DNA from: Isoetes taiwanensis
Lineage: Eukaryota; Streptophyta; Lycopodiopsida; Isoetales; Isoetaceae
DNA: 64,000 bases
Direction: 5' to 3'
NCBI GenBank assembly: GCA_021234155.1
Contig: JAJEKV010000071.1
Span: 3,718,483 to 3,782,482 of the forward strand
The notes below the pieces were generated by a model. The model did not search any database. It was not told the DNA's origin and worked only from the letters and a program-made list of their open reading frames with translations. The translations under genes and the position numbers were made by a program. Positions 1 through 64,000 of this stretch are shown here, piece by piece; within the stretch, counting starts at the first letter, position 1; each line of letters opens with the position of its first letter.

Positions 1-720
1 ATGCCGGATTTCTATGACAAGTATGTAACGCCTGAACATGCTATGCGGTGGTTCAACCAAATGAAGCTGTATTTTGCAGCTACGAAGAAAGGTGAAAATG
101 CCCGACTAATGTATGCCACTCTGAAGTTGAAGGGACCGGCAGCTGCATGGTGGGACATTCACACCGAGAATGGTCAGAAGCTGCGTACTTAGAGGGAATT
201 TTGTCATTTATTCCGACAAGAGCATGCACCTCATTATGACCGGCAACATGCGCTCATACAGCTGAAGGAGCTCACTCAGACAGGGTTTCTGTGGGATTAT
301 GCGACGGAGCTGAGGGCGCTCTTTTCACGATTACCCGAGATTACTGCAGGGATGCGCGTGGATCATTTTATAAATGGTCTACGGGATGCTAGCATTCACA
401 CGCATTTGCTGCAGGCTGAACCTGCTAACTTTGAGTTGGCTGTTGAGATGGCCAGGAAACTGGTGGGTAGGGTAGAATCCAGGAAGGCTCAGAACTTTGC
501 TAATTGGAAGTCAAAGAGGGCCGGGGGAAACTCCCAGGGATCTGCTCCCTCTAAGAAGCAGAAGAATGATTCTAAGGATAAGGCCGCCGAGGGCAAGGCC
601 AAGGAAGATGACGCCAAAACGGATAAGCCTAAGGCGTTATCGTTGTGGGGTGGTCAGACACTTTGCCCGAGAATGTACAAAGTTTCGCAAGAAAATTTTG
701 GCCAGTATTGCAAAGGTAAA
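1..720 (+). pseudogene. gypsy gag (capsid region), nonsense-mutated
   Basis: The reading frame from position 1 encodes a retrotransposon gag capsid domain (motif GPAAAWWDI followed by a helical region with FRQEHAPHYDRQHALIQL). The capsid protein would package element RNA into cytoplasmic particles. TAG at 190-192 interrupts the frame, but the same frame resumes directly after it and continues through NGLRDASIHTHLL to a basic, Lys/Ser-rich linker ending at 723. The basic linker is typical of the segment before the nucleocapsid zinc knuckle. The true start may lie upstream of the window. Confidence 0.85.
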
Positions 721-937
721 TGATAAGTCGGAGGTAAAGGCATTATCAGTTATCGCTCGAGAAGAGATGGTAAGCCCTACTTCACGTTCTTATGCGAATA
801 AAGTTATAAGATTGTTATGTAGAATCAATGGTAGAAACGTGGTTGTTTTGGTTGATTCTGGAAGCACTCATAACTTTATTTCTGCAGATCTAGCACATGA
901 TCTGGGGCTAGAATTGAACGAGGTGGCTCGTACGTGA
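640..937 (+). pseudogene. gypsy zinc knuckle and aspartic protease, frameshifted
   Basis: In the frame +1 relative to gag, residues RCGVVRHFARECTK match a CCHC zinc knuckle whose first cysteine is changed and whose usual Gly before His is Arg. About 50 residues later VVLVDSGSTHNFIS matches the retropepsin-like active site (D-S/T-G). The protease would cleave the polyprotein. The frame ends at 937 and the continuation is found in the next frame, so the protease is broken in its second half. Confidence 0.85.
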
Positions 938-2222
938 TCGAGTCTGAGGCCTGGCCACAAACTCAGTATCACAGTGAGCAAGCACGGGGTGTTTGCTTGG
1001 AGTTGTTGGACAAAGAATCCCAGATTGTAACATCTATGTCCATAGATCTAGACATCGCTCAGTTAAAGCGATATGATGTCATTCTAGGGATGAAATGGTT
1101 ACATCATGTTGAGCCACAAATTCTCTGGACAACACACGCCTTGGTTTTGAATTTACCGTCAAGTGAAGCAGTTAGGGTTCAAGGTTTACCACATGTAGAG
1201 CCTAGTAAGCTTATGTCAGCCACTCAGGCTAAAAAAGTTTTCAAAGTTAATACAAATATTTTTTCTTTGATGTACTTGAGAAAAGATGATTTGATTATCA
1301 AATCGTGTAACTCATTGGTGGTTAACACCGGAGTAAACTCTGAGGTAGACCAAAGACTAAAAGATCTTTTGCATACCTTTAAGGATATTTTTCCAAAAGA
1401 GTTACCCGAGGGACCACCACCCTCGCGGGGTGTCGAGCACGAAATTGAGCTTGAACCTGGCGTCAAGCCCATGGCACGTGCTCCCTACCGATTAAGTCCT
1501 CTAGAACTTGAAGAGGTTAAAAAGCAAGTGAGAGAATTATTAAGCAAAGGTTTTGTACGACCCAGTAAATCACCTTTTGCGAGCCCTGTTTTGCTTTTTA
1601 AGAAAAAGGACGGAACTATGCGGATGTGCATAGATTACCGGGCACTTAACAAGGCAACTGTAAAGGATCGATATCCTTTACCCCGGGTCGATGATATTCT
1701 GGATCATCTTGGGGGCGCCAAATGGTTCACTGATAGACCTTCGAAGTGGATATCATCAGATTAAGATTCGGGAAGGGCTGCATTCAGAACTCATCAAGGA
1801 CATTATGAGTTTCTAGTTATGTCGTTTGGGCTTACAAATGCACCCGCAACGTTTATGCGACTAATGAATCAAGTGTTCTCTGAGCATTTGAACAAGTTTG
1901 TCGAGGTCTTTTTAGATGATATTCTCGTCTACTCGCAAACTTTTGAAGAGCATTTCGTTCATTTGGAACACGTTATTCGAATTTTACGGGAACACAAACT
2001 TTATGCAAAGATTTCCAAATGTGATTTCTTTAAGCAGCAAGTGGTTTATTTGGGGCATATCCTGTCTGGTGCCGGTGTCTCCCCAGATCCCGCCAAGGTA
2101 CAAGTGGTACAGCAATGGCTCCCACCAGAAAACGTTTCGGAGTTACGAAGTTTTCTAGGGTTAGCCACGTACTACCGCAAATTTGTACCTAAATTTTCTA
2201 AAGTTGTTGGAATGCCGCTTAT
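934..2222 (+). pseudogene. gypsy protease C-terminus and reverse transcriptase, frameshifted
   Basis: The frame from 934 covers the end of the protease ([10 protein letters not shown]) and the start of RT ([20 protein letters not shown]). It stops at 1762-1764. RT resumes in other frames: [13 protein letters not shown] near 1740-1780, then from 1819 MSFGLTNAPATFMRLMNQVF and the catalytic motif VFLDDILVYS near 1909-1938 (the YVDD equivalent). The thumb region (YLGHILSGAGVSPDPAKV, LRSFLGLATYYRKFVP) follows. Homology ends near 2222. Confidence 0.92.
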
Positions 2223-2560
2223 GAGAACCGAGGTAATCAGCCTCAGGCTAGTGGTGGAACTCCAGGAAATTGGAATAGACGAGCAGCGAGTACGCAGGGT
2301 GTTACTGGTCCATGAAATGCTCGTACTGAGGAGAGGCCTGCACGGGCCCAAGCCGTTACACTAAAAGTATCAAAAGCGGAACCAGACATGCGCGCCTATG
2401 CTATTGGTGGAGATCCTCCAGAATACCTTGCTACCGACGTTATCCATCTTCCAGGTAGCATTCAAACGCAACCTCTATCAATGGTTTATATGTTTAATGC
2501 TAGTAGCTTAAACAATTATCATAGCATTGTGACAATGAAAAAAAAAATAATATGAGCTAA
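2223..2560 (+). other. gag-like debris joined to the gypsy RT; possible chimeric junction
   Basis: Directly after the RT the translation changes to a Gln/Gly/Asn/Arg-rich stretch (NQPQASGGTPGNWNRRAAS) with a stop, then RPARAQAVTLKVSKAEPDMRAYAIGG. This composition resembles the linker before a gag nucleocapsid rather than the RNase H expected after RT. I infer a junction between two retroelements or a deletion. No confident domain call. Positions 2380-2610 hold AT-rich sequence that could be the decayed end of the copia LTR that follows. Confidence 0.35.
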
Positions 2561-2610
2561 AGCAAATGTATAAGGCTAAGTTGAATGATTTATAGTTTGA
2601 AATTGAAAAC

Positions 2611-2622
2611 TGGTATCAGAGC
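2611..2622 (+). other. primer-binding site for initiator tRNA-Met (copia)
   Basis: TGGTATCAGAGC is complementary to the 3' end of plant initiator tRNA-Met and is the usual minus-strand primer site of Ty1/copia elements. It lies 8 bp upstream of the gag ATG at 2631, so the 5' LTR should end just before 2611. I could not define the LTR start. Confidence 0.9.
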
Positions 2623-2630
2623 AGGAAATA

Positions 2631-3330
2631 ATGGCAAGCAGATTAGGAGCTTCATTGTTAAATGCAATTGAAGTTTATAAAGGAGGTTCTGGTTTTCAAG
2701 TATGGCAAGAAAAGGTTGAAGAAGTCTTGAAGGTTGAAGGATTATGGGATTTTGTTGAGGAACAAGTCCAAACTGTGGAAGTATCTAACAGAGGGAGAAC
2801 TTATGCAACTGCTGCTGCATCAAGTTCAAACACTAGTCCAACAACTAGAGAAGGAAGTGTGAATGGAGGAGTTGGGGATCTAGCTCCTTAGAGGTAAGGA
2901 GTCCAGATTTGGATGCTGAAAGAAAAGCCAAAGAGCTGGAGGCAAAAGCAGTAATTAAGAGCAAGATAAGCTCTAGTATCTTGCTAAAAATGAGAGGCAT
3001 GTCTCCTAAAGAGATGTGGACCTACATGTTGCAGACTTATCAAGCCAAGACCTCTTCTCAGCTGGATGTCTTGGACAAGGAGCTCAGAGATTTGAGGTTT
3101 AGTGATAAGGATGATGTGAAAGATGTTTTTGAAAAGATTGACAACATTATTGCAGATATGGAAGCATCTGGAGTTCCCATATCAAAGGAGTTTCAAATAA
3201 ATTCCATTGCAAAGGTATTTTCCAAGCATAAACAGCTTGCTAACCTTAGTTACAAATATAGCTAAGAGCAGAGAGGAGGCTGAGAAAATGATAAAAACAG
3301 AAGTAGAACAGCATGAAGTACTTAACACTA
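2631..3330 (+). pseudogene. copia gag, N-terminal part
   Basis: ATG at 2631 follows the primer site. The protein begins with a typical copia N-terminus (GSGFQVWQEKVEEVLKVEG) and continues in another frame with the UBN2-type gag domain (MSPKEMWTYMLQTYQAKTSS, LRDLRFSDKDDVKDVFEKID). A stop at 2889-2891 and a frame change separate the two parts. The gag reading is cut at TA 3329-3330 by the next element. Confidence 0.85.
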
Positions 3331-5968
3331 GAGTTGTCCCGGGGACCATTTCTGGTCCATGGACCAGAAATGGTCCACCATACCCCCTGCCACTTAAACC
3401 GATATATCTCACAAGATAAATTTTAATTTTAAAATATACCACCACTATTTGAGTCTTCACTTGATTCTTAACGACCTGTGAGAATTTCATGACCATTGGA
3501 TACACCTTTATATTGGTATGATTGTTCAAACTTTGAAGAATTTGGCAGTTTTTACAGCACTCTAGAACTGCATTCTTCAATTTTCTAGCATAAAAGTGTC
3601 TAAACCTTGCTAAATATGAAATTAATTGATGTATTATGATAAAACATATCAATTTGCATGTTTCTATGTTTTGCCACTATCATTTGATTTTAATTGAAGT
3701 CGCCAAACCCTATTTTGCTTAAAAATGCTGCATGAGGTTCAAGAATTATTTCTCTCTTATTATTACAAGTTTTGACTTAATTTTTGTGACAATGAGTTCT
3801 TAACTAGGTAACCTATAGTCCAAAGAATTTTTTTTATGTTTATATGTTTTATTAGTATCGTTATTAACTAAAGAAATTATTGTACAGAATTCAAAATAAA
3901 AATATGGGTTAAAGTGCTTCAATAAATCCCATCCATAAGTCTCATAAGGATAGTAAATGATGCATTCTAATCAACTCTATGTAGGAATTTACTTTATCAA
4001 CATAAATATAGTGTAACTAGGGTATAACCATGCATTATCTAGATCTAAACGAGCTCTAATATAATAGGATGAACACAAAGAAAGGTTCCAAAGTGCATTG
4101 ATCATACCTTTATAGGTCTAAAACTCAATAATAATGTAGGTAGTGATAGTTATTAAAGAATAGAGGACAATATCACGAAGTTTAGCCATGACTATAAATA
4201 AATAGATCAAAAGACTTTCCGTACCTGTTTTTCTAGTTCATCTCAAAAATTAACTTATTTCACTATAATTCTTCCATAAGCCTTTGAAGTGGCGCAATGT
4301 ATGATAAAAAGGGATATTGAGATCCTTGTTGTGGTCTTATTAGGAAAAAAAATGAAGAAACCTACTTACTTTCCAATATTATAAAGTTAGACAATGTGTG
4401 GCTGCTCCAAAATGTTGTAGTCTAAGTAGGACCATAGTACATGTAGATCAACTTTTATGATAGGCTATAAATTTTGTAAATTTGAACCTTTTGGCAATAT
4501 ATATCTCAAATTTCATGTTAGGATAATATATTATATACAAGATTTGAATATAAATAAGCATGGACTATGTATAGGTCCAGGATTAAACCAACTGGATTGA
4601 GAAAATTTCTCTATTTATTTGCATTGGCTCTATTCATTTTGTTCCCTACAATGATATTATGATTTCTTGTCGTCTATAAGATAATCTTTGAAAGGTGTAA
4701 GTGGACTTTCTCATACATTCAAAGTAGCCCTTAACTACTTAATTTTTGTGCTCCGATATCACCTTTTAGATAGACAATCCTCCCTAATCAACTAATGTTA
4801 TCATGTATAATGTGATATAAACTATATTCTAAAGAATTGATTAAGATGATGATGTTCTTAACTTTTAAATGAGAGGTCATGTGGACCAATAATTGGCATC
4901 GGCATAGCAGTCTATCTTGATCTTCTTTAGGCATATCTTTTCATATTTTTCCTTGGTTCATCTTGCATTGCTATCTTAACTTTGGAAAGCTTTGAAATAT
5001 GGTGTTTGAAGTTCATTTTCAAGGCACAAATCTAGAGATCAAATATGGAAAATATTTGATGATAACTTGGAACTAATACTAAAAGTTTTAGCCCAAACCT
5101 AGCAATAGATATTTTTTATTGATAGAGGATCTCATGAAATACTAATATCCTAAAATTCGGCTTGAGATCCAATAAGGTAAAGAAGTTATTGATTTAAAAT
5201 GAACACATGTGGACCGATAATGGTCTTATGTACAGAAACCTTTATTGATTTATCATGATCGTGCCTTTTGCTCTTTTTCTTTACTTGTTTTTTCATTGGT
5301 TTCATATCCATACAAGCATTTATATATTATTTTTTCAATGACATACTATTTCAATAAATTTCTTTCAAATATAACAAAATAGACATCAATTAAAAGTTAC
5401 TTAAAAGTGTTATTATAAGTTAAATTTTGAAGCTTCAAATTACTATTTAACAAATATTTTTTATGCATGGAACAATTAGTCAAGTACTTATATACCAAAT
5501 TTGAAGTAAAAAATCATTTTCATGCAAAAGTTATAGAATTTTAAAAAAGAAAACCTTACGGGAACCATTATTGGTCCACGTAGGAAAATGACTTGTTTTG
5601 ACCCTGTCATGTTTGGTGGCTATATCTTCCTTTCTAGACTTCGGATTGGAACAAGGTTTTTTGTGTATTAATCCTTATCTCGTATAGAAAAATACCATTA
5701 TAATGAAAAAAATCAAAAAAATCCTTTTATTGAGACAGTTTTACATTATGTAAACATGAAGCAAACTGGACTTGACCCCCCTTGATTCACCTAAACATAA
5801 CTTTCAATTTTGGGGGTATATGCATTTTTAACTATTTTTCCTGTGCAACATGACTGCCATATATTAACATGTAGAAAGGGTTTAACTGAATTTTATGTCA
5901 TTGATTTTATATGAATTTTAAAGCGAACTGTACAAATGAACCATTTATGGTCCATCAAGGGACAACTC
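3331..5968. mobile_element. 2.64 kb non-autonomous DNA transposon with TA target duplication
   Basis: The copia gag is interrupted exactly here. The ends are the perfect 10 bp inverted repeat GAGTTGTCCC / GGGACAACTC, and both sides are flanked by TA (3329-3330 and 5969-5970), as for Tc1/mariner-Stowaway-type insertions. The inside is AT-rich with no credible coding sequence, so mobilisation must be in trans. GGACCA/TGGTCC motifs occur at both ends (3343-3376 and 5940-5954) and inside (near 4890, 5213 and 5573). A diverged copy of its 4.88-5.33 kb part lies at 38.35-38.86 kb. A 2 bp TA duplication cannot be told from palindromic chance by sequence alone, but the interrupted gag makes the boundaries credible. 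Confidence 0.8.
3343..3376. repeat. 34 bp perfect palindrome at the left end of the TA element
   Basis: Positions 3343-3359 (GGACCATTTCTGGTCCA) are followed without a spacer by their exact reverse complement, 3360-3376. It could extrude as a hairpin or serve as a double binding site. A related half is at 5938-5955 near the other end. Confidence 0.95.
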
Positions 5969-5970
5969 TA

Positions 5971-6513
5971 GTTGTTAATGATGATGAAGAACAAAGTGAA
6001 ATTTTATTTGCCTCAAGTGGTAAAGACAAAATTGGTTCATGCTTTAATTGTGATGCCTATGGGCATCTTAAAGCTAATTGTCCAAAGTTAAACAAGAGGA
6101 ACAAATGTTTCAATTGCCAAGGTTTTGGCCATATGGCAAACAATTGCCCCAGTCCCAGGGACAATAAAGGTAGTTTCAAAACTAATGCTGGCAGGGGGGG
6201 AAATTTTAATGGCAAAGGAGGAACTTGAGATGGCAGAAACTATAACACAAAAGGTAGAGGGAAATCTGCAACAGTAAATTTGGATGCTGAGAAAACAGAG
6301 GAAGAAGAGGAAATCCAAGATGAAGATGCTGAGGTAAAATATCCTAAAGCATTATCTGTTAGTTATGATTCAAAACTAAGGAATGATGATCTTTATGTGT
6401 TAGACAGTGGAGCTGAGAGAAGCGTGATCAAGTCACTCACTAAGTTAAGAGGAAAAATCTACAAGACTTTGCAAGCCTTGAACATGATCCTTTCAAGCCT
6501 TGGTAAATCCTAG
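5971..6513 (+). pseudogene. copia nucleocapsid (two CCHC knuckles) and protease start
   Basis: CFNCDAYGHLKANC and CFNCQGFGHMANNC are two complete zinc knuckles that bind element RNA. A TGA at 6226-6228 interrupts a Gly/Asn/Lys-rich segment, the same frame then continues through an acidic stretch to VLDSGAERSV, the copia protease active site. Homology ends near 6513. The 5' junction with gag is at 5969-5970. Confidence 0.9.
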
Positions 6514-7830
6514 GACCGTGCCTTAGAATATTCATGGCGGAACCATGCTTTAATCCATAATGGTGTCACTAGCAAAGACTATCGAATATGGGATTCTCTT
6601 GCTTTAGATTTATATTCTTGCTTGTTGGTTAACTATTGTTTGCAATGCTTATTTCGTGCTCTAAAATGGTATTGCCAGTGCTTATTGTTGTGTTGCGACA
6701 TGTGCGTATCTTGCATGGGTACTGTATAGTATTTAAGAATATGGGTTGCATCCATCTTGTGGGGATTTATCTTATGCAAAGGTTCTTAATTGTATGATAT
6801 GGTCTTCTTAATTGTATGACGTGACATCCTGCATTATTTGACAGCCCATCTTCGGAGGGGTGGGGCGGCCATGTGACTCCTTATCCGTGGCAAGAGGGGG
6901 AGGGCTAGACAGATGAGGCCAAGGGGAGAGCCCCCTTGTAATAAGGTCTGTACGTACAGTGAAATGGAATGTATCTCCTTGGGGTCGCGACCCAAGGGGA
7001 AAGTTGGACTGGATCAGAGATCCTAAGCATGTAGTTCTGCATTTAACCTAAGATTGTTTGAGCTTGATCGTCTAACCTCTTGCAGGATAAAAGGAGCGAG
7101 GTAAGCCTCTATTATCATGCATTGGACATAACTAGATATTTCATGATTAGTATGCTTGTTGTTCCCCTACCCTAGTGTTCCCCACTTAGTCCACGTGGAC
7201 TAACCCCTTCTTGCTTGCTGTATGTTTGCTAAAGATGGCACATCCGGATGAGCCAAGCACCACGTTACACTTAGATTCTTTCGTAACGTGGTGGTTTCGA
7301 CAGACTTGGGATGAGTTAGAGTTGGTGTCGAAGCACTGGATCTATGAGCTGTTGACTGATCTCTTCAGACAGATTTATTATGAGCAGAGGCAACTGAAGG
7401 TTGACCTCTTGGACGGAGAGTCTGGAGATGAGCCTTCAGAAGAGTCTGGGTTTACTGGGCCCTCTTCACTCACCTCGGATGGAGGATCTGAGTGAACCTG
7501 CTATGTTTTATTGTACAGTCTGTTGTTATCTTTTGGACATGCTGTTAGCATATCTTTTGTATCATCTATGAGACTATGTGTTAGGTGATATCATATGGCG
7601 TGATGGGATCTTTTTAATGTGTGTGCCTAAGTTACTGTATTTTGGGATTACATGAATATGATATGGAGATTTGGCAGATCTTGTATGATTCGTATTGTTA
7701 CTATAGTTAGGCTACCTTGTTTTAAGTATAGTTATGTTGTAACGCGGCCGACAGCCCATGCCAAGAGGTTTGGGTCCGTCTCACACTGCTACCAAGGTAT
7801 GGCATTCTTTGTTGCAATAATAATAAGATA
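6514..7830. other. LTR-like noncoding region with one short ORF
   Basis: No conserved domain. GTGACATCC near 6820 and TGTAACGCGG near 7738 resemble the TGT... starts of plant gypsy LTRs, and 6840-7110 is G-rich, as in many LTR leaders. An ORF from the ATG at 7235 to 7495 encodes an acidic peptide (TWDELELVSKHWIYELLTDL, then Glu/Ser/Gly-rich) with no family I recognise. Direct-repeat ends or target duplications could not be confirmed. Confidence 0.35.
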
Positions 7831-9060
7831 GTTATGTCAGGATATTGGCTTGTGGAATCGTTCAACTTTATATTCGTTGTAGAACTTCTATGCCCTGGAA
7901 TTCTATGGAAATTACAGAAAAAACATTATTGGTTTTTTTTTTTAGATAAAGTCAGAGCTGAATTTGTAGTTAATTCAGATACGAATGACCCAAAAAATGC
8001 TTTGCTATTCCCTTGTGTTTAGATAGGTACTTCATTGGTATCAAGTTAATTCATTCCTTCTGAAACAGAGAGCCTGATGATGCACTAATCAAATTCATCC
8101 CGTAGAGGATATGCCAAGAAAGTGGATACCTTATACCTTCAATCATGGAGAAGAAAAATTCCAAGAACCAGTCTTTTTTGAAGCTGCTGCTAGTAATGCT
8201 TTTTGTGGTGTGCACAGTTGTGACCATTTTGACTGCACCAACATCATCTCTTGCAGATTATGGATTGGAGCCATGCCTGAGAAGTTGAAAGTCAGGTCAT
8301 ATCCTTTGTCATGTCAGTAAGCTAGAGAATGATTCTTAAATTGTGGACTAATAAGCACAGTGTATATCGATTTGTTTTTTGAATGGAAACGAATGATGAA
8401 TGCATTGTGGCAAAATACTACAATGGTTGGAAAGTTTGGAAGCAATCAGGTCACTGCTAGAGAAAAAGAACATGCAACTTCGGCTTGGTTTCTTGGCCTA
8501 GCACCAGACTTTAGAGAATGGGAGAATTTTAGTAATGGGAGGCCTACAATTTTCAAGTTTGATCGTGTCCATTATAGTTTCACATGGTCTGACTTCCTTT
8601 AGAAGGGATTGATGAAGAGAAACCAAGCTGCCCTTTGCTTCCCCTGCCATCCATAACAGAAGATGCTAAGCTTGACCTGGTAATTGCAGCAATGCCGTCC
8701 ACTGGATCTAACTGGGAGAGGACATCTTCAAATACTCCTATCTGCTGCAAAAGTTGTTGGGCAAACTGGAGATCAAAATATGTATGTGGCCTTATGCGGT
8801 TGTTGCAAACCTTTTCTGAACCTCTTCACATGTCATGAGCTTATTGATCATCATGAAAATATCTCGCTTTACAAAGTCGCCCTGAGGAAGACGCAGAAAA
8901 GCATGGTTGTACCTGTTGGGGCTTGCGAACTTTCTGTACCACTGAAGCTAGAAGGTATTAAAATTAATTACCAGGTAAAACATTGTCACGTCACTATCAG
9001 ATTCTCAAAACAGATAGTTAAGATATGGTCTGAATAAAAGGTTGTAACTCATTGAAGATA
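7831..9060 (+). other. exon-like coding debris of unknown origin
   Basis: Several open stretches look coding but are not joined by clear signals. ATG at 8145 opens a 47-residue peptide with a basic start and a hydrophobic segment (FLKLLLVMLFVVCTVVTIL), like a type II membrane anchor. At 8684-8974 a Cys-rich stretch (MYVALCGCCKPFLNLFTCHE) ends at a possible splice donor (CAG/GTAAAA near 8973). Stops separate the pieces. It may be a decayed host gene or captured exons; no function is assigned. Confidence 0.3.
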
Positions 9061-9689
9061 AATCAGCCTTCTAACTGCACTACGGGGAGTTGTTTTAAAA
9101 AGACTGCAGGATGACATCCTCAACTGATTTACATCAATGCAGGTCCATAGGCTAATGAATGAACGCAGAAAAAGAAGCATATGTATTTATTCTTCATTTT
9201 ACTAAATCTTATCTCTGTGGGGCAATTCACTATTTATACAATTCAGTGCTATTCATTACTAACAGTAATTAACTCAGTGAATTACATCAAGATCACAACA
9301 TTCCCTCAAAATACTCAATAAACAGAATTTTGAAAAGATCACAATTGCATTGATTCCTATCAGAAGTTTACAAAAGGTTGTAAAAGTTTTACCAAAAGCA
9401 ACAAAAAACAGACAAATCTAGAAGTTCACAAAAGCTTGTATTTCTCCCAAATCATTCTTCATCGTATGTTTCATCAACTCACTGAAATTCTGTACTGAAA
9501 TGCTTGGCATCACAATGTTACGGTTCTGGAAGTTGCCACCTGAAATTCCAATCTGTAACTACATACCTAAAGCATGCCTAACAATCGGAGAAATTTTTGC
9601 AAGCACGTCTAGATCATGATTTAGTTGTGCTGCTAAGTCCCTCTTCATCTCAATCTGCCTCATTTTCAGCTACTGTCAAAACAGAAGAC

Positions 9690-11290
9690 GACTCCACAAC
9701 TGGACCAGAATCGACAACAACAGATACTGAACTAACATTTTGAGCAGACTGATCAACAAGATTGATCGCCTTACCACCATAAACCTGACACTCATCAATT
9801 TTCTTGAGCTTGTCCTACAGCACAGAATCATATGTTCTTCTAATCCCATTTTCGTCAAATGAATTCTCAACCAAAGACATTGTACATTTGGTTTGCAACT
9901 GTCTTATCATACCTGCATTCACAGAAAATTTATAAATAAACAAAAAGAAACCAAGTAACAAAAAATTACAAAATGAAATTATAAAATTACCATTGTACGC
10001 TTCATCTGTCCGTTGTCCAGTGGTCTTCTTGCCTACATCTATTGGAACCCTTGCACTAGATATGCGAGCAATCATAGTAGAACGGTCTGATTTACCGGAA
10101 TATTTCCCTTAATGCCAACAGTAGCTAGCATATACTTCACACATTCAGAAAGCTTTCTAGCACTCATCCTATTCACAGAATTATACCATTCATTACTTTT
10201 CGGATTCTGAATTGGCTGCATAAAACAGAATCTAAAGAAACTTCCATCCTTATCAGTTTTTGGCTCAACCAAATGCCTGTCCAGCTGCCTAAAAGTCTTA
10301 CAACATCTGCTTGGTGACATTTCAAAGACATTCTAAACTGTTCTTCATGATAATGACTCATGTCGACATCATAATTCTTGCTCAACCTTTCATTGTACTC
10401 AAGATATTCTGCTCCATTCTCTGAACCAACAATGAAATCTGATATAACTAGCTTATGAAGCTCGTTCATTCCACGAATAGCAAAATCTAGCAACACAATA
10501 ATAGAGAAATCTCCTCTGCAAACTCTTAGCATGATGAATCTGGCGGTCTACACTAGCTAACAATGCCTTCTCATCTGTATACGCTATCTCATCTACCTTT
10601 TTGTGCTTCTGACACACACTTGAAGTCCTCCTAGATCTTCTCATAGACACAATGCCGGCTAGGCGGGCTCACTCAAATATCGGACAAACTTTGATATCGA
10701 AAATAGCTTCTGGCATTCCAGAATTTGGAATTTTGACATGCTGGTGTCTTCGTATAATTGCATCAAACTTACGAAACAAAATCTGTAATCTGTACACAAA
10801 TATAGAATTAACTACAGAATTAACACTAGAGTTAACAAAATGAACTAACTATAGAATCAAGTACATAATGAACTAACCTACAACATAAAAGGCTCCAGCA
10901 GAGAGCAAAGCCTACTCCAGGTCCTCAATTTTCTTCTCTAAAGAATGCCCCATAAACTCCCTCCACAAATCAAAAAGTTTTCTGGCCCATAAAAGCTTGG
11001 CAACAGATTTAGAAATACCATCGGGTTCTACTTCCTTCTTGAGCTCCTCATCGAGCTCAACAAAAGGAACTCAAGAACCATCACCCATGAAAGTAGGATT
11101 TGATGGCACAAGGACTACCTCAAGCATTCCAAATGCAGCAATATCTTCCATATACTTAGCTATGACATCCTCCTCAAACTCGGACATACTTTCTGACTCA
11201 AAATCCGTTACAAGTCTCATTAGGTATAAACTAACTATAATCTGCTTCCATTTGCTTTTTCCCTTGGTATCTCCCACAAGAGAATACAAA
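9690..11290 (-). pseudogene. Crypton-like tyrosine recombinase (DUF3504-type), broken
   Basis: Read on the minus strand, 11.29-10.95 kb gives an acidic N-terminal part and LFDLWREFMGHSLEKKIEDL, like the core-binding region of tyrosine recombinases of the ZMYM/QRICH1/DUF3504 type. At 10.53-10.35 kb FAIRGMNELHKLVISDF carries the first catalytic Arg, followed by EYLEYNERLSKN. At 10.27-10.12 kb comes NPKSNEWYNSVNRMSARKL. At 10.10-9.99 kb SDRSTMIARISSARVP and TTGQRTDEAYNG match the HxxR...TGH...Y block, with the first His lost and the second replaced by Gln. At least three frame changes and several stops are present. Such enzymes cut and rejoin DNA through a tyrosine. A short acidic tail (VYGGKAINLVDQSAQNVSS) follows to about 9.69 kb. 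Confidence 0.7.
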
Positions 11291-11339
11291 ATCTTCGTGA
11301 TCTTTGCAAGAACAAACCATGAAAAAGCTTAAGACAATA

Positions 11340-13498
11340 AATAATTAAAAACAAACTGTAAAAACAGAATATACCTTTCTTTGGAGTGTCTTCTTTAAAA
11401 AGATATACATTCTTGATCACCTTACCTTTCTTTGTAGCATTACTAAGGATTAAAGTTTTCAGCATAGGGCACACATATATCCATAACCTATTCACTGACC
11501 AAAGAAATAACTGTTTTTGTATTATCAACTTCAGAATCTTGATAAAGATTACTGAGATCTTTCAGAACTTCTGATTCATTGTCTTCAAGAATGTCCAGCT
11601 CGAAACTAAGAGCCGAATCCATGTTAACCACTTCAACTCACTGTAACTCAGTAATCACATTGAGATTGAAACAAAAACTACTAAAGCCCAAAGCAATCTT
11701 TGTTTGCTTGCCATCGCACCTTTCAAAAAACAAAGATCCGATACCTGATACACAAAAATGGACAAATCAATAACATGCAACCACATTTTTCCAAAAAATA
11801 TACAAAATCATCAAAATTTACCAAAATCGGTTGCAAAAATGCCATCACTCGTCGCCTTAAGGTTATAAAAATGCCAGAACTTGTTCTAGCGCCATAATCA
11901 CATAAGAAAATGAGAAAACGCGGAGCTACTAGCAAATTTTCTTAAAAAAAGCTAAGATCTAGCTTAGCATGGTGCAGCGCCTCGGATTTGACCTTCAAAA
12001 CTGTCAGCGCCACCGCACAACATCAAAGCACCATCGACAAAGATGAAGCAGCTCATCGGACTTGTAGAAGGAAGGACAAAATTAGACGTTGATGCTTTAG
12101 TCCACATCGACGCCATGTCAGAAAAGGGTCCAGACAACATTCACATTGCACGATTGTCATTTTAGGTGACATTCCAAGAGTCAAAAATGCCTCCGCCTAA
12201 CGACATCGACATTTTTTCCTCCCCAGAACGTTACCTAAAGTGACATTCCTGCATACAGATAGGGTAGAAGCAGCTGCATGGAAAGTGTATACGATTGGAA
12301 AGTATAAGGAATCAAATGCACCCAAATCTAGAGACTGAATCGTATCATAAGTGGAATTATAGCAAATTTTGCCTCTGGGAGCTTGTACAATATGATAAAA
12401 TAATCTTTCTTCATTCAGACTTACTAGCTTTAAAAATTCTGGATTTCCTGTTTAAGATGCCTGAAATTTTTGCAACTATCGACGGTGGGAAGTCTTATTA
12501 ATTCATGTGCATGTTGGCTATGTTTTATGCACTTAAGTGCAACCACAGGGAACAATATCATTAAATTGCAAATTTCAAGTCCTTGTGTTCCAATAGAAAT
12601 CTAAATTAGTTTTGTGGTGTTTTGGTGGGGCTGGTTGGGGGGGAGAACATCAAGGATTAGGTTGCATTTCCATGGGATGCCTCTGGACCCGACCTGCCCC
12701 GGCCATGCGTGCCCAAATCAGGGCCTTTTTTGTGGCCAAGTTATATGGACGCTGTCGATTGGACTTTATTGCATACCCAAAACCGTCCAGGTTCACCTGA
12801 AGACAAAATCGACCACTAGAATAAAAAACACAAAAATTTTAGAATTGATCTATCAGTAACAGTAACAGTCGTGCTGGATCCATTCTTTCTCATTCGGTTT
12901 TGGAAGGGAACAACTCGTTCAAGTTCTATTCACTTTTATAGAGGGGAAGGGCAGTAACAACGATCTTGACAAAAAGGTACAGTTTCCCCCCATTTTTTTA
13001 CAAGAAACTTTAATGTATATCAATTTTCATGCATATGACTTTTTTGTATTTTACCATTTCGCAGCTGCAACATCATTTCAACCAAACTTCTTATTCAATT
13101 TTTTAGGCACAATGGATCAATTGTAGACAATTATGTTTTTGGTGCTCTTGAATTATGTTTTTTTTTATTTGCAACTACTAGAAGGGACGAACACAATTAT
13201 TTAAGAATATGAAGATGTAGATCACATTTTAATTGAACTTCTCCAACAGCCTCTTAGCCAAGCTATCAGTTTTAACCATCATTCATTTAAATTGGATTTA
13301 TGTCTGTTCCAAAAGCATGCCACTTTTGCATACCCTTTTCTCAATATAGTGTTTTGTTGTGTGACATGCTGTTTTGCATTGTTGCAAATTTTTGCATTGT
13401 AGTAGTGGGTGGTTTAACATTTTCTTGTTTTAGTAAGAAGAATGTGGTGTTTCAATAGCATTTGTAGGTAACAACACATCAATATACACAGAACACTT
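11340..13498. other. noncoding spacer
   Basis: Only short unsupported ORFs are present. 11.58-11.94 kb may be the 5' flank of the recombinase relic. 12.6-12.8 kb is locally G-rich but shows no domain. I see no repeat structure or RNA gene. Confidence 0.4.
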
Positions 13499-13531
13499 TT
13501 TACATTGTATTCATTTGATATGAAGATTACA

Positions 13532-13837
13532 TCATGGAGGGACTAGTCCTTTCTTTGTCAAATAACTCTCCAGATAGGGATCCATCTCCTTAGTCCGATC
13601 TAGTTCTGGATGCGTTTTGACAACATCTGATACTGTTTTACCAGAAGCCAAGCCACTCATGATGGACATGAATAATACTAGAAACTCATCTGTTGAGTAA
13701 TCTTGTGGAGTATAAGATGGTGGATTTAGAGCCTGACCTTGATTATAAAAGCACTTAAGAGCATCATCATCTACTATTATGATGTCCTCTTTCTTTTGAA
13801 TGCCAAGCTGATCCATCATAGTACCAAGATGTTTCAC
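13532..13837 (-). CDS. hypothetical acidic protein fragment
   Basis: An open frame of about 100 residues on the minus strand, starting in MKHLGTMMDQLGIQKKEDII and ending LTKKGLVPP at 13532. The start codon is ATG at 13835-13837, but the same frame has coding-like sequence just upstream (HPRDPDGKLVFV), so this is probably the last exon of a longer protein. I do not recognise the family. Its neighbours on the same strand (13.95-15.44 kb) are degenerate, so it is probably a transposon-derived remnant. Confidence 0.35.
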   Translation of the reverse strand: MKHLGTMMDQLGIQKKEDIIIVDDDALKCFYNQGQALNPPSYTPQDYSTDEFLVLFMSIMSGLASGKTVSDVVKTHPELDRTKEMDPYLESYLTKKGLVPP

Positions 13838-13949
13838 GAAGACCAGTTTGCCATCCGGATCTCTTGGATGTGGAAACTTTATACACTTACTTTAGTCCCA
13901 AATCGTCACAAAGTCTCGATTCATGCACGGTAACACCCTAAGTACTTCA

Positions 13950-15443
13950 TCAACATTTCACGCGTTCCATTGAGGACCCGGATGGCAGCTCGAAACAATC
14001 CGAATGCTCGGGGTCATACCTCCTGCTAACAAGACTTGACTTATGTGATCTCACCAGACGGTCAACATGGATGGGATGTGTAAAAGATTGGCCAAGTGGG
14101 TAGTTGTCTGCATACTTGACTAGCCTACTCATTGCCTCCGGTGCAATTTCTTTTTAGTCATTTTACGCCAAAATGCCATCAAGCTGTTGCGGCGGGGATG
14201 TCCTTTCCTAAGTCCAGCAATCTTAGTACATCCACGATATCATTTTGATGCTTCATCTCCTCCGTGTAGTAACTTGGAGAAGGTCACCATAAAGCTCTCC
14301 TCACCCCGGACACCCCTTCACTAATAGAAACTGGAGTGAGGGCCGGTATTTTGAGGCCATCCGGTACTTGAAACATGACTTCGGCACTCACGTTCTTCTT
14401 CATCGGACCATCTTTGAAAGCGGTTGCCACGGCATGTGTAAATCGGCGAGATCTTTCTTGTGGTTCTTCACAACCTCCACTAGGAGTTGACAACATATGT
14501 CATCTGCTCCTCACAAATGATAAGAATACCTTGTTTCTTCATAAGATCGGTCTCTTTCTTTCTAGAGTGTAATACAAGATCCACCTTACCATTTGTTTTG
14601 CCTACATCAACATACCACTCATAGCTTGTCATCCATCTTCTCCTCGGGGCATGGAGGATGCGTTAATGCCGCCTCGATAATGGATTAGCTATCATCCGAC
14701 AATGCATAGGATCTTTGCGTCCTCATTGGGCTTTCCCTTCTTACGTGAGCTGGGCTCATTTGGAGTATCTTCGAGCCTCTTGCTTTCTTAGGAGGAGGTG
14801 TAGGAGCTACCATTCGGTTTTGTCTCTTCTTCCCGCAAGCGAGGGTGCAATACGCTTAAGCGATTTGGTGGTCATCAAATCCGGCCGGGTTAAAGTCTGA
14901 GAATGGCATCGGTCCCCAATTCTGAGACATGCACTCATAAAGGCGTGCCAATTACGGCATCCGAACGGACACTTTCGAAGGCAGGCCAACTAAACACGGT
15001 CATACTACTTTACAAATTATAGGCGAAGCGGTTAATCTGGCGGGACAATTTAACACGGGAAGGACATTTATTATGCGGATGCAAATACAAGTCAACTGCG
15101 AGAAATGAGCAGCTAAAGAAATGATAGACATGAGTGTGAGCAGCTATAGAAATTTAAGTCGCTTCTTCTGAAATAATAAGCGGAGTATAGGCGGAAGATC
15201 TGAGCAAATACGATAAATCTGATAAATCTGAGCAAACCGCGCACACTAATCGAGCAATGAACAATGAATGAATAATACGAGAATGATGACAATCGCGACC
15301 TTCAACACCTTTCTCTGGCGGCGCGGCACGAGTTTGGAGCGGCCACGACCTTTGGGCGGCATCTTAGCGATGATCTTGGCGCCTCGGAGTTCTTGAGTTC
15401 TTGGCGCCTCGAAGTTCTTGGCGTCACCGGAACAAGTCGACAA
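13950..15443 (-). pseudogene. degenerate minus-strand coding remnants
   Basis: Scattered short frames read in the same direction as 13532-13837: a Lys-rich stretch (SSRKKGKPNEDAKILC near 14.70-14.76 kb), VSAEVMFQVPDGLKIPALTP near 14.33-14.40 kb, and a basic start MPPKGRGRSKLVPRRQRK at 15363-15308 with a possible splice donor after it. The run of Lys/Arg and Ser/Pro-rich segments is common in plant transposon proteins, but I cannot assign a superfamily. Confidence 0.3.
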
Positions 15444-15532
15444 TCAAAAAGCAAGAAATGGAATTCAAAAACTTATATAGATTTCCATAAAGGCGATTAG
15501 GTGGTCGGCTTTTCGATCGGCGAGGTTTCATT

Positions 15533-15668
15533 CGGATCGACTTTTGATCGGCCGGTCAGATAGAAGCTGGCGGTTATTAAAATTTGCGGATCGACTTTTA
15601 ATCGGCGGTCAGATAGAAGGGAGCGGATATTTAAATTTCGCGGATCGACTTTTAATCGGCGGTTAGCA
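15533..15668. repeat. 54 bp tandem repeat, about 2.5 copies
   Basis: The block CGGATCGACTTTTRATCGGC starts near 15533, 15587 and 15640; the first two are followed by a near-identical GGTCAGATAGAAG segment. It may be the subterminal region of a DNA transposon. Confidence 0.8.
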
Positions 15669-16085
15669 ATCTTCACGATTGGGCCTAATGGGCCGGGGCG
15701 TGATCGTCTGGCGATAAATGGCTCTCTGAGCGCCCGTATTGTCAAATCCCATAATTAGATTTCACTCGGTGGCTAGAAAAGCGGTATAATTAACCGATAA
15801 TTTGAAACTACCACCTAATCTTGCCGCCCGACCTTTCTTGTCATTCGAACTTCGAAGAACTTGGAAAAACAGGGAAGAACTTCGGAAGAACTGGGAAGAA
15901 GTGGCGCTGGCGATGTCGGCGCCTTCATGTAAGTTCATCTACTCTTCCGAACCCAAGCTCCAAATTAATCCCATGATCTTGCGACATTGAGCGGCGTTGG
16001 AGAAGAATGTTACATCTTGACGGCAATTTGAAGAGGAGGGTGGGAAATTGCAAGATAGAATCGGTCGATCGGGAAGCAAATCGCC

Positions 16086-16322
16086 ATGGAGTTTCCTCAC
16101 GGAAATGATCATGTGAAGATTTTAGTAACTAATTGCCATTTCAACGGCGAAGCATTACCCGAAGGCATCATGATGGAGACACGATTGGGTGAAAGCATCG
16201 GAACCTTTGTTGCATGGCCGATAATTAACTTTAAAGAAGGTGAGTTTCATTTTCTTGGAAGACATAGAGGAAGATTGAGTGCTCATACTAAAATGCACAA
16301 GCTGATTACGTCATATGTATGA
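16086..16322 (+). pseudogene. DUF8039-like transposon protein fragment
   Basis: ATG at 16086 opens a 78-residue frame. GEALPEGIMMETRLGES followed by IGTFVAWPI resembles the DUF8039 module found in plant transposon-encoded proteins (often with En/Spm-CACTA elements), whose role is not known. The frame ends at 16322 without a further domain. The call rests on this short match only. Confidence 0.4.
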
Positions 16323-17189
16323 AATTAAAACGCTTGCATGCCGGACCATTCATTCAATATTGCAAAACTATAAGGCTGCCGGACGAGCATTGAGAATTTA
16401 AAAACAACGTATTCTTTACATGGATGGGATATTCTTTAAAAAACGCATTCTTTACATTGTTTTAATTACATCGTGTGTTATTGATCTATGTGTTATTCAT
16501 CCGTGTGTTGTTCCTCGGTAGTCTCAAATCTTTGGCACAATAGTCTCAAATCTTTGTTGAAAAAGATAAACCGGCATACAAGATTACGGCAAATAAGATG
16601 GTGCGACTATTGGGATATTACCCAAAAATGGCTTGAGAGGTGCGCAACTCTAGTTATCGACTTAGCATTCTCCATTTCAAGCCCCTCGAGCACGACACTA
16701 CTCATTGAATAAGCTTATGCTTGTAGCCTATCTTTGTACGGGAGGAACCGGTTGAATCTGGCGCCCGGTATGTTGATTGAATCTGGCGCCCGGTAGCGAA
16801 TTCATAAATCTGTAAGTTAGAGAGAAAAAACAAATTAGTGATTTCGCGCCATGAGCTAATACCATTCACTTATAATTTAAATGCCATGCGTGTATCCTTA
16901 TTGTACTTTAAAGCAGTACTATAATTTCTTCAGAAGCTGTATTGTAATTTTTAAATTTGAGAGAGCTGAAGTGAAATCACGCCAGGCGCGAAATATGTTT
17001 GTGTGCAAAATGTTTACATTAATGCAGGTCCAATACACGCTGGCGTGAAGCGCATAAAGCTAATTGCGTATGCAATTGGCGCCCGGTGTATTGACTGCTT
17101 GACAATTTAAACATTTTGCGACAAACATATTTAAGCGGGCGTGGCGTGATCGATTCAACTTTCTCAAAACCGAGAATGAAAAGAGCGAA
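16323..17189. other. noncoding region with repeated GGCGCCCGGT boxes
   Basis: TGGCGCCCGGT occurs near 16758, 16785 and 17078, with further GGCG-rich pieces between. No coding signal. Such short boxes could be subterminal transposase sites of the element that left the nearby coding remnants; this is inference. Confidence 0.5.
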
Positions 17190-17447
17190 TTCAAAGCGAC
17201 TTACGAAGAAATTACAGTTATGCTTTCAAGTTAGAGTTGACACTAAAGAAACATATTGCAGTCATTAAATCCTTGTATTGCCATTGAAAATTTTTACATT
17301 ATTAGAGTTGCCAGAATTCAAAAGCGACAGCTTCGAAATTACGGTTACGCTTTCAAGTTAGAGTAGAAACTAAAGAAACATATTACAGTCAGTAAATCCT
17401 TGTATTGCCATTGAAAAATTTTACATAAGGCCTTTTATTAGAGTTGC
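17190..17447. repeat. two-copy tandem repeat, period about 126 bp
   Basis: The segment starting TCAAAGCGAC at 17191 (with GCTTTCAAGTTAGAGT and AAATCCTTGTATTGCCATTG) recurs from about 17317 with few changes. Confidence 0.85.
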
Positions 17448-17577
17448 CCAGCTCTGTGTTACAAAATTACAGAAGTTCTAGGCAGTTTAAGGAGATGCCT
17501 AGCTCCATTCATAATCCTCATTTGAGGCCTTTTTTGGAGATGCCCAGCTCGCTCTTCTGAACCAAAAACTAAATAAC

Positions 17578-17608
<31 letters not shown>

Positions 17609-17840
17609 GCCCTCTACCTCCTCCTCTTCTTCCTCCTCCTCTTCTTCCTCTCCCGGGGGATTCACCTTTCAATAGCGTATAACCCATGAGAGTTCAACGG
17701 AGGGGTGTTTTTTGGACCATTTGCGTACGTATACATAGGGGTTAGGGGTGTTTTTAGGCACTAATCTGGAGCAATATCTATACACATAGGGGTCAAATTG
17801 CCTTTTACGAATGTGTATACAAGGGGGATTTTTTGCTACC

Positions 17841-18310
17841 CTACGAACGCAGATGCCATACCCCCTTTATGTATAAGTGCATCCCCCGGGCTTCCTCTGA
17901 ACTTTCATCTGCCATCTTCGTCAGGATGTCTTCGGCAGCATCTTCGTCTTCGGAGGAGGAGAGGGCGTCCATAATCAGCTGCTTTTTTTCTTCTTCTAAT
18001 TCTTCCCGCCATATTTCTTCTTCTTTTTCAATGTCGTTCTCCATCTCCTCATCTGAATCAAGGGGAGTATGGGGGGACTCGGGGCTGCTGGCGCTGGTGC
18101 TCAGATAATCTTTTCCCGGGCGGAGCTTGCTCTGCAGAAATAACTCCTCGCAATTATCCGGACTGTGGTGCGGAAGGCAGCCACAGCGGCATCTGCGGGA
18201 GGGGGGAATGGATTTCTTTATCAATTTTTTTATCTGCCTCTTCGCCTCTCGGAGGCAAGTCCGGCGGGATGGAGCGGGACGAGGCCGGGCAGCATGGCTC
18301 ACCATGGTAG
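17841..18310 (-). CDS. small Arg-rich then acidic protein, unknown
   Basis: An open minus-strand frame extends from beyond 18400 to 17841; the first credible ATG is near 18304 (MVSHAARPRPAP). The N-terminal half is basic (LREAKRQIKKLIKKS) and has a Cys cluster (RRCRCGCLPHH); the C-terminal half is Glu/Asp/Ser-rich and probably helical (EEIWREELEEEKKQL, LSSSEDEDAAED). Only the first of these halves looks able to bind nucleic acid. It lies beside the plus-strand DUF7869 relic and may be an accessory or first-exon protein of a transposon. No family recognised. Confidence 0.35.
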
Positions 18311-18419
18311 AAGGCGCTAGAAGGAAGAAAGGATTGGCGGTTGAAGAAAATGGCGCTAGAAGAAAGAAATGGCGGTTGAAGGAATGGAGGGTTTCATGCA
18401 AGATATAGAGTAGTTGCAT

Positions 18420-18999
18420 GCAAGATTTCTTATAGGCGCGGTTGTAATTATGATTCCATCACATCATACAAGATTTATATCATATACGAATTACCTATCA
18501 TTACTTCTATTGAATTAATTACGCCCTAGGTTATCATTAATTCTCTATAGAATTACCCACATGTCAGCTATACTTAAAACCTATGTTTTCATTAATTTTG
18601 TATAATTACCTAGACCCCAGCTATACTTACAACCAACTTTGGCCCATCTAGATTTACGACCTATACTTACCTCATTAGTACTACTAGCATACACCCTATG
18701 TTACCATTAATTTTGCAATAATTACCTACACCTAAGCTATACTTACAACCTATTTTTGGCTGCACTTACAACATATATTTGTCCATTTAATGGTTTTTTT
18801 GGTATTTCTTAAAGTTCCCTTTAATCGGTTCTCAAAATTACTTTGTCCTTTTTTCGAACTAATATTAAGACATTTCACTTTATATAGGTGATGCGTGTGG
18901 ATCCTAAAAAGGGTAAAAATGTAATACCTATCCCCCCAACATGTTTCAACATTGTTACCACATGTTCTTATCACATTGTTACCCCATTGTAAACATTGT
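18420..18999. other. AT-rich noncoding spacer
   Basis: No coding signal. 18.53-18.77 kb contains loosely repeated pieces (CTATGTTACCATTAATTTTG type) that look like a decayed tandem repeat. Confidence 0.4.
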
Positions 19000-21830
19000 T
19001 CTTGTAGGTCAATGCTGTGGACCACCCAAAGGGTATTGAGGCTATCCTCTACAAAAGGTTGGATTGGAAGAATAAGAAGGTGAAACTGAAGCACCAATGC
19101 AATAAGGAGCTAGTAGGTGAAGGAACTATCATACTAGCTGATCCTATCCAGCCATCAATGATGAAAGGTTAGGAGAGGATAAAGTGGGTGTGGTCATAAC
19201 AAGTTTAAAGGAAAAATGGAAGGAAAAAGGATCAAATCACCGAGGATTGCCTTCGCTTGTATTAAACAATTCGAGAGGTTCCATGCATCATGCCATGGCC
19301 TATAGCCCTTTGCATTGAGTTTATAGGAGAATTCCTTTTACGAGAGCCGAGGTTGTGGATGACACGATTTTCTTAATGCACCTCAATAGCTTCCGGGACC
19401 ACATTTTCGGAGAAGAGGGCACACTCGGTGGTGAAACATTATCCTAGCAAGAGGTCCAAGTCAAGTAGTGATTGTTCGTGAAGCTCGACTAAGGTAAGGG
19501 GAATGGAATGTTGTTGGGCTAATTGTGTTCAGAAGTTTGAAATTGATGAATTGGTGGAAGCAAGAGCCACCTTCAAGAGTATGGACTTACATGTACTCCA
19601 TTCATGAGCTTGCACTTCAAGATGAAAAATTTCCAAAAAAAAAAAAATACCTTTGCTAGGGACATGGATATGTAAAGTTGCATGGATACATATTCATGGC
19701 ATTCCAATTTCATCTTGGCAAAATTGGCAAGCAAGTCATGCAAAGGGGAGTAAAATTGCATTACATGGAAATAATGGCATGTTGAGGCTAACTTCTAGGA
19801 TCTGGCTGCTAGGGAGGTTTTTGAAAAATATGTTGAATTCAATCCGAGAATATGCCACATAAAAGTAGGAAAGATCAACGAGGGAAAAATAGTTGTCGAG
19901 AAGAGATTGCCATCCCATTGTACCCGGAAAGAGCATATTGGAGGAAGTGAATGCTTTGCTTGAGAACTTCTGGTGCACGCAATATCTCAACCCGGCTTGG
20001 TAGACTATGGAGCAAGCACTTCAAGCATGTCACTATAGACACTTGAACAACTTTGCAAAGTGCAACTTGTGTGCTAAGTTGAAAGAGATTCTTGATAAGA
20101 CCAAGCAACCAAGCCAAAGGGCTAAGATAAGGGAGCAAATGAAAGATCACATGGCGGACCAACTATCACGTAGATCCACTTATTGTATGTGGAGAACATT
20201 ATCATGTTTGGAACCCAATAACTATGTTTGTATTATACATGACAAGATGGATCAATCGAAGACTTGTTTTACAAAGTATAGTTACATACCCAAGCAAATC
20301 AATAGAGCTTATCCTTTGCAAGTCTCTCGACAAGTGCAATAGTGCATGGCTGGTTGCCAATTTATTATGGCCATTTTAGTTTGCAATTGTGGAGTGATGG
20401 TCTGATTTTCATATTGGAAGTGTGATGAGGTGCTTGAGGAACTATGAGAGTGGTTATTACGGTGACCTCCACAACCACGGAGGTGGTAGCCAACCACTCT
20501 TGATTGCATTGTTGGATAGAAAGCCTAATAATTTAGAGAAGTTTACTAAGGCAAGGTTTAGGAAGTCGGTGCTTACGAACATGTTGGAGCCTCAAGTTCA
20601 CGTCCCCAACCTCGAGATCTACCACCAAGGTTCCTCCTCCAACTTGACAATTGTCTTTGGACGGAATAAAAGCAGTATATGTTCTCATTCCTATCTTATT
20701 TAACAGCCGTGGGTGTCTTTGAAAGAGTGAATTTAGGGTTCTTAATGCATGGACATACTCATGAGGATGTGGATGCATTGTTTGGGAAATATAGTCTTGC
20801 CAGGTTGAAATCTCAAGCTGTGACCAATCTTCCTAGACTAATGGAAGTTCTTAGTGAATGCATTTCACCTTCTCCTATAGGGTTGATCATACAAGAGGTG
20901 CACGATTGGAAGAATTTTATCGAAGGTTATGCTCTTGATATGGAAGGTCAATCTAGACCTCTTGATTACACTTTTACGGGTCATGGGAAATAAGCCAATC
21001 ATGCAATGGAAGATGAGACCTTAGGATGATAAATGGAGGCCGGATAAGGGAGTACCTATATGGCACGAAGATGAAAATGGTAAACCTAAGATTCCAAGGG
21101 TCAACCAAAAGCTCTTAAGCCTTTTTCGAGAGGTGGATTCATTGCAAAGCCATTGGGCGGCATTTACGAATACATCAAGTATTGGAAAAATAACCCGATG
21201 ATACCAACCTTGCATTGATAGATTATTGGACACGGTACATGGACTATTGGGACAAGTAGACACATCCTCGATGAACTCAAAGATGGATGGCTACCTAAGA
21301 CTAGGTGGAGAGATTTGATAACACCGAGGAAGGCGATGATGTGGTTAGTGGTATTAAAGTCCATGGCTCCTCCAATTCTTGAAAAACACTATGTTGGTCC
21401 TAGGAAAGGAAGGCCTAAATATCTCGGGCTGGAGGATTATGATCCCAAAAAGATGACTTGCTTTGCCATCAATTTGCACTTATATAGTACGAGGCTTAAA
21501 AGAGATATACCTGTGTGGATGGGTTACACCATCTCGAGAGGTTTGCAAAAAAGTAGGTGACCGCAATGTGAACAAAGTTCGTGTGGAGTGGTGGTGTCGG
21601 TGCACCCGTTAAATGCGAAAAAGAGAGGAAGAAAGGTATAGAGATTGTTGGACAAAGAGATGGAAAGAAACCCTATTGAAGGGGATGATTGGGTTGAGTT
21701 AGATACTATTTTGTTTTCATGGACCCCAAAAGGTCATCGAGGGCAAGACCGCTAGGGTTACAATACCGTGGAAGTGAGGAAGAAAGCTATGATATCTCTA
21801 GGGGTCACTTCTGAGAAGTAATTGGCAATA
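19000..21830 (+). pseudogene. DUF7869-family transposase-like protein, copy A
   Basis: Conserved blocks of the DUF7869 family, seen in many transposon-encoded plant and protist proteins, appear in order: a Cys motif (FAKCNLCAKLKEIL, 20.05 kb), HDKMDQSKT (20.24-20.27 kb, matching the usual DGMDQ.KT), MHGHTHEDVDALFGKYSL (20.75-20.80 kb) and a C-terminal part (DWVELDTILFSW near 21.69-21.72 kb). Between 20.34 and 20.70 kb the frame is lost and there are many stops, so the gene is dead. The N-terminal part (19.0-20.0 kb) is only weakly readable. The catalytic chemistry of the family is not established as far as I know; an RNase H-like fold is my inference. Confidence 0.7.
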
Positions 21831-21849
21831 TGTAACTCGACATGCATAT

Positions 21850-23900
21850 GTGAAATATTTTTAATTTTTAATGCAATCATGTTGTGCTGTTATAAAAAAA
21901 AAGTCACATTCTCGATGCAAATTTACTAACCCGGGAAAAAGTTGCAGTGCCAAAATGGTCCAAAATCCTGACATAAATCCAATTTAAATGAATGATGGTT
22001 TTTTGATGGTCTAAAACAATTGCAGGATGGAAGACTCTGACTTCTTTGACATGACATCTTATATATTTTGACCAGTGTATAAAATGTTGTTACGTCCAAA
22101 GTTTAACATCAAAGTTCCCATAGGATTTTTCCATGGTATCAGGTATCGCGGTTGGTACATCAGATCCCGGTCCACTTATTAATGGCATGTGACATCCCCT
22201 GTCTACGATGCTCCCATTGTATTGGAAGGCGGAGTTCACCCCCCTGCCAACCAAGCTGATAGAGGCCGTCCACCTGACACCAATCCTTTAGCAATGGATC
22301 AATGAGGAAGAATGGACGGGTCATCCGTCCCGTCTTCCCTCGGGACCGTCCTAGCTGCGGAAGCGTAAATAAATGTAAGCACATGATATCAAATGCAAAC
22401 AGAGTCACCTCGAAGGGTGACTAAACCATAGCATACATGTATAAGCACATCCACAACATCATCATCACATGGGAGATCCTACCTGAGACTCAGACTTCAG
22501 GGTATGGACTGACGGCTTGGGTCTCCAGAAACCATTGCAGACAGAATTCATGAGAGTGGATTGGGCTAGCATAGGAACATGGCTGTTGGGTAGTCCTCTC
22601 CATCCGCCCCTCCTGTGTACACTTTGCAGAACAGGTTGAAGAGACTTGGGACTGCACCGTAGCCTACCGGGTGCGTAGCCAGGGGCTACTACAGGGGTTT
22701 CATCTCCCCAGCCCCGATGAGGCAGGAAGGGGATCACCCCCTCCTGAGGCATGCATGCCCATCACAGGCGGCTAGAGGGCCACTGCCCGTCTTCGGCTTG
22801 AACCTCATTGAAGGTGACTCATCACCCAAGAGGTGTCGAGCTCATGCCTTGCCCACACGCAGTGGCAAGCCATTAAGCGTAGCCTGCTAAGATCCCTGAT
22901 AGGCTTTACACACCAGAGGGATCAGTCTGTAATGGGACAAGTCCTCCTTATTCCACTGTTCTAACCCCGCCACTCAAAACCAGACAGTCCCTTGTACACA
23001 GACCGCATTAATTGGGAATTAATGAGGCTATCTAGATGCATCTACTACTGAAGGTTTCAGGGTCTCTACCCCCCTTCCCAATACACAGGAGTGAGCATCG
23101 AATGGAACATCATCATCAAAGAACTGAGATACTGAATAATATCTAATCTTTCTACCTAAACATACATGGTTAAGTTCTTTAGTTAAGGCTTGTGATCTTA
23201 GGATCTATAAGGCTGCTAAAACTAATCTACCATGCTATCCTAGCTCATTGCCCGGCTAAAAGTTGGCATTGCACAACGGATCACAGGTTACCTGATCCCT
23301 GGCTTTCTCCTGCTCCTCGAATCACGTCCATGCCTTCGCTTGGGTTGAAGGCAACTGTTCCTGGAAGATCTGTTGTGCAAAGGCAGCTTGCCGGCGCCTG
23401 GCAATGCGAACTAGCTTCTTGGCTTGGCCGGAATGGCCCAAGGAAGCCAAAATGCGAAAATGGAAAAGGTTTAGAGTTTCCCCTTTTGTTCCTTTTACAT
23501 GAAACAAAGTTTAAATTGAAATGCACTTATTTGCTCCACACGCACTTCAAAAGGAATCTTTGAAAGATTCCCTAAAATTCCCTAAAAAAAGTCCATTTTG
23601 AAGGTTTGCTCGTGACAAGTGTGACAATTTAGTTAATTTAGGTACCTTTTTTGAGGGGTTGATTGAACATAGCTTCTATGCAAAAATATTTAACAGCTAT
23701 TTTCATCCTCCTAATTTGGAACAAAAAATAGTTACTTATATGAAGTGTAGCAAAAAAGGGGCAATAAAAAAAACAACAAGGGTAGTAGAGTGGCAAAGAA
23801 GTGATATATTCAAAGCTTGTGAAAATTTTACAAAATTATAAACAAAATTGTCAAAAATATAGGATATTTTGACAAACCCTCATCACCTGCACTTTTTGTT
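21850..23900. other. noncoding region, probable LTR-derived sequence
   Basis: TGTGACATCC at 22186 and the minus-strand TGTCACACTTGTCACG at about 23622 could be the ends of one LTR (about 1.4 kb), read on either strand. The inside is GC-richer than its surroundings and has no long ORF with a known domain. I found no matching 5 bp target duplication, so the solo-LTR call is tentative. 23.6-23.9 kb is AT-rich and probably belongs to the 3' flank of the DUF7869 copy B gene. Confidence 0.35.
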
Positions 23901-23934
23901 GTTTACATGTTTGAGTCATCGGACAAACTTACAT

Positions 23935-24094
23935 TTTGCAGCAATATCAGGATGCATGTCATCCTCAGACTCATTTAGTCCATGATCAGTAGAGACTTCA
24001 TCCTCACCTTCACTCTCAAAATGGATATACTCGAACGATCTTCTTCCTCAGTGTCTACAAGTGAGTCTTTATCATCATCTTTTTTGGCCGTCTA
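23935..24094 (-). pseudogene. 3' coding tail of DUF7869 copy B, separated by an insertion
   Basis: Read on the minus strand, this stretch encodes an acidic tail (KKDDDKDSLVDTEEEDRSS, then HFESEGEDEVSTDHGLNESE after one frameshift) ending at a splice-donor-like AAAT/GTAAGT near 23938. It lies exactly on the far side of the 7.77 kb TA-flanked element that cuts the gene at 31864, in the orientation expected for a continuation. Confidence 0.5.
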
Positions 24095-24115
24095 AGGGTG
24101 CAAAATCGGTACTGG
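24095..24115 (+). repeat. left terminal inverted repeat of the 7.77 kb element
   Basis: Pairs with 31843-31863, 17 of 21 positions identical. Core GGGTGYAAAATCG is shared. Confidence 0.65.
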
Positions 24116-24494
24116 ATAGCAGAATATCACCATCCGGACGCCGCTTACAAGTGCTTAAAATCGGCGTGTTTTAAACACGACGTGCGTGATTGATCAATTG
24201 ACATGTAGGGTGCGCGCCCGTCAAATGACAGGCTGAGAGAATCATGAGCTTGTTTGGTGCCGGAAACATGAATGCCTGTAGCCCGCCATATTCGTGGATG
24301 GCGGGCTAACCCATCTTGAATTCAAGCAAAATGGAGGGACTAATTGTTTCCAAGAATTGCCTGAACCGAAATTCAACAATTTGCCCTCACCCATTTTGCA
24401 AATACCGCAAACAGGGATAGATGAAACCCAATTCCTCTCCCGATCAGCTTTCTGAGCCATTGATGCAGCAAGGAAGAGAGATCGAGGCAAGAGA

Positions 24495-27134
24495 TTGTAT
24501 GCAAAGAAGGTAGCAATGAAGAATAATTCCCCTTCTAAAGATTCGCCTTCAAAGAAGAATAAGAAATTGAGACCGAAAGTGACCCTGAGAATAAGAGAAA
24601 TTTCAGGAGAAATTTATGAAGTATTCAACCAAATTAGTACAAATGTTGATGACAATGACAAAGGTCAGTATCCTTGATGTCTTCTTTGGAGGGCAAAGGG
24701 ATTTACCAATTGCTTCTACAAAGAAATCTAAGGTGTTACTATGGCCGAGCAAATGGTGAAGAATTTGAAGGAAACAATGCAAGAACATAAGTATGAGAGG
24801 AATCATGACATGCTTCGCGTGCAAGGAAGTCCACCCGGATAATGGCAAAGAAGCAGGTACAAATGGTGTCAAGCCATTGAATCAAACAGAAGTGGCAGAT
24901 TGTTTCGGCATCCCGGAAAAACAATTTCAAATGCTTTTCAAAGAAGGGTGCAAGCTAACAAAGGGGAAGGACCTTGGTCAATGTTCAGGAGGAGGAAGCG
25001 GATGGATAACATGTTAGATTACAATAGAGAAGCTGTTATCAAGTTAAGGGCCGAGAAAATACAAGAGTTTCTCCATACAAGAAAAGGCGTGAGGAGGTAT
25101 GTATCGAGAGCAGGAATAAAGATGGAACATCCAATTCACCTTCTTGAAGTCAGCCAAGTAAGTATTCATCCTATATTGTAGGGTTCATTATATGTAGCAT
25201 TTATTTGGCATTCACACGATTTCCCTGCAGTTGCAATTCTACCTCAGGTTTAGAGAGGAGAATCCTCATATCAAAATTGTATTGCAGACTTTTGAGAGGT
25301 TGAAACCGAGTTTTGTAAGGAGGATGCGTGAGAGGCATACATCTTTGTTGCATCTACCACTTGAAATTTGAATACATCATGCGAGGATTGAACGGCTCGA
25401 GAAAATCGGGTGGACTTCATGACAATTGCAACCGCCATTGTGAGATCTGTGGCCCCGCCCGTAATGTGCAGCCAAGGAGCATACAATCAAGTGCACCAGT
25501 GATTTATGGAGACAAGTGGTCCGGCAAAGAAAGGTGATGATGAGGAGTGGTTTGATCATAAGCGCTTGATGTTGGCGTGTAAAAATGTGGGTTGGATAGA
25601 ATTAGAAAATGTCCACAGGAAATGGATGGCACGGGTTCGCATTACTAGTTACTTGGAAGACATTTGAAAAGCAACACGTGGACCGGAGAGAATTCGGGGG
25701 ATCCAAGAAAGGCTTTGAGGTACAAACCTGTCTTGAGATTAGTACAGAAGGAGAGAAGTCCCAAAGAGTTTCAAGAGGATGTGAAGAAGGTAATATCAGA
25801 TTTTGTTCCACACAATTACATAGCACATTGGCAGGCCAATCAGTTTAAGCGTGTGTGTCATCATTTCGGAAGATACAATTGTATACGTTATTGACTTTGC
25901 AAAAAATTCTGACATCAAGATCCGAATGAGCCCCGAGTCAATGCAGCGGCATACAAACCAAGTTTCTATACTTGTTCACATAACATATAGACATGACAAA
26001 AATGCCGATATTCTGTTCCTATCTTGATTTAAGAAGACCGTCAAAAAAAAAAAAAAAGAACGTAAGATTGGAGCAGATCGAGGGAATAGATTCAACAATG
26101 GTAGGAAGATCATAAAAAGAGACTCACTTTTACATTTCGATGATAAAGTGCATGACTCATTATTTGTGGAACACGCCTACAAAAAGCATGTTGCATGGCT
26201 TAGGAGGAATGGGAAATAGAGTATGAGAAGCATTGGGTTTGGAGTGAAAACTTTTTTTTTTCTTAGGCGGTACTTCACAATGAATGACAAAGGAAATAGT
26301 GTGGAACTACTTTACACTTCGCTCATGGTAAAGGTGAACATGATGGTGCAGTCTTTGTTATCAAAAAGGTCGCTAAGTAAGGAACAACTCAAACCCAATG
26401 GTGTGCAAGCGAGGCATGCTAATATTGTAAAATTTACGTGTACATATTTGTGATCTACCGGTTGATGAAACAGATGAGATCAAAAAAGATATTTTTGGGA
26501 AATTGAACTGCTTTGTTGTGGCAAACATGGAAGAATATGAAATTGAAACACTTAAAAGCACAAAGAGGATTCATCGTATCGGACACATCGTGAGGAGTAG
26601 ACCAAAGCGGGCTTGCTCATAGATGCCCTGTCATGTTTCTCGCTTGTTTTGCATGGATCATAATTGGGACTCTGCATCAATACGTAGATTTGGAAAGTGG
26701 GAGGTAAGCTGACTTACAACTGGGGAGTTGAGAAGAAAAAGGAGACTCTTGAACAAGCCAATGAATGGATCAGTAATTTGGTAGAGGTAGGTGACAATTT
26801 TGGCAAAGTGAATCTTTGAGGTAGACAATTCAGGAGGGTGTGGACTTCTACATCCTCAAGTGCTGAGTAACCCAAATGCACACTTGAAGATTCATACAAA
26901 GATGGATAGGGGCAAAAATTTGGAGTGCATGAGGTTATCTTAAGTGGATTGTATTATCAATTCTTGGGTAATTTCAAGTACATGTTGCTCACTAAACAAC
27001 CCGAAGCCTCCGTGCACAGCCATGTGGTAAGATATTCTAAAATTGATATGGACAAAATAGAAGGCACAGACATGTACAAAATTTCACAGGAGACCCATGA
27101 AAAAATTATGGCAAGTCGCCCAATAACATTGTAA
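24495..27134 (+). pseudogene. transposase-like protein of the 7.77 kb element, decayed
   Basis: A conserved order of blocks known to me from uncharacterised transposon proteins of non-seed plants and invertebrates is present in shifting frames: a Lys-rich N-terminus; REAVIKLRAEKIQEFLHTRK (25.02-25.08 kb); FREENPHIKIVLQTFERLKP (25.25-25.31 kb) after an intron with GTAAGT/GCAG borders; a C-C-H motif (CCIYHLKFEYIMRGLN); VIDFAKNSDIKIRMSPESMQ (25.88-25.94 kb); DDKVHDSLFVEHAYKKH (26.14-26.19 kb); and GKGEHDGAVFVIKKVAK (26.33-26.38 kb, usually GKG.HDG.GA..KR). The spaced acidic residues fit an RNase H-like DDE/D transposase, which is inference. Many stops and frameshifts make it non-functional. Confidence 0.55.
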
Positions 27135-27658
27135 TTCTTTGACACTTAACCAAATTGATGTTATTCTTTTCAAGTGATTTGTTGTTCGAGCACCTAAGCA
27201 CGTAAGCACACATTTGTATATATATTATAATAATAGTGAGGATGCACAAGGGTGGTGTGCATGGACAGGTACTTCGAAATGAAGATTGAATTGTTGTTTA
27301 AGAATGTAGATTTGTGACATTGGAATAAGATTCAATTATTTATTTTGGTACCATCACTATCCCAACATTCTTGGCAAAATTATATTGTCAAGGCATTTCC
27401 TCGATGTGACATGTGTCAATTCGACTGGTCATACGAAATATTTAAGCCTGGTTACGAATTAATTGTTCCGCACGTGTGAGGTTTTTCATACAGCGGCGCC
27501 TAATGCGGGATTTAAGCACTAGGCGCCTAAGCGTAAGCTCTTCTCACAAGCTCACGCTCCACCCATTCCCCGCCCAATTCCTCCGCACTCCTTCCCAATC
27601 CGCCGCACTCCTTCCCAATTCCTCCGCACCCCGCCCAATCCGCACAATCCGCCGAAGC

Positions 27659-28050
27659 ATGAAGCGAAAAGCTAGCGAGGAGCCGGAGGTCACCTCCAAG
27701 AGGCGCTTACTTGGCGTCGAAGAGGTGTTCCCTCCACTCTTCCCATCTTTGCCTGATCTACTTGCCTCCTCTGCTGCCTCCTCTCCTGCCCACTCTACTG
27801 CCTCTCAATTTTCCGATTCCGATTCCAATTCTTCTGATTCCTATGAGGAATCAGAAAATGAGGAATCGGAACTTTCTTCGCAGGAATATGTCACTGCAGT
27901 TCTGCAAGGGTGGATAGAGGAAGAAGAAGAAGAAGACGAGTCTGATGAAGAAGTCCCTGAAGAAGAAGAAGAAGAAGAAGAAGAAGCAGAAATTGAAGAT
28001 GAATCGGCCGACTTTGCAGACTTCATGGCGCTCATAAATGGTATGCATGT
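27659..28050 (+). CDS. Ser/Glu-rich acidic protein, probable first exon
   Basis: ATG at 27659 (MKRKASEEPEVTSKRRLLG) begins with a basic, nuclear-localisation-like stretch, followed by a Ser/Pro region, a Ser/Asp/Glu segment and a pure Glu run ending DFADFMALIN. A splice donor AATG/GTATGC lies at 28040 and an acceptor GTTGCAG ends at 28120; the second exon is short or runs into the minisatellite at 28184. The open frame extends upstream to 27476 without an ATG-supported reason to use it. It sits inside the 7.77 kb element. Function unknown. Confidence 0.45.
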
Positions 28051-28183
28051 TTCATTTGTTTTCTTTAATCAATTTTTCATTTTCATTTGTTTAATCAATT
28101 TTTTGTTATTGGTGTTGCAGATGGAGAATGAAGGGCCTCCAGCTTGCCTCCGGCGTTTTTTTTTTTAATTATTCTTGCCTCCA

Positions 28184-28291
28184 GCAGACACCCCCTGAAG
28201 AAGACACCCCCAAGAAGACACCCCACGAAGACACCCCTCAAGAAGACACCCCCAAGAAGACACCCCCCGAAGACACCCCTGAAGAAGACAT
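28184..28291. repeat. GAAGACACCCC minisatellite
   Basis: About eight degenerate copies of an 11-15 bp unit (GAAGACACCCC with AAGAAG or TGAAGA spacers). Read on the plus strand it encodes repeats of EDTPKKTP/EDTPEED, so it may be a repeat domain of the acidic protein's second exon. Confidence 0.85.
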
Positions 28292-29197
28292 CGGTTCGAG
28301 GGCCAATTTTTTTGTAAAAAAATTTGTTCATATCCTGAAGACACTGGCTTGAGGGCCTTTTTTTTGTAAAAAATCTTGTTTATATAAAAAGTTTTTTGTC
28401 TCTATCAAAGTTTTTATTGTCTCTATCAAAGTTTTTTGTTTCTCTATCAAATGTTATTTTTGTCTATCTATCAAATATAGTCCATTCAGATTCTGCTTGA
28501 ATGTAACAGTGCTCTAGCTCTTTAATTAGTTTCAAACACTAAGCATTTTAATTAGTTTGATAGTGCTTGTGAGTAAACCTTTGGAACACACGACACTTAT
28601 GCAATAAACAGCTAGCTTTAAGCAGGTTATATAGCTTAACGTAAGAAAACCTTGCACCTTAAGCGCATGGCGGTAAGCACTTGATGACATTAACACTACG
28701 CTGGCGTTAAGCAACTACATACTTAGTAAGCATCCTTTGCATGACAATAAGCGAAGATTCGCCATTCGGACTCATACCGGACTAGCACTTGCGGGCAATT
28801 TTTTTTTTTAAGCACTTGATAAGTTTTTAAGCATCCCTTGCGGTCGGCATTGAAGTAGATATAAACAATATAGCAAAACTTATAGACAAGTCTGCCTTTG
28901 AACTACATAAACAATATAGCAAAAACATTCTTAAATTAAGATAAAGATGGTACATGAAAAGTGTAGGATTCCTTGGCCTAAATAAATGACAATCAGGCCA
29001 ATAATCATAAATGTCTCAGGCTTAATCACAGCAATGGAGAATGACAATCTTCATCACCATAAACCTTCTTCAATTCCTCCTTCACAAACCTATAGAACTG
29101 CAATTGTTTTCCAGAAAGTCTTTCCAAGCATAGCTTCATAATCTTTCTATCTGTCTTAGGCGGGGCTTGTATCGTGTGTGTTCTTCACCAAGTAACT
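28292..29197. other. noncoding spacer within the 7.77 kb element
   Basis: AT-rich; 28.38-28.48 kb has loosely repeated CTATCAAAGTTTTT pieces. No coding signal before the phosphatase-like gene. Confidence 0.5.
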
Positions 29198-29747
29198 TCA
29201 TTTTTTTCCTCGTCTTGGCCTGCGATTATTTCTTCTATCTTTGGGGTGAAATCTTGTTAGCACTTCATCATAGACATCCATCTTGAATGCAGGTACTAGC
29301 GAAGTTTCGAGGGATTTGCTAAGGTAAGACTTGTATATTGAATCATCAAGAAGCAAAGTCTTACCTTTGAATCTTGGGTATGACTCATATACTTTCCCAA
29401 GTGGCTTCATCATGGCCCGGACTGACCCAGGTTTGTTAGGGTGGTGAAAACTGGTCTTCACACATTTTTCCTGTCCCCATACAAATAGAAATCCGTCCCT
29501 CAAATCTGGACATAGTACTTGCAGCACATCTTCCACATTAGAGAGTTGCATTGATGACCATATACCAACACAACTTACAGAACAAAGTCTTCAAGAAGAA
29601 CACCGCTCGGGTGCGAATATCACTTTCTTTTACGCTAGTGTATGTCATTGTCAATCCTGATTCCAAGCGTATGTGTTCATTTGCACCAAATGTTTTTACC
29701 AACACACCATTTAAATCCAAGACAATGAGTTTATCTTTTGCTGCCAA
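29198..29747 (-). pseudogene. FCP1/NIF-type HAD phosphatase-like protein, frameshifted
   Basis: The minus strand from 29747 encodes KLIVLDLNGVLVKT, the HAD motif I of plant NIF-family proteins (DLNG variant), then after a single-base frameshift near 29570 VGIWSSMQLSNVEDVLQVL (motif II W-S-S), KPLGKVYE (motif III Lys) and KGKTLLLDDSIYKSYL (motif IV D-D). It ends in a very basic tail (RRNNRRPRRGKK). Family members dephosphorylate proteins such as the RNA polymerase II tail; the usual second Asp of motif I is Asn here, as in several plant homologues, so activity is uncertain. It is probably cargo of the 7.77 kb transposon. Confidence 0.65.
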
Positions 29748-29759
29748 ATCAATATTTAG

Positions 29760-30719
29760 TGCGTTGGAACATCGAATACCTACACAACAGGAATTACTAC
29801 ATGAATAAATAGATGAAGATGAAAATAAAAATGGGTTGAATGTGGAAACCTTTCAGACATCAGCAGGATTCTCGACCTAACGGAATCAACTGGTAATCCT
29901 ACGATTGAATGCAACAAAAGAAAATCAATAATATTCAATGTTTTAAGCAACACTATTTACGGGCTTGCCAAAGAATGCCCTGACTTTTCGGGGTTATTAA
30001 GGGCAGCAATCACTTGTTGAAGATCGGGCTCACCCGAAACTCGAGGGGCGATTCTACATTTTCTTGAGAACACACGCCGATAGGTGTGGTGTCATGATTG
30101 AGGCGCTTCCCGCATCTTTTGCATAGCTACTTCTTGTTCTCTTTCTTGTAGCTTTGAACAACTTCTTTGCTATCCTCTAACTTACCCCTCTTTGTTCTTA
30201 CGCCCTTTCCTTTTGGCAAATATTAAGCCCAAGTTGCCCTCATCCAGATGGAATTACTCCCTCAACTTCCTTAGGTGCTTCGATTGTGTACAATCCGGTC
30301 TATTGTTGTTTTTCCACAACCGGTCTTTGTGTTTATAACCTGGTCTTTGTGTTTACGACTTCTTCTATAGCTTCTTGGACAACTTCTTGGGTGGTGGTGG
30401 TGGTTCTGTTGCATTCAAATCGGATCACAATTGATTTGTACTCCTATAGGACTTTCTTGGTGTTGTGCATCTTCAAATGGCACCATTGTCCTTCTTTGAA
30501 CCCTGAAGGGTGAGACCTCAATTGCAGGACGGATTAACACATCATTTTTTGGTGTACTATTTGAAGCACATGCAACATGGCCAAAACCTAGCTCGTCAAA
30601 TACACCCTCTGGCACCTTTCAGGGCAACCATGAATACATTGTCCTCCTCTCAACAATGAACAACAAGCTATATGATACTCATGTTGGCAATTCGATTGCT
30701 AAACTTAACCTCGTAAGCT
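29760..30719. other. spacer between phosphatase-like and coiled-coil genes
   Basis: No clear domain. Short frames and possible splice signals exist (for example a Thr/Val-rich minus-strand stretch near 30.3-30.45 kb). It could hold small exons linking the two minus-strand genes; I cannot show it. Confidence 0.3.
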
Positions 30720-31714
30720 TTAGTGAATTCCGGTCCACATCTTTGAACATGTATAAAATGGATCTTCCACTAACAACTTATCTCGTATAATAGTAGAGAT
30801 GCTAAATGTTGCAGGAGTATCCATTTTCAGCTTCCACAAATTGTTTATGTAGAATTGCAGAAGTCTCTGTTCTTCTTCGAGAACTTTTAACTCCTCCTCA
30901 AGTTTGAGTTTACATTTGACCTGCTCATTAACAGATGTAGGGTTCATTGCTTTTTGTACCTTGTTCCTGTGCCAAGTTTCCATCTGGACAGTCTGCTCCA
31001 AATCTTTAATTTACGCCTCCAACTCACGGTTTGGATTAAGCTTGAACTCCTCACGCTTTTTGTAGCCAAATCATTTGTGGCCATCTCTTAAAGCTGTTCT
31101 CGACCTCTTCCAACATCTTTTTCTGTAATTCAGAGGCCTTCTCATTGCCTTTCAGCTCACTTCCTACTGCTTCCAGATTCTTTGTGATAAGTAAAACTGA
31201 TTTTCCAATCTCCTGTACTGCATTCTCTAAGGTTTTTATGTTTTCATCACATGCACTGATCTCATTTGATCCAGCTGCCACCTTTGGCTTTGCCTTCATT
31301 TGATTTTCCTAACATGTGCTACAACATCCGCCTCTGTTTTTACTTGTCTATTGTTGTGGTATCTTTGGCATTGCCACGACAAATGCAGCCCGCTTTTTAC
31401 TTTGTGTTCCTCCTCGGTGCAACTATTGATCTAGTGTAATTTTCAAGCGCCAAAAGCAAGGGCGGTTGCTTTCTTACTTCTTTGTTGGGACAATTCTTGT
31501 AGATTTTTTTTGAGTGTTTGAACTTCTCTTGAAGATGCTCCTTTTTGCGGTGCCATTTTATCTTTCCCTTGTTCAACTTCTTTGTCCAAACAAGATCCCA
31601 ATCTCGATCCGTGACATTATTTTCCAACCAAGTTTCTTCCTCGTAGGGCTTCACCCCCGAATTGCACAGACCTCTGATGCTGTGAAAATCATCCGCGCTC
31701 CATGCCTCCATCAT
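30720..31714 (-). pseudogene. coiled-coil protein encoded next to the right TIR
   Basis: The first exon begins at an ATG near 31714 (MEAWSADDFHSIRGLC), about 150 bp inside the right end of the element, and is basic (LNKGKIKWHRKKEHLQEKF). Two further stretches read as heptad-rich helix: 31.29-31.05 kb (IKTLENAVQEIGKSVLLITK) and 31.00-30.72 kb (KLKLEEELKVLEEEQRLLQF). They lie in different frames, so introns or frameshifts separate them. It could form a dimer or tether; no family is recognised. Confidence 0.45.
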
Positions 31715-31842
31715 CAACAGTGAAACACGATCACGAGTTTCGCGCCCGGCGAAAAAGGAGGGAGAAGGGTGTGACCAGACTTCGACGTCCGCGAAGTTTC
31801 AAAAGACTTAAAGTGCTTAAACGCGGCTTAAAAAGTTGTACC

Positions 31843-31863
31843 CCACTAGCGATTTTACACCCC
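31843..31863 (-). repeat. right terminal inverted repeat of the 7.77 kb element
   Basis: Inverted partner of 24095-24115; TA follows at 31864-31865. Confidence 0.65.
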
Positions 31864-31865
31864 TA

Positions 31866-34835
31866 ATTCACATGCCGACCTTATTAAAGTTTGAGTGATC
31901 GCACGTAACTTTTTAGCAGCAGTCAGAACAAAGTCATATGCAAGAACCTTTACTTCAGCTAGATCTACGATACTAGTGTTTGCTTTAGACTTTGCTCTCC
32001 TTCCCACTCCTGTTTTTACCATTTTTAAACTATAACTTCCACTGAAAGCATTGGCAGCACTTGTTCTCATCCATTGCACTTTTAATTGAGTGGGAATTCC
32101 ATCCTCTCTTGTTACCTCCAATACTTTAGCTAGCCAAAATGGCTTTCCAGTTTCATCATTATCAGCTGGGACAGCTACGACCATTCCTTTTCGAATCTAC
32201 GAGGAGATCGAAACGGATGCAGAAACTTGTTGTGTCGTGCATCTGGGGCCAGTGTACATGACTCTGTCATCTTCATCTGAGCTAGGCATTATCTGTACAT
32301 GTTCTTCTTGATTCTCAACTTGCATAGGCAGAGTTTGCCTAGATGGCCAGTTGAATGTAACTGGTCTTTGACCTTGTAATAAAGCTTGTAACATGTCACG
32401 TTGCCGAGAAAAAAACTGAGGCCACCATAAAGCATCTGCCTCCCCAAAGTGGTTAGAGCATGACTGAATACTTGTCTCAACATAATCCAATGATTTGTTT
32501 GAGTCAAATGCTCTTCCCTCCTTTTTACTCTTTGTGATTTCTTTCAAGCTGTTTAGAGGCATTTGCTCTGCAGAGAGCATAGAAGTAGTATCGGGGATGG
32601 TGTGAATGAATTGAATACCAGCTGCTGGCTGCTACTGCAAGGATGTGGCATATTTCTTTCCTTGTAAGATGGCCTTGCCATCCACAAGTGAGAATTTGAT
32701 CTGATGCTGAAATGTAATGTTTCTCAAGGGCTCAATTGCACAGCGACCCAATTGATCTCTCCGAAAAATCCATTCCTTGAAATCATAAGTTTCTTCCAAT
32801 AACTCGATGTTTGGTCGAGGATTGTAGGAATCTTGGATCCTCAATCATTGCTGGCAGGCTGAGAGCTTTTTTTCGAGCAAGACGTTTAGAGAACCTACTG
32901 AACATCTGATCAATTTGATCGTGTGTATGACCAACAAGCAGGAAACCAATCTTCACCTTCTTGAAGATTTATTTCTCAACTAGCATGGCACAGTAAGCAA
33001 ACAATGCATGATTCTTATTTTCTCTTGTCGTATTGTCTAGCTGAAGATATAAAACTGGTGGTATACGTTCTAGACTGGAAAGAATCTTTTTCAATATTGT
33101 GATAGTGAGATTTGGATTAGCATGAATGTTTGGATAGTTCAAAAATGCCTTGCAAGATAGTTTCCCGTTAAATACCATAGCACCAACGACATTCAGGTGT
33201 ATGAAATCTTCTTCAGGGGCATCCTTAGGCACATTGACAAAGTGTGGTAGGGTGGTCTTCTTCTGGTCCATTCCATCAATAAAAACCGATATGTAGTTGA
33301 GTGGTTGTTCCAGTGCCTTCTTCCTGTGTTTTGTCAATTTTCTCCTTTCCAAAGATTGTTGTTCTCTGTGCTTGTTCAGTTTCTCTTTCAATGCATCTGA
33401 AATGAAAATACGTTCAGGACAAAAACCTACCATTGAGTAGAACTAGGCAAGAGTACGTTGTGGAAGCTTACTTTTAGTGTGAAGTGTCCTTGCATTTTGT
33501 CTCTGAGCTTTTAATTCAGAGCATGTAGCACAAACAGACATCCAGTGCTTTCTAGGAATAGACACGCGGGAAAACTCTTTTTTTCAGAGCACAGTGAAGT
33601 AAGAGTAGCATACATGGCGTTCTCCAGCCTCAACACACATATCCTTATAATTATTGTAGACTTCACGTTTCGTGAAGTTGTCACTCAAGTGGTACATAGG
33701 GCTGTTAGGGAGTTTCTCGCATGACTCCTTGAAGAAACCTTCCATCTAAGAAACACATTGAAGGGCATGAATTCTGGATATACTTCCTGAATGGCAGTAG
33801 TCATTAATGCCTGGATTCTTGTCAAGACTTTTCTTCAGGCGGTGAAGTCGTCTGCTGCCTAAAGCATGAATCAATTTAAAGGCCGTTTGACAGACGCTGT
33901 GGCCACCAGCTGTGTAAGTAAACTTATCACCATAATCTGCCCTAATATTGAAGGCTAAGTAGCCCCTTTGGTCTAACAAAGTCATTGAACTGTAATTATC
34001 ACGAATCAACCTCAATTCCTTTAGTCCAATCTTGAGCAAACAACGTTGAAAACAACAGTGCTTTGTATATGTTGCCCTCAAGTGACCCTCGTCCATAAGT
34101 TTCTTTCTTCTTTGCGATGTACAAGCTTTCTTGTGTAAGTTTCGCTTAAGGTTTTTTCTCGCAGGAGCTTTGAATTCGAACATAGAGTCTTGTGGCTTTG
34201 CTACGTCATCGTCTGAGAGACCAACATGAGGTGTTTCTTCGTCTGGCACGGGAGCAACGGATGGTGTACTAGTAGATGCTGAGAGGTTTGGTGTGGGCAA
34301 GTCTTGGAGGGAGTTGCTTTGCCTTTCTCTGGGAAAAAGTAGTCGAGGTTGGTGACGTAGTTGAGCAGCTCCTGAAATGTCATAGAATACAGGAGTTGCG
34401 TGGCGCTGACTGCTCCCACTTAGTGTAGTATCAAGTAGTGAGATGGATGGAGTTGGAGTGATTTGCCTCCGGGAAGCTATCTACGCTGGACTATGAGACG
34501 GACTAAAACGTAACCGGAGGAGGAGTCGAGCTCGTCTCCTCCCTTCTTTGAGTGAAATGAATGGGTGGAGGAAAGTTTCATTTGTTCCGTGGGCTGCGGT
34601 GGAGTAAAAACGATTGGTGGGGGCAAACGACGTTCAGGAGCAGGCGGTGGTGGAGTAAACTGAACTGGTGGTGGAAGCCGACGTGTACAAATGCCAGGGC
34701 TGGGGCTTTGAATATCAGAGTCAGAAGTTTCGTGGCTACTACCTGGGGACAAGGTGTGAAAACCATTGGAGGAGGGAGCCTGCGAGTAGGACGTGGCGGC
34801 TCTGGAGCTCTTTTCTCTCCAGCCATAGTCGCCAT
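31866..34835 (-). pseudogene. DUF7869-family transposase-like protein, copy B
   Basis: Starts near 34835 (ATG) with a Pro-rich region holding three RRLPPPxxFTPP repeats, the last two in a second frame. Next come a Cys/His region with GYLAFNIRADYGDKFTYTAG (34.0-33.9 kb), a CxxC motif (SVCATCSELKAQ, 33.52 kb), an intron (GTAAGC near 33462 to TTTCAG near 33400), then IDGMDQKKTTLPHFV (33.29-33.24 kb), LQLDNTTRENKNHALFAYC (33.05-32.98 kb) and GFLLVGHTHDQIDQMFSRFS (32.94-32.88 kb). A C-terminal FWLAKVLEV...LKVQWMRT stretch resembles a BAH/chromo-like module. There are stops near 33585 and 32970 and frameshifts. The 3' end is cut by the 7.77 kb element. Its start faces the ParB/methyltransferase gene 343 bp away. 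Confidence 0.7.
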
Positions 34836-34904
34836 TTTTCTTAGAACAAGTAGCGTCTGACTCAGATAAATTTATCGATTACATGTAATCTGACATGAGC
34901 GAAC

Positions 34905-34982
34905 GGTATAACTTTATACAGAGATGGTATAAATTTATACAGAGAAGTATAAATTTATACAGAAACGGTATAAATTTATATG
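34905..34982. repeat. palindrome block 1: four sites at about 21 bp spacing
   Basis: Copies of GGTATAAATTTATACC (some with one to three changes) start at 34905, 34926, 34946 and 34967, spacings 21, 20 and 21 bp. They lie in the 343 bp between two divergent start codons (34835 minus, 35178 plus), so they may be operator sites for both genes. Confidence 0.9.
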
Positions 34983-35260
34983 AAAACTTACAAATTTTCG
35001 TATAGGAGACTTTATGGAAAACCCTATACGGAAAGGCACAGAACAGAAGTACTTAAGCCCGGCGGTGGCCGGTCTATTTTCTATATACGTTGTTTGGATT
35101 CGAAGCCGCTCGTGCTCCGCCTTATATACTCACCCCAATTTGCTCTCCCGAACAGCTATAAGCGAATCTATACAGTCATGGCCACGTAAGTCTCTAATCC
35201 GTACCATTCTAGTTCCGCATCTCTTTTAATCTTCTTGCTTTTGTTTTGTCTTGAGTCTTT

Positions 35261-35672
35261 GGTATAAATTTATACTGAGTCTAAGGTTCCACGGTATAAA
35301 TTTATGCCATTGGAGAACTCCTTCGGTGTAAATTTATACCGCGAGGGTTCTGCAACGGTATAAATTTATATCGCTCGTGCTCAGATGGTATAAATTTATA
35401 CCATTGCAGAACTCTTTTGGTATAAATTTATACCGCGAGAGTTCTGCAACGCTATAAATTTATACCGCTCGTGCTCAGACGGTATAAATTTATACGGTTG
35501 CCGAACTCTTTCGGTATAAGTTTATACCAAGAGACCACAGTCGGTAAAATAAACACAGTTCTTAAACACTGCGGTATAAATTTATACCGTAAGAGTATAA
35601 AATCATACTGCTGTCTTCTCTGTAGGTATAAATTTATACCGGGAGACCAGCTCCTCGGTTTAAATTTAAATC
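35261..35672. repeat. palindrome block 2: 14 sites in intron 1, about 31.5 bp spacing
   Basis: Copies of GGTATAAATTTATACC start at 35261, 35293, 35325, 35357, 35387, 35419, 35451, 35481 and 35513 (252 bp over eight steps, mean 31.5 bp), then degenerate or intact copies at about 35543, 35573, 35594, 35625 and 35657. A 94 bp unit with three palindromes is repeated (35293-35386, 35387-35480). The whole block lies in intron 1 (35186-35873). Confidence 0.92.
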
Positions 35673-36274
35673 GTGGGTGGAATGTCTAAAGAAAGGTCCG
35701 GAATCATACTTTTTTAATGATAGTGTTGTGTTTTGGAGTCTATTTCCACAGGAAAAGGGTAAAATAGCCCGAAATTGAGGTCCTTTAAGCCATTTTTCTT
35801 AGAACTAAAGTGGTTAAAATTGTGTTAAAAACGGTTTTCGTGATGTAAAATGGGTTTTTTTATGCCTTTTCAGCCCCAAGATTGTCATCAAAGGCAAGGG
35901 ACAACAATCATCGTCGAAGATACAATCTTACGAACTGAAAGATGTGATATGGTACATCCATAGGGGAGCGAGAGAATGCGACCCCACTGATGCGTACCTG
36001 TAGGCTGTACTTATGCAGTAAGACAGGAAGGGGGAAGTTTAGGACGGAGGATTACTACCCCGTCGGTGAAATGACAAGTTCAACAGCTACAGAAAAGGAG
36101 GACGAGCTTCTCATGAACTGCGTGAACGACGACGGGGATGTAGAGTACATTCTGAACAGCAGAATGCTTCGTATCAGCATGTGCAAGCCTAAAGACGTCC
36201 ATGATTACATTTCGGATAATTACAAGCTTGGTTATGTAAGTATGCGCACATCTCTTTGTTCTTTGTGGCTTTAC

Positions 36275-36290
36275 CGTATAAATTTATACC
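36275..36290. repeat. single palindrome copy in intron 2
   Basis: CGTATAAATTTATACC differs from the consensus by one base and lies in the 85 bp intron 36236-36320. Confidence 0.9.
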
Positions 36291-37346
36291 GACAGCTGCC
36301 TAATTTACCCTGCACTACAGGACATAGTGGACATTTTGTCATCAGTGACACTCTGTGACGAGAAGGTTATGGTCAAAGGTCTGTGGTACCCGCGTCCTAA
36401 GGATGACGTGGAGAAAGAAAGCGAACCGGAAGAGGAACAAGAAGAGGAAGAGGAGGAAGTGGTGGTGATGAAAGGAAAGGGCAAGAGACAAGCCTTGGTT
36501 GTAAAAACTCAGGCCAAAAAAAAATCAAGAACCACAAAGGCCTTGACAATAGAGGAATCAGCAGAAGCGCTTCAAAAGGCTCATGAAGCAGATATTGTTT
36601 TGAGGCCCTCAGACAAATTGAGTGCTATTTTAAAAAGGGTTAATGAGACCAAGCTGTTAAAGCAGACTATTTCATTGACACTGAGCACGATCAAGAGGCC
36701 ACCAAAAACTGAAGATGGGGTCAGAGTGCTTCAGGTGAGGAAGTTATACGCGGCACATGTGGCTATCCTAAAGCAGAGAATGCGAAGGAATCCACATGCA
36801 CATGTGTCGCCACTTGTTATGGTTGATAGAAGTTAGATCCAGGAACTAAAGCATTACAGGAAGGCTGACTTCGAGGACTACACGTATTATGTTCTTGGCG
36901 GCACACACAGTTACAAAGCAAGGAAAGAACTATCTAAAGAAGAAAGCCAAAACGAGGTCTGGAAGAGCGTGGAAGCGCACATTTATGTGGGGCTAACAGA
37001 CGAAGAGGCGAAAGTCATTGCCGTGAGCCATAACCTCGACAATGATTTCAGGTTAAAGATGAACCTTATAGACAAAATCCGCTTCATGCACCGAGAGTAT
37101 GTCGAGTTCAAACAAATGCATGGAGAGGAAATTAAAAAACAGAAGAACAAGCTCCAGGAACTTCGCGAAGCCTGTGTGACTGAGTGCTGCCTAAGTTATG
37201 ATTCTGATAAGAAGCCCATCATGGCTGTGAAGCAGTACGACAACTACTTCCAACTTGCTTTCAGAGATGGCCAAGTAAGTACAACTTTTAAATTAGTCTC
37301 TCAATAGTCTGTTAAGCGTGGTTTAAACGATGTAGCAGCCTGGAGC

Positions 37347-37454
37347 GGTATAAATTTATACCAACCACCGGAAGGGTACCACTGTTTAAATTAATAGCGC
37401 AGCCATGCACGGTATAAATTTATACTGTGCCAAGGCACGGTATAAATTTATACC
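37347..37454. repeat. palindrome block 3: three sites in intron 3
   Basis: Copies start at 37347, 37411 and 37439, all inside intron 3 (37275-37534). Confidence 0.9.
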
Positions 37455-38344
37455 GTGGCTTAAGCTCTGTCACGCTCTGTTGTTTTACAACCATAGCCAT
37501 TTGCACTAAACTACTTGACTTCGACCTTTAACAGGTGTGGGATCTTCAAGAAAGAATTTTTTGCATGTTCGAGGATGGTGAACTTAAGGAACAAACTGAA
37601 AAAAACCGAAAAAAAACTAGTGAGACAAAGCAAAAGAACATGAACATTGTACCATGGACGCAAGTACAGGGTCTAAAGGGCAAGGAAATTTTTGTGCGTC
37701 TCTTAGAGAAAGTTGTGGCCAAAGAATTCACTCTAGATGAAATGGCTAAGGAGGCTAAGACGTAAGCCTCATTTGCTTCATCGTGTACTTCTTTTTCTTC
37801 ACTTTGAATTACAACTTTTTTCTTCTTCCAGCCAGAAGGACATTGTCACCTCCCAGTCCGAGTTAATGAAGCAACTAAACCTAGAAGACTGGGCGGAGTG
37901 CAAGCTTCTTTACCCAACTTGTACGACAGACATCACAATCAGAGAGCACGCAGTTAACTTCAGTGGCTGGGTGAGTTTTGCAGAAAACATGTTTTGTCTT
38001 TGTGCCTTTGTCTCACTCTTCTCTTACAGAACAAGAAGAAAGGGCTGCCAACAGGCTTTCTGAACCTGGTTCGTAGGGCCAAAGAGGAAAGGCAGAGACT
38101 GAAGGCCATTGAACAGGGAAAAGAAGTCGGCTCTAGCAGTTTTGACAATAGCTACGAAAGATTCACTACATTTGGACAGGATTGCTTGTATAGGGTTGTA
38201 CAGGGTGATTGCACCAGGCTGGCGACAATGGTGGACAAGCAAAACTTCACATTGTGCACAGCCGATATTCCTTATGGATTCAAAATTAAAGATAGCACCA
38301 TTGTGAAACTTCACATTGTGAAAAATGAGATCAAAATTGACTAA

Positions 38345-38860
38345 GGTGGCACCATTAATAATTTTTAAACTTTCAGTCATTTGGACTAATGATGGTCTGC
38401 AACTAGACTGCAGATAGCAGTCTATCTTGATTTTTTTATAGTAAAAGTTTTTCATATTTTTCCTTTGTTCTTTTTGCATTGGTTTTTTGACATGAGATAT
38501 TTTGAGGATGTGATTTTGCAAAATCACACCTTATTGCACAAATCTAGAATAAACATGGAAGATATAATATAAAATATAATCGATGCTATCTATTCTAGTA
38601 CAATCCTCAAGATAATGAACAACAAATGTTTTTTGTGAACAAAGTGGTCCAAGAGCTACCCATATCCCAAAATTCAACTTGAAATAGACTAGCATAAGGA
38701 TATTATCAATTTTTAAATGAACTATGGACCAGTAATGGGCATGTACATATATTGTTTTTGATTTTTTTTTTACCATGTCTTTTGCTCTTTCAACGAGCTT
38801 GTTTTTGCATTGGTTTCATATCCTTATAAACTTTCATAACGTGATTTTTTGGAGGACAAC
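38345..38860. mobile_element. partial copy of the 3331-5968 TA element
   Basis: Long matches in the same order to 4880-5330: TAGCAGTCTATCTTGAT (38418), CATATTTTTCCTTTGTTC (38453), GCACAAATCTAGA (38535), GGACCAGTAATGGGCATGTAC (38723 region; GGACCGATAATGG at 5213), CATGTCTTTTGCTCTTT (38774) and GCATTGGTTTCATATCC (38805). The GAGTTGTCCC terminus is absent on both sides, so this is a truncated or deleted copy. It abuts the broken methyltransferase gene. Confidence 0.75.
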
Positions 38861-38869
38861 CTAGACTCA

Positions 38870-39579
38870 TATATAGCAATGCTATCCATTTGTATAAATT
38901 CCCTAAAATTAAAAATAGAAGTAAAAGCCAAAGCATCAAATTCAAACTCAACAAATATTTTTTTAGGCCGATGACTGGTGTTAGAAGGATTGAATGTACT
39001 TGGAGTATCTTTGCTCGAATTTTTCTCCTGAGCACTTGAATTATCTTTGCTACCATTTCCTTCATTTGCAACAGGGCTGACAGGGTTATCATCTGCAATG
39101 CTTATGAATTCTTCTTCCACAAAAGATATATTTGTTCCAATTGTGTCATAGAAGGCATCCGACATGAATGTGTTTGGGAACATACCAGCATCCTCAAATG
39201 CCGCGGCCCCAAATTCCCCATCATCTCCTGCACCTGGAATGTCCCTTTCATTTGTCACACCATGTTTAAGATCTTCCATAGCTTCAAACCATGGCCAACT
39301 AGATGGCTCAGAGCCTGTTCTTCTTGGAGCCAATTTCTCGGTCCTAGGGGGAACGAAAGGCTTCTTAGCATTCGGCAAAGAGGTTGCCTTCGTCATGTTC
39401 TTGAGACAATTTGTGCCTGATTTATCAAGCAAGAGGTTGCTAAGAATGTGGCTATTACCAAAGCATTTTACAAATTGAAGTAAAGAAATGCAAGAAGTGC
39501 TTATCGGATTGACAATCGGCGCTGAGTGCGATGCTAGGAGGGAAAAATTTTGGAGCTTCGATTCTTGGAGCCCGCCCAC
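38870..39579 (-). pseudogene. possible Myb/SANT-like transposon protein remnant
   Basis: A minus-strand frame of about 230 residues contains PSSWPWFEAMEDLKHG, which recalls the W-P-Y/W-F...M/D...L stretch of Myb/SANT-like proteins that partner PIF/Harbinger transposases. An acidic, Gly-rich part follows (GDDGEFGAAAFEDAGMF, FMSDAFYDTIG), then a Ser/Asn/Pro tail with HRPKKI. The Myb helices themselves would lie upstream and are not visible. Low-confidence family guess; the coding character itself looks real. Confidence 0.35.
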
Positions 39580-39682
39580 CTTGAATAGAGGCTGGAATTA
39601 AGGTCGAAAATTCCGGCCTCCAAATTTTGGCTCCATAAACTTTTCGGGACATTATCCTTAACGGACATCTCATTAATGGAAA

Positions 39683-39706
39683 CGCCCCTAACAGCAGTTA
39701 GGGGCG
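39683..39706. repeat. perfect 10 bp hairpin
   Basis: CGCCCCTAAC, loop AGCA, GTTAGGGGCG. No T-run follows, and in a plant nucleus this is not a terminator; possibly a transposon end. Confidence 0.9.
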
Positions 39707-39758
39707 AATTATCTCTAAGTGGACTCTCGCATCTCTCTAATAATCTCTCCTCTCAAAA

Positions 39759-39760
<2 letters not shown>

Positions 39761-39841
<81 letters not shown>
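39761..39841. repeat. (TC)n microsatellite, about 40 units
   Basis: An unbroken TC run of about 80 bp. Polypyrimidine tracts of this kind often lie in plant promoters; no gene start was found adjacent. Confidence 0.98.
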
Positions 39842-39842
<1 letters not shown>

Positions 39843-39849
39843 ATAATCG

Positions 39850-40620
39850 AGCTAGTTAGGACCTCTAATAAGAACCAGGATAACTAGGTTGGGTTATGCC
39901 TCCCAAGGTGTCTTTTCTCAAGGCTGGTTCCTTTGCAAACTCTGGCCAATGCTCTGGAATTCATAGACAGGGAATTTGAGGTACTTTTTCCCTCTTTGTT
40001 CAACAATAGTGTAGCAAGCATCGCCGTGGTCATCAGACACCTGAAAAGTGAAGAAGTAACTTGTTTTGCTATACGAAGTCACCTGAAAAGTGAAGAAGTA
40101 ACTTGTTTTGCTATACGAAGTACATTGCACTGATGGCCTATAATAAAAAAATAAAAATAGATATTGTTTTGGGTGTGCTATGGGAGTTGTAGTTTGAGTT
40201 GTATACTTAATGGTTCATTTGTTTTTAACTTCTATTCTCATAGTGCCTCATGGAAACCGCATTTTTGTGCGAGTCTCATCTTCTTTAATAGATGTATTTG
40301 CTTTTAACTTCTATTCCCATAGTGCCTCATGGAAACCGCATTTTTGTGCGACTCTTTCTGCCTATTTCTCTGAGAGAAATGATGGCCAATAATAAGAAAA
40401 TAAAAAATAGATATTTTGTTTTGGGTGTGCTATGGGAGTTGTGGTTTCAGTAATGGTTCATTTGTTATCCATGTTTTTCGAATTCTTATTTAAGTTTCAG
40501 ACAAAAAAAAAAATCTCCAATGTAACACACCAAAACAAAGATTTCAAAACAAAGAAGCGTTCTGTGAAAAAATTCAAAAATTATGGCATATTCTTAAAAG
40601 AAATGAATACTGGTTTGAGC
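39850..40620 (+). other. noncoding region with short tandem duplications
   Basis: A 42 bp unit (CACCTGAAAAGTGAAGAAGT...) is duplicated in tandem at 40038-40121. Two longer near-copies follow: CATAGTGCCTCATGGAAACC at about 40240 and 40319, and TTTTGGGTGTGCTATGGGAG at about 40168 and 40422. 39.90-39.98 kb may hold an exon ending at GAG/GTACTT (39980). No domain recognised. Confidence 0.45.
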
Positions 40621-40633
40621 CATGATGAAGAGT

Positions 40634-41139
40634 TTATTCTTCAGGAGCTGGGGCAGGCTCTTCAAGGGTGAGTTCAGCAGCTTTTTCTGTGATTTCAGCA
40701 GCTGGCTCTTCAGCAGCTGGTGTCTCAGCAGCTGGCTCTTCAGCAGCTGGCGGCTCTGTTTCAACAGCCACAGCAGGCTCTTCCACAGCAGGGGTCTCTT
40801 CTACCACAGCTGCCTCCTCAGCAGCTGGAGGTACCTCCTCCACTGGTGCATCTTCAGGCACTGATGCTTCTACTACCTCCTCAACTGGTGCTGCTGCAAC
40901 CTGCACATCACAACAACAGCAAAAATTACACCTCATCCCACATTAAAACCTCCTGATCTGCTCCTCCATACACAAATTTTTATGATCTACACAATCAACT
41001 AAACCAATGCAACCTACATCAATTTATATTCAGTCTAATCATTCGATCATTGATCTAGTAATAAAACATGTACAGAATTGAGATTCAATTTACAAATGGA
41101 AAAACGAAGGCAGATCTTCCTTGCCTCGTCAGAACTCAT
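40634..41139 (-). CDS. small Ala/Glu/Pro-rich acidic protein, two exons
   Basis: Exon 2 (40634-40900) encodes 88 residues of imperfect AAEEPA/VEE/PAVEE repeats ending LEEPAPAPEE, preceded by a TTGTGATGTGCAG acceptor. Exon 1 (41125-41139) would give MSSDE, joined in frame if the donor is GC (GAG/GCAAGG) instead of GT, a known minor class. Total 93 residues, intact, strongly acidic, no signal peptide or membrane segment, probably disordered. It resembles the low-complexity tails of plant membrane- or cytoskeleton-associated proteins, but I cannot name a family. This may be one of the few host genes here. If the GC donor is wrong, the start is further upstream. Confidence 0.5.
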
Positions 41140-41921
41140 TTTCGATAGAGATCGGATGAAAAAAACTGTCTAAAAAATATGTGAGATAAAGCTAAAGAGT
41201 AAACGGATTTCCGATCAAAGCAAGAGGAAGCTTTAGAAGGTCGGAAAGGGAGGCCCTCGCGCGAGATTAGATGATCGGAACACACATATTTCAGATACAT
41301 ATACCCAGCGGGGAGGGCTGATTCACACCAGGCCGGTGCTAAGAACAGGGAATCAAAGACGAGCGTTCTGGAATCGTTTTTAGCTACGAAAACTCAGAAA
41401 TAAAAATCTGGAAGATAAAACCGGCCCTCTTTGGTCGGGTCCGGCATTACAAGACGGGAATGCGTCATGGTCGGTCCATTGTGGCAGAATTCCGCGCTGG
41501 AAAGTACTTTGCCGGCTGTCAGAAATGAGCGCATGTGATCTGCCCACGTGAGCCTGCAGTGGATCGCAACCGTCCAAAGCATTATCCGTCATTTTTGGCC
41601 ATGTGCGCCAGCACGACGTCTCCATTTTTTTTTGCTTGCTTTTTTTCCTTTTCATCAGTCTCATCCTTGAAGCTCCAGGTATGGGCAGGGCCCTCGCCGG
41701 ATTACAGCTATGGTTAGAGGCTTCCTGTTGCGGCCGGAGCTGAGGAGTTGCATGATCTGAAGGGTAATGAGTTATCTCCGTTATCTTCCTGTCAGCCCTT
41801 TTTTCCTGCCAAAGTTTTTTCTTTACATTATAATTTGTATTATATCCATAATTTGCAATCGATTTAAAGTTTTTTTGTTTCTAATTTCCCATGTTGTTGA
41901 TTATTGAAAGAAATATTTGAG
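41140..41921. other. upstream region of the small acidic gene, and spacer
   Basis: Contains the presumed 5' leader and promoter of the minus-strand acidic gene (no clear TATA box chosen). 41.5-41.75 kb is GC-richer and may hold an upstream exon of the plus-strand candidate gene that follows, but no frame is convincing. Confidence 0.3.
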
Positions 41922-44738
41922 TGGAAGAGGGATCTGTGAAGGGTTTTGGACAGAAGATGCAGAAGATAAGATCTGTTCTTCCCGAGACAGGTACCTTTTA
42001 ATTCATTTAGATTGATGCCCCATTTGTCCTCGCCAACTGTTTAACGTGAACATAAGTTCGGATTCCTCTTACATAACGGAAGACCTTCGTTAGTCAAAGC
42101 TAGAAATTTAAAACCAAAATGTGCGCCATGCCTTTGGTCTGAAATGAGATTTCCCAAAGGCCACTCCTCCTTGTATGATCTCAACACATATATCAATCTG
42201 GGAAGTAGCGAATCTTGATGGACTTGGATGAATGCATTGCCAGAATTAACCGCAGCCACAGTTTTATAGTTTTGAAGTTAGTTGCCTTCGGCTGGAATTT
42301 AGGCATTACTTTGAACACTGTTAAATGTATAGATTCAGGTCAAACCTTGGATTCACATTAATCGCTTTTTGTATTTTCAGTGGGACTTATATTACCATTT
42401 TTTACTTGCCGTTTGAAGAAAATAGAGAAGGCTATTATTTATATTAAGTTCTGCTCTCATGTAGTAAAAAGTGCTGTTATGCACTGGTGCAAATTTTTTA
42501 TTGAAGGCAAAAGGATCAAAATATGATTGTCTTGATTAATTACCTTCGAAATACAGATATGCACTATCAGTTTGGCGTCATAGAAGTTAAAATTTATGTC
42601 TTATAAATAACTAATAACATTTTTTTAAATAAAGTATATACCTCTCAAGATTGAACCATTTTACAGTGGTTGGAATGTATGAGGTTTTATATGGTCGGCA
42701 ATATATATACTTGGAGATTCAGTTGCTCATGGTTCCAATTGTAAGGTGTCTAGACAAATGAGCACATCGTTTCTAATTGAACTTCCATTGCATGCATATG
42801 GAAGCTGAATATTGTACATGCTTGGTATAAAGCTTCAGTCGAAGCTTGTTTGATGTAACAGCCAGGTTTAGAGGATAGCAAACAATAAACTTATAACTGA
42901 GAAGGATCACCAGAATCTATGCCTCTTTTATGCAGTAGTTTAATACTTTCTATTTGTTTTGGGCATATAAAAACTGCCATGTTCGGAGGTATAAGAGGAG
43001 GTCAATTTGGCCAATTAGCAAAGGAGGACCAATAGTGAACTTCTTCAGTTATCTGATCAGTTGACTGGCTGTTTGAAAATCTCATTTTATTTCTATTGCG
43101 TAGATAATGTTTATTTTGCAGATAATGCACGTCTTGTCAACTGATATGACACAGAGCGTTTGTAAACTACGGAAACAATCAAATTCAAGAAAAATATATT
43201 CAATGGAGTATTAAAGTGGATTTGACAGAGGGGGCAGTATGGACAGATGCTGACCAGTGCCAGTTCTCTTCCTTTATAACTTTTATAAAGTTCTGTTTCT
43301 GTTATGTTTTGCACAGAAAAAGAAATTTGTTACTGGCAATGCTCTCCCTTGGCCTTTAATTTCTGAATTTATCAAGTCCGGTAATGGTGGCTAGATTCTT
43401 AAAGATAGTATCATCAGTTCTAACTATAGAAGGCCATGCGTGGTCTCTGCGGCATGCTTGATGTTAGCAAAGCTGGATTTTGGTTCTGCTAGTGATGAAT
43501 GTTTTCCATTTGGATCCGTAGAACTGCAACTGGTATGCTTGGAATTGGCCTTGTGGAGTATGGGAATTTACATCTTCTGGAGGATCTACCATGATTTAAC
43601 CAAGAGGACTTAGATGAAAGAATTACTATTTGTCACTGTTCGGTTGACACCAAGTCTTTATCCGCCACACTTCTTAGAGCACTATGAAAGGATCTAGGAC
43701 TCCAAAAGTGCAAGGTGGTTCATACTGTTATGTTGCTATACGAATGGAAATAAGATGAACATGTGTAACGAGCAATCAAGAAGAGCAAATCAATAGCCCT
43801 GAGCAATGGTGATATAGAGGATAATGCTGTCTGATGATTGTACAAGATGGCCAGAAATTCAAGAATATAGAAATTTTGGGAGGTTGAGGCACGAGGTGTT
43901 ATGATTGCTGATCCACCTTTCAATGAAGTTTACAAGGGGCCGAGGAAGTATTGATATGAATGTTATGAGAATATAAGTCCTTGTAATATGCATAAGGAGA
44001 CGACATTGTTTTCAGCACACCATTTCAACTGGAGCGTTAAACCCTTTAATATAGCATGCAGCTCTTGTTCGGTTTGGTTTTGAAAACAGTAGTTTGTGTG
44101 TTTTGGGTAATATGGCAGGTACCAAGCTTTTTTGGGTAATATGGCAGGTACCAAGCTTACATTCCAATGCTGTTTTGGATATGATGTTATTACTGTTTCT
44201 CTTTAATCCTTTGGAGTTGCAAGGTGCCGTTGGAATATCAGAAAAAAAGGAATTCTTCTTGAACGAGCCTTCTTGTTGTTCTTGGACGAGCCTTCTTGAA
44301 CTGCCTTCTTAGAAATTTGATGCTGTTAGGATTCAAGATAAGTTTCTAATTGGTCACGAGAACAGTTTTCACCTTGCATGCCATTTTTTTGGAGTTTTTT
44401 TTTGTTTTGAGAGAGATGACAGAAGAGAGAATGCAATAGAAGAGAAAATGAAGTACAAGGACTAGATGAGGCGGAGATAATCTCCCCAAATCCTATCCTT
44501 CTCCTCATCTAGTAATGTAGAAACTTGAAATTATTGTACAGCCCGGACTTAACCCTCCTAGCCTGGCCTTAACCCGCCTGAAGCAATGAAGCAATGAGTG
44601 AGCAGCATAGAACTTTCGTCTAAAGATGAGCTGATTTCTTCTCTTCCAGATGACCCAACAAATGATAGCCCAACAGATATTTCTTCAAGTGAGGCCAATT
44701 TGCAGGAAACAAACCCAATAGCAACTGCTGACTGTTAG
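41922..44738 (+). CDS. possible spliced gene with a 2.66 kb intron
   Basis: A candidate exon at 41922-41990 (GSVKGFGQKMQKIRSVLPET) ends in ACAG/GTACC. A second at 44650-44738, after the acceptor TCTCTTCCAG, reads DDPTNDSPTDISSSEANLQ and ends with TAG. The codon split across the junction (G + AT) joins the two frames. The C-terminus is acidic and Ser/Asn-rich. The start lies upstream and was not found. The intron (41991-44649) shows no coding of its own, but has a 28 bp tandem duplication at about 44102-44158. Confidence 0.3.
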
Positions 44739-44739
44739 G

Positions 44740-45480
44740 GCGATGGGGAAATATGCGTCCATTCCCAAATACACTGGATGTCAGTTAGATTTACAAACTT
44801 GGCATAAAGGTAGATTTACAAACTTGGCATAAAGGGCTAAAGAGTGCACTTTGGCATTCATTCGAAGAGCTCAATGAGCAATGCCAAAGAAGAACCATTT
44901 GCTTTGGGGGGATGCCTTTACGCCAAACAGAACTCCATACCTTTGAAAAATGAGCCTCTTCCATTCTAAGCTGCCAATGTGGAGAGGGCAGTTAAAGTCT
45001 GGATGCTATCAGGGACGGATAACTTTTTTGGATAAATCCTTTACCGAAAGAAATACATGGAGGCAAGTGCTAGATCTTGTGCTCAGCACTGTTAGAAGGC
45101 AAAAAAATATTATCTGCAACAACTGCCTATGAAGAAAAGTTCCATTAGAGTAATGCAACAACTTCCCATGAAGAAAAGTCCCACTAGAGTAAACCAAACG
45201 TCTGCCTAAATCTATCCCAAGAAAGAAGACCTATCCCAAGAAAGAAGACGTCATTCTCATAAAGGGTTAACCCCACAGCTTTCCATCTGCATTGAGTGGC
45301 AGGATATATTATCGCGGTCAAGGGGAGATGGCCTATAGGAACTCACAAAAAAAGCGAAGTGGTCTAGGACCAATTAGTGTGGTGAAATGTGATGAGAGGT
45401 CTAACAACATCCCATGTCTTTAAGTAAGCCCTTCAACAATGGCGAAGCATGTGCAGAAGGAGCAAGAGGATATAGTAGCG
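44740..45480. other. spacer with several direct tandem duplications
   Basis: Short unit duplications are unusually dense: a 23-24 bp unit (AGATTTACAAACTTGGCATA) at 44790-44836, a 39 bp unit (CAACAACT...GAAGAAAAGT) at 45117-45194 and a 19 bp unit (CTATCCCAAGAAAGAAGA) at 45212-45250. This may be the 3' untranslated part of the LINE on the minus strand. Confidence 0.6.
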
Positions 45481-45481
45481 C

Positions 45482-46680
45482 TCAAGGTATAGGAGGTTGA
45501 ATGGTTAGCTTACTAAAAGCACGTGAGTGCTGCAACGACTGAGCAATGAGACGTGCTCCAGGAGATCGCAAGTCCGTGCAAAGGACTTGCCAAATAAGCT
45601 TAGAAGCTAGAACCTTTTTATGTATAGCCAAGTCCAGCATTCTTAGGCCACCATGCTTTTTGGGACGGGTGCACTTGCTCCATGCAACTTTAACTATCGC
45701 CCCCAATTCGTTCCCCTTCTATACAAAATTATGCACTAGAGCAGAGATCTCCTTGAACTTGCTAGATGGCGCTAGACGAGTGGAAATTGCATAAACGTGC
45801 ATATTGTAAAACACTGCCTGCTCCTCCAGTAGAGAAGGTCCCTCTAGAGATCCAATAGGATCTGATTGCACGCGTCAGAAATGGAAAAGTCCATGCCAAA
45901 AGGGACCCGGAGCAGACATGTTGGCTCCCCAGATGGTATAACTTTTCATGGGTACGACTACAACCAGGATGGGGGTGGAAGCCCAAACTACGCTGCATTT
46001 TGCCAATTAAGCAAGCACTCCGAGGCCAAAAAGAAGACATCTAACAACTGCTTCGCCACGCCAAGATTCTCATTTGCCCTTAACAAGAGAAATGTGTCAT
46101 CAGCAAATTAATTACAAATAACTTGCGAACCATTGGCCAGCTGTAGGCCCTAAATAAGATGGTCATCTAGAGCGCATCGCAGAAGCTACGTCAACCCTTC
46201 TGCCACAATGGTAAACAGTAATGGAGCTAAGGGATATCCCAACCAACTAAAGATATGCGGGAGGGTTGTCTTTGAAAGAGAACCGATAATATAGCAGAGC
46301 CTAGAAGCTTCCAAAGATGACCCAAAGCCAAGTGTAGGCATGATTCAAAGAAGGAATTCCCAAAAGACACTACCGTATGCTTTGGTGAAATCAAGCTTCA
46401 GGTAAGACACACGTTGCCCCGATGCGCGAGATCAATACATTCCCTCATAAGCTATTGCAACATTATCTAGAACTAGGTAGGAAACCTGTCTGTTCCTCAC
46501 TAATTGAAGCGTCCAGAATGGTCTTGAGCTTCTCAGCATAAGCTTTCGAAATAATCTTATATATAACTGGCAGCAAGGTGAGGGGCCTCCATTCGGAGAT
46601 GGTCCTAGGCTCTTTCACCTTAGGCATGAGAGCTATAAGTCCAGTATTCAAGATTTTATAATAGGAATGCAAGAGCTTTT
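45482..46680 (-). mobile_element. LINE (L1-like) reverse transcriptase fragment
   Basis: On the minus strand: ALMPKVKEPRTISEWRPLTL and VIYKIISKAYAEKLKTIL (46.63-46.49 kb) are RT motifs 0-2; FADDTFLLLRANENLG (46.10-46.05 kb) is the catalytic FADD box; KHGGLRMLDLAIHKKVLASK (45.65-45.59 kb) is the typical C-terminal region. Frames change at least twice and many stops are present. The endonuclease and 5' part are missing (5' truncation near 46680). Confidence 0.88.
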
Positions 46681-46778
46681 GGTATGCATCCCAAAGTAGA
46701 GATGAATAGCCTTTTTATGTAGAGCAAGTTTTTTTCCATAAGAAAAGAAGATAACAAAACGTACTAAATAAAAGTACA

Positions 46779-46798
46779 TGCCTATGACGGCATAGGCA
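46779..46798. repeat. inverted repeat TGCCTATG-ACGG-CATAGGCA
   Basis: 8 bp arms, 4 bp loop. A near-identical copy is at 51806-51825 and two variants at 51093-51112 and about 51138-51162. Confidence 0.85.
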
Positions 46799-47502
46799 AA
46801 GGCTTTTTAAAGGGGACTAGTAAATGTGTAACCGGCGTTGCCGGGCTAATGTCCTGGAATTATGTCCAGTTCATGATGGAACTCTAAATATGCATCTCCA
46901 CATGGCGCACATCACCAAGAGCCTAATGTTGTATTTTTGTGAATGCTTCCGTGATACCTTCACTTCTCCTACAAGTAACATCTTAGTCAGGGTAAAAGTG
47001 AAATGCATGTGCGAGTCATTGATTTGAACTGCCCACGATGTCTCACGATTTATATATGAGATAACTCATCCCAAACGTAGGCTCGTATAATAGAATCAGA
47101 TACCAAAAATAATCTATAGACCCTAAAATATGCTCCATTACATATTCTAGCACAAGTGAATTCCTTTGCTACTAAAACGTCGATTTGCCAGTGCACAGTA
47201 TCGTTTTTCATCTGATAAAGGAGTCAAACAATTGGAGGTTAGTCAAAGCATGTACTCCATCCTCCACCTACCTCACTCAAGGCAGGTTCCCTTGGTTACG
47301 CTTTAACAAATAGAAAGTCATCAATTAGTTGGATGAAGTGCTCCAACTTGACAGTCTCTTCTGTGCGAAATATTTCTTTGACCTTTGCAATGGGCTCCTC
47401 AATTTCCACGCTCGGTACCTCATGCACATGAGTGTAGTATTTTCATTTCCAATCAAAGTGAGGGAGGGAAGAAGGGAAATGAAATGAGATGGATGGTATT
47501 AC

Positions 47503-47540
47503 AGAGGGAGGGAGGGAGGGAGGGAGGGAGGGAGGGAGGG
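47503..47540. repeat. (GGGA)n microsatellite
   Basis: About nine consecutive GGGA units; the G-runs could form a quadruplex. Confidence 0.97.
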
Positions 47541-50519
47541 ATTCAACGCACACGTAATGAAACAAAGCTATTTTCTCTAAATTGTATAGCATTGGTCGAA
47601 TCTGGGCAAGGTGAATAGGAAAACCCTCTTCTTAATATCAATATAGGTGAAGCCTTTGTGCAAATTTTCAACATTGACATATGTACCCCTAGGCGTAAAA
47701 GTACAAAGAAAAAGGAATTATTGAACAGGACAATCAACATTACAATGCAAATGTATGCCCAAGTATATGTATCTCGATGGGTTTCTGATATTGATCATTG
47801 GCCTCTTCCCCATCGGCCAAAGAAATTATCCAAAGTTGGAATCTTGCCAGAAGCTCTTTGTAAAATTTGCCCTTGCAGCTGGGTAATCTACTTTGCCCTT
47901 GAAAATCTGACCCCCTCTCCTTTTAGCTCCCTACATTAATGTCCTTTTATATCCATTTCTTATCGTCCTTTTCTTCTCCATTGCCCCAAAATCATCTCAG
48001 CCTTAACATCCTAGAAAATGCATTTGGTCAGCATGCATCAAATCCTACTCTACCGCCTAATCTTCATATGTCTTTCACTTACTTAAATCTTATTAAAACC
48101 CACTCTATCACCCCGTCTTGACACGCTTCACTTACTTATACCTTATTTTAGCCTTTGATATTTTAACGCTTTAACAATTGCACAACATTATAACGCAGAA
48201 ATAAAAAGATTGTGATTTCTTTTAGGAATGTCCTCTAACCCTTCTGATTCTATGCGATACTAATGTAAGGACTAATTTCTTCATATTATATTGCAATGAT
48301 ATAAGCTTCATAATCATTATATGAGTAGTGTAGCAATATCATTTTTGTCATTGATAACATATTGGGGTCATGACTTTTACAATACAATTTAATGCAGTTT
48401 TTCAATTGTTCTATTTGTAGGTGAAGATCTATACATTCAGTAGAAGCTTTAAAGGTGCCATAAAGGAACATTGCACTCTCTGACTGATGGAATAATCTAG
48501 TGTGTTGCATCTATAGAAGGTACAATTCAGGATTCTCAAAATACATTTTCTGTTGCCCTGGCAAGAGATCTGTTGTAAAGAAATTGGCATTTTATGTGCT
48601 TTTTTCACATCTGCATATCGTGTAAAAGTGAGAAGAAATATACATGTCTCATGTATCACTAATGTAAATAGATCATTTTCAGAATAAGCAACAAAAATCA
48701 CAACTCAGCAAAAGAATTGCACGCAGGCATATATATACAATTCAAAGGCACACTTGTGGTGCCCATCATTTATGTAACAATAGGAGAACTGTAGATTGCA
48801 AGAAATCGAACCTTGATATATCATACCAACACAGCAAGCACAAAGAACTCAATAAAACAGAATATATCACTAAGCTTGCACCACTACTTATTGAATTTTG
48901 CTTATACAATACAATGGCAACTAATATCAAATCCTGTTGTGGTCCCCATCTATGCTTATCTGCTAAGAAAAGAACCAATACATTTACATGTAGCAACTTC
49001 TTTGCGGAAATTATATTGCAAAAATTATGAGTAGAGAATATGGAGCACAACTATTACCCAAAATTGCCTACCAGAAAAAATGTTGAATACGTCAAATATG
49101 TAAACCAAAGTTTGCAATAGTCTGCGTGTTTCTTACAGTCTAATCACATCTAGATTAAGTGGATTTCTTTGGGATGTTGAGATATGTAAGGCTTTTCTGA
49201 AAAAGCACATATTTTACCCAAGGTAAAATATGTGGACATATGAGAAGAGCCAAAGATGAGAAACTAATTGACATGTATATGTTCCAGCAGATCTCTGTAG
49301 CCGCACAGCAACAACTTTAGAACCATTGCATATGTGAAAGCAAAAGATGAAAGTAAAGCGAGATGGAATTATAGTCTCATATTAATTTGTACATGAAAAT
49401 CTAAGAGAATAAACCAGGACTTCCAGAGAAATCCTCTGGTTATAAGACATGCCTATTATAACAGCCTATGCATTAAATAGTAAAAAAACCAACCTGATCT
49501 CGTGGCAATTTGATCTCATAGCAACTCAACAACCATAATCATTGGTTACCTTTTTTTATCGTTGGGGCCACATAAAATTTTCCTACAACAAAATAAAGGC
49601 ACAAATATGGAGATATGGAAGAAATCCAGCCAGTTGGCAAGCTATAAAAACAAAAAAACATTGAGGGTTAACCTAATCAGGTATGCATTGACGGAGAAAT
49701 AAAGTAATTTTTAAGAGATTGCATACACAATATGGAAAAAGAACAGCAGCATGGGTGTTTACAATAATGATTTGCCAAACGCATTAACCGGCTTCTGTCA
49801 TTTTTTGGGCGGTGGAGAAAATGATGGCAATGAGAAAAAATCAGGATGCCCATTCTAGTTTGCATGATTGCTCCCATAGCTAAAACATCCAGTGTGTGAG
49901 GTGAGCAACATGGATACAGTAAATGAAGTATAGAGATTGCAATCATGGTCCACAAGTGCAGAAATAAGTCTCAAACATCACTACAGTTGATGTGTGGCAA
50001 AAGGACGCATCTAGCTTCATTTTGCCAATGCAATAGGCACCAAGTTTATAGGGTGATCGCCATAACAGCCAAAATAATATTAGTCAATACTGATAAATCA
50101 TACAGTTCCCCTTTCTTCAAACTCTAATCAATTGCAGCAGTTGGATTTAAGGAAGCCCAAAAAGAACAAGTCCCAAAGAACAGCATTGATAGGATAATCA
50201 TTTATAGAATACACAGCCCTAAATATTGTGTAGTATGTTGTAATCGTCTCCTTAGGGTTCTGACATGGTTTCAGACAAAACATGCTCTTTTTCTATATGG
50301 TAAGCATCTATCAATATAGTGCCACTCAAAAGCTACGGTTTGTCTGAATTCACATCTTTGAACTAAAAGAACTAACATGTATGTCAATTTTGCAGTAGTA
50401 AACTCATGAATGGCCCAATCTAATCTACCTTCCAGAGATCTTTCAACAACAAATGCATAAATGTAGAGATATACCTCTATCATTGAACTCATGTGGCAGG
50501 GCACTCCTGGTGCATAAAG

Positions 50520-50815
50520 GTCAAAGATGACATTTATCCTTCAACTTTGCAGGCATGTCTAACAGAAAATCAAAGAAGCTGCAAAAATGAATCACAAACT
50601 TGGGAGGCTTAGTATCATCTTGCAAATGCACAGTGGCAGAAAGCTTAAACTGATTTGTCCTCATTATTCCGTTCAACACCAAATGAAAGTCCTTGTTTTG
50701 CAACCTTGCCATCAACAAAGGCCCCATTAGAAAAACTTGCCTTGAGCTTCAAATCAACAGTGTGGCCAATGGATTGCGGCCAGAGCTTGGCTAAGGCAAT
50801 GGGATGTCCAATAGA
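50520..50815 (-). pseudogene. exon-like fragment, unknown protein
   Basis: The minus strand from about 50810 reads PIALAKLWPQSIGHTVDLKL then FSNGAFVDGKVAKQGLSFGV, which looks coding (alternating beta-type residues), but the frame breaks near 50655. A second frame gives FKLSATVHLQDDTKPPKFVI. Two frames and no neighbours suggest a decayed gene copy. No family assigned. Confidence 0.3.
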
Positions 50816-52813
50816 GGATGTTGTACATGGATAGAATGGCTAACAGAGGTTTCGCCCCAGGCTGCACTGCGCGCAGACAAATATCTGGGGCGAGCGTTAC
50901 AGCGTCGTCAAGAAACGGCTCAAACCCTAGTGCTAAAAAAAAACGTCAAAAAACTTTTCTCGAACCACATCTTTCCGATCCCAAAATAACGCTTTTGGCC
51001 AGAAAATACATTTTTTGCTTCCAAAAGTAACGCCGGAAAAGGGCACACCGGCATCAGCAAAAAACCCAAGAAACTTTTTAAGTAAGTAGATTTGCCCATA
51101 ATGGCATAAGCAAAGCACTTTTTGAAAATGGGATTTGCCCATGACAGATGACGGCATAGGAAAAGACCTTTTTTTTGAAACGAGTCACTAAATGGAGTGC
51201 TTAGGAGCAGCATGGATTTTGCAGTTTGGCGCCCAGGGTTCTTTAGTATCCTGACGATTCTTAAGTCCAATGGTTTTGCAGATCCGATGCCCGGGGTTTT
51301 TTAGAATTCGGATAGTTTTTAAATCTGAATCTCGAATCTGTGAGATTTTGCTTTGCCCAGATGACCTAACTTGTTTTATTTATGTCACTTGACAGATTTA
51401 ACGGAGTGCCATACTGTGCCTAAGGAGCTTGGCAGCTTGTCTCAATATCGTATATGTGTTCAAAGGAGCATGCATAGCCAAAGAGAATTGCAAGAAAGAG
51501 GTATGAAATTTGACTTATTTTATGCAAAATTTATTTGATTTTTGTTTGCTTATGTTGATATTTGTGGAATTTTAAGCTTTGTAATGCTCTTTTTGTTGGA
51601 TTTCTGGCATTAAATTCTATAGTATTCTTGCTCGTTTTTTTTCTTCTGATTTTTGCACATTTCTCTTTAATCATAGGATTTCATGCTCAAGTTCATCTTC
51701 TTTTGTTTTTGTTTTTTGCTCTAGACAATGCACAAACACATAGCAATATTAGTTTGATATTCTTGCCTATGCATTTATAAACAATGATCAATTATATATA
51801 TAGATTGCCTATGACGGCATAAGCATGCAATATTTCTTTTTAAGTCTTTTTTTCATGACCACATAGAGAAAGCATAATTTTTATTGTGTCTTGCCTATGA
51901 GATAGATTACTTTCCTAAGTATTTTGCATATGACAGCTTCCACAAGGAACAAATTTTTATGTTAGTTGCTTATGACTTCTTAGACATCATCAATTTTTTT
52001 AAACCTCTTGCCCATGGGCTTCTGTTCCCATGCCTTTATAAAAATCACTAAATTCTTAGTCTTATTAACTTGTGCATAGGTTGAAGATAATTATCAGTGG
52101 TTGAGGCACTAGATTTGTTAACATTTGGGAGATGCTCCACATGTGTTACTGTAGTTAGATCCCCAGATGTCAACTACAACACAATAAGTATGGACTTTAG
52201 AAATGTTTTTCAGCATCCAACAGTTCCTGCAAAGCTCACAGAATTGTCAATTCTTACTATTCTTACTAGAACTCTCAACGTTTCATTAATCCTTTCATTT
52301 AATATTCTCCCAACTAGGGGATTGGATTGTTGCCTGTGACTGTTCTTCAATATTTGTGAGTAATGTTCTACAATATTTGCTTGGTTTTTGCTTCCAATCA
52401 TTGCGCCTATGTGCCTTGAGAAATGTTCAAGCTATTTTTCCTTGATTAAATCAACTCTTGCCACAAAGACTATTAAATGAAATTGGTTTGTTGGCAGTGC
52501 TTTGTCACTGCATGAGCTTTGTTTGTAGGAGCTCCTCTGCAGTACCTTTTTTGAGGGGACCATCACTGCTTGTGTCAATAGCTCTTCTATAGAATTATCA
52601 CAATGAGCACAATTTACGACAAGAGGTATCCTTATGTCCTTATTATTGACTGTAGCTGGTTTCATGGTACTTCGCAAGTTCATAACCTTCGTTTCCAAAA
52701 TCAACTTTTTGCAACTACTTCTGCTTATTATTTTGCAGGCATTTACTAATTCAAGTGCACTAAAGCTCCTCTCCAGCTTCTTATTTTTGTTTCAGGATGG
52801 AGTGGACTGCATG

Positions 52814-53064
52814 GCATCAATCAAGCCTGAATGTAGAGCTCAAATTTGGCCTAGATGCCTCCAGGGCTCTAATAATAATTGTTGTGAATAGCTAAATGCT
52901 GGACAGAGAATAATTTGGATACTTCCTAAGGATGTGAATAAATGATTTTGGTCTTGAAAGTTGATGTCTAAACCTAAGCTATACTCTATCTAAGTAGGGA
53001 AGGGCTTTTTCCATGTAGAACTAATAAATGATACATGAGGAAAGAGTATGTTGATGCAATAACA
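52814..53064 (+). repeat. direct repeat, copy 1
   Basis: Shares ATCAATCAAGCCTGAATGTA, AATAATTTGGATACTTC, GGTCTTGAAAGTTGA and GTTGATGC with 53576-53785 in the same order. Copy 1 has an extra 45 bp near 52845. Confidence 0.9.
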
Positions 53065-53575
53065 AGCCTAGATCCATATTGTTTATACATTTGGGAATAG
53101 ATTTAATCGTCTGACCACTACCTGTTAAATTCTAGTGAATCGCCTGATTAGTTTTTTTAGACTTGATACTGCAGCTCATAATTCTGTGCACAAGGTGGTT
53201 AAATCTTTTGCACAACATCAACTTACAGGGGGCATTCCTCAAAGATTAACTATAGCTTAGAACACAGATTAATCTTTATTTGCTTTGAACTGATACCTCT
53301 TGTCTTGATAGTATTCTCCATATGAGCGATTGCTGGAAGTATATTAGAGCTGAAGGAAGTATATATATGCCTCCCTTAGCATATTTTGCTTTCCAACAAG
53401 AATGCCAGTATCTGTACTTCTTGATTAATGCTCTGCATAACTAATTAAACTACCATGGCCATTCTTGAATATTCTACCTTAGGCTTGATGTAGCAGTGTA
53501 GATGTATTAATAATTTAAGGTGAATCACTTAGTGAAGCATAGCTGATAATTTGGCCTTGCCTTTAGACTGTATGT

Positions 53576-53785
53576 TATCAATCAAGCCTGAATGTAAAGC
53601 TCAGATTAGATAAATATTGGACAGAAAATAATTTGGATACTTCTTAAGAATGTGAATAAATGGTTTTGGTCTTGAAAGTTGAGCTCTAGACTTGAGCTAT
53701 ACTTTGTCTAAGTAGGAAAGGGTGTTCTCCATATAGAAATTATAGAATGATCACGAGGAAATAGTCTGTTGATGCTTAAATGTGG
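53576..53785 (+). repeat. direct repeat, copy 2
   Basis: Diverged second copy of 52814-53064, 0.5 kb further on, same orientation. Probably an old local duplication or two copies of a small element. Confidence 0.9.
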
Positions 53786-54459
53786 AGTTGCTTTGTCGAA
53801 AAGTATGTTACTCAATGTAGATGCCTTGTTGGGCGACACACATGACACAACTACATTGTAGATAGTTGTACACAATTGGAATGCTCCCTTGCATTGTAGT
53901 TCTTTCAGAGTGTTATTTAGCTAGATGGTGCTTAACAATTCGATAAGATGAAATCAAGTTAAATTGAAACATACTAGAGCAATACCAGAGAGCTCAATTG
54001 CACATGACAACTAACTTAGAAATGTGAGTTAAATTTATGCTGTGTAGGTTGACATGAAATGTTTTTGCCGCTTCATATTGGTGGAACTGAATGTCTAATT
54101 GAAGGCACTCAACAAACAGTTTAGAGATGTGTATTCGTTATAGTCAAATCTTGCAGACAAATGTTTGGAAACAAACATGAAATTTGCCAATTTAATTCCA
54201 CATATAATATCTTCCTTGAAACATCAAATGCAAAATATTAACATATTATCATCTCCAATATCTATAGTGAATAAGCTTGTTAAGGTTTAAATGCCTAAAC
54301 AAGGAGAAGGTTGCCCAATGTTTTTTTTTGTCACGGTTGCCCTTAGGTTGGGTTTGGAAATTGTAAAATAGGGCACGTGTTTTTTAGCAATGGTGTTCTG
54401 GTTTTGGTTTTTGTGTTGGGCCTTTTTTTTTGCAGTTTTTCTCCTGCTGTAACCGCCGG

Positions 54460-56118
54460 ATGGAGGTGCGCCTGTCGGAAATGGGTCTTCTGTGGCTGGC
54501 GAATCCGGACAGGTGGTCGAAGGTACAGCTGGGCTTCCGGGATGTTTGGAGTTGCCATTTGGAGTCTTTTCTTCTGTATCTGTTAGCTGTTGGATGGCGG
54601 AGACGGCTTGTTCAGTTGTGGGATCTTCAGGTAAATGAGATTTTGCTTGCAATTCTGCTTGCCAGTATGATGCTTCGTAGGCTAGCTAGGAACCCAGGGC
54701 CGTTTGGTTGCGTGGATGAGGAGGGCCGTCCTCCAGAGAGCAGCTCCGTTGCTGCTGCTAGAGCAGTGAGACAAGACATTGCATCCCATGGAGATGGGCT
54801 ATTTCACAGATCTATGTTCTGTGAGGTACCTCCTACTGTGGAGGGGCTGTCCATTCTTGCTGATGCTGCCCAGGATATAGCAGGGGCAGGTAGAAAGAAG
54901 GGCCGTCCAAGGAAGGACCCTTTGGAGAAGGAATGGGAGTTATGGTTGAAGGAATTGAACAAGAAAGAGAAGGCTGAATTAAGAGAGAAGGAGAAGAGGG
55001 CAAAGGAGGAGGGGAAAGCAGATAGAAAGAGAGCTAGATTGGAGAAACAGAAGGACAGGTTGGAGAAGGAGGCTGCTGCTAAGGCACAGAAGGAAAAAAA
55101 GAAGGCTGAGGATGCCATGAAAAAGCAAAAGCGAAGTGGTAAGAGAGGAGTTCCGGATGTGGAGAAGTCCACAGTGACAGATTTGAGCGTCACTGTTAGT
55201 GTTGCAGGTGCTGACATTTCAGAAGCTGTGTACATTGGAACCTGCAAGTTCTTGGATGAGTACTGTATTGCCGGCATTGTGGCTCAAGAACGAGGCAGTG
55301 AGTTAGATCATTTGCATATTCAAGCCACCTTCAGAATGGAATTGACGACGCCTACGTCTGTGAATTCTCGTCTGAAGAATTGGCTGGACTGGGCAGATCA
55401 TAGACCACCTGGCAGTGTTATCATGTGCAAAGCTTTAAAGGATACTCGTCTCCACTGCTTCGAAGGCATGGTCGGGTATTGTCTTAAGGATATTGGTAAG
55501 CTACACTTCCGTTATCACATAAAGGAAGTGACTGCGGAGCAGATGGAAAGAGGGAAGAATTTATACGCTTTGTACGGTGCTGGGGAAATCAAAAACACTG
55601 TAGTTCTGGATAATAGAAATCTTATGCAGAGGGCTAAACATTTTATTCTGTACCATGGCCGAAAACAGCGAACTCCATCCCTTTGTTATACTATTGCAAG
55701 AATGTTGAGAACGGGGGGCTTTATTTTGTCGAGTGCTTGGGTGTTGCCGCTAAACGTTGCATACGTGAGATATGAGAGAGTAGAAGCGGCATGGAGGCTG
55801 ACTTTAGATCCATCTCATGCTTCCATTAAAGACGTGAGGTGCGTGATCTATGGTATCCCAGATGGAACCGCTCCTGTAGAGCGTGTCGGTAAGAGGAGAC
55901 GCAGGTTTTGGGACGATTACATTGCCTCCAGAGAGCTCGATGAATTGGATGGTTCTGATAGTATGCTGGATGGTGAGAGTGGAGGAGATGAGGAGGGGGG
56001 AGGTGAAGAGTACAGAGAGGAGACGCCTGGTTTTATTGCTCCTGTGAACGCTGATGTGTTGCCTTTCCAAGATTACATTTCCCTCGATTTAGATGATAAC
56101 ACGCTTGCTATCTCTTGA
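54460..56118 (+). CDS. Replitron-like Y1-HUH endonuclease (transposase/Rep)
   Basis: A 552-codon open frame with no lesion. Counting from the ATG at 54460: residues 143-152 GRKKGRPRKDP, an AT-hook-like motif; about 157-225 a Lys/Glu coiled coil (KAELREKEKRAKEEGKADRK); 255-345 a Rep-type HUH domain with YIGTCKFLDEYCIAGIVAQE, the HUH motif LDHLHIQATF near 281-290, and the catalytic-tyrosine motif GYCLKDIGK near 339-346. A region of about 120 residues (oligomerisation-like, RTPSLCYTIARMLRTGGFIL) and an acidic tail follow. No helicase follows the Tyr, unlike Helitrons and CRESS Rep proteins. HUH plus a single Tyr matches Replitrons, a group reported as abundant in non-seed plants. The enzyme would nick one DNA strand and become linked to it. 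The open frame begins further upstream at a TTTTTTTGCAG acceptor, so an upstream exon is possible; another candidate start is ATG 54669. Confidence 0.72.
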   Translation: MEVRLSEMGLLWLANPDRWSKVQLGFRDVWSCHLESFLLYLLAVGWRRRLVQLWDLQVNEILLAILLASMMLRRLARNPGPFGCVDEEGRPPESSSVAAARAVRQDIASHGDGLFHRSMFCEVPPTVEGLSILADAAQDIAGAGRKKGRPRKDPLEKEWELWLKELNKKEKAELREKEKRAKEEGKADRKRARLEKQKDRLEKEAAAKAQKEKKKAEDAMKKQKRSGKRGVPDVEKSTVTDLSVTVSVAGADISEAVYIGTCKFLDEYCIAGIVAQERGSELDHLHIQATFRMELTTPTSVNSRLKNWLDWADHRPPGSVIMCKALKDTRLHCFEGMVGYCLKDIGKLHFRYHIKEVTAEQMERGKNLYALYGAGEIKNTVVLDNRNLMQRAKHFILYHGRKQRTPSLCYTIARMLRTGGFILSSAWVLPLNVAYVRYERVEAAWRLTLDPSHASIKDVRCVIYGIPDGTAPVERVGKRRRRFWDDYIASRELDELDGSDSMLDGESGGDEEGGGEEYREETPGFIAPVNADVLPFQDYISLDLDDNTLAIS

Positions 56119-56183
56119 TTGTATGTTCTGCTCTATAGTCGTTTATGTGCGATAGACATTTACTCTTTGATTTGGTGATGCAG

Positions 56184-56563
56184 ATCCTGATGACGATCGT
56201 GAAGGAAGAGTTGCTGAGTTGTTTTCACCGTTTGTTTCTCTAGATAGTGAGTCTGAGGGCACTGATGTGCAGAAGGAAATAGAGGCTGCTGTCCCTCCTG
56301 TGCATGCAGGCCCCTTTTTTGATCCGCAAGAGATGGCTAAGCACACAGCGCGCATAATCCATGACTTGCAGATTGCTCTGACGAATGCTTTTGATATTCT
56401 TGAAGAATGTCTGTGCGCTATGGATTATCCTGGTATTGATGTGTCGCAGAAGGAAAGGAGGATCTTTCGTGCCGAGATGAACCGTGTGTGCGGCCTTCTG
56501 TTGTGGAAGCTTAGGGACTTTGAGTCGCTTGCTCTTGCTCATGAGAGTACCATGCATGCTTAG
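56184..56563 (+). CDS. probable 3' exon or partner ORF of the Replitron-like gene
   Basis: After an acceptor-like GGTGATGCAG at 56174-56183 the frame DPDDDREGRVAELFSPFVSL continues with FFDPQEMAKHTARIIHDLQI, MDYPGIDVSQKERRIFRAEM and ends LALAHESTMHA, TAG at about 56561. It is helical and probably a dimerisation module. It joins the HUH frame if splicing uses a phase-1 donor such as G/GTGAGAG at 55973 (intron 211 bp); the uninterrupted frame instead runs to a stop at 56118. It has no start codon of its own in a convincing place, which favours splicing. Confidence 0.5.
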
Positions 56564-56569
56564 TTGCAT

Positions 56570-58360
56570 GTGTCTCCATATGTGTGCTCTGGTTGGTTTG
56601 GTTTTTGTAGCAGTGTGGTTTTGCTAGCTTCTAGATGAAGCTAGCGTGCCTTTGTAATTATTTGGCTTGTGAATGAAGTTGGGACGTTTGTAATGAATTG
56701 GCATTAATTTCGTAAAGATTTATATGTGTAAGTTATTTTCAATGGTTGTGGGGTTTTTTTAATTTTTTCCTGCTTTGCAACTTTTTTTTTAACATAAGGA
56801 GCCATAAGGAGCCATAAGGATAAACATCTTCATGATTTTCATGTTTAACATTACTAATGTCATTTAAATTCTTATTATTTTAATTTATTTGTCCTTAAAA
56901 TGAAATTAATCTATGTCGCCATGATTTTAATGTAGCCTTTTAATTTAATGGCAAACTTAATGTCTATTAAGCTTTTTTTTTTAATATACGAATGCCTATT
57001 TTTGAATATTCCTTAATGGTTTGTCTCCTACATGCTTTTCTAATGCGAAATTGAATCCAAGCAGCTCCCAATCTACTTTCTTGGGTTTGTAGCATATTGG
57101 ACCGGATCTGTAGCAAGGTGTAGACCATAAGCGCCTGCACTTGCAAATCTTTTCATTTTTCACATTCCGGAAGGAGACTATAAACATTATCTCAGTTGAT
57201 TGAAATATCTTGTTGTTGTATGCGCTCCTTTGCTGCCATGGCTAAATACAACCATCATCCATTAAACTTATGAATCTTATGTTGGACAAGACAATAGAGA
57301 TTGTCAACCCAATAAAGGTCCAAACCTAAGAAATAAAATTACCTCCGCTCATTTCTACATTCCACAATAGACTGACATTTGATTTTAAGTAGATAGCCTT
57401 GTTTTATATGTTGATTTGTCTTCCGTTTCACTCTCATCTGCACACTAATATTTTTCTATTTTTGCACAATAGAATCACGTTACTCTTGCTGGATTTGATC
57501 GGCTTTCAAGTTTTTGATGATCCAATTGTGTGTCTATATAATTTGATTGCAGTAATTCACTGGTTCTCCAATTGCCCCTAAATGAGTTGTTGACATGAAC
57601 CTCTTCTGCTATAAAACATTGAAGATTTAAGGCATAATCAAACTTACTGCAGTGAACCTCTTCTGCTATAAAACATTGAAGATTTAAGGCATGACCGGAC
57701 TTACTGCAGTTTTCTACTAAAGAAACGGTCTCTTACCTGGAAAGCGGAGCTCTTTTCAGATTTTGCTTGTCTCAGCACAAGAATTCAATGAAATTTAATG
57801 GAGCTTTTCTTCTCATTTGACATTTGGGCTTCTGAATAACACTATTTCATCGCACACATCATGTTTTATTTTCTTAAAGTCACGTGTGATCTTATGCCCT
57901 TGCTTCGTAAGTTTTTCAAAGAAGTTGTGCCCTATTTGAAGTTGTCCTTTTCTTTCTGTTGTCTGCCGGATCAGATCAAACCAAATAGGTTAATGGTTGG
58001 ATGGCCGAGTCTCTTGCACATACTATTTCAAAATGTTTTTTATTTCACGCTAGTAAAATAGCTGTTACCCAGTATGTTGTGCATTGCGTGTATTGATTCT
58101 AATGGTGATTCTAATACTACAACATCGTGTATGAGAACATAATGCCGTCCATAAGTATCTAGGAAACAAGGTCATATTCCCAGTCCATAATTAATATTCA
58201 AAAGCTTTCATAAACCACAAGCATTCTTACAACAAAGATACGCCATTTAATTCCTCAAAGCAGTTAACACAAAACTGAAAGTTGGGTGAACCAACCACTA
58301 GCATATGCATACTATGTTGGGACAAGGATTTTCCCAGAAAGAACATACATGATTTGGCAA
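56570..58360. other. noncoding region
   Basis: 56.6-56.83 kb is the 3' flank of the Replitron-like gene and holds a threefold tandem of GCCATAAGGA (about 56800-56830). Replitron ends are reported to carry short direct repeats, so this could be near the 3' end of the element, but I found no matching repeat on the left. 56.83-58.36 kb is AT-rich with no supported gene, apart from a 57 bp tandem duplication. Confidence 0.45.
57597..57710 (+). repeat. 57 bp tandem duplication
   Basis: GAACCTCTTCTGCTATAAAA...TTACTGCAGT occurs twice in direct tandem, with few differences (TAATCAAA in copy 1, TGACCGGA in copy 2). Confidence 0.92.
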
Positions 58361-58367
58361 AGAAAGA

Positions 58368-58956
58368 CTAATCGAACAAACTGAAACCCATATCGTCATC
58401 ACTTTCTTCCTTGGGCTCCTCCTGTAACATAAAAGGCAAAAACTCAAAAACAAAAATTGGATCACAATGGTTCAGAAGGCCTGAATGGCATATTTATACA
58501 CACCTTAGGTTCTTCCTTTGCTGCTTCTGCAGCAGGTGCAGCAGCACCAGCAGCTGGAGCAGCAGCACTAACAGCAATACCACCACCACCACCACCTAAA
58601 TAATCCAGAAGCACAACATAACTTATTTTCTGCCCATCACATAAAAGATAAAATTTACAAATTTGCTGCGTATCATAGCAAGAAAAATTACCAGAGCCTA
58701 TATTCATTATCAGATCATCAACGCTTCTCTTCTCCAAAAGCTTGGCGAACAGACTTGGCCAGTATGATTCGATCTTCACATTTGCAGCCTTAACCAAAGT
58801 ACTAATTTTTTCGGCCTGTTCAATCAGTCTAAGCTTAAATGAGCAAAAACAAATGAAAACAAGAATTTCAAACAAGTAATATCGCACCGTGATAGGAATT
58901 CCATCGTCGTGAAGAATGAGAGAGGCATATGTGCAGGCAAGCTCCCCGGCCGACAT
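58368..58956 (-). CDS. RPP1: 60S acidic ribosomal protein P1
   Basis: Four exons on the minus strand: 58956-58888, 58815-58692, 58595-58504 and 58421-58368, all GT-AG, 339 nt, 112 residues. The product starts [20 protein letters not shown], has [20 protein letters not shown] and DLIMNIGSG, a Gly/Ala hinge ([17 protein letters not shown]), and ends in the universal acidic P-protein tail [12 protein letters not shown]1 pairs with P2 on the ribosomal stalk and recruits elongation factors. The ATG at 58956 gives the standard family N-terminus; an upstream in-frame ATG at 58986 would add ten residues not usual in plants. Intact and of normal length, so a functional host gene. A short telomere-like repeat lies just upstream, as in promoters of translation genes in plants. 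Confidence 0.97.
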
Positions 58957-58986
58957 GGCTATGGATCGGATGCGCTGCTCGTTCAA

Positions 58987-59030
58987 AAAACCTAAACCTA
59001 ATTTCTAAACCTAAACCTAACCAAACCGGA
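58987..59030 (-). promoter_or_regulatory. telomere-like repeats upstream of the P1 gene (telo-box-like)
   Basis: AAACCTAAACCTAA occurs twice (58990 and about 59005 on the plus strand), close to the plant telomere unit and to the telo box AAACCCTAA that is enriched in promoters of ribosomal protein genes. It differs from the classical box by one missing C. It is within 80 bp of the ATG. Confidence 0.4.
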
Positions 59031-59059
59031 AGGTTGAAATACTTCAAAACAAGGTCCTT

Positions 59060-60315
59060 TGAATAAAGGTCATATGGAATGCTATATTTAGGTAATAGTG
59101 CAACAACACAATAAAAATTGTAGGCAATGCATCTAGGCATTGCCAGCGGATATGGAATTAATATTCTTATTTGCACCGGAGAGTTATGCTGGGCAGTCGT
59201 CTTGGCAATACTTGATGGTACTTAACTTTCAAGGATTTGGCCCTTCAACTTGCCAACGACAAGGTAGCACTGAAATAGAGCTCCAGCTTTATGCTTTTGC
59301 CAAAGTTTGCCCTCGATCGCACTATCTCCGCCCGATTTGAGTTATTAAACAAATCAATGGAAACCCTTCCTGGCTTCAACATGGAGACACTTTCAAATTT
59401 CCATGAAATTCTGAAGGGTTTCCAATGCTAATCCGGAAGGGTTTCCGCTAAGAATAGAATCAATCTAAATTCTTTGGGTGGAAGAGATCCACCGCTAATT
59501 AATTCTCTGCAATTAATTCTCGCAATTGTTTTTGAAGAGCTTTTTTGAAGGGAAACCTTCTGTTCTTTCCTCCTCCTCAGGTATTACAACCTACCCAAAA
59601 AAAAAAGGACACCCGGTCAAACTAGCTTAGACCTCAGCCATACTAGCCTTGACATCAATCTTAGTCAATCCCTCGATTGTCTTATTACTTTGATCTTGTA
59701 TAGGCCAACAAAATCAGTGCTAACCATCTTCGGTCAGAGACTGTTTTTAAATACTACTCTTTAGCTAAAAAAACAATATATATTATCATCTTATTCATAC
59801 TAGAATAACAATATGTCTTAGATGGAAACTTTGTCATTCAGAGATCATAAAACTACACTGTTAAGTCCCATCTACATTCTAAAACAAAACTGAGAACCTA
59901 TGGTTCATAAATGCATTACTGCTGTATGGGAGTTCAATTAGTTAAACCAGCAATGACCTACTTAAAAGATTTGTTCAATTATCATCTTATTCGTGTATTA
60001 ACACATTTCAAAAGCTTGATGCCATAGATCCAACAGAAGCCCGAGAATAACGTATTTAACTCTGCAAATAAAATATGGGGCAGCATAACACTAGCCAGCA
60101 AACTGCAGAATATCAAGACCAGTGTATCAGTCATGTTAAATGTCTAGGTCCCATTTTCTCGACCTCTAAGCCTGTATGAGGATCAATATTTCAGAATGAA
60201 CATCTACCAAAACTACTTTATCATCCATAAGCATGCATACGACAAACATTTTAGATCTGTATCCCATATTTGGTTTAACATATCATTCATAAAAGATCAA
60301 AATACAAATGCTCTT
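59060..60315. other. noncoding region
   Basis: Includes the presumed P1 promoter (59.05-59.3 kb) and AT-rich sequence. 59.34-59.46 kb repeats a GGAAACCCTTCC / GGAAGGGTTTCC theme in both orientations. No gene seen. Confidence 0.45.
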
Positions 60316-60382
60316 AAATAGAATAGAATAGAATAGAATAGAATAGAATAGAATAGAATAGAATAGAATAGAATAGAATAGA
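60316..60382. repeat. (GAATA)n microsatellite, about 13 units
   Basis: Perfect pentanucleotide run; it is the 3' tail of the LINE on the minus strand ((TATTC)n). Confidence 0.97.
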
Positions 60383-60845
60383 TTTTTTAACGTCCACGGA
60401 GACCAATAGGTCATGGGACCCATACAATGGGCTAGTACAATCATTACTACTAGGATTAAAAAACCCCTGCCTCGAAAGGTTTTCAAGGGAAAAACCTTTG
60501 CAGTAATGATGATACTAGACAAGCGGAGATAATGACTACTGAGGGCTCAGTAATTGCAGACGTTTATCTAGAACCTCAAGTATGTATAATGCCAAGTCAT
60601 GCACAGATGGTGCTCTGAGAAGTTGTGGAAGCGTGGAATGGAATGCTAAGGTCAAAAAATGATTCTGGACTATCTCAAAAGCAGGGCAACTCAGAAGAGT
60701 ATGGCTTTCATCTTCAATAACCATGTGGCGGCAAATGGGCACATAGTCTAAACTTCGCGGCAATTGTGGCCGCTCCCATCTACCTGTCTCAATCCGTAGC
60801 CTGTGGGACCCCGTGCGAATTGATGCAAAAGTCTTACTTGTGCTT
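60316..60845 (-). mobile_element. 3' end of a LINE with a pentanucleotide tail
   Basis: The minus strand reads FASIRTGSHRLRIETGRWER, then VPICRHMVIEDESHTLLSCP and AFEIVQNHFLTLAF, ending with stop at 60538: the Cys/His end (C...ED..H.L..CP) of L1/RTE-like LINE ORF2. About 150 bp of 3' UTR follows and then a (TATTC)n tail (60316-60382). The copy is 5' truncated near 60845, as is usual for LINEs. One intact frame, so fairly young. Confidence 0.8.
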
Positions 60846-61084
60846 CACTGTAATACACAACCAGAATTTAAACAAAATATTGTTTTCCATAGCTATATTG
60901 GCCAAATACTAAAGGTATTTAACTTGCTTATCCAAAATAAAGGAGCCCGCCTTGCCTTTAAGAAGCAACATAAGGCCCTATGTTTTGATTGAAAAATTAA
61001 CAAGAGTGCAAAACACATTTGTAATAGTATCATCTTAAAGCAAAGAAACTGGAACTTGTTACCCTGATATTCTCTTAACGATAA

Positions 61085-61789
61085 TCATTCAACCATATTT
61101 GATATAACAGCAACTTCGCTAGTTTCCACTTTGTCTTCATGTTTTCTATCCTCAAATTCACCACACAACAGCAGCAAGGACAACATAAAGCACAAAGGGA
61201 AGAGATTACCCCTACTTGCATCCAATCAATACAATGTTAGCTAGAATATGGGTGACATTGCAAGGGCCAAAAGGTACCTTGGGTAATCTCGGCTTATGGC
61301 CTGTTACCCCTTGTACCAGTTGTCCAAGCAATGTTAGACTGAAAATTATACTATTCACAAGTAGCATATGGAAATCAGACCTGCGCCCTAAGGCATTCTT
61401 AGATCATTTCATATAAACCTTGTGACCTCCTTCTGATTGTATAATTCTCCCAGAACTAAATTTATTTTACCAAATAGACACCAGAATTACCTGTATTTCT
61501 TCTTGTTCAGACTCATAATCATCTTCAGGATGTGTTTCAGGAACAAATGCTTCAGTATCCCTTCTAAAATGTAGCAGATCTGTCTTAGGCATCTTGGCGC
61601 CATAGCTAAATTGTTTATTGCCTCTATGAGCATCAGTTTTACCTCGTTTCTGTCCCATCTCAGAACAAGCCTCTTTATTAAATGTAGGATCACCCAAGTC
61701 TAATTTATCAGGCAGAGATCCAACTCTTCTTCTACGTAGCCATTGGAGTCGGAGCTGAAGGACATACCATCTGTGTCATAATCTGCCAT
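61085..61789 (-). CDS. unrecognised small acidic protein, two exons, one possible frameshift
   Basis: ATG at 61789 (MADYDTDGMSFSSDSNGYV) starts a frame that ends in about 30 codons, but a frame shifted by one continues RRRVGSLPDKLDLGDPTF through GAKMPKTDLLHFRRDTEAFV to an acidic stretch ending EEIQ at a clear donor (CAG/GTAATT, 61491/61490). A matching last exon at 61150-61085, after an AG, reads DRKHEDKVETSEVAVISNMV and stops. The join preserves frame. The single frameshift near 61735 could be a pseudogene lesion or an unseen splice. No family recognised; probable host-type gene. Confidence 0.4.
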
Positions 61790-62589
61790 TTTATTCCTTG
61801 TGATGTATAATCTAAAAGGCAAAAGCCCGAGAACTTTGTATACCCAGAGAGTCTTTTCAGTACTACTCTGTTGTAGCATGCCAAATATCCAGCAGATCTT
61901 AAAGTAAAAACCTTTTTTCCAGCATCCATTCTGCTATAGGAATGAGGCCACAGGTCATGGCCATCTGTTTGCCCTAATTTAAGAAGAGAAATATGACTGT
62001 AAAGTTACCCATGAAGCTATCCTCAGCGGACCAGCTGTTTTTGGCTAAATCCTAAAGGACAAGCGCCAAAAATCCTTCTATATCTTAGGTTACCATACTA
62101 AAACGTGTATAGCATAACTAGTTTTGTATAGTTAGGTAGAATATTAAGTATATTGATGTATTCCGAGCCTAAAATCCATCTACATTCATAAATGCAATGT
62201 AAAATACTATCTCCAATTCAGGTATGTAGTCAGTCATATACTCTGGAAATTTAGAGAATATTTTCAACATTATCATTATAAAGATGGCTTATCCCCTATT
62301 AAATACACGTGTCAAGTGGATATTAAGACCTCTGGTATTTAGCAAATATCAAACATAAACCAGTGGTAAACTTCCCCCATTTAGAGAAACTTACATGTTG
62401 CCTAGTCTAAAGAAGTTAAACTCTTAGTAACATTTGAAGTCCTAGGACTTGTCTTATGGATGTGATCCAAAATCTTACTTGAAATATTCTCAATGGTATA
62501 GCATGTCTTTAAGTAACTATGTCTTTAGCATGTCTTTAGCAGGTCTTCCCTCAACCTTGAGTTCCCAAAACTCCCCACGGACAACCGCA
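61790..62589. other. spacer and junction with the copia fragment
   Basis: AT-rich with no gene. 62.50-62.60 kb contains GCATGTCTTTA/GCATGTCTTTAAG repeats and GC-richer sequence that replaces the end of the copia RNase H; this may be the start of another repeat. Confidence 0.4.
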
Positions 62590-64000
62590 ACTAACCCCCA
62601 GGCAATGCAACTCATGCTGTCTGAAAACAGTATAGTTGGCCCACCCTGATAAATTTTCAATTCATCTAACAAACGTCTTACCCAAGCTATTACTTTGGTA
62701 GCCAAAGATGTGGAGTTGTATTCTGTCTCTGCTGTAGATATTGTCACACATGATTGTTTTTTGCTTTTCCAAGCAATTGTAGCTCCACCTATCATAAGGC
62801 AGTATCCAGTAGTTGACTTTCTAGAGTCAATGTCACTTCCCCAATCTTCATCGGCATACCCTGTAAGAGTTAAATTGCTATTGCTAAAGGTTAGACCATG
62901 AGTTTGAGTGAATTTCAAATATCTGAGTACCCTTTTTGCTATTGCCCAATGTTGGTACCCTGGATTATTTGTGAATCTGCTGAGAAGGCTCACAGTAAAT
63001 GAAATGTCTGGCCTGGTACTATTTGACACAAAAAGCAAACAACCTATCAACTCTCTATAGGGTACCCTTTCCATTTGTTCCTGCTCTGCCATTGTTTTAA
63101 GGCTCATGTCTGAAGACAATTTAAGTCCTTGTACAATAGGTGTCTTAGACACATTGCAATCTGTCATGTGAAATCTTTTGAGCATACCTTCAATGTTCCC
63201 CTTTTGTGTAATAGTCAGTCTTTTATTGTGCATATCTCTGCTTACTTCCATTCCTAGGAATTTCCTCAACTGCCCTAGATCTGTCATTTGAAACTTGTTT
63301 TCCAGAATTTGCTTGCAATGCTCTAATATTTCTGGATCACTTGGAACCATAATATTGTCATCCACATATAGGGCAATAATGCAGAATTGACTCCCCCTGT
63401 TCAAAATGTAAATATTTCCATCATTTAGAAATTTATTGAAACCTTGTTTTTGCAGATATTGATCAATGCATTTGTACCACATCCTTGGGGATTGTTTTAA
63501 ACCATAGACTGCACGTTTGAGTTTCCACACCATGCCTTCTTGTTTTACTTCAAAACCAGATGCTTGTCTCATGTAAACTTCCTCATCAAGCTCAGCATTT
63601 AAGAATACTGTGCTTACATCCATGTGATGTACTTCCAAGCAGTTTGCATTTGCAAATGTTAGCAGAATTCTTATGCTGGTTAGTTTAACTATTGGTGAGA
63701 ATGTCTCTTCATAATTCATTCCCTTTCTTTGTGTGAATCCCTGTGCCACAAGTTGTGCCTTGAACTTTAGTTCACCATTTAAGCCTGTTTTTAATTTGTA
63801 AATCCATTTGCTGCCTATAACATTTTTATCCTTGGGTTTCACAACTACATCATAGGTGTTTGTTCTAGCAAATGCTTGCATTTCTTCCCATATGGCCTGC
63901 TTCCATTCTTTAGAATATTCAGATTTAATGGCTTCTTCATAACTTAGGGGAATGGTAGGTTAAAGTAAGGCAAGTACATAGTTAATGTCCACTGCCTCAT
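62590..64000 (-). mobile_element. Ty1/copia reverse transcriptase and RNase H fragment
   Basis: Minus strand, one long open frame (from 63958 after a stop). Copia RT motifs in order: YEEAIKSEYSKEWKQAIWEE, KFKAQLVAQGFTQRKGMNYE, VHHMDVSTVFLNAELDEEVY, ALYVDDNIM (catalytic DD, about 63.37 kb) and KFLGMEVSR. RNase H follows: YADEDWGSDIDSRKSTTGYC, then ISTAETEYNS. The sequence departs from the family after FSDSMSCIAWG near 62595, where the usual AKNPVFHxRTKHI is missing. It continues past the right edge. The frame is nearly free of lesions, so this copy is younger than the one at 2.6-6.5 kb. Confidence 0.93.

Follow-up and report, generated by a model that had tools for sequence, protein, structure and literature searches.

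The locus described here lies in a stretch of 64,000 nucleotides of the Isoetes taiwanensis genome (the window in what follows), and it consists of two transposon-like genes placed head to head, with short palindromes between them and in the introns of one of them (Table 1). Gene 1 encodes a DUF7869 protein, as an earlier note made from the sequence had read it, and matches PF25273 with an E value of 7.3e-50. In the window copy, six or more exons of gene 2 can be read, all joined by GT-AG introns, and the gene carries a D-I-P-Y motif. The 343 bp that had been given for the distance between the two start codons was found again; it becomes 352 bp with the other choice of ATG for gene 1. Scanning the window for Rfam families and tRNA genes gave nothing.

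Table 1. Positions of the features of the element copy in the window
Feature	Positions	Strand	Remarks
Gene-1-side element end	23503..24089	no strand	blastn of C1039, C16b, C1078
Terminal inverted repeat, gene-1 side	23503-23532		2 mismatches in 30
Nested insertion, 7.77 kb	24096..31862	no strand	begins GGGTGCAAAATCG, ends CGATTTTACACCC; element alignment breaks here
Gene 1, DUF7869 protein, probable transposase	31863..34826	-	PF25273 match and divergent copies elsewhere; frameshifted, with stops
4 palindromes, divergent promoter gap	34905..34982		spaced 20-21 bp
Gene 2 exon 1	35178..35185	+	ATGGCCAC
11 palindromes, intron 1 of gene 2	35261..35640		mostly spaced 30-32 bp
Gene 2 exon 2	35874..36235	+	domain of unknown function; frameshift near 36003
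1 palindrome, intron 2 of gene 2	36275..36290		
Gene 2 exon 3	36321..37274	+	acidic linker and ParB-like region, GGTHSYKAR motif; one in-frame stop
3 palindromes, intron 3 of gene 2	37347..37454		
Gene 2 exon 4	37535..37761	+	
Gene 2 exon 5	37832..37970	+	
Gene 2 exon 6	38030..38296	+	methyltransferase motif IV, DIPYGF

The window copy is dead, because both genes contain frameshifts and stops and exon 7 of gene 2 was not found. Similarity to the element stops at 38296, so this copy lacks exon 7, which holds methyltransferase motif I, as well as the terminal repeat of the gene 2 side; a search of the window past this point did not recover that end. The earlier view that both outer ends are lost is thus right for this side only. 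The gene-1-side end is present from 23503 onward, aligning by blastn at 87.7-90.8% identity with element positions 1-585 to 588 of the copies C1039, C16b and C1078, and it is cut off from the rest by a nested insertion. This insertion is foreign to the element and interrupts gene 1 near its 3' end; by alignment to C1039, the C-terminal end of gene 1 would be expected at about 23918-24089 on the minus strand. The insertion is flanked by CTAA (or TAA) at 24092-24095 and 31863-31866. When its flanks are joined they read GTCTAA followed by TTCACATG, which by eye is like the GTCTAATCCACATG of the uninterrupted C1039.

Complete relatives in the same genome are 8.5-8.6 kb long, contain the same divergent gene pair, and have 30-bp terminal inverted repeats, AACAARGTTTAAAATGAAACGCACTTATTT. 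Seventeen elements are bounded by these repeats at both ends, as class II DNA transposons are. Genome-wide, the terminal repeats occur 936+948 and 523+474 times with at most two mismatches, and the controls gave 0. A 4-bp target site duplication was recorded by script in 18 of 20 hand-picked pairs, against 4 of 380 false pairings. A 19th pair, C656, shows a TAAC duplication by eye, the script having anchored three bases early, and in the remaining pair the duplication differs at one of the four bases. The copies first checked by eye were C16a, C17, C2, C16b, C8 and C1039, with no duplication in C17; three of them hinted at a 5-bp duplication starting with T, which the 20 further pairs ruled out.

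The linkage of the two genes is systematic. Pairs of gene 1 and gene 2 within 20 kb, the window copy included, are divergent in 40 cases, convergent in 0 and tandem in 2 among the matches listed, and an independent HMM-based pairing gave 22 divergent, 1 convergent and 1 tandem, again among the matches listed; both sets are lower bounds on subsets, drawn from the best-scored or first places among those matches. An exact and correctly oriented terminal repeat accompanies 27 of 47 gene-2 places among the matches listed, and none has it wrongly placed. The orientation counts rule out a chance juxtaposition of two unrelated transposons, and a bacterial contaminant is excluded by the GT-AG introns and by copies on many large contigs. 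The earlier note had proposed that the DUF7869 gene and its methyltransferase neighbour belong to one element, had named copies that are never adjacent as a refuting outcome, and had suggested a search for shared terminal repeats and target duplications; the copies turned out adjacent and divergent, and the repeats and duplications are those described above. The element is therefore a DNA transposon that carries two genes between terminal inverted repeats, all in a single mobile unit about 8.5 kb long.

The C-terminal end of gene 2 is confirmed in better copies, by sequence comparison, as a permuted N6/N4 DNA methyltransferase, which bears out the earlier assignment from the D-x-P-Y motif. Its domain matches PF01555 (E 4.3e-11) and phrog_498 (E 1.7e-14). 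The usual motif IV is DPPY, where gene 2 has DIPY; in copy C1064, DIPYGF lies in exon 6 and DAFSGTGITA in exon 7, so that motif IV precedes motif I as in the beta-class. The closest solved structures are CcrMI, MboIIA and RsrI, of which CcrMI and RsrI are adenine enzymes. Purifying selection acts along the gene, with dN/dS values by exon of 0.01-0.24 (3 to 6 copies each, hits with at least 70% identity and no stops), the methyltransferase exons standing at 0.13 and 0.24. The value of about 0.01 for the exon-3 core marks extreme purifying selection there: over its 135 codons, eight distant pairs differ at 51-61 third positions versus 5-8 first and second positions.

The middle of gene 2 is harder to name. 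It is ParB-like by motif and by weak matches only, and homology to ParB is not established. In two divergent proteins, 57% alike, phrog_723 matches this region at the same place with E 0.012 and 0.013, and to this extent the ParB label given earlier stands. The label finds no further backing: Pfam ParB_N matches none of the gene 2 proteins, whether of the window copy, C1039 or the sister protein, and its one match in the genome (E 1.5) lies elsewhere. The best Pfam match of the region is the unrelated and sub-threshold IgA0_D2 (E 0.003), absent in the sister protein. Compared by profile with 75 ParB-methyltransferase proteins of phages, the region scored no better than shuffles, searches of NCBIfam and of solved structures gave nothing useful, and no relatives of the exon 3 protein were confirmed in viral contigs or prokaryotic genomes. 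Exon 2 has no Pfam match above cut-off in C1039.

The DUF7869 gene product is probably the transposase, a judgement based on its linkage, on the end structure of the element and on a low-confidence model. The single-sequence AlphaFold model of the domain (pLDDT 45) has an order of strands and helices compatible with the RNase H fold of DDE/D transposases; a second such model reached pLDDT 46, and PDB fold searches with these two low-pLDDT models returned nothing with E < 0.001. No relatives of the domain were confirmed in viral contigs, and DUF7869 was not found mentioned by name in the literature searched.

The palindrome is 16 bp long, GGTATAAATTTATACC, and contains TATAAA on both strands. 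With up to two mismatches there are 19 in the window, all between 34905 and 37454, where 0.03 would be expected (100 shuffles); they occupy the gap and introns 1-3 of gene 2, as had been noticed before. The exact palindrome occurs 7218 times in the genome and its reversed control 0 times, which together with the window count excludes chance. Each of the 17 repeat-bounded elements holds 5-23 palindromes, with 0 in the flanks. For eleven of them the ends were the sole criterion of choice, and palindromes are present in every one, with the caveat that these eleven have short flanks (468-599 bp per element in total); palindromes or gene 2 had led to the other six. Two complete elements have palindromes in the gap and the gene 2 half and none in the gene 1 half, and those in the gene 2 half of C1039 sit in introns and at the 3' end. 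The spacing fits best with a period of 10.4-10.6 bp (R 0.59; 137 related spacings from related arrays), a broad peak with R 0.56 at both 10 and 11 bp.

Fifteen of the 17 elements lack full genes, and all 15 keep palindrome arrays. None has a gene 1 match, and in seven of the 15 tblastn picks up neither gene. Beyond the arrays, what the 15 have in common with the complete C1039 is limited to 183-646 bp at one end, 64-95 bp at the other and three short matches of 50-111 bp.

We consider the best explanation, with a probability of about 0.5, to be that the gene 2 methyltransferase binds and marks the palindromes of its own element, while gene 1 is a DDD/E transposase. Gene 1 would then move the element by cut and paste. 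The gene 2 methyltransferase would bind DNA at the palindromes, probably in a cooperative manner because their spacings follow the helical repeat, and would methylate adenine (or N4-cytosine) there or close by. The methyl mark may keep the element promoter active against host silencing, license transposition, or both. The gene-poor derivatives, retaining both palindromes and ends, would use both proteins in trans. A self-methylating element, one of the two readings offered in the earlier note, is plausible; the other, a segregating element, is not supported.

Binding of the palindromes by the gene 1 protein or by a host factor is equally conceivable. They might be binding sites of the gene 1 transposase, by analogy with the internal or subterminal repeats of other DNA transposons, and the methyltransferase would then be a separate accessory that acts on something else, such as replication timing or host DNA. 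The gene-poor derivatives need transposase in trans and have kept their palindromes without exception, and 10 of the 17 elements carry one 485-578 bp from the gene-2-side end, both of which speak for such sites. The empty gene 1 half of the two complete elements speaks against them; with the palindromes in the gap and the gene 2 half, regulation by or for gene 2 therefore fits better, and we regard the transposase sites as rather unlikely. It is quite improbable, in our view, that gene 2 acts mainly in the manner of ParB, bridging or spreading over palindromes that would be parS-like (for looping, cohesion or the pairing of transposon ends), with methylation secondary. A 16-bp palindrome in phased arrays would suit such a protein, as would the weak matches at one place in two proteins and a ParB-like core whose dN, 0.014, is the lowest among 11 segments tested; however, neither ParB_N nor profile comparison lends support, and purifying selection is seen in the methyltransferase exons as well. 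Least probable of all is that the palindromes, with their TATAAA on both strands and their places in a shared promoter gap and introns, serve a host factor as promoter or enhancer modules and are unrelated to the element's proteins, since they persist in every gene-poor element, even the seven without trace of either gene, and are absent from the flanks examined.

It is known from other transposons that a second protein can alter the state of DNA modification or antagonise silencing, sometimes via repeated short motifs, as with the TET/JBP genes of KDZ transposons, TnpA of Spm and VANC of VANDAL. To our knowledge, these proteins are unrelated to gene 2 and none is an N6/N4 methyltransferase. 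Phage fusions of ParB_N with an N6/N4 methyltransferase, such as gp25 of Acidithiobacillus phage AcaML1, have the same domain order by name and a PF01555 methyltransferase; ParB_N is significant in gp25 (E 9e-8) but not in gene 2, and the N-terminal parts have no profile-level match. Scanning the proteins of two phage loci (L086, L088) found no ParB_N.

The earlier note knew of no described eukaryotic mobile element with this combination, but elements of this kind are known: genes of the ParB-like/methyltransferase type have been described in transposons of algae, among them a Sola1 element (PMC12477816, with Iyer 2011 and Petroll 2025 as its sources). Going by the passages of that article on these transposons, they resemble the present element in having a gene for a ParB-like protein with a DNA methyltransferase opposite in strand to the transposase; the proteins are predicted to make 4mC or 6mA, and the authors suggest that they bind and modify their own DNA. 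The Ectocarpus element described there is 21.5 kb long with a protein of 1104 aa, whereas the present one measures 8.5 kb, occurs in a vascular plant and differs by its DUF7869 gene, by the very large number of its copies and by the palindrome array that complete and gene-poor elements have in common; the string "palindrom" is absent from the article's main text. As far as the sections of PMC10741241 on the Sola superfamily go, its members likewise have 4-bp target duplications and terminal inverted repeats, are mostly 2-9 kb, and occur in moss and not commonly in flowering plants; the likeness is one of ends and duplications. Dinoflagellate and charophyte retrotransposons, in the relevant part of PMC5890265, also carry a DNA methyltransferase that may modify the element's own DNA, although theirs are C5-cytosine enzymes of host origin, unlike gene 2.

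These observations bear on the question of bacterial-type DNA methyltransferases as self-marking tools of eukaryotic mobile elements. They extend the ParB-like/methyltransferase type of element from algae to a vascular plant, and they give DUF7869 a likely role as transposase. In those same passages of PMC12477816 no cis target is given for the algal cases. The candidate target in the present element is a short, exact sequence with thousands of copies in one assembled genome, and even derivatives that retain little else have kept it. The palindrome array makes the self-marking idea directly testable, and the Isoetes taiwanensis assembly used Nanopore reads. Put in its fullest form, which we offer only tentatively, a vascular-plant transposon may possess a complete self-marking system, made up of a DNA-binding adenine (or N4-cytosine) methyltransferase and a helically phased 16-bp address label; the thousands of labels would be islands of a bacterial-type mark by which the family stays expressed and mobile, and the gene-poor derivatives would survive by carrying the label.

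The two head-to-head genes belong to one mobile element with its own ends, target duplications, gene order, palindrome array and signs of selection, and the copy in the window is a relic of it. The genome searched was a 1.658-Gb assembly in 1110 contigs. The start codons of the two genes are 343 bp apart, the figure in the earlier note, or 352 bp, depending on which ATG is chosen for gene 1. Gene 1, on the minus strand, deserves its DUF7869 label (PF25273, E 7.3e-50). Gene 2, on the plus strand, has at least six exons in this copy; its reading frame is shifted once and holds a single in-frame stop. It ends abruptly just past the motif DIPYGF. Both outer ends had been thought lost; on the gene-2 side no end was found within the 64-kb window. 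On the gene-1 side the alignment to the element is split by 7.77 kb that start with GGGTGCAAAATCG and end with CGATTTTACACCC, with CTAA on both sides, and the flanks of this stretch, compared by eye, resemble uninterrupted sequence in C1039, a complete copy; this end was thus not lost, but separated from the rest when a nested element inserted later. The nested insertion has short inverted ends (GGGTGYAAAATCG), and its flanking bases may also be read as TAA. A frame inside it has a weak, sub-threshold match to the NLI-interacting-factor-like phosphatase family (PF03031, E 0.042) and is perhaps a captured host gene fragment.

Features of the window by position
Feature	Position	Strand	Remark
Retroelement-like frames	901-2364 and 62517-63959	+ and -, in that order	read like polyproteins that we take to be Ty3/gypsy and Ty1/copia
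Gene-1-side end of the element	23503-24089		element positions 1-587
Nested insertion	24096-31862		7.77 kb
Continuation of the element	31863 onward		element positions from 607
Palindrome array	34905-37454		gap between the genes and introns 1-3 of gene 2
Palindromes with alternating spacers	35261-35640		spacers such as GCGAGAGTTCTGCAAC and ATTGCAGAACTCTTTT
Long CT dinucleotide run	about 39760-39840		
Replitron-type element	54388-56118	+	576-aa open frame that matches PF21859, the HUH endonuclease domain of Replitrons (E 1.5e-18)

Ten palindrome clusters were taken from the genome for comparison. The divergent gene order around the array recurs in three of them (C4, C16b and C13); C14 has part of gene 1 alone, the sole match in C7 is to exon 2 of gene 2 (31%), that in C17 is a distant one to gene 1 (26%), and neither gene was detected in C16a, C8, C2 and C5. 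An all-against-all comparison revealed that the ends common to the clusters are inverted repeats, AACAARGTTTAAAATGAAACGCACTTATTT. The complete copy C1039 is 8529 bp long, its repeats show 0 and 1 mismatches to the reference in 30 bases, and ATTG flanks it; the element in C16b measures 8601 bp. Among 20 further end pairs, picked by hand from lists of exact-match terminal repeats, a script found perfect 4-bp target duplications in 18, a nineteenth was recognized by eye, and the remaining pair agrees in three of four bases, as compared with 4 matches in 380 false end pairings. The duplicated sequences are diverse. Target duplications of 4 bp are common to this element and the Sola elements, which occur in moss (PMC10741241).

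The earlier note would have given up the composite if the two genes were never adjacent elsewhere, and the composite survives. At 27 of 47 gene-2 places (matches to a 29-base pattern with 2 or fewer mismatches, on contigs as far as C922), an exact, correctly oriented gene-1-side repeat lies 4.7-11.8 kb upstream, and at none of the 47 does this repeat occur within 15 kb in the wrong orientation or behind gene 2. Pairing 100 exact gene-1 places with 227 merged gene-2 places at distances up to 20 kb gave 40 divergent pairs (window included), no convergent and 2 tandem ones, with a distance of 1.7-3.4 kb in 31 of the 40. A test with Pfam models, independent of sequence from this element family, gave at least 22 divergent pairs, one convergent and one tandem among the 150 methyltransferase and 150 DUF7869 matches listed, where 0.5 would be expected by chance.

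The proposal that gene 2 encodes a DNA methyltransferase with a D-x-P-Y motif is borne out by DIPYGF and by the less damaged copies. In these, exon 6 is followed by a palindrome-bearing intron and then by exon 7 with DAFSGTGITA...VSVDID, which is methyltransferase motif I; motif IV precedes motif I, the permuted order of the beta class. Exons 6-7 of the copy C1064 match PF01555 (N6_N4_Mtase, E 4.3e-11) and phage DNA methyltransferase families (E 1.7e-14), and CcrMI, MboIIA and RsrI are their first matches among solved structures. The ParB-like identity is much less certain. Speaking for it are a conserved motif, GG-T/N-HS-Y/F-KAR, and weak matches to phrog_723 ('ParB-like partition protein'), where E is 0.012 for this family and 0.013 for a sister-family member 57% identical. 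Against it, Pfam ParB_N gave no match in this region, and a profile comparison with phage ParB-methyltransferase fusions was no better than shuffles. The best Pfam match is an unrelated sub-threshold one, IgA0_D2 (E 0.003), absent from the sister protein; further weak matches, with comparable E values, fall in families whose function is unknown. The sister family, at C976:453000-454400, has an open frame and an exon 3 core with 55-57% identity; a DUF7869 match, at C976:457327, lies about 3-4 kb away. The 1.4 kb examined there contains no such palindrome even with 4 mismatches allowed, so this family may use another target sequence.

In the eight distant pairs of copies covering all 135 codons of the exon 3 core, 51-61 of the 135 third positions differ as against 5-8 first and second positions combined; two other pairs are close, differing at 10 and 18 third positions, and the C16b sequence spans 75 codons. 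Estimated from two to six copies for each segment, drawn from C1039, C1064, C1078, C16b, C4, C13 and the window, dN/dS is about 0.01 in the exon 3 core; the remaining gene 2 exons that were tested gave values of 0.09-0.24, and segments of gene 1 gave 0.18-0.39. Of 150 scored genomic matches to the exon 3 core, a set biased to good matches, 125 are stop-free. The element has therefore probably long depended on gene 2 in order to spread. Between C1039 and C1064 synonymous divergence is 0.08 for one segment of gene 1 and has reached saturation in the exon 3 core; between C1039 and C1078 it is low in both. This disagreement in some pairs and not others suggests that element halves have been exchanged between lineages.

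The palindromes were correctly placed by the earlier note in the gap and introns 1-3. The window has 19 of them (up to 2 mismatches), none outside the array in the 64 kb, against 0.03 in shuffles; genome-wide there are 7218 exact copies of the palindrome and none of its reversed control. Each of the 17 elements delimited by the two terminal repeats contains 5-23 palindromes, with none in the flanks. Eleven of these elements, chosen by ends alone, form the unbiased part, with only 468-599 bp of flank per element; of the rest, five were reached by way of palindrome clusters and one by way of gene 2. In fifteen of the 17, gene 1 has no match and gene 2 is not complete: seven lack any trace of either gene, six retain sequence with 28-34% identity to exon 2, and two retain sequence with 58% identity to exon 7. 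Outside the arrays these gene-poor elements have in common with C1039 only 183-646 bp on the gene-1 side and 64-95 bp on the other, apart from one more match of 50-111 bp in each of three. The exon 2-like stretch is carried by C64, C186, C581, C678, C889 and C207; given its low identity, these derivatives probably go back to an older family that has diverged.

In 10 of the 17 elements a palindrome site also lies at 485-578 bp from the end on the gene-2 side. Within the palindrome, GTATAAATTTATAC is the conserved core. Where the spacers alternate in orientation, the array doubles as a succession of longer inverted repeats. Spacings of up to 70 bp (137 spacings from 14 sequences with related arrays) have a best period of 10.4-10.6 bp; the peak is broad and the phase close to 0, as if the palindromes were positioned on one face of the helix. 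Such a spacing is what the site of a cooperatively bound protein would look like. That this protein is the putative transposase of gene 1 seems to us rather unlikely; that gene 2 acts as a bridging protein we consider improbable, and we give slightly less credit still to the palindromes being a promoter module for a host factor.

We favor a reading in which the gene 1 protein would cut and paste the element, and the gene 2 protein would bind and methylate the palindromes. As far as the literature searched goes, three things are new, namely a vascular plant as host, DUF7869 as the partner and the shared array of palindromes, although priority is not certain since most subscription papers lay outside it. 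The proposed methyl mark may counter host silencing or time transposition, and the gene-poor derivatives would use both proteins in trans.
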